A stretch of DNA of 37,443 bases from a filamentous cyanobacterium Phorm 6 (GTDB lineage: Bacteria; Cyanobacteriota; Cyanobacteriia; Cyanobacteriales; Microcoleaceae), in the NCBI GenBank assembly GCA_003003725.1, contig PVWI01000021.1:1-37443 (forward strand), written 5' to 3'. The position numbers were made by a program, and so were the translations under genes. The notes under the pieces were generated by a model. The model had not been told where the DNA came from, did no database searches, and saw nothing but the letters and a program-made list of their open reading frames with translations. Positions 1-37,443 of this stretch are shown in pieces. Every line of letters starts with the position of its first letter. The stretch's first letter is position 1.

Positions 1-1292
1 AGCAAAATTGAAAGGGCTTCGATTGGGTTACAAGCAATCACAGCTCGCTCAATTTCTCCAGTAGTGGCTACCCAGAAAGCAGCTTCAGATGACAGGGGAT
101 GGGTTGTAGTAAAGTTGCCTCTTTCATCTAGAACAAAAGCGAACCTGGCTTCCCCGTCAAGCGTCCGTCCTGTAAATACAGCCTTTTCTGAGCCGGCATA
201 CAGCCAAGAATGAGAGTGCAATAAATTAAGCAATTCTAAAGGTAAACTGTACTCGACTGCTAGATGCGATCGCACTTTTTGCCACTGAGTTTCATTCCTT
301 TCTGGCAGGATTGATAATTGCAACTCTAACTCATTTGCTGTTGCAGGAATTGCAGGTGTAGTTGTTTCTAGCTCAGATGGTGACGACTCTAACTCCGATG
401 CTTTTGCAGATAGGGTTGCTACTAACTCGGATTGTGACGACTCTAGCTCATTTTCCTCTGCCTCACTGGGGGCGATAGCTAAGTGTTGTGGCTGCATTAA
501 AGCCTCAATTAGGGCATTATCTCGCTGTTGGTCATAACTAATACCTCGATGCTTCTGCAATCCAGGAAAAGTGTAGGCTTTACCCAACTGAGTGCCACTT
601 AAAGCGACTCCATCTAAATTGTAAGAAATGCCTTTACTCAAGCCAGTTTTAGTCAATCCGACTTGCACCTCTATGCCTTGTTGCTGCAACCGCTCAACGA
701 ATTCTGGCATACTTGGGTTGTCTTGGGTAACTTCATCAATTAGGTCTTGCAATTGCACCCTGACACTCTTGTTTCCCTTGCTTTTTAATTGCCTGTGTTC
801 TCCTGTAGTCTGAGCTCGCTTGTCTGTTTCCCAACTGGGTGTAACCGTTTCCAGGTTGTAGTTCCGTTCGAGTTGGCGAATAGTTTCTTGGCTTTTGTAA
901 TAGTCCCAGCTATCGTCAACAACACCTCCATCTAGGCAAATGCGACTGGCGACGATGTGGATGTGGTCGTGTTCTGTATCGCTGTGCTTGACAACTGCGT
1001 ACTGGTTGTTGTCAAATTCCATCGCTTTCATGTAGTTGGCTGCGATTGCCAGCCAGCGCTGGTCATTTTCAACAGAATCTTCTAGTTTCTGGGTGCTTGC
1101 GACTGATAAAGTGGCGTGAAAAACTGCTACTTTCAGGTTAGGTCTTAGTTGTCGGGCGATCGCAAATTCAGCAGCGAGTTCTTCAGGAGTTTGTCCGCAC
1201 ATAGTACCGCCAATTAGAGCGGCGTCTTTTTTGCCCAGCACGTAGTTCAAACAGCCCCTAAAGCCTGTACCTTTGATTTGTTTGCCAATCAT
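1..1292 (-). CDS. MOBP-type relaxase, partial at the left edge, with a TOPRIM-like C-terminal part
   Basis: The frame stays open from an ATG at 1290-1292 to the window edge, about 430 codons. The start reads MIGKQIKGTGFRGCLNYVLG, a classic relaxase N-terminus with the likely nicking tyrosine at Y17. Around residues 103-112 is HSDTEHDHIHI, the three-histidine metal site of MOBP relaxases. The protein would nick one strand at oriT and pilot it into a recipient. After a Glu/Ser-rich linker (about residues 280-330), the last part reads SWLYAGSEKAVFTGRTLDG, then ERAVIACNPIEALSIL. This resembles the DUF3991/TOPRIM domain fused to some cyanobacterial relaxases. mobC lies upstream, 65 bp away on the same strand, so they are probably co-transcribed. 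No strong ribosome-binding site (RBS) is seen before the ATG. The relaxase call is firm; the TOPRIM reading is moderate because the domain is cut off. Confidence 0.9.
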   Translation of the reverse strand, partial: MIGKQIKGTGFRGCLNYVLGKKDAALIGGTMCGQTPEELAAEFAIARQLRPNLKVAVFHATLSVASTQKLEDSVENDQRWLAIAANYMKAMEFDNNQYAVVKHSDTEHDHIHIVASRICLDGGVVDDSWDYYKSQETIRQLERNYNLETVTPSWETDKRAQTTGEHRQLKSKGNKSVRVQLQDLIDEVTQDNPSMPEFVERLQQQGIEVQVGLTKTGLSKGISYNLDGVALSGTQLGKAYTFPGLQKHRGISYDQQRDNALIEALMQPQHLAIAPSEAEENELESSQSELVATLSAKASELESSPSELETTTPAIPATANELELQLSILPERNETQWQKVRSHLAVEYSLPLELLNLLHSHSWLYAGSEKAVFTGRTLDGEARFAFVLDERGNFTTTHPLSSEAAFWVATTGEIERAVIACNPIEALSIL

Positions 1293-1357
1293 AACCCAAA
1301 AGTCGTCAGTTGCACAGAATCGATTGCTCAGGCGGTAAAGCCGAGCCTTGTTAATAA

Positions 1358-1771
1358 TTAGCGTACTGTAGATTTGGCGAGGTTTGCCACTATTGCTTTA
1401 ATCGTAGCTTGGTTCTCTCGAATGAGTTGCTGTACTCTTTCTAAGAGTCCTGTATTGACAACAACTGGTTCTCCCAATACCACAGCACTATTGCAAGCTT
1501 TAGCCATCTGATTGAGGTTGTTTCCTGCAATTCTCAATTGGGCATCAATCTTGCATAAAACTTGATAGGTTTTTAAGTCAAATGCCGCTAGAGGGCGCGG
1601 CATAGCTCTCCTCAAAGCTGCACGGCGCATGAAGTCGCTCATGCTCAAATTGACTTGCTCTGCTCTTGCTTTAATTTGATTGTAGTCAGAGTCAGACAAT
1701 CTCAGTTCCAGCCGACTCGAAAGTCTCTGATTTTGCTGCTGGTGAGGAAATTTATTGAGCTTCATAGTCAT
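1358..1771 (-). CDS. mobC: MobC-like relaxosome accessory protein
   Basis: A 137-aa basic protein directly upstream of the relaxase on the same strand. Residues about 20-55 (RLELRLSDSDYNQIKARAEQ followed by a helix with LSMSDFMRRAAL) fit a ribbon-helix-helix DNA-binding fold. The later part (LAAFDLKTYQVLCKIDAQLR, then AGNNLNQMAKACN) matches the MobC family signature of a conserved N-x-N-Q-x-A motif. MobC proteins bind near oriT, help melt the nick region and recruit the relaxase. Two in-frame ATGs lie close together (1771 and 1765), and neither has a clear Shine-Dalgarno sequence. Family assignment is confident from motif and position. Confidence 0.85.
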   Translation of the reverse strand: MTMKLNKFPHQQQNQRLSSRLELRLSDSDYNQIKARAEQVNLSMSDFMRRAALRRAMPRPLAAFDLKTYQVLCKIDAQLRIAGNNLNQMAKACNSAVVLGEPVVVNTGLLERVQQLIRENQATIKAIVANLAKSTVR

Positions 1772-2139
1772 AAAAATAGTTGAGTTTATCTCATTTTATA
1801 AATCTATAACTACTTTCAACTTCACCCCAAAATAGCAAACTAGGGGCGTAATGTTACCCCCGCCATTTGAGGATAACTGGTTGCGATCGTCGCGAATCAA
1901 TAACTGACAATCTATCCATTTGCTTTTTAAAGTGTTTGCTCCACAGGCAAGGGCGTTGTCAGCTCCTTTCTCCCTCTCATTTCTTATAGCTGTATAATAT
2001 TCAGCTTAATTTGTATTACAGTTAGCTACATTTGTCATTAAAGCTTAAGAAAGTCTTAAGCCCGACGTTGCGGCTAGGATTCCGCGTTCATGAGGTGCAT
2101 TGTTTTTATTTAAAAGTAATAAATAAAGCTTTGTACGGA
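1772..2139. other. Gene-free stretch upstream of mobC
   Basis: No convincing coding sequence is seen here. The first 90 bases are AT-rich and probably carry the mobC-relaxase promoter. The stretch also holds the small hairpin at 1843-1860, listed separately, and a HIP1-like GCGATCG near 1883. A short plus-strand open frame starting near 2032 runs into the repeat and looks like chance. Confidence 0.5.
1843..1860. other. Possible oriT hairpin
   Basis: GGGG-C-GTAA-TG-TTAC-CCC(C) forms a short GC-ended stem about 70 bp upstream of the mobC start. In MOBP systems the nick site and a small inverted repeat usually sit next to mobC, so this is the best oriT candidate here. I do not recognise a known nic consensus, so it remains a guess from position and symmetry. 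Confidence 0.25.
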
Positions 2140-2479
2140 CAAAACCATTGCTTGCTACCGAGAGAGAACTACTATAACCAGTCCCAACAGGTCAAGACAC
2201 GAACAGCACAAAAAAGCAGCAATTTGACCGAAAAAGTCAGGCATTTGCAGGATATTTTCAGGTAAATGCAGGTAAAGTGTACCCCCTGCAAATACCTGCA
2301 CTTGCCTGACTTTATACTGCAAACGCCTGACTTTATACTGCAAATGCCTGACTTTAGCTGACGCAACAATTAGCTAATTTTTTAGCGTTTTTAACAAAAT
2401 CCGAATTGATTTAATAGTCAAGTTACAGTATTTAAGTTGAATTAAGAATCAAGTTGAGCAAGTGCGAGAAAAGTGGCAG
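2140..2479. repeat. Direct repeat copy 1 (about 340 bp) with iteron-like units
   Basis: Aligns along its length with 4354-4694 in the same orientation. Shared blocks include CAAAACCATTGCTTGCTACC at the left end, an AAAAAAGCAGCAATTTGACC block, the iteron area, AACAATTAGCTAATTTT, and AGTGCGA...TGGCAG at the right end. The copies have diverged by substitutions and small indels. They bracket the toxin-antitoxin-like pair, so they may mark a cassette boundary, an old duplication or two copies of a replication/regulatory region. Short open frames inside it translate the repeats (LQYKVR-like) and look spurious. Confidence 0.85.
2304..2356. repeat. 21-bp iterons, array 1
   Basis: Two full 21-bp units of GCCTGACTTTATACTGCAAA plus C or T (2304-2324 and 2325-2345), then a partial unit GCCTGACTTTA (2346-2356). 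The half-site GTCAGGCATTTGCA sits inverted about 60 bp to the left (near 2237). Two helical turns of spacing puts repeated sites on one DNA face, as in plasmid Rep-binding iterons or a multi-site operator. No Rep gene is recognisable in the window. Confidence 0.7.
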
Positions 2480-2643
2480 GTAGCTAAAATTTATGAAGCG
2501 ATTTTGTAGCGTAGTACCCACTATGCCAGCAATAAAGTTGAGGCTGGACTATCTGGTTTTTGCGCTCGCCCGCCGAGCTGTTCGCGAGTGTAAAGCTTAC
2601 CTCGATCAAGTGTCCGCTGCCGTCTATTGCTAGCAGTCAACTA

Positions 2644-3330
2644 CTACACTACTATCGCCAGCCTTTCAATTCTTTGCAAGAGCAAGCGAGTGCGACCTGA
2701 ATTTTTAGCAGCGGACGAGAGGAAAGCAGGCGCGATGGAGCACAGATTTGCAAGCTCGGCTCGAAACCATCCTGATAAAAATGCTTTCACTTCTTCGTCA
2801 GCTTGTTGCACTTCCTCTAACAAACTAAAACGCCCGTCAAGCAGTGCCACAATGTCTTCAATATCGGAACTAAAATAAAAGTTACCCCCACCTCTACCAA
2901 TGAAAGCTTCTATTTTGGAAGCGAGGAGATAAGGCGTTGAAAAAATTAGGATTTGCCTACCACTTGGAAGTTGGTAGCGAATAGAGTTAGCAATGCCCGG
3001 TCTGTACCAGCGATTGGAAAACCCTAATACAGAGGAGTCGCACGGCATGACATCAATTGAAATTTCCTCATAGTGCCAGCGACACAGCGGTGCGCCTGAT
3101 TCTGTACTCTCTTGAAGCCCGATAGTTTTCAGCAATTCTGAGAGTTGGTAGTATTCAGCCCTGGATGCAATGGAGACAACGCAATCAACATCATCGGTGG
3201 GTCGAATGTCGGGGGCCGCAGCTTCATCGAGGTAAAGCGATATGGTTGCCCCTCCTGTGAAGACGATGGTAGTGGGTACTTGAGAGAGTACCCTGGCAAC
3301 TATTTCCAGCATGAATATCTGCGGGTTCAT
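2644..3330 (-). CDS. AbiEii/AbiGii-type nucleotidyltransferase, probable toxin
   Basis: A 228-aa protein with a nucleotidyltransferase signature near the N-terminus: VFTGGATISLYL (about residues 23-34), then RPTDDVDCVV (about 43-52), whose paired Asp residues would bind metal. A later ISIDVMP supplies the third acidic position. AbiEii-like enzymes transfer nucleotides to targets such as tRNA and stop growth, often as toxins or abortive-infection effectors. The ATG overlaps the stop of the upstream winged-helix gene as ATGA (3327-3330), the usual antitoxin-then-toxin coupling. The pair lies between two direct repeats. The toxin role is inferred from family and layout; the nucleotidyltransferase fold is well supported. 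Confidence 0.75.
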   Translation of the reverse strand: MNPQIFMLEIVARVLSQVPTTIVFTGGATISLYLDEAAAPDIRPTDDVDCVVSIASRAEYYQLSELLKTIGLQESTESGAPLCRWHYEEISIDVMPCDSSVLGFSNRWYRPGIANSIRYQLPSGRQILIFSTPYLLASKIEAFIGRGGGNFYFSSDIEDIVALLDGRFSLLEEVQQADEEVKAFLSGWFRAELANLCSIAPAFLSSAAKNSGRTRLLLQRIERLAIVV

Positions 3331-3836
3331 AGAGCGACGAGCCTTTTTTCAAGTTCGCTAGCGGCTAAACGTTGCTCCCGCACCCGACCAACTCGAATAG
3401 CGTCAATCAAGCTGAGCAAGGCATAAAGTTTTGGATCGTTACTGGCAGCTTGGGGGACTGAACGGTACAGAGGCGCGATTGCCTGCCCTCTCACGACACC
3501 TTGAGGGTCAGGCCAGACGTAAACCTCAGACGGTGAGGCAACCAGCTTGCTTTTCAATGGCTCAGCAGAATGTGCAGTTGGCAATCCCCGCGAGAGGGGG
3601 CCTGGTTGGGCGTAGAATACATAGCGCAACCCGTGAACCAGGAATTCCAACACCGCTTGCTTCAAAATTTTCCGCTCGGAGCCATAATACAGACCGGCAG
3701 CTTCAGAACGCTCAAGGGCAGCATGAACTTCTGATGCGCTCATGCCCAAGCTTTGAGCGAGAGAACTGTACGTCCAGTTCGTTGAATCCCAACTGTGGAC
3801 TTTGAGTATTGCAAGGATATCTTGGGGTTTTAGCAT
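3327..3836 (-). CDS. Winged-helix protein, probable antitoxin partner of the nucleotidyltransferase
   Basis: A 169-aa protein. Residues about 18-60 (WTYSSLAQSLGMSASEVHAA then LERSEAAGLY) look like a winged helix-turn-helix. The rest is a compact unknown domain with a C-terminal helix rich in Arg, Leu and Glu. It precedes the nucleotidyltransferase gene and overlaps it by 4 bp, so the two are translationally coupled. By analogy with AbiEi, the DNA-binding partner would repress the operon and counter the toxin. I do not recognise a named family. No clear RBS precedes the ATG at 3836, so the start is uncertain by a few codons. Confidence 0.7.
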   Translation of the reverse strand: MLKPQDILAILKVHSWDSTNWTYSSLAQSLGMSASEVHAALERSEAAGLYYGSERKILKQAVLEFLVHGLRYVFYAQPGPLSRGLPTAHSAEPLKSKLVASPSEVYVWPDPQGVVRGQAIAPLYRSVPQAASNDPKLYALLSLIDAIRVGRVREQRLAASELEKRLVAL

Positions 3837-4125
3837 AGCGGATGAGCGAGCGCATTGTTTCCTTTATTCTACATTCGCGAATACCGAATAATTAAGGTGG
3901 CGACTTTAATTGACTGCTCGGCGCTTGTTGAAGGGCGTGAGCCATGTAGCGAATACAGCGCTCGCCCCGGCCGAAGAGAAACCGTTGTAGGTAGGAGCGA
4001 TCGCACTATAAGTTTGAGAAAACTTAGCCGGAACTCTCCTTTACCGATATAAATATATCGCCCAACATTGCTATTGCTACCACTGCTCCTAACTTTTTTC
4101 CCTAGCTTCCTATCAGGCATAAAAT

Positions 4126-4362
4126 TTAGTCTACAAGAGAGCGAGTGAGGCTCGCTCCGCTAAGCGTGCGATCGGGACAGTTGGGGCAATTGACGCTGAT
4201 GCTGTCACAAGGGTCTCCACAACAGCAGGAGCAATGTGAGCAATCAGCACAGTTGGATATCGGGTAAAAATCAAGTCGCTTGACACCTAGGATGCCCCAT
4301 TCATCAGGGTGTATTATTTTTTTTCTGCACGCATTAATCATGGTTTGCGATCGCAAAACCAT
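4126..4362 (-). CDS. Small cysteine-rich protein, possibly real
   Basis: A 78-aa frame with a dense cysteine cluster near the middle: CADCSHCSCCCGDPCDS then NCPNCPD. Ten cysteines in about 27 residues suggest a metal-binding knuckle. The preceding part (HPDEWGILGVKRLDFYPISN) reads like real coding sequence. Its first ATG falls just inside direct repeat copy 2; a second in-frame ATG at 4341 gives 71 aa. No good RBS is visible and the C-terminal end is low-complexity, so it may be a fragment. Function unknown. Confidence 0.35.
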   Translation of the reverse strand: MVLRSQTMINACRKKIIHPDEWGILGVKRLDFYPISNCADCSHCSCCCGDPCDSISVNCPNCPDRTLSGASLTRSLVD

Positions 4363-4694
4363 TGCTTGCTACCGATTGAGAACAGCCAAAACCTGCCTCA
4401 ACAAGCAAAGGCAGTCTCTGCACAAAAAAGCAGCAATTTGACCGAAAAAGTCAGGCATTTGCAGGATATTTTCAGGTAAATACAGGTAAAGTGCAGCCCC
4501 TGCAAATGCCTGTAATCTCCCTGATTTTATACTGCAAACGCCTGACTTTATACTGCAAATGTCTGACTTTAGGACACACAACAATTAGCTAATTTTTAGC
4601 GTTTTTAACAAAGACTGGATTGAATTAATAGTCAAGTTGTGGCTTGGTAAGTTGAATTAAAAATCAAATTTCAGAAGTGCGAAAAAATTGGCAG
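4354..4694. repeat. Direct repeat copy 2 (about 340 bp) with iteron-like units
   Basis: Partner of 2140-2479, same orientation. It starts at CAAAACCATTGCTTGCTACC and ends at TTGGCAG. The right end falls about 12 bp before the last readable codons of the truncated DUF5131 gene (4706-5458), so repeat arrival and loss of that gene's 3' end are probably linked. Confidence 0.85.
4519..4571. repeat. 21-bp iterons, array 2
   Basis: Two units in phase (4519-4539 and 4540-4560) plus a partial unit (4561-4571), matching array 1 at 2304-2356 with a few changes (CCCTGATTTTATACTGCAAA in the first unit). The inverted half-site GTCAGGCATTTGCAGG also recurs to the left, near 4451. That both arrays kept period and flanking half-site suggests the layout is functional. 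Confidence 0.65.
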
Positions 4695-4705
4695 CGTAGC
4701 AGCCG

Positions 4706-5458
4706 TTATGTCAGCCTTGACAGTTGCATAAATTGCTGTTGTCGGGACCGAATCCAGTCAATTTCACAGGAACGTGCACCGGGCCCAGATTCACCACCCA
4801 TGATTACTTGGTCAATAGAATCTAGCTAAGTAGATTGCTCACCGTTTGAAAGGCTGACACATTCTAGTAAAGGTTCACAGCTCAGAAACCGGATTGCTGC
4901 TGGCGTTTCTAGCAGATGAGGGATTCGATAGTCAGCAGCTTTTTGATTTTCGACGGTAGTTCCTATTCAAACGTTTGGGATCGGCCAGATAAACTCCGAC
5001 TGAGGTAGGTTGAGTTGGTGTCTCAAATCCTCAACAGTTTTTCTGATTGGTTCTTTAGCCGATCGAAAATATTCCGGCATCCGCTCTAGGCGTTTTGTCA
5101 GAATCTGAAAGGTGTGCTGGGACGCTATTACCATATAAGCAAAAGCTAAATCCAGCATTTCAACACTTATCCAACCTCCAAAACAGTCGGTCATTGAAAA
5201 TATGAATACTCTTTCACCTTTTTTCAATTTCACCAACTTTTGCATGATGACCGAGGAGAAAATCAAGTTTTCTGGCACTTCACCTACATAAGGTCTTTTG
5301 CTGGCAAACTTGAAGTAATTACTTAGATTCATGGCTTCTGAGTAACAGTTAGCGCATCCTGGGCTGATTTTTTTGCACCAGTGTCCACCGTGTTTGCCGT
5401 CAGCTTTTACTAAGTGGATGGGGTTGGCTGTGATGTCCGTCCATTGAATATTGCTCAT
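4706..5458 (-). pseudogene. DUF5131 (phage Gp37/Gp68-like) protein, nonsense-interrupted and truncated
   Basis: The N-terminal part (MSNIQWTDITANPIHLVKAD, KISPGCANCYSEAMN, VFIFSMTDCFGG) clearly matches the DUF5131 family, including the C-x-x-C pair in GCANCY. The first frame ends at 4967 after PIPNV, but the same frame continues with the family motif: TGA replaces the Trp codon of PNVW-(I/L)G-TVEN. It then reads through KAADYRIPHLLETPAAIRFL and VIMGGESGPGARSCEIDWIR, with a second stop (TAG) before LDSID. The usual C-terminal end is missing where direct repeat copy 2 begins. Two in-frame stops plus truncation make a dead gene likely. Family function is poorly known; the proteins are common in phages and plasmids. 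Confidence 0.8.
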
Positions 5459-5569
5459 GTTTTTCTCAGTTTCTTCAGTTTGTTAATGTGTCGCACACTT
5501 ATTATTAAGCGCGTCTCGCCTGTGCTAATAATAAATGTGCGTATATGTGTGTATGTGGGAAGCGCAGAA

Positions 5570-5923
5570 TTAAGTAACTATGGTAATTTCCACGTTGTAG
5601 ACCGCATTACCTTCAAGCAACTTTTCTGATGTGTGGCTTCGGATTTGTTCATCAGATTTGAGATATATTGTGCAATCTCCATCGGCTCCATCCCCGCAAG
5701 TCCGGCTCTGCCAAGCCCAAGACACTCTTTCGAGTAATTCAGCGGGAGAGGAATCTGTCACCCATTGCCAGTCAGACTTTTGAACTTGAGGTAAAAGTTG
5801 TTGACCATTTTCTTCGGCAACAGCAACAGCTTTTTTGAGAAAATCTATCACATACTCCTTGAAGAGTTTGAGAATGTGTTCTTGATTGCCTGTTGCGCTA
5901 GTTACTTTGATTGTTTTCAGCAT
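5570..5923 (-). CDS. Orphan protein of 117 aa
   Basis: I choose the ATG at 5923 rather than the earlier in-frame start at 6001, because GAAAGGTAATCTC gives a good RBS at the right distance and the extra N-terminal residues look non-coding. The protein starts MLKTIKVTSATGNQEHILKL. A central part is rich in Gln and Trp (VQKSDWQWVTDSSPAELLER), and the C-terminal half carries RTCGDGADGDCTIYL and ends in a strand-like VYNVEITIVT. No family recognised. It lies downstream of the 137-aa gene at 6062-6475 on the same strand and may share its transcript. Confidence 0.55.
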   Translation of the reverse strand: MLKTIKVTSATGNQEHILKLFKEYVIDFLKKAVAVAEENGQQLLPQVQKSDWQWVTDSSPAELLERVSWAWQSRTCGDGADGDCTIYLKSDEQIRSHTSEKLLEGNAVYNVEITIVT

Positions 5924-6061
5924 GAGATTACCTTTCTTTGACAGAGATCGAGTTGATAGGGTTTGAGTAGAAAATCGAGTAGATCGGGTCAGTTCGATCA
6001 CCCTGAGTAAGGACGATCGAACTGAGGAGAGATTCAGAGGATTACTCCCCTGAATCGCGGA

Positions 6062-6475
6062 TTATTTGCCTTTAAGTTGCTTTACAGGTTGTTCAGCTTC
6101 AATGACTTCACTGCCATTGCCAGGTGGAATAGCTAACGTAGAAGATGAAGCAGAACCTAAGCACATTAACTGGTTTTCAATGAGTCTAGGATCGACGCAG
6201 TGAACAAGGCCTTCTTTATGGTCATCTTCAAAAATCATACGAGCAGCTTTGACGGCAGCTTCTTCAAAAGGAGTTGAGATCGGTCGAGTGGTGATGGCTA
6301 AGTAGTAGTAAGGGCCATAATTACCTTCACTTTGCACCATCTCGAAGCGGAAAATGTTCGCAAAATAAGCGTCAGATGCTTTTCTGAGTGCATATTCGCT
6401 GTGGTCGCCTTGCATACCTTCAGCAACCCAAGAATTGAATGCCTCTCGCCCAAAACATTCGACTAACCCTTTCAT
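6062..6475 (-). CDS. Orphan protein of 137 aa
   Basis: Starts at an ATG with a clear RBS (CACAGGACAAAATG). The sequence MKGLVECFGREAFNSWVAEG followed by aromatic-rich segments (FANIFRFEMVQSEGNYGPYY) looks like a folded soluble protein; the tail is polar and Lys-rich. No family recognised. A 7-bp inverted repeat, GATTCAG...CTGAATC (6030-6055), lies between it and the next gene and may be a processing site or weak terminator, though it lacks a T-tract. Confidence 0.55.
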   Translation of the reverse strand: MKGLVECFGREAFNSWVAEGMQGDHSEYALRKASDAYFANIFRFEMVQSEGNYGPYYYLAITTRPISTPFEEAAVKAARMIFEDDHKEGLVHCVDPRLIENQLMCLGSASSSTLAIPPGNGSEVIEAEQPVKQLKGK

Positions 6476-6592
6476 TTTGTCCTGTGATTGACGATGGATG
6501 AGAAAGGTACTTAATTGGAGTTTAGACTAAGCACAAATTGACTCAGCGTTAGCTGAGTAGAAATGGTGGTGAATTTAGAGAGAGTAGAAAGG

Positions 6593-7289
6593 TTAACTAA
6601 TGGATTTTGACGAGTTTTGGAACCTACCTTTACCCTTTTTGACCACAGGATAGTGGCATTTTGGAGTGCGCGGTTTTCCTGTTTGCCATCCATCTGAATT
6701 TCCTCGCTGTTTGGGAACAACAGCAGGACTTCCAATCCTGATTAAAAGTGGAAGCATTGATTGTACAACCCTTCCAGGCGTCAATTCAGGTAGAGATTTT
6801 GGCCAGGGGAGACGAATTTCTGTGACGACATCTTTAGCTAACCATAATTGCCAGGTTAGTAAAGGCATCAAATCACTCCATCGTTCGCACTGTTCGCTTG
6901 GTACTCAACTTCGGCACAGTCCAATGTAAGGTTTGTTTAGCTAACCGATACCAATGTTCGAGGGCAAAGCGGCGCAGATACAGTTGCCAAATTTCAGCCA
7001 GAGATGGCATTTGGATACCAACCCACACTAACCACAAAGGTTGACTATTTAATCGACCCGTTACAGTTTCTAAACGTTCGACTAAAATCAAGGTCATTGG
7101 ATGTTTGGGACTACCTCTAAAATGCAAGTCATCCCATCTTTTTAACCGAATTTTTCCCAGTTTGGGTTCAATAGATTCCAGAGTTTGTTTTGGTTTCCAC
7201 CAGCTTTGAGGCTCGTTGAGTCTAAACTGTTGACCGTGAATTTTGGGTCTGCCTCTACCACTATAGGCTGGCATTGGTAACAAGTTAGA
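6593..7289 (-). pseudogene. DDE transposase remnant, N-terminally truncated and frameshifted
   Basis: Two adjacent frames join into one protein. The upstream piece (6873-7283) has SGRGRPKIHGQQFRLN, WDDLHFRGSP and LEHWYRLAKQTLHW, typical of the C-terminal half of a DDE transposase with the catalytic Glu in the last motif. Near 6897-6902 one extra base breaks the frame. Dropping it gives SEQCERWSDLMPLLTWQLWL, which continues to the stop at 6593. Upstream of about 7289 an in-frame TGA follows within 20 bp and the N-terminal half is absent. The family looks IS701/IS4-like but is not pinned down. Dead copy. Confidence 0.8.
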
Positions 7290-7328
7290 AGGGAGTAGAT
7301 TTTGTCAATACCTCTTGGGATAGAAATG

Positions 7329-7427
7329 CTACTTATTAATAATGATAATCAAATAAAGACAAGGGTGAGAGAGTCGGCCTGCGGCGGACTCTCTCACCCA
7401 ATCGCGATTATCATTATTAATAAGTAG
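7329..7427. repeat. 99-bp nested palindrome, MITE-like hairpin
   Basis: The outer arms are perfect 22-bp inverted repeats (7329-7350 and 7406-7427; each carries the core TTATTAATAATGATAATC). Inside are perfect 13-bp arms, GGGTGAGAGAGTC (7363-7375) and its complement (7387-7399), with a further 3-bp GC stem at the tip. Single-stranded, the unit would fold almost completely. Candidates are a miniature transposable element, a strong bidirectional terminator or an IS relic end. No target duplication is evident. Confidence 0.8.
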
Positions 7428-7464
7428 TGTGCTCAATTGGCGTTGCATCGCGATCGAATTATGT

Positions 7465-7624
7465 GGCGGGCGATCGATAATAATGGCGGAAGATCGATAA
7501 TAATGGCGGGCGATCGATAATAGTCGCGGATGATGGATAACAGTAACGGGCGATCGATAATAGTCGCGGACGATCGATAACAGTAACCGGCGATCAATAA
7601 CAGTAACGGGCGATCAATAATAGT
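7465..7624. repeat. Eight 20-bp tandem repeats
   Basis: Eight units in exact 20-bp register (7465, 7485, 7505, 7525, 7545, 7565, 7585, 7605), consensus RRCGGGCGATCGATAAYAGT. Most keep the palindromic core CGATCG; the last two have CGATCA. The array lies between the hairpin and the IS4-type transposase. It could be a variable-number array, an iteron-like or protein-binding array, or part of the element's end. Confidence 0.85.
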
Positions 7625-7734
7625 TGCACATCAAGGGGCATGGCAGGGTGTGGACAAGCAGAATAGTTGCACCACGTTGGGGATATCGAAGGATAGAATT
7701 GACAAATAATTGAGGATTGTGTAGGTCAGTAAAT

Positions 7735-9108
7735 ATGGTCAAGAGTCAAAAAACCAACCGTGACCACGCTAAAAAAACCACAAGACCGATGGTGGAAGAT
7801 GAAGCGATTGCCTCGCAACTATCGGCATTACTAACACCAGCCATCACTTCACAAGAAAATTACTACCGTCAACTGGGTTTGCGAGGAAGAATTCTTAATC
7901 TACCGTTGATGGTAGCAGCAGTATTAACTTTGCTGTGGCGAGACGTATCTGGAGTCACAGAACTCACAAGAATGTTAGCCAGAGAAGGTTTTTTGTGGTG
8001 CCGACCTACAACAGTAACTCAACAAGCAATGTCTCAAAGGTTTCTAAGTTTTCCTGCCACATTATTTGAGGGAGTTTTCAAAAATTTATTGCCGATTTTA
8101 AGAACTGCTTGGCACCAGAGAAACCAACGCCCTCTACCAGAAAGCATTCAATTTACCTTGAGAAAGTTTTCGAGAATTTGGATAGTAGATAGCTCAACAC
8201 TCGAAGCATTGTTTTGTAAACTCAAAAGCCTCGAAGGTATACCCAAAGGGCAGTTGGCAGGAAAAATGGCAACAGTCATAGATTTAATGACCAGGCTTCC
8301 TGTCGATATTTGGTTTCTGGAAAACCCGAGAGCTTCTGATGTTAAGATTGATGAAAACATCCTGCAATTAGTGCCAGCTAAAACCTTACTCTTACTGGAT
8401 AGGGGATTTTATCATTTTAGCTTTTGGCTCAAATTAATTGAAAGAGATATCCACTTAATCACTCGCTTGAAAAAAGGAGCAGCAGTTCAAGTACAGCAAG
8501 TATTAACCAAAAGTTACGACCTGAAAGATAGTCTGATACGTTTGGGTTCGGGAACAGCAAAAACTCCATTTATTACCTTACGCTTGATTGAAATTCGTTC
8601 GGGTAAAACCTGGCATTCTTATTTGACAAGCGTACTAGATCCTCAAGTGTTACCACCCTACGTCGTGGCAGATTTATATCGCAAGCGTTGGAGAATTGAA
8701 GAAGCTTTCAATACCGTAAAAAGGCTGTTGGGATTAAGCTATTTGTGGACGGGTTCTCTCAACGGGATTCAGCTTCAAATTTGGGGAACTTGGATATTCT
8801 ATGCAATCTTGGTCGATTTAGGTGATGCCGTTGCTGATCAACTCTCTTTACCAATTGATTCGATTTCATTAGAAATGATTAACCGGGGTCTTTACCATTT
8901 TTATGTAGCCCGCCAACAAGGTAAAGCAACTGACCCTATCGAGTATTTCGCCGCCCCTGAAAATCGAGACTTAGGTATTGTTAAAGCTCAACGAAAACCC
9001 AATATTAAGTTAATTGTTGCACCTTTCCCCGATCGACAGCGAGGCAAAGAGCAATTTTTCTTTGAGACATCTTCTCAAACCCCCTTGACAACTGCCATAC
9101 AGGCTTAA
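7735..9108 (+). CDS. IS4-family transposase, intact
   Basis: A 457-aa DDE transposase. The three catalytic positions are visible: IWIVDSST (Asp about 152), LLLLDRGFYHF (Asp about 222) and YRKRWRIEEAFNTVKRLLGL, the IS4 Y-(2)-R-(3)-E-(6)-K signature (Glu 322/323). I prefer the ATG at 7735, which has AGGT nine bases upstream; an in-frame TTG at 7717 would add six residues. The frame is uninterrupted, so the element may still be active. I could not define terminal inverted repeats. The right boundary probably lies near 9127, where sequence resembling a DUF433 gene begins. Confidence 0.9.
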   Translation: MVKSQKTNRDHAKKTTRPMVEDEAIASQLSALLTPAITSQENYYRQLGLRGRILNLPLMVAAVLTLLWRDVSGVTELTRMLAREGFLWCRPTTVTQQAMSQRFLSFPATLFEGVFKNLLPILRTAWHQRNQRPLPESIQFTLRKFSRIWIVDSSTLEALFCKLKSLEGIPKGQLAGKMATVIDLMTRLPVDIWFLENPRASDVKIDENILQLVPAKTLLLLDRGFYHFSFWLKLIERDIHLITRLKKGAAVQVQQVLTKSYDLKDSLIRLGSGTAKTPFITLRLIEIRSGKTWHSYLTSVLDPQVLPPYVVADLYRKRWRIEEAFNTVKRLLGLSYLWTGSLNGIQLQIWGTWIFYAILVDLGDAVADQLSLPIDSISLEMINRGLYHFYVARQQGKATDPIEYFAAPENRDLGIVKAQRKPNIKLIVAPFPDRQRGKEQFFFETSSQTPLTTAIQA

Positions 9109-9126
9109 CTTGTTACGAATGACCCC

Positions 9127-9255
9127 CAGTTCTGAAAAATCTTCCAGAATTTCTGTTTCCGTCATGCCACTTGCGAGATATTCTAAGATGTCGTATACTG
9201 TGATTCGTATTCCCCGAATACATGGTTTGCCACTGCGTTTTCCAGGTTCAAGCGA
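9127..9255 (-). pseudogene. DUF433 antitoxin-like gene fragment cut by the IS4-type element
   Basis: On the minus strand one frame reads LEPGKRSGKPCIRGIRITVY, then DILEYLASGMTETEILEDFSEL, nearly the consensus of DUF433 proteins (HTH antitoxin-like partners of PIN-domain toxins). Upstream the frame is not continuous with a plausible start (a shifted frame holds ATG at 9312). Downstream, homology stops at FSEL exactly where IS sequence seems to begin. The missing C-terminal half (normally about 30 residues) is not visible on the other side of the IS, so a deletion accompanied the insertion. No toxin partner remains nearby. Confidence 0.75.
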
Positions 9256-9310
9256 GTGGGGACACTATTAGAAAGTCCGAAGGTGGATTTGAGAAGGGGA
9301 ATGGTTTCCA

Positions 9311-9338
9311 TTGATCGCAATAACTGAGAATTTATAAA
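9311..9338 (+). promoter_or_regulatory. Candidate promoter of the GHKL ATPase operon
   Basis: TTGATC (9311-9316) and TATAAA (9333-9338), 16 bp apart, lie just upstream of the 858-aa gene. A strong purine-rich RBS, AAGGAAAAGGAAACC, then precedes the ATG at 9359. The leader would be only about 15 bases. Based on consensus match only. Confidence 0.35.
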
Positions 9339-9358
9339 ATAAGGAAAAGGAAACCAAG

Positions 9359-11935
9359 ATGCCAGGTTATCAACCCAAACAAGGTACAATCATTAACAAT
9401 ATAAAGAGTCTTCTGAAAGAACGCTACAAACAAGGCTTTCCAATTATCAAAGAAATTATTCAAAATGCGAACGATGGCCAAGCCAAAACTCTTAAGTTCG
9501 GGATATCTAGAGGATTGGTTGGCACTGCTGAGAATCCTGTAGTTCATCCGCTTTTGACAACGCCTGCCCTATTTTTTCTCAATGATGGTGTGTTTAAAAC
9601 ATCTGATCGTGAAGCAATTTCTTGTTTTGGGATTGATGCAAATGCAGGAGATAAGGGCAAAATTGGTAAGTTTGGCTTAGGACAAAAAAGCATTTTTCAC
9701 TTTTGCGAAGCTTTTTTCTATATTGCGCGTTCTGAAGATTTTCCTAATGGGTGCGGTGCTTTTATTAATCCTTGGGCGACACCCGATGGTACAGATAGGA
9801 GACGACCAGAATGGATTGAGTTAAATGAAGTAGACCATGAGCATTTAAAAAAGTATCTAATCGATCGCAAGTTAATTGATACAGATAACCAATATTTCCT
9901 TCTTTGGGTTCCATTTCGACGACCGGATGATAAACGCTGTATTCTGGCCAATTATTACAATGACGAAAATTCTATTCAAGATAGTTTGCCTAATGATATG
10001 GATATCAAAATTGGGCAACTACTTCCTTTATTGCGACACCTGACAAATATTCAATATTGGGTTGAGGATGACACAAGAAAATTACAACAAAAATTCAATG
10101 TTTGCGTAGATTCTTCAGTTCCTTTAGAACGCTTTATTTACCCTAATAATGATAAAGATGCACTTTCACCTAATGAGCATCGTCTCGAAGGAAAAGTAAC
10201 TGTGAGTAAACAGGCGATCTCTTTTGCTGGTATTGAGCGGATATTGCCAGCCGAAGATTTTGCATTTTTACTGGGGCAAGATGCGGATAAAGCCTCAAAA
10301 AACTTTTGGGAAGATTTGCAGCAATCTTGCTACTGGAGCCAGCGATCATCTATCAATGAAGATAAAGATTATGAAGAAGAATTTATTCCTGACAAGTCAA
10401 TTCCTCACTGTGGTGTTGTTTTTACACAAAAATCAAGTAACACATCTCGTAGTGCTAAATTAACTCTTCAATGGGCAGTTTTTCTGCCTCTGGCGAGTGA
10501 TGAAAATAGCTCAAACGAAGAAGATCGTGCTGCATATCAACAAATTGATTGTGATGGCGAACAAGACTACACAATTTTCCTGCACGGTTACTTTTTTCTT
10601 GATTCGGGAAGAAAATATATTGAAGGGCTAAAGAATATTGATCGGGAAGTTCTCGCTCAACATCCTCCCCAAAACGAGGATGATATGGTCTGGCAGTGGA
10701 ACTACTTGCTTGCAACAAAAGGAACACTAAGACTTGTACTACCATCTTTGCGTGACTTTGTAGAGACTCATGGGCTTTCTAATATTGCTATATCACACCT
10801 ATGTCAAGGACTTCTTAAATCTCATCTGTTTAAAGGCAAAGTATTTAGGCAAAGTATTTATTTCGAGTATCAATGGGTATTTCGTACTTGTCGTTCGGTC
10901 AATCAGTGGCAACTTATAGGATTGGACGCAACTGTGCGATCGCTTCCTAGCATTCCTTCTAAGTCTATCTGGGATGCTTTCCCACAACTTAAGAAACTTG
11001 CCGAGCAATACTGCTTAACCGTTAAAGAAAAACCAAACTTACTTGTAGGAAAAAATACTCCCACATGGAAATCAGACGAAATATGCGCTATTATAAATTC
11101 ACTCGAACCTAGCAAAATTTTCTCGAATATTGATAATCTTAGCTTCCTCCAAGCTTTTTTAAGTCAAAGTCAGCAGGAAACTAAGGTTATCAATGATGAA
11201 GAAGTGCAGGTAAGCTTAAGAAAACTTCTTCATAAAGCTTTTGCAGAACTTGGTATAGCACAACTACAGGATAAAATTCTTCCCTTTGTAAAGAAATTGC
11301 TGGCACTTGTGTTACCAGAGAGTCGTTATGCGATCGCCAAATTCGACGCAAACGAGCCAACCGCCGTGCATAATATTCTTAACAAGCTCTATGCACTCAA
11401 CCTCGATGTGCTACTTATCTATGAAATTTTTGAGCCTGCATCACAATCTAGTCAAGCAATACTGAAATCTGAGCAAGCAGTTGACGTACTTACTTGTCTT
11501 AGTGATATCTTGAAAGAAGATAAGTCTATATACCTAGCAATTTGTAACCTGATTAAACAAATTCTTAGCAAGTTTGATTATCCTTTAATTATTATTGGTG
11601 AACTAGCTGATAAAATCTTATTTTACGGCTATAAATATCGCGAGAAAAAGACTTACCTTTGGAGTTATGCTAAACTATGCGAAAGTCGCTCCAAAAACCT
11701 TCTTTTCACAGGTAAATACAATACCATAGCGGCTGCCCTAAATGAAGCCATTCCTGATTATGACTTCATATTCATTGAGGAGAATCTCGCAAGCATACTT
11801 AACAAAATTCTAAGTATGAAAGGTATTTCTTCACTCACACTTGATAGCTGTAAAAACCTGCTTGACAAAAAACCAAATTTGGCTATTCCTGAACAACGCA
11901 TAAATCTATTGAAGGAGTTAATTCGTCATGTCTAA
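9359..11935 (+). CDS. Sacsin-type GHKL (HSP90-like) ATPase, 858 aa
   Basis: The N-terminal 120 residues hold the GHKL ATP-binding (Bergerat) motifs: PIIKEIIQNANDGQ (about 28-41, Glu/Asn for Mg-ATP), LFFLNDGVF (about 71-79, the D-x-G-type box), and KGKIGKFGLGQKSIFH (about 99-114, glycine lid). This arrangement matches the sacsin/HSP90-like branch. The remaining 700 residues are soluble, mostly helical in the second half, and match no domain I recognise. Its stop overlaps the next ATG by 8 bp, so the two proteins are probably made together and may form one machine. GHKL ATPases dimerise on ATP and clamp partners or DNA. A defence or DNA-surveillance role is inferred from the nuclease-bearing partner. 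Confidence 0.85.
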   Translation: MPGYQPKQGTIINNIKSLLKERYKQGFPIIKEIIQNANDGQAKTLKFGISRGLVGTAENPVVHPLLTTPALFFLNDGVFKTSDREAISCFGIDANAGDKGKIGKFGLGQKSIFHFCEAFFYIARSEDFPNGCGAFINPWATPDGTDRRRPEWIELNEVDHEHLKKYLIDRKLIDTDNQYFLLWVPFRRPDDKRCILANYYNDENSIQDSLPNDMDIKIGQLLPLLRHLTNIQYWVEDDTRKLQQKFNVCVDSSVPLERFIYPNNDKDALSPNEHRLEGKVTVSKQAISFAGIERILPAEDFAFLLGQDADKASKNFWEDLQQSCYWSQRSSINEDKDYEEEFIPDKSIPHCGVVFTQKSSNTSRSAKLTLQWAVFLPLASDENSSNEEDRAAYQQIDCDGEQDYTIFLHGYFFLDSGRKYIEGLKNIDREVLAQHPPQNEDDMVWQWNYLLATKGTLRLVLPSLRDFVETHGLSNIAISHLCQGLLKSHLFKGKVFRQSIYFEYQWVFRTCRSVNQWQLIGLDATVRSLPSIPSKSIWDAFPQLKKLAEQYCLTVKEKPNLLVGKNTPTWKSDEICAIINSLEPSKIFSNIDNLSFLQAFLSQSQQETKVINDEEVQVSLRKLLHKAFAELGIAQLQDKILPFVKKLLALVLPESRYAIAKFDANEPTAVHNILNKLYALNLDVLLIYEIFEPASQSSQAILKSEQAVDVLTCLSDILKEDKSIYLAICNLIKQILSKFDYPLIIIGELADKILFYGYKYREKKTYLWSYAKLCESRSKNLLFTGKYNTIAAALNEAIPDYDFIFIEENLASILNKILSMKGISSLTLDSCKNLLDKKPNLAIPEQRINLLKELIRHV

Positions 11936-14900
11936 AGAATTACGTTACTTGCTGCATGGAAATAAGGAAAAATATGATGATGTACAAACACCCTTATACA
12001 TCATCCCTCAAGAAAGTACGCTATGGCAAAAGATTGGGTTACAAGTTCTCACCAGTCGGAAAGAAGATTGGCGATTAATTAATTCAGTATTTATTGATTC
12101 CCTTCCTACTCCTACAGCTAATTTGAAAAGATTGGGAATTGAAAAACTTCTAGCTGAACAAGTTGTTGATTTAATTCGCCAAAACCCAGAGTCCGTCGAT
12201 GGAATTTTGCTGAACAAATCTGAGAGATATGAACTTCTCGCTTACATCAGCCAGAAACCTAGTAATCAATATCTATGGAAGTCATTACGATTGCATGAAA
12301 ATGCTAATAATCCTAATCGCTTAGAAAGCATCGAAGTTAATCGCGTTTATTTAGAGAATTCAGACTTTCCTTTAGATGAACGACTAAAAAACTACATCGT
12401 TTTAATTCGACGAAATACAGAAATTCAGCAAAACTGGATTCCGTCATGGACTCCTGATGCAGCGATCGCAAAAGTTCTTAGCCTACCGAATCCTCATCAA
12501 TACTATGGCATCATTCTCGATGCACTGCAAAGGATGACTGATGAAACAAAAGAATCGCACAAAGAGTCTTTAAAAAGTTCTGGGTGGCTTCCTCCAAATG
12601 GATATTGTCCACAAGATATACTCAAACTCCAAAATAATTTGGAGCAATATGCAAAAGAGATTGCTAGTTTAAATAAGAGTAAACATCCTCAACAGGTTCT
12701 ACATGAATCAGTCAGAAAGAGTAAAGTAGAGCATTGGATTAAGAGCTTATTTACAGTTTGGAATGCAGAAATAGTAATTAAGAAAATATTAACTCATAAT
12801 CAGAAAAATATTGAACATTGGCAAAGTTTTTGTCCAGTTATCCTTGATGCGCTATCTACAAATATTTCAGATGAATTAAAAACAATTCTTACGAGAGAAA
12901 GCTGGTTATTTTTAGGCGATCGTACTGTCTGTCTATCTCAAATTATTGAAACTCCTCGAAATAAACTCCAGAAACACCTATCAACACTGGTTCGTTTGAG
13001 TGCTGGTGAGTATGCCGAAATGAGCCAACTGCCTAAAGAAATTACGAACCATAAGAATTTTCCAATTCTCAATAAGTTTTTTTCACAATGGAAAGAGAAT
13101 GATGTTCTTGAGTTTATTCTAGCTCAAAACGAACCACACAAGTATTTTGAAATTATTCTGGATGCTCTCAGCAGTCTTTTACCGCAGTCTACTCCTAATA
13201 ATGTAAACACTCAAAAACTTAGCACGCTGGCTTGGTTGGTAGATAAACAGAGGAATGCTATCGATCCTAAGAGCATTATGATTCTGCACTACCCATCTCT
13301 AAATGAGGAGATTGAGGGCTTAGTCTATTTAGTTCCTGATCGTTATATATCATCTTCCCAATTAGCGAAGGAGTTTCGCAATCATAATGACTGTTCTCAG
13401 TGGCTTACTGAGAAACTATTCATCACAGAAGATGAAGCATTAATTGAGATTGGTAAACTTCTGAAGCAAGCGCCAGAATATCAGATTGGAGAGTTTTCTG
13501 TTGAAGAATTTCCCTTAGATAAATGCTTAGAAGCTTTCAAGCCATTTGATGTTAGCTTCCTGCCAGCCTGGAACTTTGCCAAAAACCTACCAAACGAGAA
13601 ATTCAAAAGATATCTGTTGCCAAACCTCTTAGATAAAATGGAGGTGGCAAAGCTCCGCGAGCTTCTAATATCGCTTTCTAGTCCCGCTTCTCAAGTGGAT
13701 GCTGCTAATGCCGCTAATGTGGAAATTTTCAATACTTATCTTGGATTAGCTATTAATTACGGAACATTCAGCACAGATATTTTACCCCACATCCGTCTTC
13801 TTAATCGTAAAGGTCAGTGGAAATCTCCTAATAACCAGTTAACAGGCGAAAACGCCAATATTGATGATACTTATGTGCTAGATAAAGAGCAGTTAGATAT
13901 TATACATTCATTCTTGAAATCAGAGACTCAAAGCAATTATGATTTACCAGAATCTGAGGAAGTTTTAGAAGACGAAAATAGCATCTTGATAAATTACTTT
14001 AAAAAATGGGAGGATCACTGTCCATTAGAACTCATTGGAGCGTTTCTGAGTCTTTTCAAGAGTTCTGATAATAAGATTAAGGAACAGGCGAAATATTATC
14101 TAGGCAGACGTAATATAGAACATTTGCAAGAACGCTTGCTGGAAAATACAGCAAAACCCATTCGAGTTTTTCAAGTGCGTATTGGTGACGATGGAAATCG
14201 GACGCGCAAGGTGACTTCAATACTGGGATGTACTTTTGACGCTGAACTTGCTGCTGATCTACCTAATCTGCCTCATTTTTTCGTCAATGAAGGTGAATTA
14301 GCCAGCAATAAGCTAGAACTGTTGCATATACAACTAGGAAAACTTACTCGTACTGAGTTAGTGAGAATTCTTAAAGACTCGACTGGAGTTCTTCTTAAAA
14401 AAGTTTATGGAGTCGAACCCAATATAGGAGCGATTTGGGATGATTTGCTAAATTCCGATCAGCTTGACATCCGAGTAGCTGAAAAATTGGTGATAAAGAA
14501 TGCTTCGTATATTCTGAGGGAGCTTGCAATACAGGAACTCAGTGTAAAAATGCTCTTGGACAACTTAGAAGACTTGCGTCGCAACGAAACCGAATACGAA
14601 GTACAAAATCTGAATGAAAAAAAACAAGCTACTGAAAAAGAGATTCAAGAAAAACTCTCTGAATTGTCAAATCTGCTAAAAAATAATGAAGGCGTAAAAG
14701 AGAGTTTACTCAAGTCTGTACGAGAAAAAATAAAGAAGTATGGCTATCGTCCCCAGAGTATCCCCTTTGAGCTATTTCAAAATGCCGATGATGCCGTAGT
14801 TGAATGGCAAAAAATGTCATCACCCACAGAACTTGAGGAAGAAAGAAAACAGTTTGTGGTGGTACTGAGCGATCGCCAGCTTTTATTTATTCATGCGGGT

Positions 14901-17258
14901 AGACCGATTGGGTGTTTCCAACATTCAGATAATCCAGAGAGAAACTATCGCGATGAGGGATACCATCGCGACCTTGAAAAGATGCTGACATTTAACACCT
15001 CTGACAAGGGAGATGGAGTAACAGGGATGTTTGGCTTAGGATTCAAAAGTGTTTATCTGTCATCATGTAAACGACCACGCATTTTAAGCAAGCGCTTAGG
15101 GTTTGCTGTCGAGGGTGGACTAATTCCTTCACGTCTCTCTCCTGAAGAAACTAAAGACTTGCAATACAAATTAGACTTATACAAGATGCCTTCAGATGCA
15201 ACAATTGTCGAACTAGAGTTAGAGCAGGGTATTCAGCCGCAAGAAATTATCACGAAATTTCAAGAACTAGCAGGTATTTTAACTGTTTTTTCACGGGCTA
15301 TTACAAAATATCGTTTTATTAACGATATTCAAGATAATGACTCAAAATTATTTACATGGGAGAGAAAACCTTTTCTGGGTATTCAAGGTATCGAAGTAAA
15401 TAAGATTACGATCAAGGGTGAAGACTCGCTACGACTGTGCCTGCGAACAGCATCTGGATCGGCTCTGCTATTAGATATGACCGAGAAAGACGGTAGGCTT
15501 AGTTGCACTACTCCTGATGCACCGACTTTTTGGGTAACAGCACCAACACAAGAAACACTTAACGTTGGTTTTATACTGAATGCAGCCTTTAAGGTGACAC
15601 CAGGAAGGACAAGGTTAGATTCAACAGGACAAAACAAAGAACTTGCTAATAATATTGGCATTGCGCTTGGTCAACTATTAAAGAAATTATGTGAAGCCAA
15701 CTGGGAAGATGTAAAAGTTGCTCTAGGTTTTTCTAGCGTAGATAGTTACAGCTTTTGGGAATTTCTTTGGAAAGAACTAGCCGTTAATTGGCAAAAAATC
15801 GATACTAATGAGCAGCGTGATCTGATTAGCGGTATTTTAGGCGGGGATCGCGGCATGGGATATCTCATTACCCGCAGTAAAGCCCTACCAAACGGATTAT
15901 ATGGTCAGTATCGCCAACTGATTTGTATCAATAGTAATACTAAATACTCCAAAGTGACAGGCAAACTTGCTGAAGAGTCTTGCTTCTGCAAAGTCGCTAG
16001 TTGGTCAAGCTTCCAGAAAAGTAGTGATCCACGTACTCTGATTGTTGATACTCAATGGGAAGAAGCCACAAAACTCTTAGACAAATCATTGTTTGATAAG
16101 CTCACCATTAACATTGACGATATACAACTGCTCAAGGCACTGAAAACCGAAGTTGGAGTCATTGAAGCAAAAGTAACGCCTGAAAAGGCAAGACAAGTAG
16201 GCAAGCTTATCTCAAAAGATTTTCTGAATAGCTTTAACAACTCTTCCGAGCGTGATAGCCTGAAAAAATTCCTGCCTCAGATTAAATTTCAATCAAAAGC
16301 TGGCAACTATCTACCCTCTGAACAATTGCTTTCAGCCACATCTAAAGAAGCTGAAGAGAAACTGTTAGTTGGTTTCGCACCCGATGATTGCTTACTGCAC
16401 GTTGACTATACCGACACTGCCATCGCTTTCTTCGATGCTTGTCGCTTGCAAAGAAAAAGTATTCCTGTAGAAGTTCTTCAAGAATGGGTATTACGGGAAG
16501 AAACGACGGAGAAAGGGCAGGCAATACGCGGCTATTTATCAAAAGGCGAACATCGAGATCAACTAGCAAAACTTCTTGACGAAAATCCTCAAGACTCTTG
16601 GATAAAAAAAGATCAGAGCATAAATGGACTTATAGACCGAATGATGGCAGTTATAACTGAGAGAGAAAAAGAATATCAGCGAGAACCAACAGATAGTAGA
16701 GAAAAAGAAGATCAGCTAAAACCCACAGGTAGTATTGTCCAGAACGATCAACAAGGTGTTGGAGATAACGCAGAAAAATGGGGTAAATTTGGTGAAGATG
16801 CAGCAAAACTATTTTACGAGAAACTTGGTTATGATGTTACCAAACAGCCAGATAAAGATGGTTATGATTTTAAATGTGTCAAGGCAGACAGTGAGTTATT
16901 TGTAGAAGTAAAAACAATTAATCCTAGATATAGCAATATAGTTCGGATTACACGCAACGAGTGCAGAGAAATGTGTAAAATTACGAATTCAGACAAATAT
17001 GAATTATTCATAGTCTGCCACAGTGGGGAATTAATCACGAATAGGATTCGGATTAAGTCTGCATGGAAAACATTACAGGAAGTCTTTTCAAAGCTCGATC
17101 AGCAAGCCCTCACTAATTGTGAGTATGCTGAAAAAGATCAAGAAGTTTTAATTGGGCTACAACGTAATTCAAATGGTTTAGATAATGACATATTGTTGAA
17201 CTGGAAAAGGCTGGTGAAAACTGGCTTGAGTAAGAATATAGAAGAAGTTTCTTCATAA
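11928..17258 (+). CDS. Giant GHKL ATPase with C-terminal DUF3883 nuclease-like domain, 1776 aa
   Basis: Residues 1 to about 870 are an unrecognised, largely helical region. About 880-925 is a charged coiled coil (LEDLRRNETEYEVQNLNEKK). A second GHKL module follows: IPFELFQNADDAV near 945-957 (N-box), LLFIHAGRPIG, where His-Ala replaces the usual acidic D-x-G residue, and GMFGLGFKSVY near 1033. The C-terminal domain, about 1617-1690, is DUF3883: GKFGEDAAKLFYEKLG, DGYDF and FVEVKT give the E, D and E-x-K of a PD-(D/E)XK nuclease. A linker before it repeats REKE(Y/D)Q..PT(D/G)S twice. RBS AAGGAG lies about 10 bp upstream, inside the previous gene. The odd D-x-G box may alter nucleotide turnover. 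Confidence 0.85.
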   Translation: MSKELRYLLHGNKEKYDDVQTPLYIIPQESTLWQKIGLQVLTSRKEDWRLINSVFIDSLPTPTANLKRLGIEKLLAEQVVDLIRQNPESVDGILLNKSERYELLAYISQKPSNQYLWKSLRLHENANNPNRLESIEVNRVYLENSDFPLDERLKNYIVLIRRNTEIQQNWIPSWTPDAAIAKVLSLPNPHQYYGIILDALQRMTDETKESHKESLKSSGWLPPNGYCPQDILKLQNNLEQYAKEIASLNKSKHPQQVLHESVRKSKVEHWIKSLFTVWNAEIVIKKILTHNQKNIEHWQSFCPVILDALSTNISDELKTILTRESWLFLGDRTVCLSQIIETPRNKLQKHLSTLVRLSAGEYAEMSQLPKEITNHKNFPILNKFFSQWKENDVLEFILAQNEPHKYFEIILDALSSLLPQSTPNNVNTQKLSTLAWLVDKQRNAIDPKSIMILHYPSLNEEIEGLVYLVPDRYISSSQLAKEFRNHNDCSQWLTEKLFITEDEALIEIGKLLKQAPEYQIGEFSVEEFPLDKCLEAFKPFDVSFLPAWNFAKNLPNEKFKRYLLPNLLDKMEVAKLRELLISLSSPASQVDAANAANVEIFNTYLGLAINYGTFSTDILPHIRLLNRKGQWKSPNNQLTGENANIDDTYVLDKEQLDIIHSFLKSETQSNYDLPESEEVLEDENSILINYFKKWEDHCPLELIGAFLSLFKSSDNKIKEQAKYYLGRRNIEHLQERLLENTAKPIRVFQVRIGDDGNRTRKVTSILGCTFDAELAADLPNLPHFFVNEGELASNKLELLHIQLGKLTRTELVRILKDSTGVLLKKVYGVEPNIGAIWDDLLNSDQLDIRVAEKLVIKNASYILRELAIQELSVKMLLDNLEDLRRNETEYEVQNLNEKKQATEKEIQEKLSELSNLLKNNEGVKESLLKSVREKIKKYGYRPQSIPFELFQNADDAVVEWQKMSSPTELEEERKQFVVVLSDRQLLFIHAGRPIGCFQHSDNPERNYRDEGYHRDLEKMLTFNTSDKGDGVTGMFGLGFKSVYLSSCKRPRILSKRLGFAVEGGLIPSRLSPEETKDLQYKLDLYKMPSDATIVELELEQGIQPQEIITKFQELAGILTVFSRAITKYRFINDIQDNDSKLFTWERKPFLGIQGIEVNKITIKGEDSLRLCLRTASGSALLLDMTEKDGRLSCTTPDAPTFWVTAPTQETLNVGFILNAAFKVTPGRTRLDSTGQNKELANNIGIALGQLLKKLCEANWEDVKVALGFSSVDSYSFWEFLWKELAVNWQKIDTNEQRDLISGILGGDRGMGYLITRSKALPNGLYGQYRQLICINSNTKYSKVTGKLAEESCFCKVASWSSFQKSSDPRTLIVDTQWEEATKLLDKSLFDKLTINIDDIQLLKALKTEVGVIEAKVTPEKARQVGKLISKDFLNSFNNSSERDSLKKFLPQIKFQSKAGNYLPSEQLLSATSKEAEEKLLVGFAPDDCLLHVDYTDTAIAFFDACRLQRKSIPVEVLQEWVLREETTEKGQAIRGYLSKGEHRDQLAKLLDENPQDSWIKKDQSINGLIDRMMAVITEREKEYQREPTDSREKEDQLKPTGSIVQNDQQGVGDNAEKWGKFGEDAAKLFYEKLGYDVTKQPDKDGYDFKCVKADSELFVEVKTINPRYSNIVRITRNECREMCKITNSDKYELFIVCHSGELITNRIRIKSAWKTLQEVFSKLDQQALTNCEYAEKDQEVLIGLQRNSNGLDNDILLNWKRLVKTGLSKNIEEVSS

Positions 17259-17330
17259 AAGCTTTTTAAATTCCAAGGGGTAATTTTGGGGATCAATCGC
17301 CCAAACTAAGATTTTTTAAGCTCTGTGACT

Positions 17331-17355
17331 CCTAGATTCAATTTCTAGGCTTTTT
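17331..17355 (+). terminator. Short hairpin terminator after the ATPase/nuclease operon
   Basis: CCTAGA (17331-17336), a 7-base loop and TCTAGG (17344-17349), followed by C and five T. The stem is only 6 bp, so it is modest, but it sits about 70 bp after the stop of the 1776-aa gene in the right orientation. Confidence 0.5.
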
Positions 17356-17370
17356 CAGCAGACCCTATCT

Positions 17371-17692
17371 ATGTGGCAATCGCTTTCTTGTTTCTACAGA
17401 AGCTGGTGGTGAAGGGATTGATTTACAAGATAATTGTTACTCGCTTATTCATGTTGATCTACCTTGTAATCCTATGCGTTTACATCAGCGTGTTGGACGT
17501 TTAAATCGCTATGGGCAGAAGCATCCTGTGGAAGTAATTACGCTGCGTAATCCCGATACTGTTGAAACCCGTATTTGGGATAAGCTTAACGAGAAAATTG
17601 AAAATATTATGCAATCTTTAGAGCAAGTAATGTCTGAGCCAGAAGATTTGTTGCAACTTGTATTTCGACAGGCGATCGCTCTTGGGTGCTGA
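17371..17692 (+). pseudogene. SF2/SNF2-type helicase, C-terminal fragment
   Basis: The frame opens with FLVSTEAGGEGIDLQDN (helicase motif V) before any ATG, then DLPCNPMRLHQRVGRLNRYGQ (motif VI, with the arginine finger). It ends with VEVITLRNPDTVETRIWDKL. Motifs I-IV are absent; the sequence begins abruptly near 17371, just after the terminator of the ATPase/nuclease operon. The 3' end runs out of frame into a macro-domain fragment at a GCGATCGC site (about 17671). This helicase type often accompanies DUF3883-bearing proteins in defence clusters, so it may be the ruined third member of the upstream system. That link is inference. Confidence 0.75.
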
Positions 17693-18189
17693 ATTTCCCG
17701 ACTAAAAACCATTGGGAAAAACCTTCAGATGCAAAGTTTCTTGAGCTAGGCTTACAGAAGTTCGTCAATACTTACAAAGAAAAAGGGATTACCTCGATCG
17801 CTTTTCCTCTACTCGGTACTCAGAATGGGGGAATCCCTACAGATGAATCTTTAGCGATCATGCAGAAATATTTAAGCCATTGCGACATCCCTGTTGAGAT
17901 TTACCACTTTGACCCTGACGCGCCTGATGATCTGTTTACCGACTTAAAGACAGAATTTCTAAGGCTATCTGAGAGTGAACTGATAGAGGTGACGGGTTTG
18001 GGTAAGGCTTATATCAAACGAGTGCGGGAAGTAATAGAGGGTGATCGTACATACAGTCTCGCCGCATTGCTAGCAACGGAGGGAATCGGGCTAAAAACCG
18101 TAGAAAAAACGTTATGCTTGCTAAGAGTTCGGGGTGAAATGAGCCGTCGAACAGAAACTTACGCTAAGGAAATGATTGTGCCGTTTTGA
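17665..18189 (+). pseudogene. Macro-domain protein fragment, DarG-like
   Basis: The clear homology is VLNFPTKNHWEKPSDAKFLE, then GITSIAFPLLGTQNGGIP, the second half of a DarG/TARG-like macro domain that binds or removes ADP-ribose. The N-terminal strand and first ligand loop are missing. The frame can be followed upstream as GDRSWVLNFPTK to the HIP1 site at about 17671, where it overlaps the end of the helicase fragment in another frame. A C-terminal part (LIEVTGLGKAYIKRVREVIE, then GIGLKTVEKTL) looks helix-hairpin-helix-like. A TTG near 17686 could start translation, but half the domain is gone, so I treat it as broken. No DarT-like toxin is nearby. Confidence 0.7.
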
Positions 18190-18280
18190 ATATTGCGATC
18201 GCCTCTTATAAACCTGTACCAAATAATCTATGCTTATCCAGTAACACTTTCAGCCTTAACGTAACTTTCTGTACGACTGC

Positions 18281-18985
18281 TCATTTACCCCCCGTCAACA
18301 AGGGTAGTTGCCAGGTGCGGGGTAGGGATTGCTGCCACAAGCGGGGGGCATCTGGATAAGCTTGTAGTTCTTGAAAAAGAGCCATAGATTCGTCGCTATG
18401 TCCATCGACGAACGCTTCTCGATACACCCGTTGCATCAGATGGCTAGCAATTTCTTCCCAATTCCCCACAAACGGCTTGAACCCTTGAGGATGAAACATC
18501 AGCCGCATCAGATTAATCCTGCCGTTGATGCAGAAATGGTGTTGCAGCTTCTCTGGATGAACTAACCAATTGGTGAGCTGTTGCGCGGCTGTATTGCTCT
18601 GGATTAAATTCCAATAACGATCCATTACTAATGCCGGATAGGGTTCTTGCTGGCGCAAGATAAACTCTATGGCTTTGCGGATCGGTTCAACTTCAGGCGC
18701 TGATAAATCGGTTTGGGAATAAATCGGCGCAAAGCCCGCCGCCGTGAGCATGATGTTTTGGTCGCGCAGAGGAACATCTAGCACAGCCACCAGTTGCAGT
18801 ACCATATCCCGGCTGGGATTAGCTCTACCTGATTTTAAGAAGCTGATATGCCGCTGAGAGACATTGCCAGCTAAAGCCAAATCGAGTTGACTCAAACCGC
18901 GTTGATTGCGCCAGTGTTTGAGCAGATTCCCAAAAGAGGCGTCTCGGTTTGGAGTTGATTGCGTTGAGGTTGAAGCGATCGCCAT
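18281..18985 (-). CDS. Xre-family regulator with MmyB-like ligand domain
   Basis: A 234-aa protein. Residues about 18-75 form an Xre helix-turn-helix (FGNLLKHWRNQRGLSQLDLA, then NVSQRHISFLKSGRANPSRD). The rest matches the MmyB-like domain: YPALVMDRYWNLIQSNTAA, then NLMRLMFHPQG and ASHLMQRVYREA. The domain is thought to bind a fatty-acid-like ligand. Typical members run about 30 residues longer after LPLLT; this one stops at LPLLTGGK, so the end may be clipped. It is divergent from the DUF2834 gene, with a palindromic site between them, so it probably represses both. Confidence 0.85.
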   Translation of the reverse strand: MAIASTSTQSTPNRDASFGNLLKHWRNQRGLSQLDLALAGNVSQRHISFLKSGRANPSRDMVLQLVAVLDVPLRDQNIMLTAAGFAPIYSQTDLSAPEVEPIRKAIEFILRQQEPYPALVMDRYWNLIQSNTAAQQLTNWLVHPEKLQHHFCINGRINLMRLMFHPQGFKPFVGNWEEIASHLMQRVYREAFVDGHSDESMALFQELQAYPDAPRLWQQSLPRTWQLPLLTGGK

Positions 18986-18997
18986 TTTACTATCCTT

Positions 18998-19014
18998 ATT
19001 ACCTCATAGGTAAT
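18998..19014. promoter_or_regulatory. Operator palindrome between the MmyB-like regulator and DUF2834 gene
   Basis: ATTACCT-CAT-AGGTAAT, perfect 7-bp arms, 13 bp upstream of the regulator's start. Its placement between divergent genes, one encoding an Xre repressor, makes it the likely binding site. Confidence 0.6.
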
Positions 19015-19128
19015 TGTTTATATTATCTCGGAGGGTGACAATCAGAGCAACAGGGTTGATGACGAACTTTTACGCTTCGCCAAACCAAGTCCCTGTTGAA
19101 GTGCTGATAACAAAAGGAAAGTGAACCT

Positions 19129-19518
19129 ATGTCCAATGCAACTTATCTACACCGGCAAGTACCTACATCCAAAAAAATTCTGTCAACCCAATCGCTTTAT
19201 CTGCTGCTAACGATTATTGGTGCCATCGCGCCTTGGAGCTTTCTGCTGAAGTTCTTTCTCCAGAATGGTCTTGATCTCGATTTGTTTTTCCAGAATGCGT
19301 TCACCAATCATGTCGCTTCTGCCGTAGCAATAGATTTGCTCATTTGTGCAGATGTCTTCTTCTGTTTTTCATTTATTGAGCTGAAGCGATTAGGTTTGTC
19401 TCGTCGCTGGTTGTTTGTTTACGTTGTCGCTACTTTTGGCATTGGTGTGTCTTGTGCTTTGCCTTTATTTTTATATTGGCGCGAACGAGCGTTAGAAACC
19501 CTAAAGTTTGAGCATTAA
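19129..19518 (+). CDS. DUF2834 membrane protein
   Basis: A 129-aa protein with three hydrophobic segments: LYLLLTIIGAIAPWSFLLKF (about 23-42), VASAVAIDLLICADVFFCFS (about 62-81) and WLFVYVVATFGIGVSCALPL (about 93-112), then a charged end. The ALPLFLYWRERAL end is typical of DUF2834 proteins. RBS AAAGGAAAGTGAACCT precedes the ATG. It is divergent from the MmyB-like regulator, which probably controls it. The molecular function of DUF2834 is not known. Confidence 0.8.
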   Translation: MSNATYLHRQVPTSKKILSTQSLYLLLTIIGAIAPWSFLLKFFLQNGLDLDLFFQNAFTNHVASAVAIDLLICADVFFCFSFIELKRLGLSRRWLFVYVVATFGIGVSCALPLFLYWRERALETLKFEH

Positions 19519-19640
19519 GCTCTACGTGGAGACTTTCTGACTACAGCTCCGCGTTATCCTTATCGGCTGGCAAGGCTAATAAAGTCACCCGCGCCAGCCG
19601 CAAACACCTGTCAGATTGACTCGGCATCTGTGTGAGCCAT

Positions 19641-19680
19641 CAAAACCCGCACTCGGCAAATCTTCCGAGTGCGGGTTTTG
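19641..19680. terminator. Strong bidirectional hairpin terminator
   Basis: A perfect 16-bp stem, CAAAACCCGCACTCGG (19641-19656) and its complement (19665-19680), with an 8-base loop. The stem ends in an A-run on one side and a T-run on the other, so it can terminate in both directions. It lies about 120 bp after the DUF2834 gene. Confidence 0.8.
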
Positions 19681-19950
19681 GGGTACGACCTGACACAAGT
19701 CGAAGCCGTAGAACATCGCTTTGGCAGTGGAGCCTACATTATGAGGGTTACCGCTGGCGGTTTGTTGCAGTGTATAAAAAGTTGGTAAGGGCCGCGTCGG
19801 TGCAGCCCGCGAGCCGATTTTCGCTTATTAGCAGAATTCTTGTGGGAGAATCAAGACAGCGTTGAAGTTGACATTGACTACTGACAACTTTGAATTGAAT
19901 TTACTTAACAGAGCGATCGCCCTATTTTGGAAAGATGAGCTTTTACCGCT
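19681..19950. other. Intergenic stretch before the HNH gene
   Basis: About 270 bp without a supported gene. One plus-strand frame reads VEAVEHRFGSGAYIMRVTAG before a stop near 19785, which looks more like decayed coding sequence than chance, but I cannot name it. A HIP1 site lies at about 19913. Confidence 0.35.
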
Positions 19951-20289
19951 ATGCCTAAACCAAAGAGGTATCCCGACAATTGGCAAGAGATTGCGCTCTC
20001 GGTGAAAGAAAACGCAGGGTGGCGTTGTGCTAAGTGCCATCAACAATGCCTCCGACCCGGTAAACTCAGACCCGGTAAACAAAGCGGCTTAACCAAATCT
20101 GAACGGTGTGCCTTGACTTTGGCGGTGCACCATCGCAATCGGATACCAGAGGACAACCGCCCAGAAAACTTAATCGCTCTGTGTACCGCGTGTCACCTGT
20201 CCTATCACAATCGCGGTCAGTCCAACGTATCGCCAGGGCAATTATCCTTGTTCCTCGATGATGCGGTGGATTGGGATACTATCAACTGA
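19951..20289 (+). CDS. HNH endonuclease
   Basis: A 112-aa protein with a complete HNH layout: C26-x2-C29 (WRCAKC), the paired histidines LAVHHRN (H60, H61), N73 (RPENLIAL), the second zinc pair C78-x2-C81 with H82, and H86 (SYHN). It would be a small metal-dependent DNA nuclease, with zinc holding the fold. Between the first zinc pair and the histidines is an exact in-frame duplication, LRPGKLRPGK (DNA GACCCGGTAAACT twice), which lengthens a loop. It stands alone downstream of a terminator, so its partner is unknown. Confidence 0.8.
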   Translation: MPKPKRYPDNWQEIALSVKENAGWRCAKCHQQCLRPGKLRPGKQSGLTKSERCALTLAVHHRNRIPEDNRPENLIALCTACHLSYHNRGQSNVSPGQLSLFLDDAVDWDTIN

Positions 20290-20467
20290 ACGCTGGCGGC
20301 AATTGAATCTGTTTAGGATGCACTTTCCTGGCTGGTAAAACTAATAGTGCATGACGAATTGGAAAAATACTCGGAATGGGTCGTGACCGAATACCAAAAA
20401 ATTAGAGCAGCACAAAAATCGAGGCAAATTTAGCGAGGCTGGCTGGAATCCCCCGATTGCTCTTGAG
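20290..20467. other. Gap between converging HNH and GIY-YIG genes
   Basis: No gene, clear terminator hairpin or repeat is seen here. The two flanking genes converge on it. Confidence 0.4.
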
Positions 20468-21706
20468 TTAGGAGGATGTATTTTTCGGGGCGTCCGGCAC
20501 CGGTTGATAATTCTCCGCTTTCAAATCCAAAATAGCTTTTACTTTGCGAACCGTATTGACTGACACGCCAGCTTTTTGGGCCGCCTGACGCAATGACAAT
20601 CCCTCATTAATTGCTGCAATTGCTCGTTGCGATGAGGGTTTTTCCAAAAAAATCTCTGTCGATTCCGCACGAGGCGGCCGACCGACGTGTTGACCCCAAT
20701 TTTTAGCACGTTCCATCCCCTTTTTGATTGCATCCGAGCGCCTAGAAGCACGTTCCTCCCCTTCAATTAACTGCTCAATCCAACTGGGTTTACCTTCTAG
20801 GATGTCTGTTTCAACCTTTGATAATCCCTTTGCTTCCATCCGCCGCAAATCCCGAAGCACAGTTTTAGCTGGTTCGGGGGTGAAAAAGTTGTAATATTCA
20901 GTCCGATTGCCAAGAGAAATATTGAAGAACGAATATCGATATTTGAAATACTTCTCTACATTTCCGCGATGCGCCCAAACACCCAAAACCTTAATTGAAA
21001 CAGTTTGAAAATGGGGTGCCAGATCCTTTTGAATTTCAGACACTCGTGTTTGAACGTCTCGCTGAGTTACACCAATTTTATAAAGGGATTGTTCGCCCAC
21101 ATTAATTTGTAGGTAGTAGAGATTCTGAGATAAAATTTTCCGAAATTCAGCTTGATATATTTGCAAATCTCGCAAGCATTCATTGAAGTTAGCAGAGTTT
21201 TCTAGAGCGGCAACTTGAACATTTTCTTCAAGTTCCTGTAGCTTTTCCAACAACATTGGTTCTTGAACTTGATTGAACAACATCAAGGACAATGCACCAA
21301 CAGGAATCTTGCCCAGTTTTGTAAATTGGTATTTACCGCTGTAGCGATATTCGTTGAACTCAAGTAATTCTTCGTCAATAAAAATTTGGGGCACTTCTTT
21401 CTCTGGAATGCCTCGATTGTTGATTCCGTAGCGATTCCAGAGTTTTTTTAATTGCTCTAGTTCTTTGCCAGTCAGCCAAATGTTGAAATGGTCATACAGG
21501 GGGAGGTTGGGAAGTAAGCGCACGCTGCGGTTTAATTCCAGGCAAGTTTCGTGAGTGTGGGCAAAGTGATGCTCCTTGCGCCGACCCTTTTTAGCAGTCA
21601 GTTCGCCGTCGCAGTAAGGACACCTTAGCTGAGTTTTCCCGCCTCGTGGAACATCTTCGATCGACACTAGGGTTTTGTCTCGGTCAATGCCATATCTGAG
21701 CCACAT
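20468..21706 (-). CDS. CoiA-like zinc domain / GIY-YIG (MUG113/T5orf172-like) nuclease / HTH fusion
   Basis: A 412-aa protein with three parts. N-terminus: LRCPYCDGELTAKKG (C29, C32) and EHHFAH (H46, H47, H50), like the zinc-binding start of CoiA/competence-type proteins. Middle: NLYYLQINVGEQSLYKIGVT with R221 (about 195-225) and GNVEKYFKYRY (Glu 251), the GIY-YIG pattern of the MUG113/T5orf172 group. C-terminus (about 345-400): WGQHVGRPPRAES, then GLSLRQAAQKAGVSVNTVRK, a resolvase-type helix-turn-helix. It would be a sequence-guided nuclease or DNA-binding regulator. An inverted repeat (21713-21803) covers its RBS. The 314-aa gene lies upstream on the same strand, 97 bp away. Confidence 0.75.
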   Translation of the reverse strand: MWLRYGIDRDKTLVSIEDVPRGGKTQLRCPYCDGELTAKKGRRKEHHFAHTHETCLELNRSVRLLPNLPLYDHFNIWLTGKELEQLKKLWNRYGINNRGIPEKEVPQIFIDEELLEFNEYRYSGKYQFTKLGKIPVGALSLMLFNQVQEPMLLEKLQELEENVQVAALENSANFNECLRDLQIYQAEFRKILSQNLYYLQINVGEQSLYKIGVTQRDVQTRVSEIQKDLAPHFQTVSIKVLGVWAHRGNVEKYFKYRYSFFNISLGNRTEYYNFFTPEPAKTVLRDLRRMEAKGLSKVETDILEGKPSWIEQLIEGEERASRRSDAIKKGMERAKNWGQHVGRPPRAESTEIFLEKPSSQRAIAAINEGLSLRQAAQKAGVSVNTVRKVKAILDLKAENYQPVPDAPKNTSS

Positions 21707-21712
21707 TCAGAA

Positions 21713-21803
21713 GTATCCTTTTTTTGATACACGCTTGTCGGTGGGTTATCGTAGGGGGCGATAATGCTTTGGAGTTATGTTGACTGTATCAAAAAAAGGG
21801 TAC
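21713..21803. promoter_or_regulatory. Nested 19-bp inverted repeats over the GIY-YIG gene's RBS
   Basis: GTATCCTTTTTTTGATACA (21713-21731) and the complement of GTACCCTTTTTTTGATACA (21785-21803): one mismatch in 19. Inside, TTATCG...CGATAA (21746-21751, 21759-21764) forms a smaller stem. On the minus strand the left arm contains AAAAAAAGGATAC, the only RBS before the ATG at 21706, and the other arm reaches the stop codon of the 314-aa gene. Folding in mRNA would hide the RBS; alternatively the arms are operator half-sites. Confidence 0.65.
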
Positions 21804-22747
21804 TACGCGGGTGGTAGTGCATCAACGTTCGGATAAAGCTGGCGATATTTTTGCCAGTTTGAGCGATAGAAATGCCGACCGAACTGGGGGATGGCGAGGT
21901 CGTGTTCGTACCGCCCCCCAACAAACCCCGAACGTTCTTTGATGTGTCCCCCGCCACTGTAATCTCGCAACCTCAGCCAAGTCCATTCCCAGGAAAAGCC
22001 TCCGTAGTTTAGGTTTTCATCCTTCTTGACTCCCTCATCCCCCGCAACGTAGGCTGCAACTAACGCCGCCCACTGCCTCTCTTTCAGTTGCGCCTTTGGC
22101 GCTTTTTTGGGTGCTTCCAGACCCAATCCCGCCCTAGCGACGGCCCGCCCCTGAAGAGTAAGCTTGCAATCGAGCCACCGCAAGTCATCGTAGGGGTAGC
22201 GAATTTCAATCAGCTTGCGAGTCGCCAATGCCTTGAACGTGCTGCCCGTTCCGGGGTCAACTTCTCCCGCTTCTTTCAAAAGCCGCCTGAACGGTGTTGA
22301 CACCCCAAAAATTTCCGCGTACTCGATCCAGCGCCATTCACTTGCCGGCCTCGTTAGCCCGCGCCGCCAGTCCTTATTCCGTTCCAAGGCTTCCCGCTGC
22401 TGGTCCATTTCAAAAATCAACTGCAAGTAGGTTTGCTGCCTGGGGTTCAATTCATCCCAAAGCTGATGGTGTTTGGAGGGTTTGGACTCGACCGGCTCGT
22501 TCGGGGTTCTTTGGGGCGAATGTCGGTCGCCCGCCGTTTCTGCGCGCTTTTGTTTGGCAAGCTCGGGCGCTGCGGGGGTTTTTTCCAGGAAGGAAGGCGG
22601 GTCGGTCGGGTTGCCGCCAGCAGCAATAAATTCCGGGTAGCGATCGCACAGCGTTTCTACTTGAGTCCAGAGCGGTTGGGGTATTCTCATCTGTTTGGTG
22701 TCGTAGGGCGCTTTCTTTCCGCGACCGCCCTTTGGTTTGTCAGCCAT
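21803..22747 (-). CDS. Plasmid-borne protein of 314 aa, possible Rep or DNA-binding protein
   Basis: Starts with MADKPKGGRGKKAPYDTKQM, then RIPQPLWTQVETLCDRYPEF, an N-terminus I associate with cyanobacterial plasmid DNA-binding proteins that use a basic arm plus an RHH-like strand. A Pro/Glu-rich linker (about 50-90) follows. The C-terminal two thirds (WDELNPRQQTYLQLIFEMDQ, WRWIEYAEIFGVSTPFRRLL, LTLQGRAVARAGLG) suggests winged-helix DNA-binding units. A 19-bp inverted repeat overlaps its start codon, which would suit autoregulation. A replication or partition role is possible but unproven. Confidence 0.6.
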   Translation of the reverse strand: MADKPKGGRGKKAPYDTKQMRIPQPLWTQVETLCDRYPEFIAAGGNPTDPPSFLEKTPAAPELAKQKRAETAGDRHSPQRTPNEPVESKPSKHHQLWDELNPRQQTYLQLIFEMDQQREALERNKDWRRGLTRPASEWRWIEYAEIFGVSTPFRRLLKEAGEVDPGTGSTFKALATRKLIEIRYPYDDLRWLDCKLTLQGRAVARAGLGLEAPKKAPKAQLKERQWAALVAAYVAGDEGVKKDENLNYGGFSWEWTWLRLRDYSGGGHIKERSGFVGGRYEHDLAIPQFGRHFYRSNWQKYRQLYPNVDALPPA

Positions 22748-22800
22748 AAACCTGTCAACAAGTTTCTTTGGCTACCATTCTAAACTTGTTGACAGGTTTA
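22747..22800. promoter_or_regulatory. Perfect 19-bp inverted repeat at the start of the 314-aa gene
   Basis: TAAACCTGTCAACAAGTTT (22747-22765) and its exact complement (22782-22800), 16 bp apart. On the minus strand the gene-proximal arm spans TTGACAGG and touches the ATG at 22747, so it covers the RBS; the CTGTCAA/TTGACAG core is kept in both arms. It is either an operator for the gene's own DNA-binding product or a translation-blocking hairpin. Confidence 0.75.
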
Positions 22801-22897
22801 CAACTTGCCCCCAATAATTTGATCGCGCGCGGCTTATCCCAAACAGAAAATCCCATTGCGCCCCTGCTTTCTCAAGCTATTAATCTTTTTCGAGTAG

Positions 22898-22903
22898 TAT
22901 AAT
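22898..22903 (+). promoter_or_regulatory. TATAAT -10 box upstream of the 182-aa gene
   Basis: A consensus TATAAT sits 40 bp before the ATG at 22944. No good -35 box is seen at 16-18 bp, so the promoter may be activator-dependent. Confidence 0.4.
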
Positions 22904-22943
22904 GTATGCAGTCTTGTAGTTAACTTTACCCCAATAGATTGGT

Positions 22944-23492
22944 ATGGCAGAGGATTTTCAAAACGATGTCATCAAGGCTGTGTGTTGCGAATTAAATCTT
23001 GGTGAATCTGTTTTAGACGCATATATGCTTCCCAATGGTGAGAAGCGCCTTGGCGTTGAGAACATAGGAGTGGCTTTGGGGTATTCGGAACGCTTCTTTT
23101 TCGGGCGAACAAAACGGGAGTCAAAAGCGCTGAAAGCCTTGCAAGGTATGGGCTTTTCGGGCGAACAAGTTTGGGTAAACATTATTCGACAAGGAGACAA
23201 TAAAAGAGGTGCTTCTTTAGCAAAAACTGTCGGTCTTCGAGATTTCGTAAAACTGGTTACTTACGAAGCTATCATCAAACGCAACTTAAAAGCTACTATT
23301 TTATTAGCTGCTTTTGCTGAAACAGGTATAGAGCGAATATTGGAAGATGCTTTTGCAGGAAGGTCGGTAGACTTTCTGCTAGAAAAAATCGTTCATTACA
23401 GCACATGGACGCATGAAGAGTTGCAGGAAGTTTTGGCGTATAATCGGGAAGAGGTACGAGCTTTACGCATAGGAAGTTCCGCCTTCATTTGA
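22944..23492 (+). CDS. Cyanobacterial orphan protein of 182 aa
   Basis: The sequence carries LDAYMLPNGEKRLGVENIGV, ALGYSERFFFGRTKRESKAL and LRDFVKLVTYEAIIKRNLKA, then AFAETGIERILEDAFAGRSV and ends LQEVLAYNREEVRALRIG. Proteins with this pattern recur in cyanobacterial genomes and mobile regions without a known function. It is soluble and mostly helical. No strong RBS precedes the ATG. It is divergent from the 314-aa gene, with the 19-bp inverted repeat between them, so both may be co-regulated. Confidence 0.65.
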   Translation: MAEDFQNDVIKAVCCELNLGESVLDAYMLPNGEKRLGVENIGVALGYSERFFFGRTKRESKALKALQGMGFSGEQVWVNIIRQGDNKRGASLAKTVGLRDFVKLVTYEAIIKRNLKATILLAAFAETGIERILEDAFAGRSVDFLLEKIVHYSTWTHEELQEVLAYNREEVRALRIGSSAFI

Positions 23493-24053
23493 TTGCTAAA
23501 GATAATTAACCTAGCTAAGAGAATTGATTCATGGGCTGGGTTATTAATCTTTAGTCTACTTTTTAGTTTTCAGGTGCGGTGGCGGTTCGTTGGATTCGCC
23601 CCACCAACTGTACTTTATCAGCTCCATCTTTGACAGCTCGATATCAAAATAACCCATTCAAAATATAGCTCGATTTGCGGCACGGGAGAACCCACGCAAC
23701 AGCTAACAAAATAATACCATCGAAGTAGAAAACCCCCAGATTGGGGGATGGTCGCCCGCTGCAAAGCTAAACGACAATCTAATTATTTTATCAAACAATT
23801 GTCACTGCCTGCGAATTAAAATAATCACCAATACGCCTCGGCTTCAGATATAGGTAACAAATAGCTGCGCTCAGACTGTTAGCTGGCAAGAGATTGAGCC
23901 TAAAATCTATTATTGTTAGATTTTTTAACCATTTGGGGCTTAATAGCAATGGTTTGATGACAATAAGCCGAGATGCCGGCGTACTAGGTAATGAAGACCC
24001 ACAATTCTTTGACAAAGACACCAGTTCAACAAATTAAACTTGATTTTTATTGC
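23493..24053. other. Gene-poor stretch with one small hairpin
   Basis: About 560 bp without a supported gene. CCCCCA-GAT-TGGGGG (23733-23747) is a tight GC hairpin after AAAA. A 76-aa minus-strand open frame (23791-24021) has no RBS and uneven composition, so I leave it out. Confidence 0.45.
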
Positions 24054-24377
24054 TTACACCTCGTCGCGAAAGAAATCATCAATCCACTTTTTAGCTTCGG
24101 CAAGCGATCCTTCTTCTGTTGGGTTGCTGCCTGATTTGATTAGGTCAATTCCGCGTCCGTCGTAGACAAACCACTCCCAGGATTCTGACGCATGAACTAT
24201 CTTGAGTTGCAGCCCGCAGTAGTAATAGCAATCGGGTTGCAGGTCAATCTCTTCAGATTTTTCAATCACAATCCAAGTTTCTATTGTTTGCCGTTCGGCA
24301 AGATTCGCAAAGCTGCTATTCCCTATAAACCGAACCATTGAAGGCGGTAGCAAGCTAAGGAGTTTTCTCAAAAACAT
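24054..24377 (-). CDS. Orphan protein of 107 aa, third gene of a small operon
   Basis: I choose the ATG at 24377 (RBS AGGAG six bases upstream) over the GTG one codon earlier. The protein has a hydrophobic, basic N-terminus (MFLRKLLSLLPPSMVRFIG) and a soluble, acidic remainder with CYYYCGLQLKIVHASESWEW and KKWIDDFFRDEV. No family recognised. The previous gene's stop lies within 7 bp, so translation is probably coupled. Confidence 0.5.
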   Translation of the reverse strand: MFLRKLLSLLPPSMVRFIGNSSFANLAERQTIETWIVIEKSEEIDLQPDCYYYCGLQLKIVHASESWEWFVYDGRGIDLIKSGSNPTEEGSLAEAKKWIDDFFRDEV

Positions 24378-24380
24378 CAC

Positions 24381-24566
24381 TTATCTCCTCTGATTCTGGA
24401 TTGCAGTCGGAAGATTGATAGGTTCTGGCTGATGAAAACCGTCTGTAACGTCATTCCGAACGACAATCGCTCCTACAATCTGACAGCCTTGAGCTAAAAG
24501 TTTCAGATTGCGTACTTTCGGATAGCTTTCGTATCCAAGTAGCATAAATTCAAGAAAAGCATTCAT
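24381..24566 (-). CDS. Orphan protein of 61 aa, second gene of a small operon
   Basis: MNAFLEFMLLGYESYPKVRN then LKLLAQGCQIVGAIVVRNDV. Its ATG directly follows the stop of the 100-aa gene (TAA-ATG), and GGGAGG lies at RBS distance inside that gene. Tight coupling on both sides supports a real gene despite its size. No function recognised. Confidence 0.5.
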   Translation of the reverse strand: MNAFLEFMLLGYESYPKVRNLKLLAQGCQIVGAIVVRNDVTDGFHQPEPINLPTAIQNQRR

Positions 24567-24869
24567 TTACTTGCCTCCCACTGACGGTGCAAATTGATAG
24601 TGGTTGTGCGTGCTGTTGTCGATATTCTGATCGCCTTGAACTACTGTTGGCGGTAAATCTTTTACGGCTTGCCGATAACCGTCGTGGTAGGAAGATTTAA
24701 CCAAGTACATCAGCATCACTGGTATGGCTGAGAATAGAGTTGATACAAGGATGGCAGTCATTTTATTGTCCATAATTAGCACAGCCACATCATCAATACC
24801 GCACTGGATTCGCAGTTTGAAATTAGTACGAGTGGTACGAGAATACAGTTCAAAATTGACTTGAGCCAT
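24567..24869 (-). CDS. Small single-pass membrane protein of 100 aa, first gene of a small operon
   Basis: One hydrophobic helix, MTAILVSTLFSAIPVMLMYL (about residues 37-56), lies between a basic N-terminal part and a polar tail with QGDQNIDNSTHNHYQFAP. It heads a three-gene minus-strand operon with 0-7 bp gaps. An internal ATG (MDNKMTAILV) could be the true start, because the first 30 residues are less convincing and the ATG at 24869 lacks a strong RBS. No family recognised. Confidence 0.45.
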   Translation of the reverse strand: MAQVNFELYSRTTRTNFKLRIQCGIDDVAVLIMDNKMTAILVSTLFSAIPVMLMYLVKSSYHDGYRQAVKDLPPTVVQGDQNIDNSTHNHYQFAPSVGGK

Positions 24870-24972
24870 TCAATCATTTAATAGGTTGGTTGTTGGTTGT
24901 TGGGTCGGTAGTGGCTGTACGATCGGCAATTGTGCAGCCACCTCGTAACGACCGCAATAAACTCAAAAAAAA

Positions 24973-25158
24973 TCACTTTCTTTCTGGGACGCCGAAGGAT
25001 TTAGCATCCCAAATACCCCAGACTTCACGAGCAGAAGAGACCGCACCCAGTAGCGCTTCTGCTGGCGTTCTCCCGAAAACTCGTATCTCCCGAGGCGGAT
25101 GGTACTTGCGGGTGATGGTAACGCTCCACTGAATTTGATGGCTTCTGAGCGCTCTCAT
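24973..25158 (-). CDS. Small orphan protein of 61 aa, coupled to the 218-aa gene
   Basis: The ATG overlaps the stop of the upstream gene as ATGA (25155-25158). The sequence (WSVTITRKYHPPREIRVFGR, then TPAEALLGAVSSAREVWGIW) looks like a folded small protein with a strand-helix pattern. Overlap and composition support it; no function recognised. Confidence 0.5.
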   Translation of the reverse strand: MRALRSHQIQWSVTITRKYHPPREIRVFGRTPAEALLGAVSSAREVWGIWDAKSFGVPERK

Positions 25159-25811
25159 CGATCGTCCCTCCCATCGCCCGGTGCGGGTGCAATTGGTGCG
25201 TTGGATTCGCTAGCTATCCGCCAGCACAGCGCGCTTGCTAGTTCGTTTTGTTCGGCGCGACTGAGAGCTCGCACCGTGGGAAACCAAGGCTGCAAATGGG
25301 ATAAGTCATTGTTGACAGTGCCGGAGTACGCTTTGAACGGGTCGCTTTCCAAACAGACGAAGGTTCGCAAAACGTACAGTTCATCGAAGTTGAGTCCATC
25401 CAATCGGTTGATTAAGGATTCCAGGGAATATTTCCTGGGTGCCGTGTAGGGAACCGCGGCTTGTTCCCTTAGTTCCCACCAACTCATCACGTCGGCTCGT
25501 TCGGTGGAACACAGAATCTCGTGTTTCCGAACGCAGATGTAAACTGGCTGTCCATCTTCCTCTATCGGGTTGTCTCGGTCATCCAGCAGGCGACCGGTGA
25601 CGGTCTCCGAACGAACGTCGGTCACTTCGATGCGTCCCATTGTGGTGGTAACGCGGGGATTGGGTATTTCTACAAAGCTTGGCTGGGCGGGTTGCGATGG
25701 CTGCCCGTAATCTGCGAACATAGAGGAAATCTCCCGAAAGTGAGTGCCAAACCCCGCCCCAGAAGATTGCGAGTCAGAGGGGGCGGGGTTTGGTTTTGGA
25801 TGAATTTCCAC
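25155..25811 (-). CDS. Orphan protein of about 218 aa
   Basis: The frame could open at a TTG (25847), but GTG at 25811 has AGAAGGGG at RBS distance, so I choose it. After a Pro/Ser-rich N-terminus, the protein has GRIEVTDVRSETVTGRLLDD, a small beta-rich unit, then CVRKHEILCSTERADVMSWW and a helical end (YSLESLINRLDGLNFDELYV, LSRAEQNELASALCWRIASE). No family recognised. It is divergent from the RHH gene at 25943, with an inverted repeat between them. Confidence 0.55.
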   Translation of the reverse strand: MEIHPKPNPAPSDSQSSGAGFGTHFREISSMFADYGQPSQPAQPSFVEIPNPRVTTTMGRIEVTDVRSETVTGRLLDDRDNPIEEDGQPVYICVRKHEILCSTERADVMSWWELREQAAVPYTAPRKYSLESLINRLDGLNFDELYVLRTFVCLESDPFKAYSGTVNNDLSHLQPWFPTVRALSRAEQNELASALCWRIASESNAPIAPAPGDGRDDR

Positions 25812-25878
25812 ATTGTACCCCTTCTGAGTCCCTGTGTATACCCTCAAAGTAAACTATTGGGCATGAGGGAGAATCCTT

Positions 25879-25904
25879 AAGGACTTAGGAACCCCTAAAT
25901 CCTT
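25879..25904. promoter_or_regulatory. Inverted repeat between divergent genes, candidate RHH operator
   Basis: AAGGACTTAGG (25879-25889), 4-base spacer, CCTAAATCCTT (25894-25904): 11-bp arms with one mismatch. It lies between the divergent 218-aa and RHH genes with no T-run, so a protein-binding site is more likely than a terminator. Confidence 0.5.
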
Positions 25905-25942
25905 GTAGGATAAGCAGTATAGGAATTGTGGAAATATTGAAA

Positions 25943-26167
25943 ATGCCCGACATTGATGCTCCTAAAATGGTACGCATAGATTTTTCCGTGCCTGCTCCGC
26001 TTTTAGAGCAAATGCAAGAATTAGCTAAGGATGAGGGTTGGAAACCTGCCGAATTGCACCGGATGCTTTGGGTACTCGGGTTTGCAGCGTATACCGAACA
26101 GAGCAACAAACGCTTGGTAAATGATCGGCTTAGGGCAAACAAGGCTAAGGATAAACTCGATACCTGA
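25943..26167 (+). CDS. Small RHH-type DNA-binding protein
   Basis: About 74 aa from the ATG at 25943 (a GTG at 25928 would add five residues). The pattern KMVRIDFSVPAPLLEQMQEL, then AKDEGWKPAELHRMLWVLGF is a strand followed by two helices, as in ribbon-helix-helix regulators of plasmids and antitoxins. A Lys/Arg-rich tail follows. It probably binds the inverted repeat just upstream. No toxin gene follows; instead a truncated TnpB comes in on the opposite strand 29 bp downstream. Confidence 0.65.
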   Translation: MPDIDAPKMVRIDFSVPAPLLEQMQELAKDEGWKPAELHRMLWVLGFAAYTEQSNKRLVNDRLRANKAKDKLDT

Positions 26168-26195
26168 GCTGTTGAGGCAGTCAAAACGCCTCGAA

Positions 26196-26559
26196 CGACA
26201 GGAAATAGTTTTTTGGTGTTTTTTAGGTCGGCAAGTTGTATCGTTTGCCACTGTACATATCCGCCTTCAATGTTGGAGAAAACATCACCCTTCTTGGTCA
26301 AAGAATTGCCTGACTCATCCTTTTTTCTGCCGTCCCTAGTTTGCACCCTAGTTAAGGGAATATTTTGATAAATTTCCTCAATCGGGACTATCGAAACAAT
26401 CAATGGGCAGGCGTTGATAGGTGTTCTCGTGGCTTCCCACCACCTAAATCTTTCGCCGAGTCGGTAGTTGTACTGCCGACGGCAGAGTTCTAAATGAGCC
26501 ACAATAGTTGTTAGTTGGGCTTTTGTGGGTTTGAGGCGGTATTTGTACGTGAGTTGCAT
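26196..26559 (-). pseudogene. TnpB (IS200/IS605 family) N-terminal remnant
   Basis: MQLTYKYRLKPTKAQLTTIV, LELCRRQYNYRLGERFRWWE and LADLKNTKKLFP are the start of a TnpB protein, the RNA-guided nuclease of IS605-type elements. A good RBS (AAGGAAGTT) precedes the ATG at 26559. Homology stops at about 26196 after 121 residues; the frame then runs antisense through the RHH gene, so the RuvC and zinc-finger parts are lost. No TnpA or end structures are evident. Confidence 0.8.
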
Positions 26560-26567
26560 TTTTTAAC

Positions 26568-26953
26568 TTCCTTTTTTCGACCTACCTTAATGTACCATTT
26601 CTTTTGATTTAATGTTTAGAAATTACATCAAAATTCAAGGTACTCGCAATGTCTAATTGTCGGTTTCCGTCCGCGACACCCGACGCTTCTGGACATCCCT
26701 ACGGTAATTTATTCGGGGTACTTCGCGCAGCGCTCAGATTAATCCCCTCTAAATATACCGAGGGACTTCCCGGCTGGTTGTTAAAGGTATTCGTTACTGT
26801 TAGAAAGCTGCCAAGCATCGAGAAAATTACTAAATAAATTGCTTTATCCCTCCAAGTCAATCGCTTCATGGGCTAACTCCGCGTTTGCTACACTATGGGT
26901 GTTTTGTACCCATGCCGGGGCTGTAATATTGATACTTTCCCGGCATAGGTTAT
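26568..26953. other. Gene-free stretch with overlapping hairpins
   Basis: No supported gene; a 62-aa plus-strand open frame (26649-26837) may be IS605 element end sequence. At 26895-26946 two hairpins compete for the middle strand: ATGGGT...ACCCAT (26895-26900, 26908-26913) and ATGCCGGG...CCCGGCAT (26912-26919, 26939-26946). The second lies just after the 210-aa gene and may end its transcript. Confidence 0.45.
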
Positions 26954-27586
26954 TTAGTTATTCTCTGATTGCTGTTGGTGTTCCTTAGCTTCCGAGATTC
27001 TACGTTTGAGAGTGTCTAATGCCATTATCGCTGTCCAATTACCCCGATTAGCTAATTGGATATATTGCTGTATCAATTCTTCGGTGATTTGTTGGTCTAG
27101 CCACTGCACCAATTCTGTGGTTGCGAGGCGCGCTTGGGGATTGGTGTTGCCGAACATCTCGAACATTCCCAAACGCTGCATTTGCTCTAAGGTCATACTT
27201 TCCACCGCTTTCACGGCTTCTTCAAACTCTTGGGCGGTCAACTGGGACGGCTCATGGGGATGCTGCTGTAACAGGAAATAATCGATTTCTTTGTACGCGC
27301 CGACATACATTTTATGGCGAACAGTGTCGCATAAAATTGCGTGTTCGGGCAATTCATCATCAGAGCCTAAGTTGTAAGATTTTAAGTGGATTGCGAGAGT
27401 TATATGTTCTATCAGTGGCGCATACACGGCGTAGTAGCTAAATGTAGCCATTGCTCTGCCATTACTCCATGTGGCTTTGCTTCCTTGGTAATAAAGAGCA
27501 AAGTATTGAGTGTTGTTGACTCCCACCATCCCCGGTAACATGGGTGGCATCGCTACGGGTAATTCGATGAAGTGTGTTCCTAACAT
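26954..27586 (-). CDS. Orphan protein of 210 aa
   Basis: A very good RBS, AAGGAGGAATC, precedes the ATG at 27586. The protein has an aromatic-rich N-terminal half (YFALYYQGSKATWSNGRAMA, MATFSYYAVYAPLIEHITLA), then an acidic helical part (LTAQEFEEAVKAVESMTLEQ) and a Gln-rich end. It resembles cyanobacterial proteins of unknown function; I cannot name a domain. The RBS suggests fair expression. Confidence 0.6.
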   Translation of the reverse strand: MLGTHFIELPVAMPPMLPGMVGVNNTQYFALYYQGSKATWSNGRAMATFSYYAVYAPLIEHITLAIHLKSYNLGSDDELPEHAILCDTVRHKMYVGAYKEIDYFLLQQHPHEPSQLTAQEFEEAVKAVESMTLEQMQRLGMFEMFGNTNPQARLATTELVQWLDQQITEELIQQYIQLANRGNWTAIMALDTLKRRISEAKEHQQQSENN

Positions 27587-27693
27587 GATTCCTCCTTGTT
27601 CAAGTAAAAGGGTATGGAAACGCTGGTTTTTTGCCCTTTCGTGTATTTAATATCTACCGTTGTTTCAGTCAATGCTCAACAACGAATTGCTCT

Positions 27694-28014
27694 TTATTTT
27701 GTTGTTAGTTCATTTGAGTTACCTCCCAGATGTCGGGGTATTTTAAATGTTTTAATCCAGTGGGCATCAACACGAACCATCATTTCTGATGAATCATTTT
27801 TGATGGCATTCAGCCAAGGATTTTTCGCATCTCTCAGAATAAACTCTACTTTAATAGACTGCACGAACACTTCAGGCGGAACCCGACTAGCTTCAATCCA
27901 TACCCCATCATCAAACGGGTTGATTGGATAAATCATTTTTTTGAAGTTATACACATTGTCGTGATAGCAGTAGGGATACTCATAGCGCGATACCATCCGA
28001 TTGGAATGAGACAT
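27694..28014 (-). CDS. Orphan protein of 106 aa
   Basis: MSHSNRMVSRYEYPYCYHDN, then YPINPFDDGVWIEASRVPPE and VQSIKVEFILRDAKNPWLNA. The mixed aromatic and beta-like pattern looks coding, and a purine-rich GAAGAGAAAG stands upstream. No family recognised. It belongs to a run of minus-strand small genes from 29572 to 26954. Confidence 0.5.
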   Translation of the reverse strand: MSHSNRMVSRYEYPYCYHDNVYNFKKMIYPINPFDDGVWIEASRVPPEVFVQSIKVEFILRDAKNPWLNAIKNDSSEMMVRVDAHWIKTFKIPRHLGGNSNELTTK

Positions 28015-28086
28015 GGGATTGTACTTTCTCTTCGGAGAAAATCTGCATATTTTATGACTCCATTAATCCAAGAGTGTAATAGTTAT

Positions 28087-28326
28087 CTAACAATCAATCG
28101 AAAGAAAACAGCCGTTAGATTGATCAGCCAAAGTTATCTTTAGTTCAAGCCCTTCTGTTCTCAAAACTTTTTCTGCCTCATCCAACAGCTCAAAAGAGTT
28201 GAACCAAACTTGAATGATGCCCTCCAGTTTATGATGCTTTAAGGTGTATCCTCGTTCGTGATGGGAAGGGTGACGGCATCTCACGAAGCAAGCCGTTCTG
28301 AGAAATGTGTGAATGTTTCTGGTCAT
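28087..28326 (-). CDS. Orphan protein of 79 aa
   Basis: Follows the 139-aa gene by 14 bp on the same strand. Contains HKLEGIIQVWFNSFELLDEA, then EKVLRTEGLELKITLADQSN, which reads as a small alpha-beta unit. The N-terminal 25 residues (Cys/His/Arg-rich) are less convincing, and an in-frame start further in cannot be excluded. No function recognised. Confidence 0.45.
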   Translation of the reverse strand: MTRNIHTFLRTACFVRCRHPSHHERGYTLKHHKLEGIIQVWFNSFELLDEAEKVLRTEGLELKITLADQSNGCFLSIDC

Positions 28327-28340
28327 TTTTATGTGTTCTG

Positions 28341-28760
28341 TTATTCAAATAGGATGAGAGCGCTGCTTTCTTGGCGTTTCCCGTAGTCTGGGTCTACCTG
28401 CTTTCTCAACGCTTCAAACTCATCAAATAACTCACTCCGAACGTACTTGGTGTTGTTTCTAGAGCTTAGTTTGTAATAGGCGTGTTGCCATTCTGCAAAG
28501 GCATTCAATGATGCGCTGCTGTGCAGCAACCAATCGCAGTTGTTGAGGTGCTTGAACCCCCACTTTTCATCAGTCCATTCGGTGTTCGCATTATCCTTGC
28601 TATGCCAGCAAAGATACACCGCATCTGGGAATCCTTTGAGTAGCACTATTTCGTACAAATTCCAAGCTTCTGTGTAACGGTAGCAACTTTCTTCGTTGAT
28701 GCACTCTCCGCCTTCATCTAAACCCATTTGAGTACAATCTAACCCTAAACAGCAGTGCAT
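28341..28760 (-). CDS. Orphan protein of 139 aa
   Basis: RBS AGAGG sits six bases before the ATG. The sequence is rich in Trp, Tyr and Cys (MHCCLGLDCTQMGLDEGGEC, YRYTEAWNLYEIVLLKGFPD, NTEWTDEKWGFKHLNNCDWL). Four cysteines fall in the first 26 residues. It probably forms a transcription unit with the 79-aa gene downstream. No family recognised. Confidence 0.55.
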   Translation of the reverse strand: MHCCLGLDCTQMGLDEGGECINEESCYRYTEAWNLYEIVLLKGFPDAVYLCWHSKDNANTEWTDEKWGFKHLNNCDWLLHSSASLNAFAEWQHAYYKLSSRNNTKYVRSELFDEFEALRKQVDPDYGKRQESSALILFE

Positions 28761-28836
28761 TGTGTACCTCTAACTTACTATTTTTTCTACACTAGCGACA
28801 GCTATCTTATTAAAATTCCTTTTGTTTTGAGGTTAA

Positions 28837-28887
28837 CATTAAGCAGAAAAGAGTCCTTTGTAAAAAGTGATTATTTCCTGCTTAATG
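28837..28887. terminator. Hairpin-forming inverted repeat
   Basis: CATTAAGCAG (28837-28846) and CTGCTTAATG (28878-28887), a perfect 10-bp stem with a 31-base loop containing poly-A/T stretches. It lies between two minus-strand genes and may be a terminator for the upstream one or a binding site. Confidence 0.4.
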
Positions 28888-28903
28888 GCAATCTATAGAA
28901 CTC

Positions 28904-29068
28904 TCAAATGAGTTTCGCGTTCTCCGAATTATGCAACTTTCTGAGCGAGGTTGCTAGTAATTGAGTGCAAATAACATCCAATAAGGACGTATTGGGCGTA
29001 TTAGCCGTAGATTCACTCGATGTGACAGGTTCTTGAGATGCGGGTAATTGTGTATTCTTTCTGGGCAT
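28904..29068 (-). CDS. Small protein of 54 aa
   Basis: MPRKNTQLPASQEPVTSSES, a Ser/Thr-rich linker, then SLLDVICTQLLATSLRKLHN: a disordered N-terminal half and one amphipathic helix. It fills an otherwise empty gap between same-strand genes. The RBS is weak. Such short plasmid peptides can be real regulators, but support is limited to its composition and place. Confidence 0.35.
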   Translation of the reverse strand: MPRKNTQLPASQEPVTSSESTANTPNTSLLDVICTQLLATSLRKLHNSENAKLI

Positions 29069-29236
29069 GATGTTCTCGCAATTGTTCTAATTGTGATTTA
29101 CACCCATTGCGATAGCCATTGTGTTTGAGTTATTTTAGTTATTAATTTTATCAATTATTAGCTATTAGTAAGACGTTATTATTATAATATTTTAAATAAG
29201 GAAGTTGCCCCAAGCGCAAACTTGAGGCATGATAGA

Positions 29237-29572
29237 TTAGATCCTGCTCGCAATAATCAGATTTGTCGCGACTAATTGAAACTGAGCTTCGGTCAACCCT
29301 ATTGTTTCACCATCATCCGTACAGGCAGTAGCAATCACTTGACCGCAAAGTGCAATACTGCGACGGGTAATGCAGGTTAAGGGCAATTCCTTGTATAAGA
29401 ATTCCTCATCACAGATTAGGTCTATCGCGGGATCTGGAAATTGATTCGGGACATATTCTATGAACGCAGGTTCACCTGCAATGCCCACTCGGTTTTGCAA
29501 ATCTGCCAGTTCCAACTTTTCTTCTACTTCCAGCCGGTGGATTCCTGTTGAATTAATCAAAGCGTAGAGCAT
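29237..29572 (-). CDS. DUF3846-like protein of 111 aa
   Basis: The pattern MLYALINSTGIHRLEVEEKL, LADLQNRVGIAGEPAFIEYV, DLICDEEFLYKELPLTCITR, SIALCGQVIATA resembles DUF3846, small phage and plasmid proteins built of a repeated strand-helix unit with LQ..VGG.IE and N/D-EE motifs. RBS GGGAGTAAGCT precedes the ATG. Function of the family is unknown. The match is by eye and moderate. Confidence 0.55.
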   Translation of the reverse strand: MLYALINSTGIHRLEVEEKLELADLQNRVGIAGEPAFIEYVPNQFPDPAIDLICDEEFLYKELPLTCITRRSIALCGQVIATACTDDGETIGLTEAQFQLVATNLIIASRI

Positions 29573-30059
29573 AGCTTACTCCCTATTTTTTACACCCTAG
29601 CGGTAGCCCTTTAATTTAAATTATTTGTATATTTAAAATTACTCTTGATATTAAGTTGATTTAGTATGACCTCTGCTTACCACCTAACTCGCCCAACTCT
29701 GGTGGTTAGTGCTATCACGCCCGCGATCGGCAAATCATGCGGGTATTGCTTACAGCGATGGCGTAATTACCAAGTGGGGTACGTTCGATAAGTGCTACTC
29801 CCACACCGAACTCAAACACTTTATTGAAGATACTTTGGGCGTACCTGCTCGGTATCTCACTCACAATACCTACACCGTTTCTCACAACTCTAAAGCTCTT
29901 TCCCTGATAATCCACCCAAGATTTTTTCCTTGAAAGGCAGTCTGTACCCCGCCATTTGGAGGGGGCTATTTTAATTATCCAAAACCACCGGATTTGGTGA
30001 GGTCAGACTTAAACTGAAGCCAATACTATTATTTTATAACGTAATAAAAGCCAGCATTT
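29573..30059. other. Region before the ParM-like operon
   Basis: Apart from the doubtful frame at 29709-29933 there is no gene. The 30 bases before the ParM-like ATG are AT-rich. The operon promoter should lie here, but I see no clear -35/-10 pair. Confidence 0.4.
29666..29933 (+). pseudogene. Possible frameshifted small gene
   Basis: An ATG at 29666 opens a frame with TRPTLVVSAITPAIGKS that stops at about 29791. From about 29733 another frame takes over with GIAYSDGVITKWGTFDKCYS, then HTELKHFIEDTLGVPARYLT, clearly protein-like. The second frame has only a GTG (29709) as start and no RBS. Either the downstream frame alone is a small gene, or one gene has shifted frame between 29725 and 29740. 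Confidence 0.4.
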
Positions 30060-31748
30060 ATGAAGAAAAAACCATCAATACCAGATGCGATTCTGGCTAT
30101 AGATTTTGGCGGCTTATCTACTAGAGTTTTCTGCCAAAGCTCGCAAGCAGGCAGTAAAGCAAGCTCCTTTGTAATGGAATCGCAGGTGGGGCCAGTGAGC
30201 CAAGACATAGCCAATTGTTTCACACAACCCAACCTCGCATCAGCATCTCCCGAAAATATTGCTTGGGTGGCAATTGGCAATGAGTGCCGAGCCGTTGGCT
30301 ACCTAGCAGCAGCGCAATTCAATGCTCATATCGGTTTGGCAGGACTGAAGTACAGTAGCGCTTTGTACAAAGCTCTAGCAGCTTTGTGGGTAGTGTCGCG
30401 GAAGTTAAATTTAGGCAATCAATTCAGCGCTGCGATCTCCGTTTTCTTGCCCCCAGGCGAATTTAATGACTCCAAGCAATTTTTTGAGCTATTAAGTCAA
30501 TACTCTGCTTCATTTGATACGCCCACCGGCAAGCTATCCGTCACCCTGGACAAAACCCAAGCTTTGCAAGAAGGCGGCGGCATTGCTTTGATCCACAACA
30601 GCAATTTAGGTTCAGCCTTCAAGCAGCGGGTAACTGCCTTTGTGATGGTAGGATTTCGCAATGCTTCGGTAATAGTTTCGGCACGCGGTGCTGTCGGTAA
30701 AGGCAAAACTTCAGACTTAGGAATGGTAAGGTTGGTGGATCTAGTTCAAGAGCGAACCTCTAACTACGATGCTCCCCGTTTGGCTTTATCGATCGCTTCT
30801 TCAGGTGTAAGCTACAACCGCCCTTACTTTTACCGAATTGCTCGAAATCGAGAGGATGCAGCGAAAGATCGAGAAGTTGACCAATTGATTGAAGCAGTCA
30901 AGCTGTCTCGCTTTGACTACGCTCGAATGCTATCTCATTGGATTAATGAAGTGCTGCCGCCCGATTTAGATGAAATTGTATTTTGCGGGGGTACTTCTGA
31001 ATATATGAAGCCAGAACTGCGAAATCAGTTTTCTCATTATTCGCTGTCTTGGCACGCAGGTATAACAGTGCCAAAAACGCTCGATCCTGATGGTTTAGGT
31101 TGTCGCATAGCTGATGTTTACGGACTATTTTCTTACTTCAAATCTCAGTTTGAGGTACTGAGGCAAAGGTCTGTTGCGACAACTTCTCAGAGGGCAGAAG
31201 ATACAACTTCCTGTTCAGGAGATGCTCCAGTCCCCACGACTGATATACAGAGTGTAAAAGAAGGTGCTGAACAATCTACCAAGCCAAAATCTGAACAATC
31301 TACCAAGCCAAAATCTGAACAATCTACTAACCCAGAATCTGAACAACCTACTCACCCAAAATCCGAGCAACCTACTAAATTAAAACTTGAGCAATTTACT
31401 CACGCTAAATCCGAGCAATCTACTGAACAAAAATTTGAGGAATCTACTGAACAAAAGACTGAAGATATTACTGAACCAAAAATTGAAGAACCCGCTGAAC
31501 AAAAAATTGAGGAACCCAGTGAACCAAACACTGAAGATATTACTGAACAAAACAGTGAAATTTGCGCTCAACAAAAGGCTGATTCAAGTATCAAAGATAG
31601 CTGCTTAGATGATTCTAATAAATTGAGTGATGAGTCGTCGTCGAATACAGAACCTTCATTAGAGGAATCAGAAGCAAACTTAGATGCAGCTCTCTTATTG
31701 GGAGGGCCCTACCGAGGTGCTGGAAAGAAGGTGAGGAATTATGCCTAG
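30060..31748 (+). CDS. ParM/StbA-like plasmid segregation actin with a repeat tail
   Basis: A 562-aa protein. The actin-fold phosphate-1 loop is AIDFGGLSTRVF (about residues 13-24), and the adenosine motif is IVFCGGTSEYMKPEL (about 306-320). Between them lies an otherwise ParM-like core with VAIGNECRAVG and FMVGFRN-type strands. Residues 404-507 are 13 eight-residue repeats of the form EQSTKPKS, followed by an acidic stretch and a basic end (GPYRGAGKKVRNYA). ParM-like proteins polymerise with ATP to push plasmid copies apart. It heads an operon with a small companion (8-bp overlap) and a ParA-like ATPase. No strong RBS is seen at the ATG. Confidence 0.85.
   Translation: MKKKPSIPDAILAIDFGGLSTRVFCQSSQAGSKASSFVMESQVGPVSQDIANCFTQPNLASASPENIAWVAIGNECRAVGYLAAAQFNAHIGLAGLKYSSALYKALAALWVVSRKLNLGNQFSAAISVFLPPGEFNDSKQFFELLSQYSASFDTPTGKLSVTLDKTQALQEGGGIALIHNSNLGSAFKQRVTAFVMVGFRNASVIVSARGAVGKGKTSDLGMVRLVDLVQERTSNYDAPRLALSIASSGVSYNRPYFYRIARNREDAAKDREVDQLIEAVKLSRFDYARMLSHWINEVLPPDLDEIVFCGGTSEYMKPELRNQFSHYSLSWHAGITVPKTLDPDGLGCRIADVYGLFSYFKSQFEVLRQRSVATTSQRAEDTTSCSGDAPVPTTDIQSVKEGAEQSTKPKSEQSTKPKSEQSTNPESEQPTHPKSEQPTKLKLEQFTHAKSEQSTEQKFEESTEQKTEDITEPKIEEPAEQKIEEPSEPNTEDITEQNSEICAQQKADSSIKDSCLDDSNKLSDESSSNTEPSLEESEANLDAALLLGGPYRGAGKKVRNYA
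31269..31580 (+). repeat. Thirteen 24-bp coding repeats in the ParM-like gene
   Basis: Units of exactly 24 bp starting at 31269. The first two are identical (GAACAATCTACCAAGCCAAA plus ATCT) and later ones diverge progressively. They encode an octapeptide, (E)QSTxPKSE-like, rich in Glu, Thr, Pro and Lys, so a flexible tail. The gradient from identical to diverged suggests recent growth at the 5' end. Confidence 0.9.
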
Positions 31749-32253
31749 AAAACGTTACAAAGAATTTTGCTGGCGCTGTCAAGTTTTGCCAGATTCCGAA
31801 GACGCTATCTTGCTATCTTACCTGCAAAATCATCCTTTTTTTAGTTTCCAGGAAACGATTTTACCTCTAATTAAAGCGCGGTGGCTGTTAGTATCATTAC
31901 GCAATAGCGGTAGTCATTCTAGTACAGACTTAGAGTATTTGAGGCGAGAAAGCATTAATTTTTTGCTCAGGCAGATAGATGAAGTTTGCCGAGATGCGGG
32001 ATTTAACTGTACCGAGTTAGGAGTAATTGCCCCTGGTATTTCTTCGGGTTTAATTCCTTTAGCTACTTTCCCTCACTTATCGAATTCAGGTGCATCTATT
32101 GCTACGGAATTAACTGCCCCTGAGAGTTCAAATCCCGCAAGTTTGCCCGAAGAAAAAGAACCAGAGGAATTTTCGGGAGAAGTTGAGTTTGAAAACAGCG
32201 CATTTAACTTAGCTGGTTTCGATCCGGCAATGGTCGGGCCTAGCTTTAGTTAA
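31741..32253 (+). CDS. Small companion of the ParM-like ATPase, possible ParR-type adaptor
   Basis: A 170-aa protein whose ATG overlaps the ParM-like stop by 8 bp, with RBS GTGAGGAATT. It starts MPRKRYKEFCWRCQVLPDSE, with a basic arm and a C-x-x-C pair, then helical IKARWLLVSLRNSGSHSSTD and INFLLRQIDEVCRDAGFNC. The second half is acidic and disordered. Position directly after a ParM-like gene suggests the DNA-binding adaptor linking filament to plasmid. I do not see a clear RHH fold, so the role is inferred from synteny. Confidence 0.6.
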   Translation: MPRKRYKEFCWRCQVLPDSEDAILLSYLQNHPFFSFQETILPLIKARWLLVSLRNSGSHSSTDLEYLRRESINFLLRQIDEVCRDAGFNCTELGVIAPGISSGLIPLATFPHLSNSGASIATELTAPESSNPASLPEEKEPEEFSGEVEFENSAFNLAGFDPAMVGPSFS

Positions 32254-32302
32254 AAATTATTAAGTCTTGAATAGACATCGACATCCAGCAAGGAGGAATG
32301 AA

Positions 32303-33100
32303 ATGACTAACATGATTCACTTGGTTGACGGCGAGAAAGGTGGCGTTGGCAAGTCGATGCTAACTCGAATTCTGGTTGAATTCAATCAGAAGTATGAACT
32401 GCTGTACACGTTAATTGATGGTGATTTTCAAAATCCTGACGTGCAGCAGCGCTATCCTGAACACAATGCAAAAATCGTAGCTTTAGTTGAAGATGAAGAG
32501 AAGTTTTTCGAGATCGATATTATTTTTGAAACAGCAGTAGAAACTCCTGTAATTGTCAATTTACCTGCTCGGGTTTACAGCATTATCAACAAATGGATTG
32601 ACGAAGCTAATTTAACCTCTCCTGATTTTAAAGAGCAGTCAGGAGTTGATGTATGCAAGTGGTTTATTTGCGGCGGCACGACGGACAGTATTGAAATGTT
32701 TATTGACTCTTTCAACTACTTTGAAGGTCAGCTCAATCACATTTTTGTCCGCAATTTTGGAGTTTGCAAAGATTGGTCGCACGTACAAAGCCATAAGGAA
32801 ATGAACAAGCTCATTAATAATTACCGAATTCCTGTGGTAGATTTGCCTGCTCTGAGTGCAAGAGAGCGCAAGTTTATTGATACGAAGCGGTTGTCATTTT
32901 CTCAAGCAATGAAACACTCTGAATTCTTCTTGATTAGTCAGCAGCGATTGCATACTTTTCTGGAAGACTGTTTCCGTCTGATAGAAGATGTAGGTTTGTT
33001 TAACAACGCACCCAATCGCAATAAAAAAGAAGTCATCGCGCCCTATGAACAAAAAAAAAATGAGGAAATGCAGATAGAAAATGAGCAGCAAAATGAGTAA
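32303..33100 (+). CDS. ParA-like P-loop ATPase (MinD/ParA superfamily)
   Basis: I choose the ATG at 32303 because AGGAGG lies six bases upstream; the frame opens earlier at 32267 without an RBS. The deviant Walker A is GEKGGVGKS (residues 10-18; Ser replaces the usual Thr). LIDGDFQNPD (about 41-50) is the switch/Walker A' region of this superfamily. The rest is diverged, and a classic D-x-P Walker B is not obvious. It resembles cyanobacterial plasmid ATPases placed after ParM-like genes. The C-terminus is Lys/Glu/Gln-rich, and a run of ten A near 33051 could slip. A segregation role is likely by context. Confidence 0.8.
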   Translation: MTNMIHLVDGEKGGVGKSMLTRILVEFNQKYELLYTLIDGDFQNPDVQQRYPEHNAKIVALVEDEEKFFEIDIIFETAVETPVIVNLPARVYSIINKWIDEANLTSPDFKEQSGVDVCKWFICGGTTDSIEMFIDSFNYFEGQLNHIFVRNFGVCKDWSHVQSHKEMNKLINNYRIPVVDLPALSARERKFIDTKRLSFSQAMKHSEFFLISQQRLHTFLEDCFRLIEDVGLFNNAPNRNKKEVIAPYEQKKNEEMQIENEQQNE

Positions 33101-33576
33101 CAAAATAAGCAACAGGTTGTAAAGTCTCAGGAGGCTGTAATTTGTAAAAAAGGTATCGTAAGCTTTTAATAATCTAAATTAAGGCTTACGCACAGACTCT
33201 ACTGATAGGGTGTGCCGAAACTAGCCCGCTGGCTGAGTGCAATCAACGCAGTTGTGTTATCCCAGGCGTTGGATATTAGCAATAAACGTTGTTTATTGCG
33301 TTTAAACTCTGAAAGTAAGAAGATTGATCGATCGCCCGCTACGAGATTTCCTGGGTTTCAAAAACTTCTTCACCATTCCTGAGCGGGTTGAGTGTACCAA
33401 AACGCATCTTACTACTACAGGTAGTGTCTAAACCGATAATTTGCGTCCAGGACTGTAAATTTTAGAGTCAATGGGTGATGAACTCGTTAGGAGACGGACA
33501 AAATATGAGTTCAGACTAGAGAATGCGCGATACAGAACAGCATAAAGATTAGGATTTTGATTAGGTAGGAGGTTAA
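33101..33576. other. Intergenic region inside the segregation gene group
   Basis: About 475 bp with no supported gene. It contains a perfect 9-bp inverted repeat (33279-33299), listed separately. The 3-nt spacer and symmetry suggest a protein-binding site, perhaps an operator or centromere-type element. The downstream gene has its own strong RBS, so a promoter probably lies here. Confidence 0.45.
33279..33299. promoter_or_regulatory. Palindrome GCAATAAAC-GTT-GTTTATTGC
   Basis: Perfect 9-bp arms with a 3-base centre, 278 bp before the 373-aa gene and 178 bp after the ParA-like gene. The AT-rich two-turn dyad is of the size bound by small dimeric regulators. Confidence 0.5.
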
Positions 33577-34698
33577 ATGTCCGATCGACTTTTAGAAGAA
33601 CTTTCCGAAGTTGACTCTGAAGAGTTTGGCGATATATTGGAAACGCCAAGGGAACAGGGCAGACTTAATAATACCAAAAATAATTCCATACAATCCGCTG
33701 AAAATTCGCAAAGTTTGTCAGATTCTCCAGATACATTCCCAGAAGATGCAGTAGAAGAAAAGTTGAAATCAGATGGGAGTAAGCTAAATGAAGAGGAGTT
33801 TTGGGAACTCATAGACGATGATTCGAGGGAAAGAGAAGCTCTGAACAGAGATCCTTTATCGGCCCCTCCCATCTACGAGAGAGATACTGAGTCACTAATC
33901 AGCCAGGTACTCAAGGGCAAAGACTCCAAATTTCGCTCTCACGTCATTCAGACAGCTTACCGATACGGTCTCAATAAAAATGACCCACTTTTTATCGTAT
34001 TGCTGGCCACAGGTCAACTCGAACTGCTGCTAGAAAAAAAACCGCAAGAGATTGACCAGTTTTTCAAGAATTGGCAATCTCAATGGCAAGGTGATTTGAA
34101 AGATTCTCAAGCTGTCATCTCTCAAGAATTGGAACAAGTTCGCCAACTTACTGAAAATTGGGAAAAAGAAAGCAGAGAGTTTTTAGAACGGCAGGGAAAA
34201 GCGGCTGTTAAGGTGCAACATCGCCACATTTCCAACTCAGTTTACACCCTAGTGCGACAAGCAGCTTTAGAGAAAGTTGCTCACGATATTTGGTCGGTGA
34301 TTTTTGGAAGCGGGGTAGTGTTAGGGGCAATGGCGATCGGCGCGTTTATCGGGTTAGCGCTGCCCCGGTTCATTCCAGCGCCTGAACTCGACCCAAAAGG
34401 GCCGCGTCAGCTTACTTTAGAACAAGCCGTAGCGCTCGAATGGGGGCTGAGCAAAGAGGGTCAGTTTGCTCGCAAGAACGCGGATACAATTCAGTGGGCA
34501 ACAAGCAATGAAGGGAAATATGCTCGCCAATTTATGAGCTGGAATCAAGCTTTGTTGAGCGAGAAAGGTGGCAAAAAACTGTGTGAAACTGAGATCAATC
34601 GATTGGGGGTGACATTGACAGTAGAGGGTAAACCTGCACAAAAAGGATTTTGTACTTTGTGGACTAGAAATCCAAAAGAGCGAGTTTTCGCTCCCTGA
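33577..34698 (+). CDS. Cyanobacterial plasmid membrane protein, possibly DUF6753
   Basis: A 373-aa protein with RBS AGGAGGTTAA. The N-terminal 90 residues are acidic and Ser-rich. A helical soluble region with EQVRQLTENWEKESREFLER (about 190-210) follows, then one strong membrane helix, VIFGSGVVLGAMAIGAFIGL (about 241-260). The tail carries short repeats ALEWGLSKEGQFARKNADTI / QWATSNEGKYARQF and a final Cys pair. I associate this layout with DUF6753 proteins near cyanobacterial plasmid segregation genes, but that is from memory. It could tether a plasmid complex to the membrane. Confidence 0.6.
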   Translation: MSDRLLEELSEVDSEEFGDILETPREQGRLNNTKNNSIQSAENSQSLSDSPDTFPEDAVEEKLKSDGSKLNEEEFWELIDDDSREREALNRDPLSAPPIYERDTESLISQVLKGKDSKFRSHVIQTAYRYGLNKNDPLFIVLLATGQLELLLEKKPQEIDQFFKNWQSQWQGDLKDSQAVISQELEQVRQLTENWEKESREFLERQGKAAVKVQHRHISNSVYTLVRQAALEKVAHDIWSVIFGSGVVLGAMAIGAFIGLALPRFIPAPELDPKGPRQLTLEQAVALEWGLSKEGQFARKNADTIQWATSNEGKYARQFMSWNQALLSEKGGKKLCETEINRLGVTLTVEGKPAQKGFCTLWTRNPKERVFAP

Positions 34699-34734
34699 GT
34701 AATTGCTTTTATTGGTAACAATTATTGCCGAGTT

Positions 34735-34771
34735 GCGCTCAAGCAAAAATGCGTTTTTTAGCGCTTTTTTT
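34735..34771 (+). terminator. Rho-independent terminator after the 373-aa gene
   Basis: GCGCT (34735-34739) pairs with AGCGC (34760-34764), with an inner AAAAA/TTTTT helix, followed by seven T. It lies 37 bp after the stop codon in the correct orientation. Confidence 0.65.
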
Positions 34772-34894
34772 CTAGGTCGGGAAAACTGCCAATGTCGGGG
34801 GAGGGAAACGATTGCTGAGCTGTAAAGTTTTAGAGTCATTGAGTTATTTTAGAATTGTGTTATGCCTCATCTAATCAAATCTAACCATTTGATA

Positions 34895-36115
34895 TCAAAT
34901 TTTCTTTTCAATCTGTTCCAAATATTGCATTTCACAAGGTGTGTGAACAACGCGCTGTTCGAGCAAATTCAGAATTTCTACTTCAAATGGATCGAGGTTC
35001 CCTGATTCAAAGAGCAGGGAGATGCGATCGCAAATTTCTTGAAGTCCCGGTTGATTTTCGAGCGGCACAGCAGTAAGAGCTGAGTGTTTGAAGGTGTATG
35101 ACTGCATGGTAATGGTAGGGATGTGTCGCATCCACACAGTGGCGGTTTTCTCGCCGACTGACTGAATGCGGCCTAACCTGCCGTTAACGTCTTGGCGATC
35201 GGGCGCGTACACCTCTACTAAGGAACCAATTTTGAGCGTCAGGTGGTGGGCGATGGCAGGTTGCTTTTCAGGTTTTACCGAACGACATTGCCCCTGTAAA
35301 GTTTTGGCAACTTGAGCCGGACGACTGCGAGTGTCGTTTGCCAAAGCGATGACCTGCTTCTTGGTCAGCCCAGCAGAGCGATTCAGTATTTTCCACTTCA
35401 CTTCGTCCCCTCCAATAAAACTGAGAGCATCCACAGCTCGAGTAAATTGGGCATCCCGGTAAATCGTTCTGGGGGAAGCTTTGAACCGTTCTCCTAACTC
35501 TCGTGCTGTTTTGTCTGTCAAGCTGCCATTTTGACAGCTTGCTCTATCTGGCGATATTTTGTCTGTCAAGTGGTCATTTTGACAGCTTGCCTCATCTGGC
35601 ATTGTTGTGTCTGTCAAGCTGCCATTTTGACAGCTTGCTCTATCTGGCGATATTTTGTCTGTCAAACTGTCAAAATGACAGTTTGCCGAACGCTTGCCCC
35701 CGTGAGATTCCTTGGTCAGCTCGTACCAGGTGCCGCGCAGGTAGCTAACGGATTCTGGCGTCAAGCTGCGCCGTCCCAGTTGGTTGGCGATCGTCCAGAC
35801 CTTGACTGCATTCCGACTGTCAAAAGACATCTCTACAATTTTGTATGGTATGCCGTGCGCGGTACAGATGGCGAACCTGTTGTGGCCATCGATGAGAAGC
35901 TTTTCCTCGGCCCAGACTACTAACGGATCGCGGCATCCTTCCTCCAGAATGGTCGCTTGCAGGGCGGCTTTTTCGTCTTTACTCAGGGGAGGAATGAGAG
36001 ATTGAAATTCGGGGTCGATTCGCAGTTGTTTCGCAGCACAAGAGGTACACCCTCCAATACCCCCCGGCAAAACAATTAACGCTTGCGGCTCCCGATCGTC
36101 TGCTTCTGATTGCAT
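34895..36115 (-). CDS. ParB-domain DNA-binding protein with internal 16-residue repeats
   Basis: The open frame begins at a TTG (36148), but the ATG at 36115 has AGGA nine bases upstream; an ATG at 36124 is the alternative. PLSKDEKAALQATILEEGCR, then VVWAEEKLLIDGHNRFAI is the ParB N-terminal domain with the G-H-N-R box. A region of three and a half 16-aa repeats, CHFDSLTDKISPDRAS-like, follows, then an HTH-type segment (TARELGERFKASPRTIYRDA). The C-terminal part has a small beta domain (LTLKIGSLVEVYAPDRQDVN). It probably binds plasmid DNA as a partition or regulatory factor. A CxxC (GGCTSCAAKQL) stands before the ParB domain. Confidence 0.8.
   Translation of the reverse strand: MQSEADDREPQALIVLPGGIGGCTSCAAKQLRIDPEFQSLIPPLSKDEKAALQATILEEGCRDPLVVWAEEKLLIDGHNRFAICTAHGIPYKIVEMSFDSRNAVKVWTIANQLGRRSLTPESVSYLRGTWYELTKESHGGKRSANCHFDSLTDKISPDRASCQNGSLTDTTMPDEASCQNDHLTDKISPDRASCQNGSLTDKTARELGERFKASPRTIYRDAQFTRAVDALSFIGGDEVKWKILNRSAGLTKKQVIALANDTRSRPAQVAKTLQGQCRSVKPEKQPAIAHHLTLKIGSLVEVYAPDRQDVNGRLGRIQSVGEKTATVWMRHIPTITMQSYTFKHSALTAVPLENQPGLQEICDRISLLFESGNLDPFEVEILNLLEQRVVHTPCEMQYLEQIEKKI
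35521..35690. repeat. 48-bp palindrome-bearing repeats inside the ParB-like gene
   Basis: Three units of exactly 48 bp (35521, 35569, 35617) plus a partial fourth. Units 1 and 3 are identical. Each junction forms CTGTCAA-(9 bp)-TTGACAG. The last copy holds a perfect palindrome, CAAACTGTCA-AAA-TGACAGTTTG (35663-35685). Repeats thus encode a 16-residue motif and at the same time array dyad DNA sites. Confidence 0.9.
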
Positions 36116-36218
36116 TTGACGCATTCCTGGCGAGTTTGTTGAATGCAAGGCTCGCCCGCGCTGACTCCCGTACTCCGCAAGCGGCGAAACGCGGGCAGAA
36201 ATTTCCTTGACTTATTCA

Positions 36219-36237
36219 ACGATAACATAGTTATCGT
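36219..36237. promoter_or_regulatory. Palindrome ACGATAAC-ATA-GTTATCGT between ParB-like and RHH genes
   Basis: Perfect 8-bp arms with a 3-base centre in the divergent promoter region of the ParB-like gene and the 76-aa RHH protein. It is the likely operator for one or both. Confidence 0.65.
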
Positions 36238-36293
36238 CGATAAGCCTCCAGAAAATGCGAAAATAGTTAAAAAAAGGAAATGCTATCGACGCT

Positions 36294-36524
36294 ATGTCAC
36301 CTAGGAAAGGAATCCACCCCCATCCCAACTCATTAGCCAACCTCAACCGCTCTGGGGGACAACCTCGCTATGAAGAACCCAAGAAGCAAAGAAATATCCA
36401 GGTAACGTCGGTAGGATGGGAAGGAATTCGCGCGATCGCGATCGAACGAGGATTGAGCCTCAACGAATTGATCGAACAGATTGGCAGGGGTCTGATTCCC
36501 CTTGGCGGTGAAAAAAGTAACTAA
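36294..36524 (+). CDS. Small RHH/Arc-like plasmid protein
   Basis: A 76-aa protein. After a basic, Asn/Pro-rich arm (KGIHPHPNSLANLNRSGGQP), RNIQVTSVGWEGIRAIAIER and GLSLNELIEQIGRGLI give a strand and two helices typical of ribbon-helix-helix DNA binders on cyanobacterial plasmids. It is divergent from the ParB-like gene across a palindrome. The RBS is poor: AAAGGA lies 16 bases before the ATG. Confidence 0.65.
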   Translation: MSPRKGIHPHPNSLANLNRSGGQPRYEEPKKQRNIQVTSVGWEGIRAIAIERGLSLNELIEQIGRGLIPLGGEKSN

Positions 36525-36633
36525 TCGCCCGATCTGGAAAGGGAGAGTTAGATCGAGAAAACTTTCTATCAACTCGTTACCAGAATTTTTTTTGAAAAAG
36601 AACACTAATTTAGTCGTTGATTCTCCGAGCGTG

Positions 36634-37179
36634 CTAACTAACTCTCAAAATTTGCTCAATTAGGGAGACAACTTGCTGCGGTCGATGCTCAAAGTGCTTC
36701 TTAATTTGAAATTTTAACGAATCTGCTGGCACATCTTTTTTGTTGAGTTTAATGCGAATATGCTCACTTCGTGGGAGAGTGGAATTGAGCGCTCGAATAA
36801 CGGTGCGGCATTGTCGAAGAGTCAGGCTATCGACTTGAATGAAGGGTAGATTTAATGTGTCGGTATCGAGTTGAATATTAGAAGCAAATTCGGCTTGAAC
36901 TTGTAGCGAAGAGGTGAGGCGCTGTTCTTCTGTGGGTTCTGGAGTTGCTCCACATTCGGCAACAGCAGGAAAGGAAACAATTTCATTGAGAAGAGGCACA
37001 AAATCTGGGGCAAGTTCTGCTGAGAGTTTTTCAGAAGGATTCATCCGCTTCGATGCTAACAGCGTAGCGATATAGTGAACAATTAAGCCACCGTAACCAA
37101 AAATTACCACAGTTTCAATTGTGAGGGTGAGAAAATGCTGAATACGTTCGTACATGATTATAATTTGCAAGTGGAACAT
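36634..37179 (-). CDS. Small membrane-anchored orphan protein of 181 aa
   Basis: One N-terminal hydrophobic helix (IETVVIFGYGGLIVHYIATL, about residues 21-40), then an acidic Pro/Glu linker, and a C-terminal domain, VDSLTLRQCRTVIRALNSTL, RIKLNKKDVPADSLKFQIKK, ending in a helix. The C-terminal unit has a SAP- or LEM-like look but I am not certain. The start could be the ATG at 37179 or the one eight codons in (37155); the first has GAGAG just upstream. It converges with the RHH gene. Confidence 0.5.
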   Translation of the reverse strand: MFHLQIIIMYERIQHFLTLTIETVVIFGYGGLIVHYIATLLASKRMNPSEKLSAELAPDFVPLLNEIVSFPAVAECGATPEPTEEQRLTSSLQVQAEFASNIQLDTDTLNLPFIQVDSLTLRQCRTVIRALNSTLPRSEHIRIKLNKKDVPADSLKFQIKKHFEHRPQQVVSLIEQILRVS

Positions 37180-37443
37180 CTCTCAAACGCGATCGCGTTT
37201 AATATCAAAGCCTTTTAACAAAAACAGTCATTTAATTTATTGCCAAACGGTTTTAGGCTGACTTATTGAGCAACCTACATTCTCGGATAAAACCAATTAA
37301 CCATACATAACTTACGCTTTGTAACTGTGTTGCAAAGGTTTGAGATTATTCGCCTTACTTGCGGAAGCTTTCCTACGCTCGATGGTAAACTCCGTCAATG
37401 GTTCAGAATGACATTTAAGTTATTACTCCAAGCGCTATTAACT
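37180..37443. other. Right-edge gene-free stretch
   Basis: No gene or clear repeat is seen in the last 264 bases, apart from a HIP1-type GCGATCGC near 37189. Another gene may begin beyond the edge. Confidence 0.4.

Follow-up and report, generated by a model that had tools for sequence, protein, structure and literature searches.

Two-gene locus and the question it raises

What is the function of two overlapping genes that both encode GHKL motifs, the second of which also ends in a nuclease-like domain? The pair, here named A and B and together AB, lies in a DNA stretch of 37,443 nucleotides from a filamentous cyanobacterium, and this whole stretch is referred to as the window. An initial annotation, made from the letters alone, had proposed an ATPase machine that licenses a nuclease. 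Here, the proteins were compared with domain models and solved structures, their relatives were collected and the DNA around them was inspected. The features are listed in Table 1.

Table 1. Features of the AB locus and of the DNA directly behind it
Feature	Position	Strand	Evidence
Gene A (858 aa), ATPase subunit with a sacsin-type GHKL region	9359..11935	+	ORF, profile matches, motifs
Gene B, conserved core with second sacsin-type GHKL region and C-terminal effector, 1776 aa	11928..17258	+	
Overlap of A stop and B start, 8 bp, ATGTCTAA	11928..11935	+	
GHKL region of B: motif I FELFQNADDA (947-956), motif II HAGR (989-992), motif III GMFGLG (1033-1038)	14760..15060	+	
Swappable C-terminal part of B, residues ~1570-1776	16638..17258	+	
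NOV_C (DUF3883) effector, probable PD-(D/E)XK-type nuclease: E1623, D1647, E1660, K1662	16707..17255	+	Pfam, conservation
Scar: gene fragment covering residues 540-634 of a C3-type SNF2 (DrmD-like) protein, 87% identity	17381..17665	+	
Scar: DarG-like macro-domain gene that lacks ~66 residues at its start, 83% identity to the macro-domain gene of the DarT-type locus G106	17674..18165	+	

A and B recur as a pair

The two open reading frames and the 8-bp overlap between them, as initially annotated, were confirmed, and an 8-bp overlap was also seen in 9 of the 15 loci that have A and B as separate adjacent genes. At five further loci (L048, L075, L079, L080 and L107) A and B are fused into one gene, and the fused proteins of 2459-2522 amino acid residues have two GHKL regions, not one followed by NOV_C. 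The initial annotation had made its proposal depend on whether the pair occurs elsewhere, and this is the case: among 388 genomes of the order, the core of B was found near full length in 15, and these 15 also have A at nearly its full length. When the 15 B-bearing genomes were searched again, A was found in every one of them. A partial match to B without A was observed in one genome (G533). A known housekeeping complex, to which the homologues might have belonged, did not turn up and the distribution is patchy. No description of the A-B pair was found in the literature searched.

The G+C content between 9 and 17 kb is low (0.36-0.40), a composition that fits a foreign origin. A phage-borne system was considered and found to be unsupported. 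None of 50,697 phage records matched the A-B locus, and a viral collection yielded a single AB locus, on one contig, adjoining integrase and type I restriction-modification (R-M) genes. The same collection held one single-gene protein with SACS and NOV_C (L076), and nothing was found in it with NOV_C as the query.

GHKL regions of the two subunits

The GHKL motifs quoted by the initial annotation are present in both A and B. The A protein matched Pfam SACS with an E-value of 1.5e-16 and NCBIfam P_loop_sacsin with 2.4e-18, above the cut-off, and comparison of its profile with solved structures led to sacsin domains (E 7e-16). Motif I of A contains E32, N36 and D39, motif II reads NDG and motif III GKFGLG, and R418 is found in the middle region. 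Motifs I and III were kept in 21 of 21 aligned rows; motif II followed the pattern N/D-D/N-G/A, the same as in sacsin.

The matches of B were weak, with E 0.0033 for Pfam SACS and 1.2e-7 for P_loop_sacsin, both below cut-off. Its best solved chains were sacsin and endoplasmin at E 0.04-0.06, values that alone are not significant. Motifs I and III of B were likewise kept in all 21 rows, and motif II lacked an acidic residue in all 21; ATP binding by B is therefore doubtful. An AlphaFold prediction of residues 880-1590 of B, computed from just 5 sequences, had a mean pLDDT of 34 and the model was unusable. A is the likelier working ATPase of the pair; the GHKL site of B is atypical and may be regulatory.

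The C-terminal end of B is a NOV_C domain

Residues 1635-1700 of B matched Pfam NOV_C (DUF3883, PF13020) with an E-value of 3.9e-10 and 40.1 bits, against a curated cut-off of 22.1. The E/D/E-x-K residues noticed in the initial annotation as nuclease-like are present and conserved: K1662 is kept in all 11 NOV_C domains that were aligned, and E1623, D1647 and E1660 each in at least 90%. The NOV_C domain of B is a probable nuclease of the PD-(D/E)XK type, as far as conservation can tell. The AlphaFold model of NOV_C, from just 4 sequences, was unusable (mean pLDDT 35), and the two matches to solved structures (E 0.21 and 0.34) were taken as chance. When the NOV_C profile was compared with an Mrr domain, a NucS-like protein and, as an unrelated control, a macro protein, nothing was obtained with any of the three, control included, and the comparison is for this reason uninformative.

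The effector module is exchanged between relatives

The relatives were sorted by the tail of B. Among 24 loci, some of which are close relatives and hence not independent (L082 and L084; L080 and L107; the window, L043 and L044), the module type was settled for 22: NOV_C in 7, DarT in 6 and an unnamed module, C3, in 9. An overlapping macro-domain gene was present at all six DarT-type loci. At the C3-type loci a DrmD-like SNF2 gene then follows B (9 of 9), and neither a macro-domain nor an SNF2 gene was intact at the seven NOV_C loci. The DarT domain was recognised in DarT-type relatives with E-values of 9.8e-30 and 4.2e-27. Judged by its family, this DarT would ADP-ribosylate thymidine in single-stranded DNA. 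The genome of the window has no DarT. In the literature searched, no earlier description was found of a DarT controlled by an Hsp90-like ATPase.

The exchange is visible in the DNA. In two loci of one genus, L104 and L105, the homology ends sharply at about residue 1570 of B, beyond which L104 has NOV_C and L105 has DarT. The identity along B was mosaic in G003, G011 and G106, and with a tree of the B core the AU test rejected the NOV_C loci as one clade (p-AU 0.0003). B consists of a conserved core and an exchangeable C-terminus, and the effector cassette was most likely swapped through recombination.

Remnants of other modules are found behind B

Directly 3' of B in the window, the stretch from 17381 to 18165 contains the two gene fragments listed in Table 1. 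Scars of two other module types were also found behind B in G011. The macro-domain scar appears as an open reading frame at 17686-18189, which was considered as a functional component of the system in the window and rejected, because it lacks about 66 N-terminal residues, lies in another frame and is placed directly behind the helicase fragment.

Many of the genomes are drafts, G003 for example being 74% complete in 640 contigs, and the exchange might have been created by assembly or alignment. We regard such an artefact as extremely improbable, since the DarT-macro and C3-SNF2 linkages recur across genomes, the latter extending to plasmid records that are labelled complete, the breakpoints are seen at the DNA level and the scar of the window has a 99% identical copy in a second genome.

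The DarT and macro-domain genes have the layout of a toxin-antitoxin module. With several loci on plasmids and a part of the window's flank resembling a conjugative plasmid, AB might stabilise plasmids or islands and not act in defence. This is improbable, as no antidote gene was present in the flanks of the NOV_C loci examined, the C3 loci are paired with a helicase and not with an antidote, and about 2600 residues of ATPase would be costly for addiction.

Defence setting and proposed mechanism

The genes near AB include a BREX operon (L085), Zorya genes (L104), a DpdE-like gene (L082), drmC with a methyltransferase (L077) and type I R-M genes (L075, L080), neighbours that were chosen by eye and without a background rate. 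Of 10 proteins searched in the defence-gene neighbourhoods, 3 had no match. In the window, no complete recognised system was found among the 10 proteins scanned with PADLOC.

It could be argued from these neighbours that AB is the effector arm of an adjacent BREX, DISARM or type I R-M system and relies on its DNA marking. In L085 the AB genes sit between PglX and PglZ, methyltransferase and specificity genes adjoin the C3-type AB in L075 and L080, and the methyltransferase of L077 is a cytosine methyltransferase. However, the neighbours vary from locus to locus and, in the window, the scanned genes next to AB included none recognised as of this kind, which makes an effector arm unlikely.

The reading that we prefer, and hold to be probable from the sequence comparisons, is that AB is an obligate two-subunit switch of the sacsin type that licenses exchangeable effectors, probably in anti-phage or anti-plasmid defence. 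A and B, probably in a 1:1 ratio, would form one obligate machine that is built on two Hsp90-like GHKL repeats of the sacsin type and acts as an ATP-dependent sensor and switch. We infer that it keeps the C-terminal effector of B inactive until an invasion cue leads to its release. In the window the released effector would be NOV_C. In relatives the same switch would bear DarT, with the macro-domain gene resembling an antidote, or C3, which would work with the DrmD-like SNF2 helicase. Such a system would most likely serve against phages or plasmids.

The machine of the initial annotation is retained as a paired ATPase with an attached effector, often near defence genes. Its nuclease is not the sole effector: the exchangeable effectors number at least three, so that "licenses a nuclease" is too narrow. 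The ATPase may also act as the clamp proposed there, and its target may be foreign DNA.

A wider reading is possible and is put forward more tentatively. AB may represent a polymorphic immune platform, in which a conserved Hsp90/sacsin-like switch of two subunits fires whichever tail cassette recombination has placed there: a nuclease, a nucleic-acid ADP-ribosyltransferase acting on DNA and accompanied by its antidote gene, or a module linked to a helicase. Exchange would extend to the sensing end of A, and the loci would keep fossils of old cassettes, as polymorphic toxin-immunity loci do. If true, sacsin-type ATPases would be general immune switches with interchangeable outputs, like the heads of a tool. 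It would then be possible to study sensing apart from killing, because the same core bears NOV_C in L104 and DarT in L105 within one genus.

Comparison with known systems

No full-length match to a PADLOC model was obtained for A or B, which agrees with the initial annotation, where the pair was matched to no named defence system. Similar parts are found in Tiamat, which is defined as a single-gene system. Its protein TmtA shares with AB a GHKL ATPase of the sacsin type and a NOV_C domain at the C-terminus, and PADLOC labels pieces of A and B as TmtA, so AB might be a divergent Tiamat with its gene split in two. We consider this rather unlikely. A and B reached the TmtA models in pieces (about 100 ATPase residues or NOV_C) with 17-47 bits, whereas the single-gene relatives L051, L052 and L053, which served as positive controls and have NOV_C at the end, reached 753-1005 bits. 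TmtA is one gene, whereas AB is two genes or one fusion, and two GHKL regions are present in all these forms. On this model coverage the filing of AB as Tiamat was rejected. The survey of tails covered AB, where the exchangeable ones include DarT and C3.

The principle proposed for AB has a precedent in VcSduA, a Shedu protein with a GHKL N-terminus. Its GHKL ATPase precedes a PD-(D/E)xK-type nuclease in one protein, and experiments showed that both are needed for phage defence (PMC12137116). Unlike AB, VcSduA is a single protein with DUF4263 (same source), and this Shedu nuclease domain was not found in A or B with Pfam at E-values up to 1. Shedu as described there combines one nuclease with varied N-termini, whereas AB combines one ATPase core with varied C-termini.

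DarTG has DarT and a macro-domain gene, as have the DarT-type relatives of AB. The DarTG toxin is small and separate, whereas DarT at these loci is the tail of an ATPase subunit of about 1950 residues. The window retains the macro fragment, and a DarT with a macro antidote is absent from it, the genome having no DarT and the macro gene being beheaded.

DISARM is resembled in its DrmD by the SNF2 gene of the C3-type loci, and the SNF2 protein of L077 matched the PADLOC DrmD model PDLC02634 over the whole length with 2174 bits. The DISARM proteins found do not include A or B. Among the 10 window proteins scanned with PADLOC there was no drmA, drmB, drmC or DISARM methyltransferase, and of SNF2 only the fragment. 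Since the SNF2 gene follows B in all nine C3-type loci, it probably belongs with AB as a partner. If the proposed switch is true, the model now named DrmD may describe in some genomes an AB partner.

Animal sacsin has repeated Hsp90-like ATPase and middle regions, and A aligns to its solved domains. It is reported to act as a chaperone and to have HEPN as its C-terminal domain (PMC3710099), and with their sacsin-type repeats A and B might similarly be a chaperone of protein quality control. This is very improbable, as AB occurs in few genomes (15 of 388) with a patchy distribution, has nuclease-like and DarT tails that are exchanged and lies next to defence genes. AB is also far shorter than animal sacsin and is divided into two subunits, Pfam reported no ubiquitin-like domain in A or B, and NOV_C, DarT or C3 replace DnaJ and HEPN. 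If the proposed switch is true, animal sacsin with its HEPN tail would join the prokaryotic ATPases that carry exchangeable tails attacking nucleic acids.

Domains and ATP sites of genes A and B

Genes A and B overlap by 8 bp in the window. A matched the Pfam sacsin domain at E 1.5e-16, and B matched it under the cut-off and NOV_C/DUF3883 at E 3.9e-10. With NCBIfam P_loop_sacsin, A scored 2.4e-18 (over the cut-off) and B 1.2e-7 (under the cut-off). The solved sacsin domains were recovered by a profile of A at E 7e-16; the best solved chains for B were sacsin and endoplasmin, both weak at E 0.04-0.06. A middle stretch is similar between A and B (hhalign probability 94%); in it R418 of A aligns with R1227 of B, each invariant in its own alignment. 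The sacsin matches and the shared middle stretch make it probable that A and B together contain two sacsin-type repeats. In sacsin, a middle-domain arginine is reported to take up the phosphate once ATP is hydrolysed (PMC3629688), and R418 and R1227 would be its equivalents.

The GHKL motifs I and III were present in 21 of 21 A rows and 21 of 21 B rows, drawn from two locus sets that differ in membership. In A, motif II is N/D-D/N-G/A, close to that of sacsin. In B it reads H/Y/N-x-G-R in all 21 rows, where x is A, T, L, W or H. Judged by sequence, A is likelier than B to be the working ATPase, and the GHKL site of B may be regulatory.

Features and their coordinates
Feature	Record	Coordinates	Strand	Description
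DDE transposase gene	window	7717-9108		PF01609; immediately upstream of A
Gene A	window	9359-11935		858 aa; sacsin domain
Gene B	window	11928-17258		1776 aa; C-terminal NOV_C/DUF3883
SNF2 scar	window	17381-17665		residues 540-634 of C3-type SNF2 protein, 87% identity
Macro scar	window	17674-18165		residues 67-234 of DarT-type macro protein, 83% identity
MmyB-like HTH regulator	window	18281-18985	minus	right past the scar
Small protein	window	19951-21706		weak HNH match; one of two proteins within this span
CoiA-like protein	window	19951-21706	minus	matches CoiA N-terminal and MUG113/T5orf172; the other protein within this span
ParA-type match	window	32267-33100		weak
DUF6753	window	33577-34698
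Gene A of G106	L045; G106:C6	14264-16354; 629923-630345		two pieces
AB	L049	3936-13916		genome G134
AB	L078	3732-10337		Synechocystis B12 plasmid
AB, C3, SNF2	L108	8001-17884		Sphingomonas plasmid
Sacsin-type protein	L081	4504-10815		Haematobacter plasmid; 2103 aa
SNF2 gene	L077	14537-17254		PADLOC PDLC02634 (DrmD)
AB in BREX operon	L085	2115-19998		NOV_C type
AB + SNF2	L075	2-11714		C3 type, fused
AB + SNF2	L080	4753-18368		C3 type, fused

Pairing, spread and fusion

Among the 388 Cyanobacteriales genomes, a near full-length B core was found in 15 and an A match (E up to 1e-20) in 16, with 15 genomes shared. In the sixteenth A genome, G581, a draft that is 63% complete, the match is 63 residues long and lies where a contig ends, and G533 (draft 85% complete) holds a partial B match without A. 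Near full-length B was present in 7 of 386 genomes of a phylum sample. The 72,556 plasmid records yielded 7 with A, 7 with B and 7 with fused AB. Two Trichormus plasmids, two Deinococcus plasmids and one each of Synechocystis and Haematobacter were common to all three lists. A Sphingomonas plasmid was in the A and AB lists, and a Calothrix plasmid was matched by B alone, with the match confined to NOV_C. Fusions of A with B occur in L048, L075, L079, L080 and L107; those of L049, L078 and L081 are incomplete or divergent. They are separate and adjacent in 15 loci, 9 of which have the 8-bp overlap (the window, L044, L046, L050, L082, L083, L084, L104 and L105). A and B are one system.

The AB chain of L108 is divided elsewhere, into 1607 and 799 aa, and is followed by C3 and SNF2. 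The two pieces of gene A in G106 lie about 1.5 kb apart, with a 450-aa opposite-strand ORF between them. Similar integrase-like and CAP-like ORFs precede AB in the Synechocystis B12 plasmid and in G134, as if one mobile element had carried both.

Three tail types of B

The tail of B was typed by BLAST, comparing the modules with ORFs 150 aa or longer, in 24 AB loci (the window, L043-L050, L075, L077-L085 and L104-L108); L055 and L056, duplicates of L043 and L044, and a second Trichormus strain were left out. Some loci are close kin (window/L043/L044, L082/L084 and L080/L107), and the independent cases are therefore fewer than 24. NOV_C was found in 7 loci, and in the flanks examined (for L050, 1.3 kb behind B only) none of the 7 had an intact macro gene, which is DarG-like, or a cognate SNF2 gene, which is DrmD-like. 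DarT was found in 6 loci, in all of which a macro-domain gene overlaps B by 11 or 20 bp. It was recognised by Pfam in two loci (9.8e-30 and 4.2e-27) and by PADLOC in a third; the DarT of L082, L083, L084 and L105 are 59-64% identical to the first Pfam-matched one.

The third tail, C3, is an unnamed module of about 280 aa for which a Pfam search gave no match. It was found in 9 loci (L047, L048, L049, L075, L077, L079, L080, L107 and L108), each time with the same SNF2 gene next. C3 occupies its own frame in L049 and is a weak match in L108 (25% identity); in L080 the first ~64 residues are missing from the SNF2 frame. Five of the 72,556 plasmid records contain C3, each one an AB record. Conserved in the C3 modules are WW, Y, GR, GxG and REL-R positions. 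Two loci fall outside the three classes: L078 is cut short next to transposase genes, and the similarity of L081 to B is limited to the GHKL region. The L081 protein has sacsin-type domains without a recognised NOV_C, DarT or C3 tail and is perhaps a further effector type.

The best supported reading is that AB is a predicted ATPase switch of two subunits whose tail, putatively nucleic-acid-attacking, can be interchanged. Among these loci an intact macro gene accompanies DarT and no other tail, a sign that leaking DarT may endanger the host. NOV_C seems to be restrained by the switch alone.

Exchange of both ends

Both the start of A and the tail of B are exchanged, because identity breaks off at either end. 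L104 and L105, from one genus, share 83% DNA identity over 7.3 kb from A through the B core; the homology stops at B residue ~1570, with NOV_C beyond in one and DarT in the other. G106, with DarT, is 77% identical to the window in DNA up to B residue ~1558 and about 20% identical in protein behind it. G003 shows 84-96% identity to the window through A residue ~675, 23-55% in the middle and 76-84% over B 1468-1767. In G011 the first ~525 residues of A differ (30-42% identity) and are closest, among seven compared, to the C3-type L047 (57%); from there to the end of the scar the DNA is 93% identical to the window.

A B-core tree of 21 rows (L078, L081 and L108 excluded) required 4 effector-type changes against a minimum possible of 2 and a shuffled mean of 10.4. 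NOV_C as a single clade was rejected (p-AU 0.0003), and the C3 rows form one side of a weakly supported branch (67/70). Long branches lead to L075 and to the Deinococcus rows.

History and surroundings of the window locus

The SNF2 and macro scars behind B lie in different frames. G011 has the scar stretch too, at 99% identity, and both fragments were sought without a find in L043, L050, L085, L104 and L106. The window NOV_C is 78% identical to that of G003 and 36-42% to those of L085, L104 and L106. Since the closest B core outside the clade of the window, that of G106, is DarT-type, the simplest history from sequence comparison would be a DarT-type ancestor whose tail was swapped for a NOV_C of the G003 kind, a piece of a C3 locus being captured meanwhile; we infer this order of events. 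A search for DarT in the genome of the window gave no match.

The A-B stretch has a G+C content of 0.36-0.40, under most of the window. Parts of positions 18000-37000 resemble pOSC7112.02, a conjugative plasmid of Oscillatoria nigro-viridis: a 19-kb query from the flank aligned with it at 95% identity over 32% of the query length. The contig may be a plasmid.

Defence genes near AB

Neighbours were chosen by eye, and in one scan 3 of 10 neighbour proteins had no match. In L085 AB lies within a BREX operon in the order PglX, A, B, PglZ, BrxD, BrxHI, and in the NOV_C-type L104 it is preceded by ZorA, ZorB and an EH_Signature protein. Near AB are also a DpdE-like helicase (L082), a UvrD/GajB-like helicase (L083), Mrr (L045), drmC with a cytosine methyltransferase (L077) and a phage-defence-candidate helicase (L108). 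In the unrelated records L075 and L080, NucS-like, methyltransferase and HsdS-like genes adjoin the fused AB and SNF2, as if these supplied the restriction function in an R-M-like system.

Comparison with known systems

PADLOC gave the name Tiamat (TmtA), a single-gene system, to pieces of A and B at 17-47 bits, whereas three single-gene relatives reach 753-1005 bits; in one relative record, L052, the best stretch spans about half of the model. Since these single-gene relatives also terminate in NOV_C, AB shares parts with Tiamat, but it falls short of the TmtA coverage. For DISARM, the DrmD model fits the L077 SNF2 protein over its full length with 2174 bits. This gene comes after AB, so some DISARM calls may be based on a partner of AB.

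In the literature searched, which covered few subscription articles, no paper was found that deals with the A-B pair or with a DarT that follows a sacsin-type ATPase. DUF3883 has been termed a novel REase domain (excerpt of PMC3710099). Among systems tested by experiment, the closest precedent for the principle of an ATPase with a nuclease is VcSduA, for which PMC12137116 describes that ATPase and nuclease residues are both required and that protection was seen at every phage dose tested.
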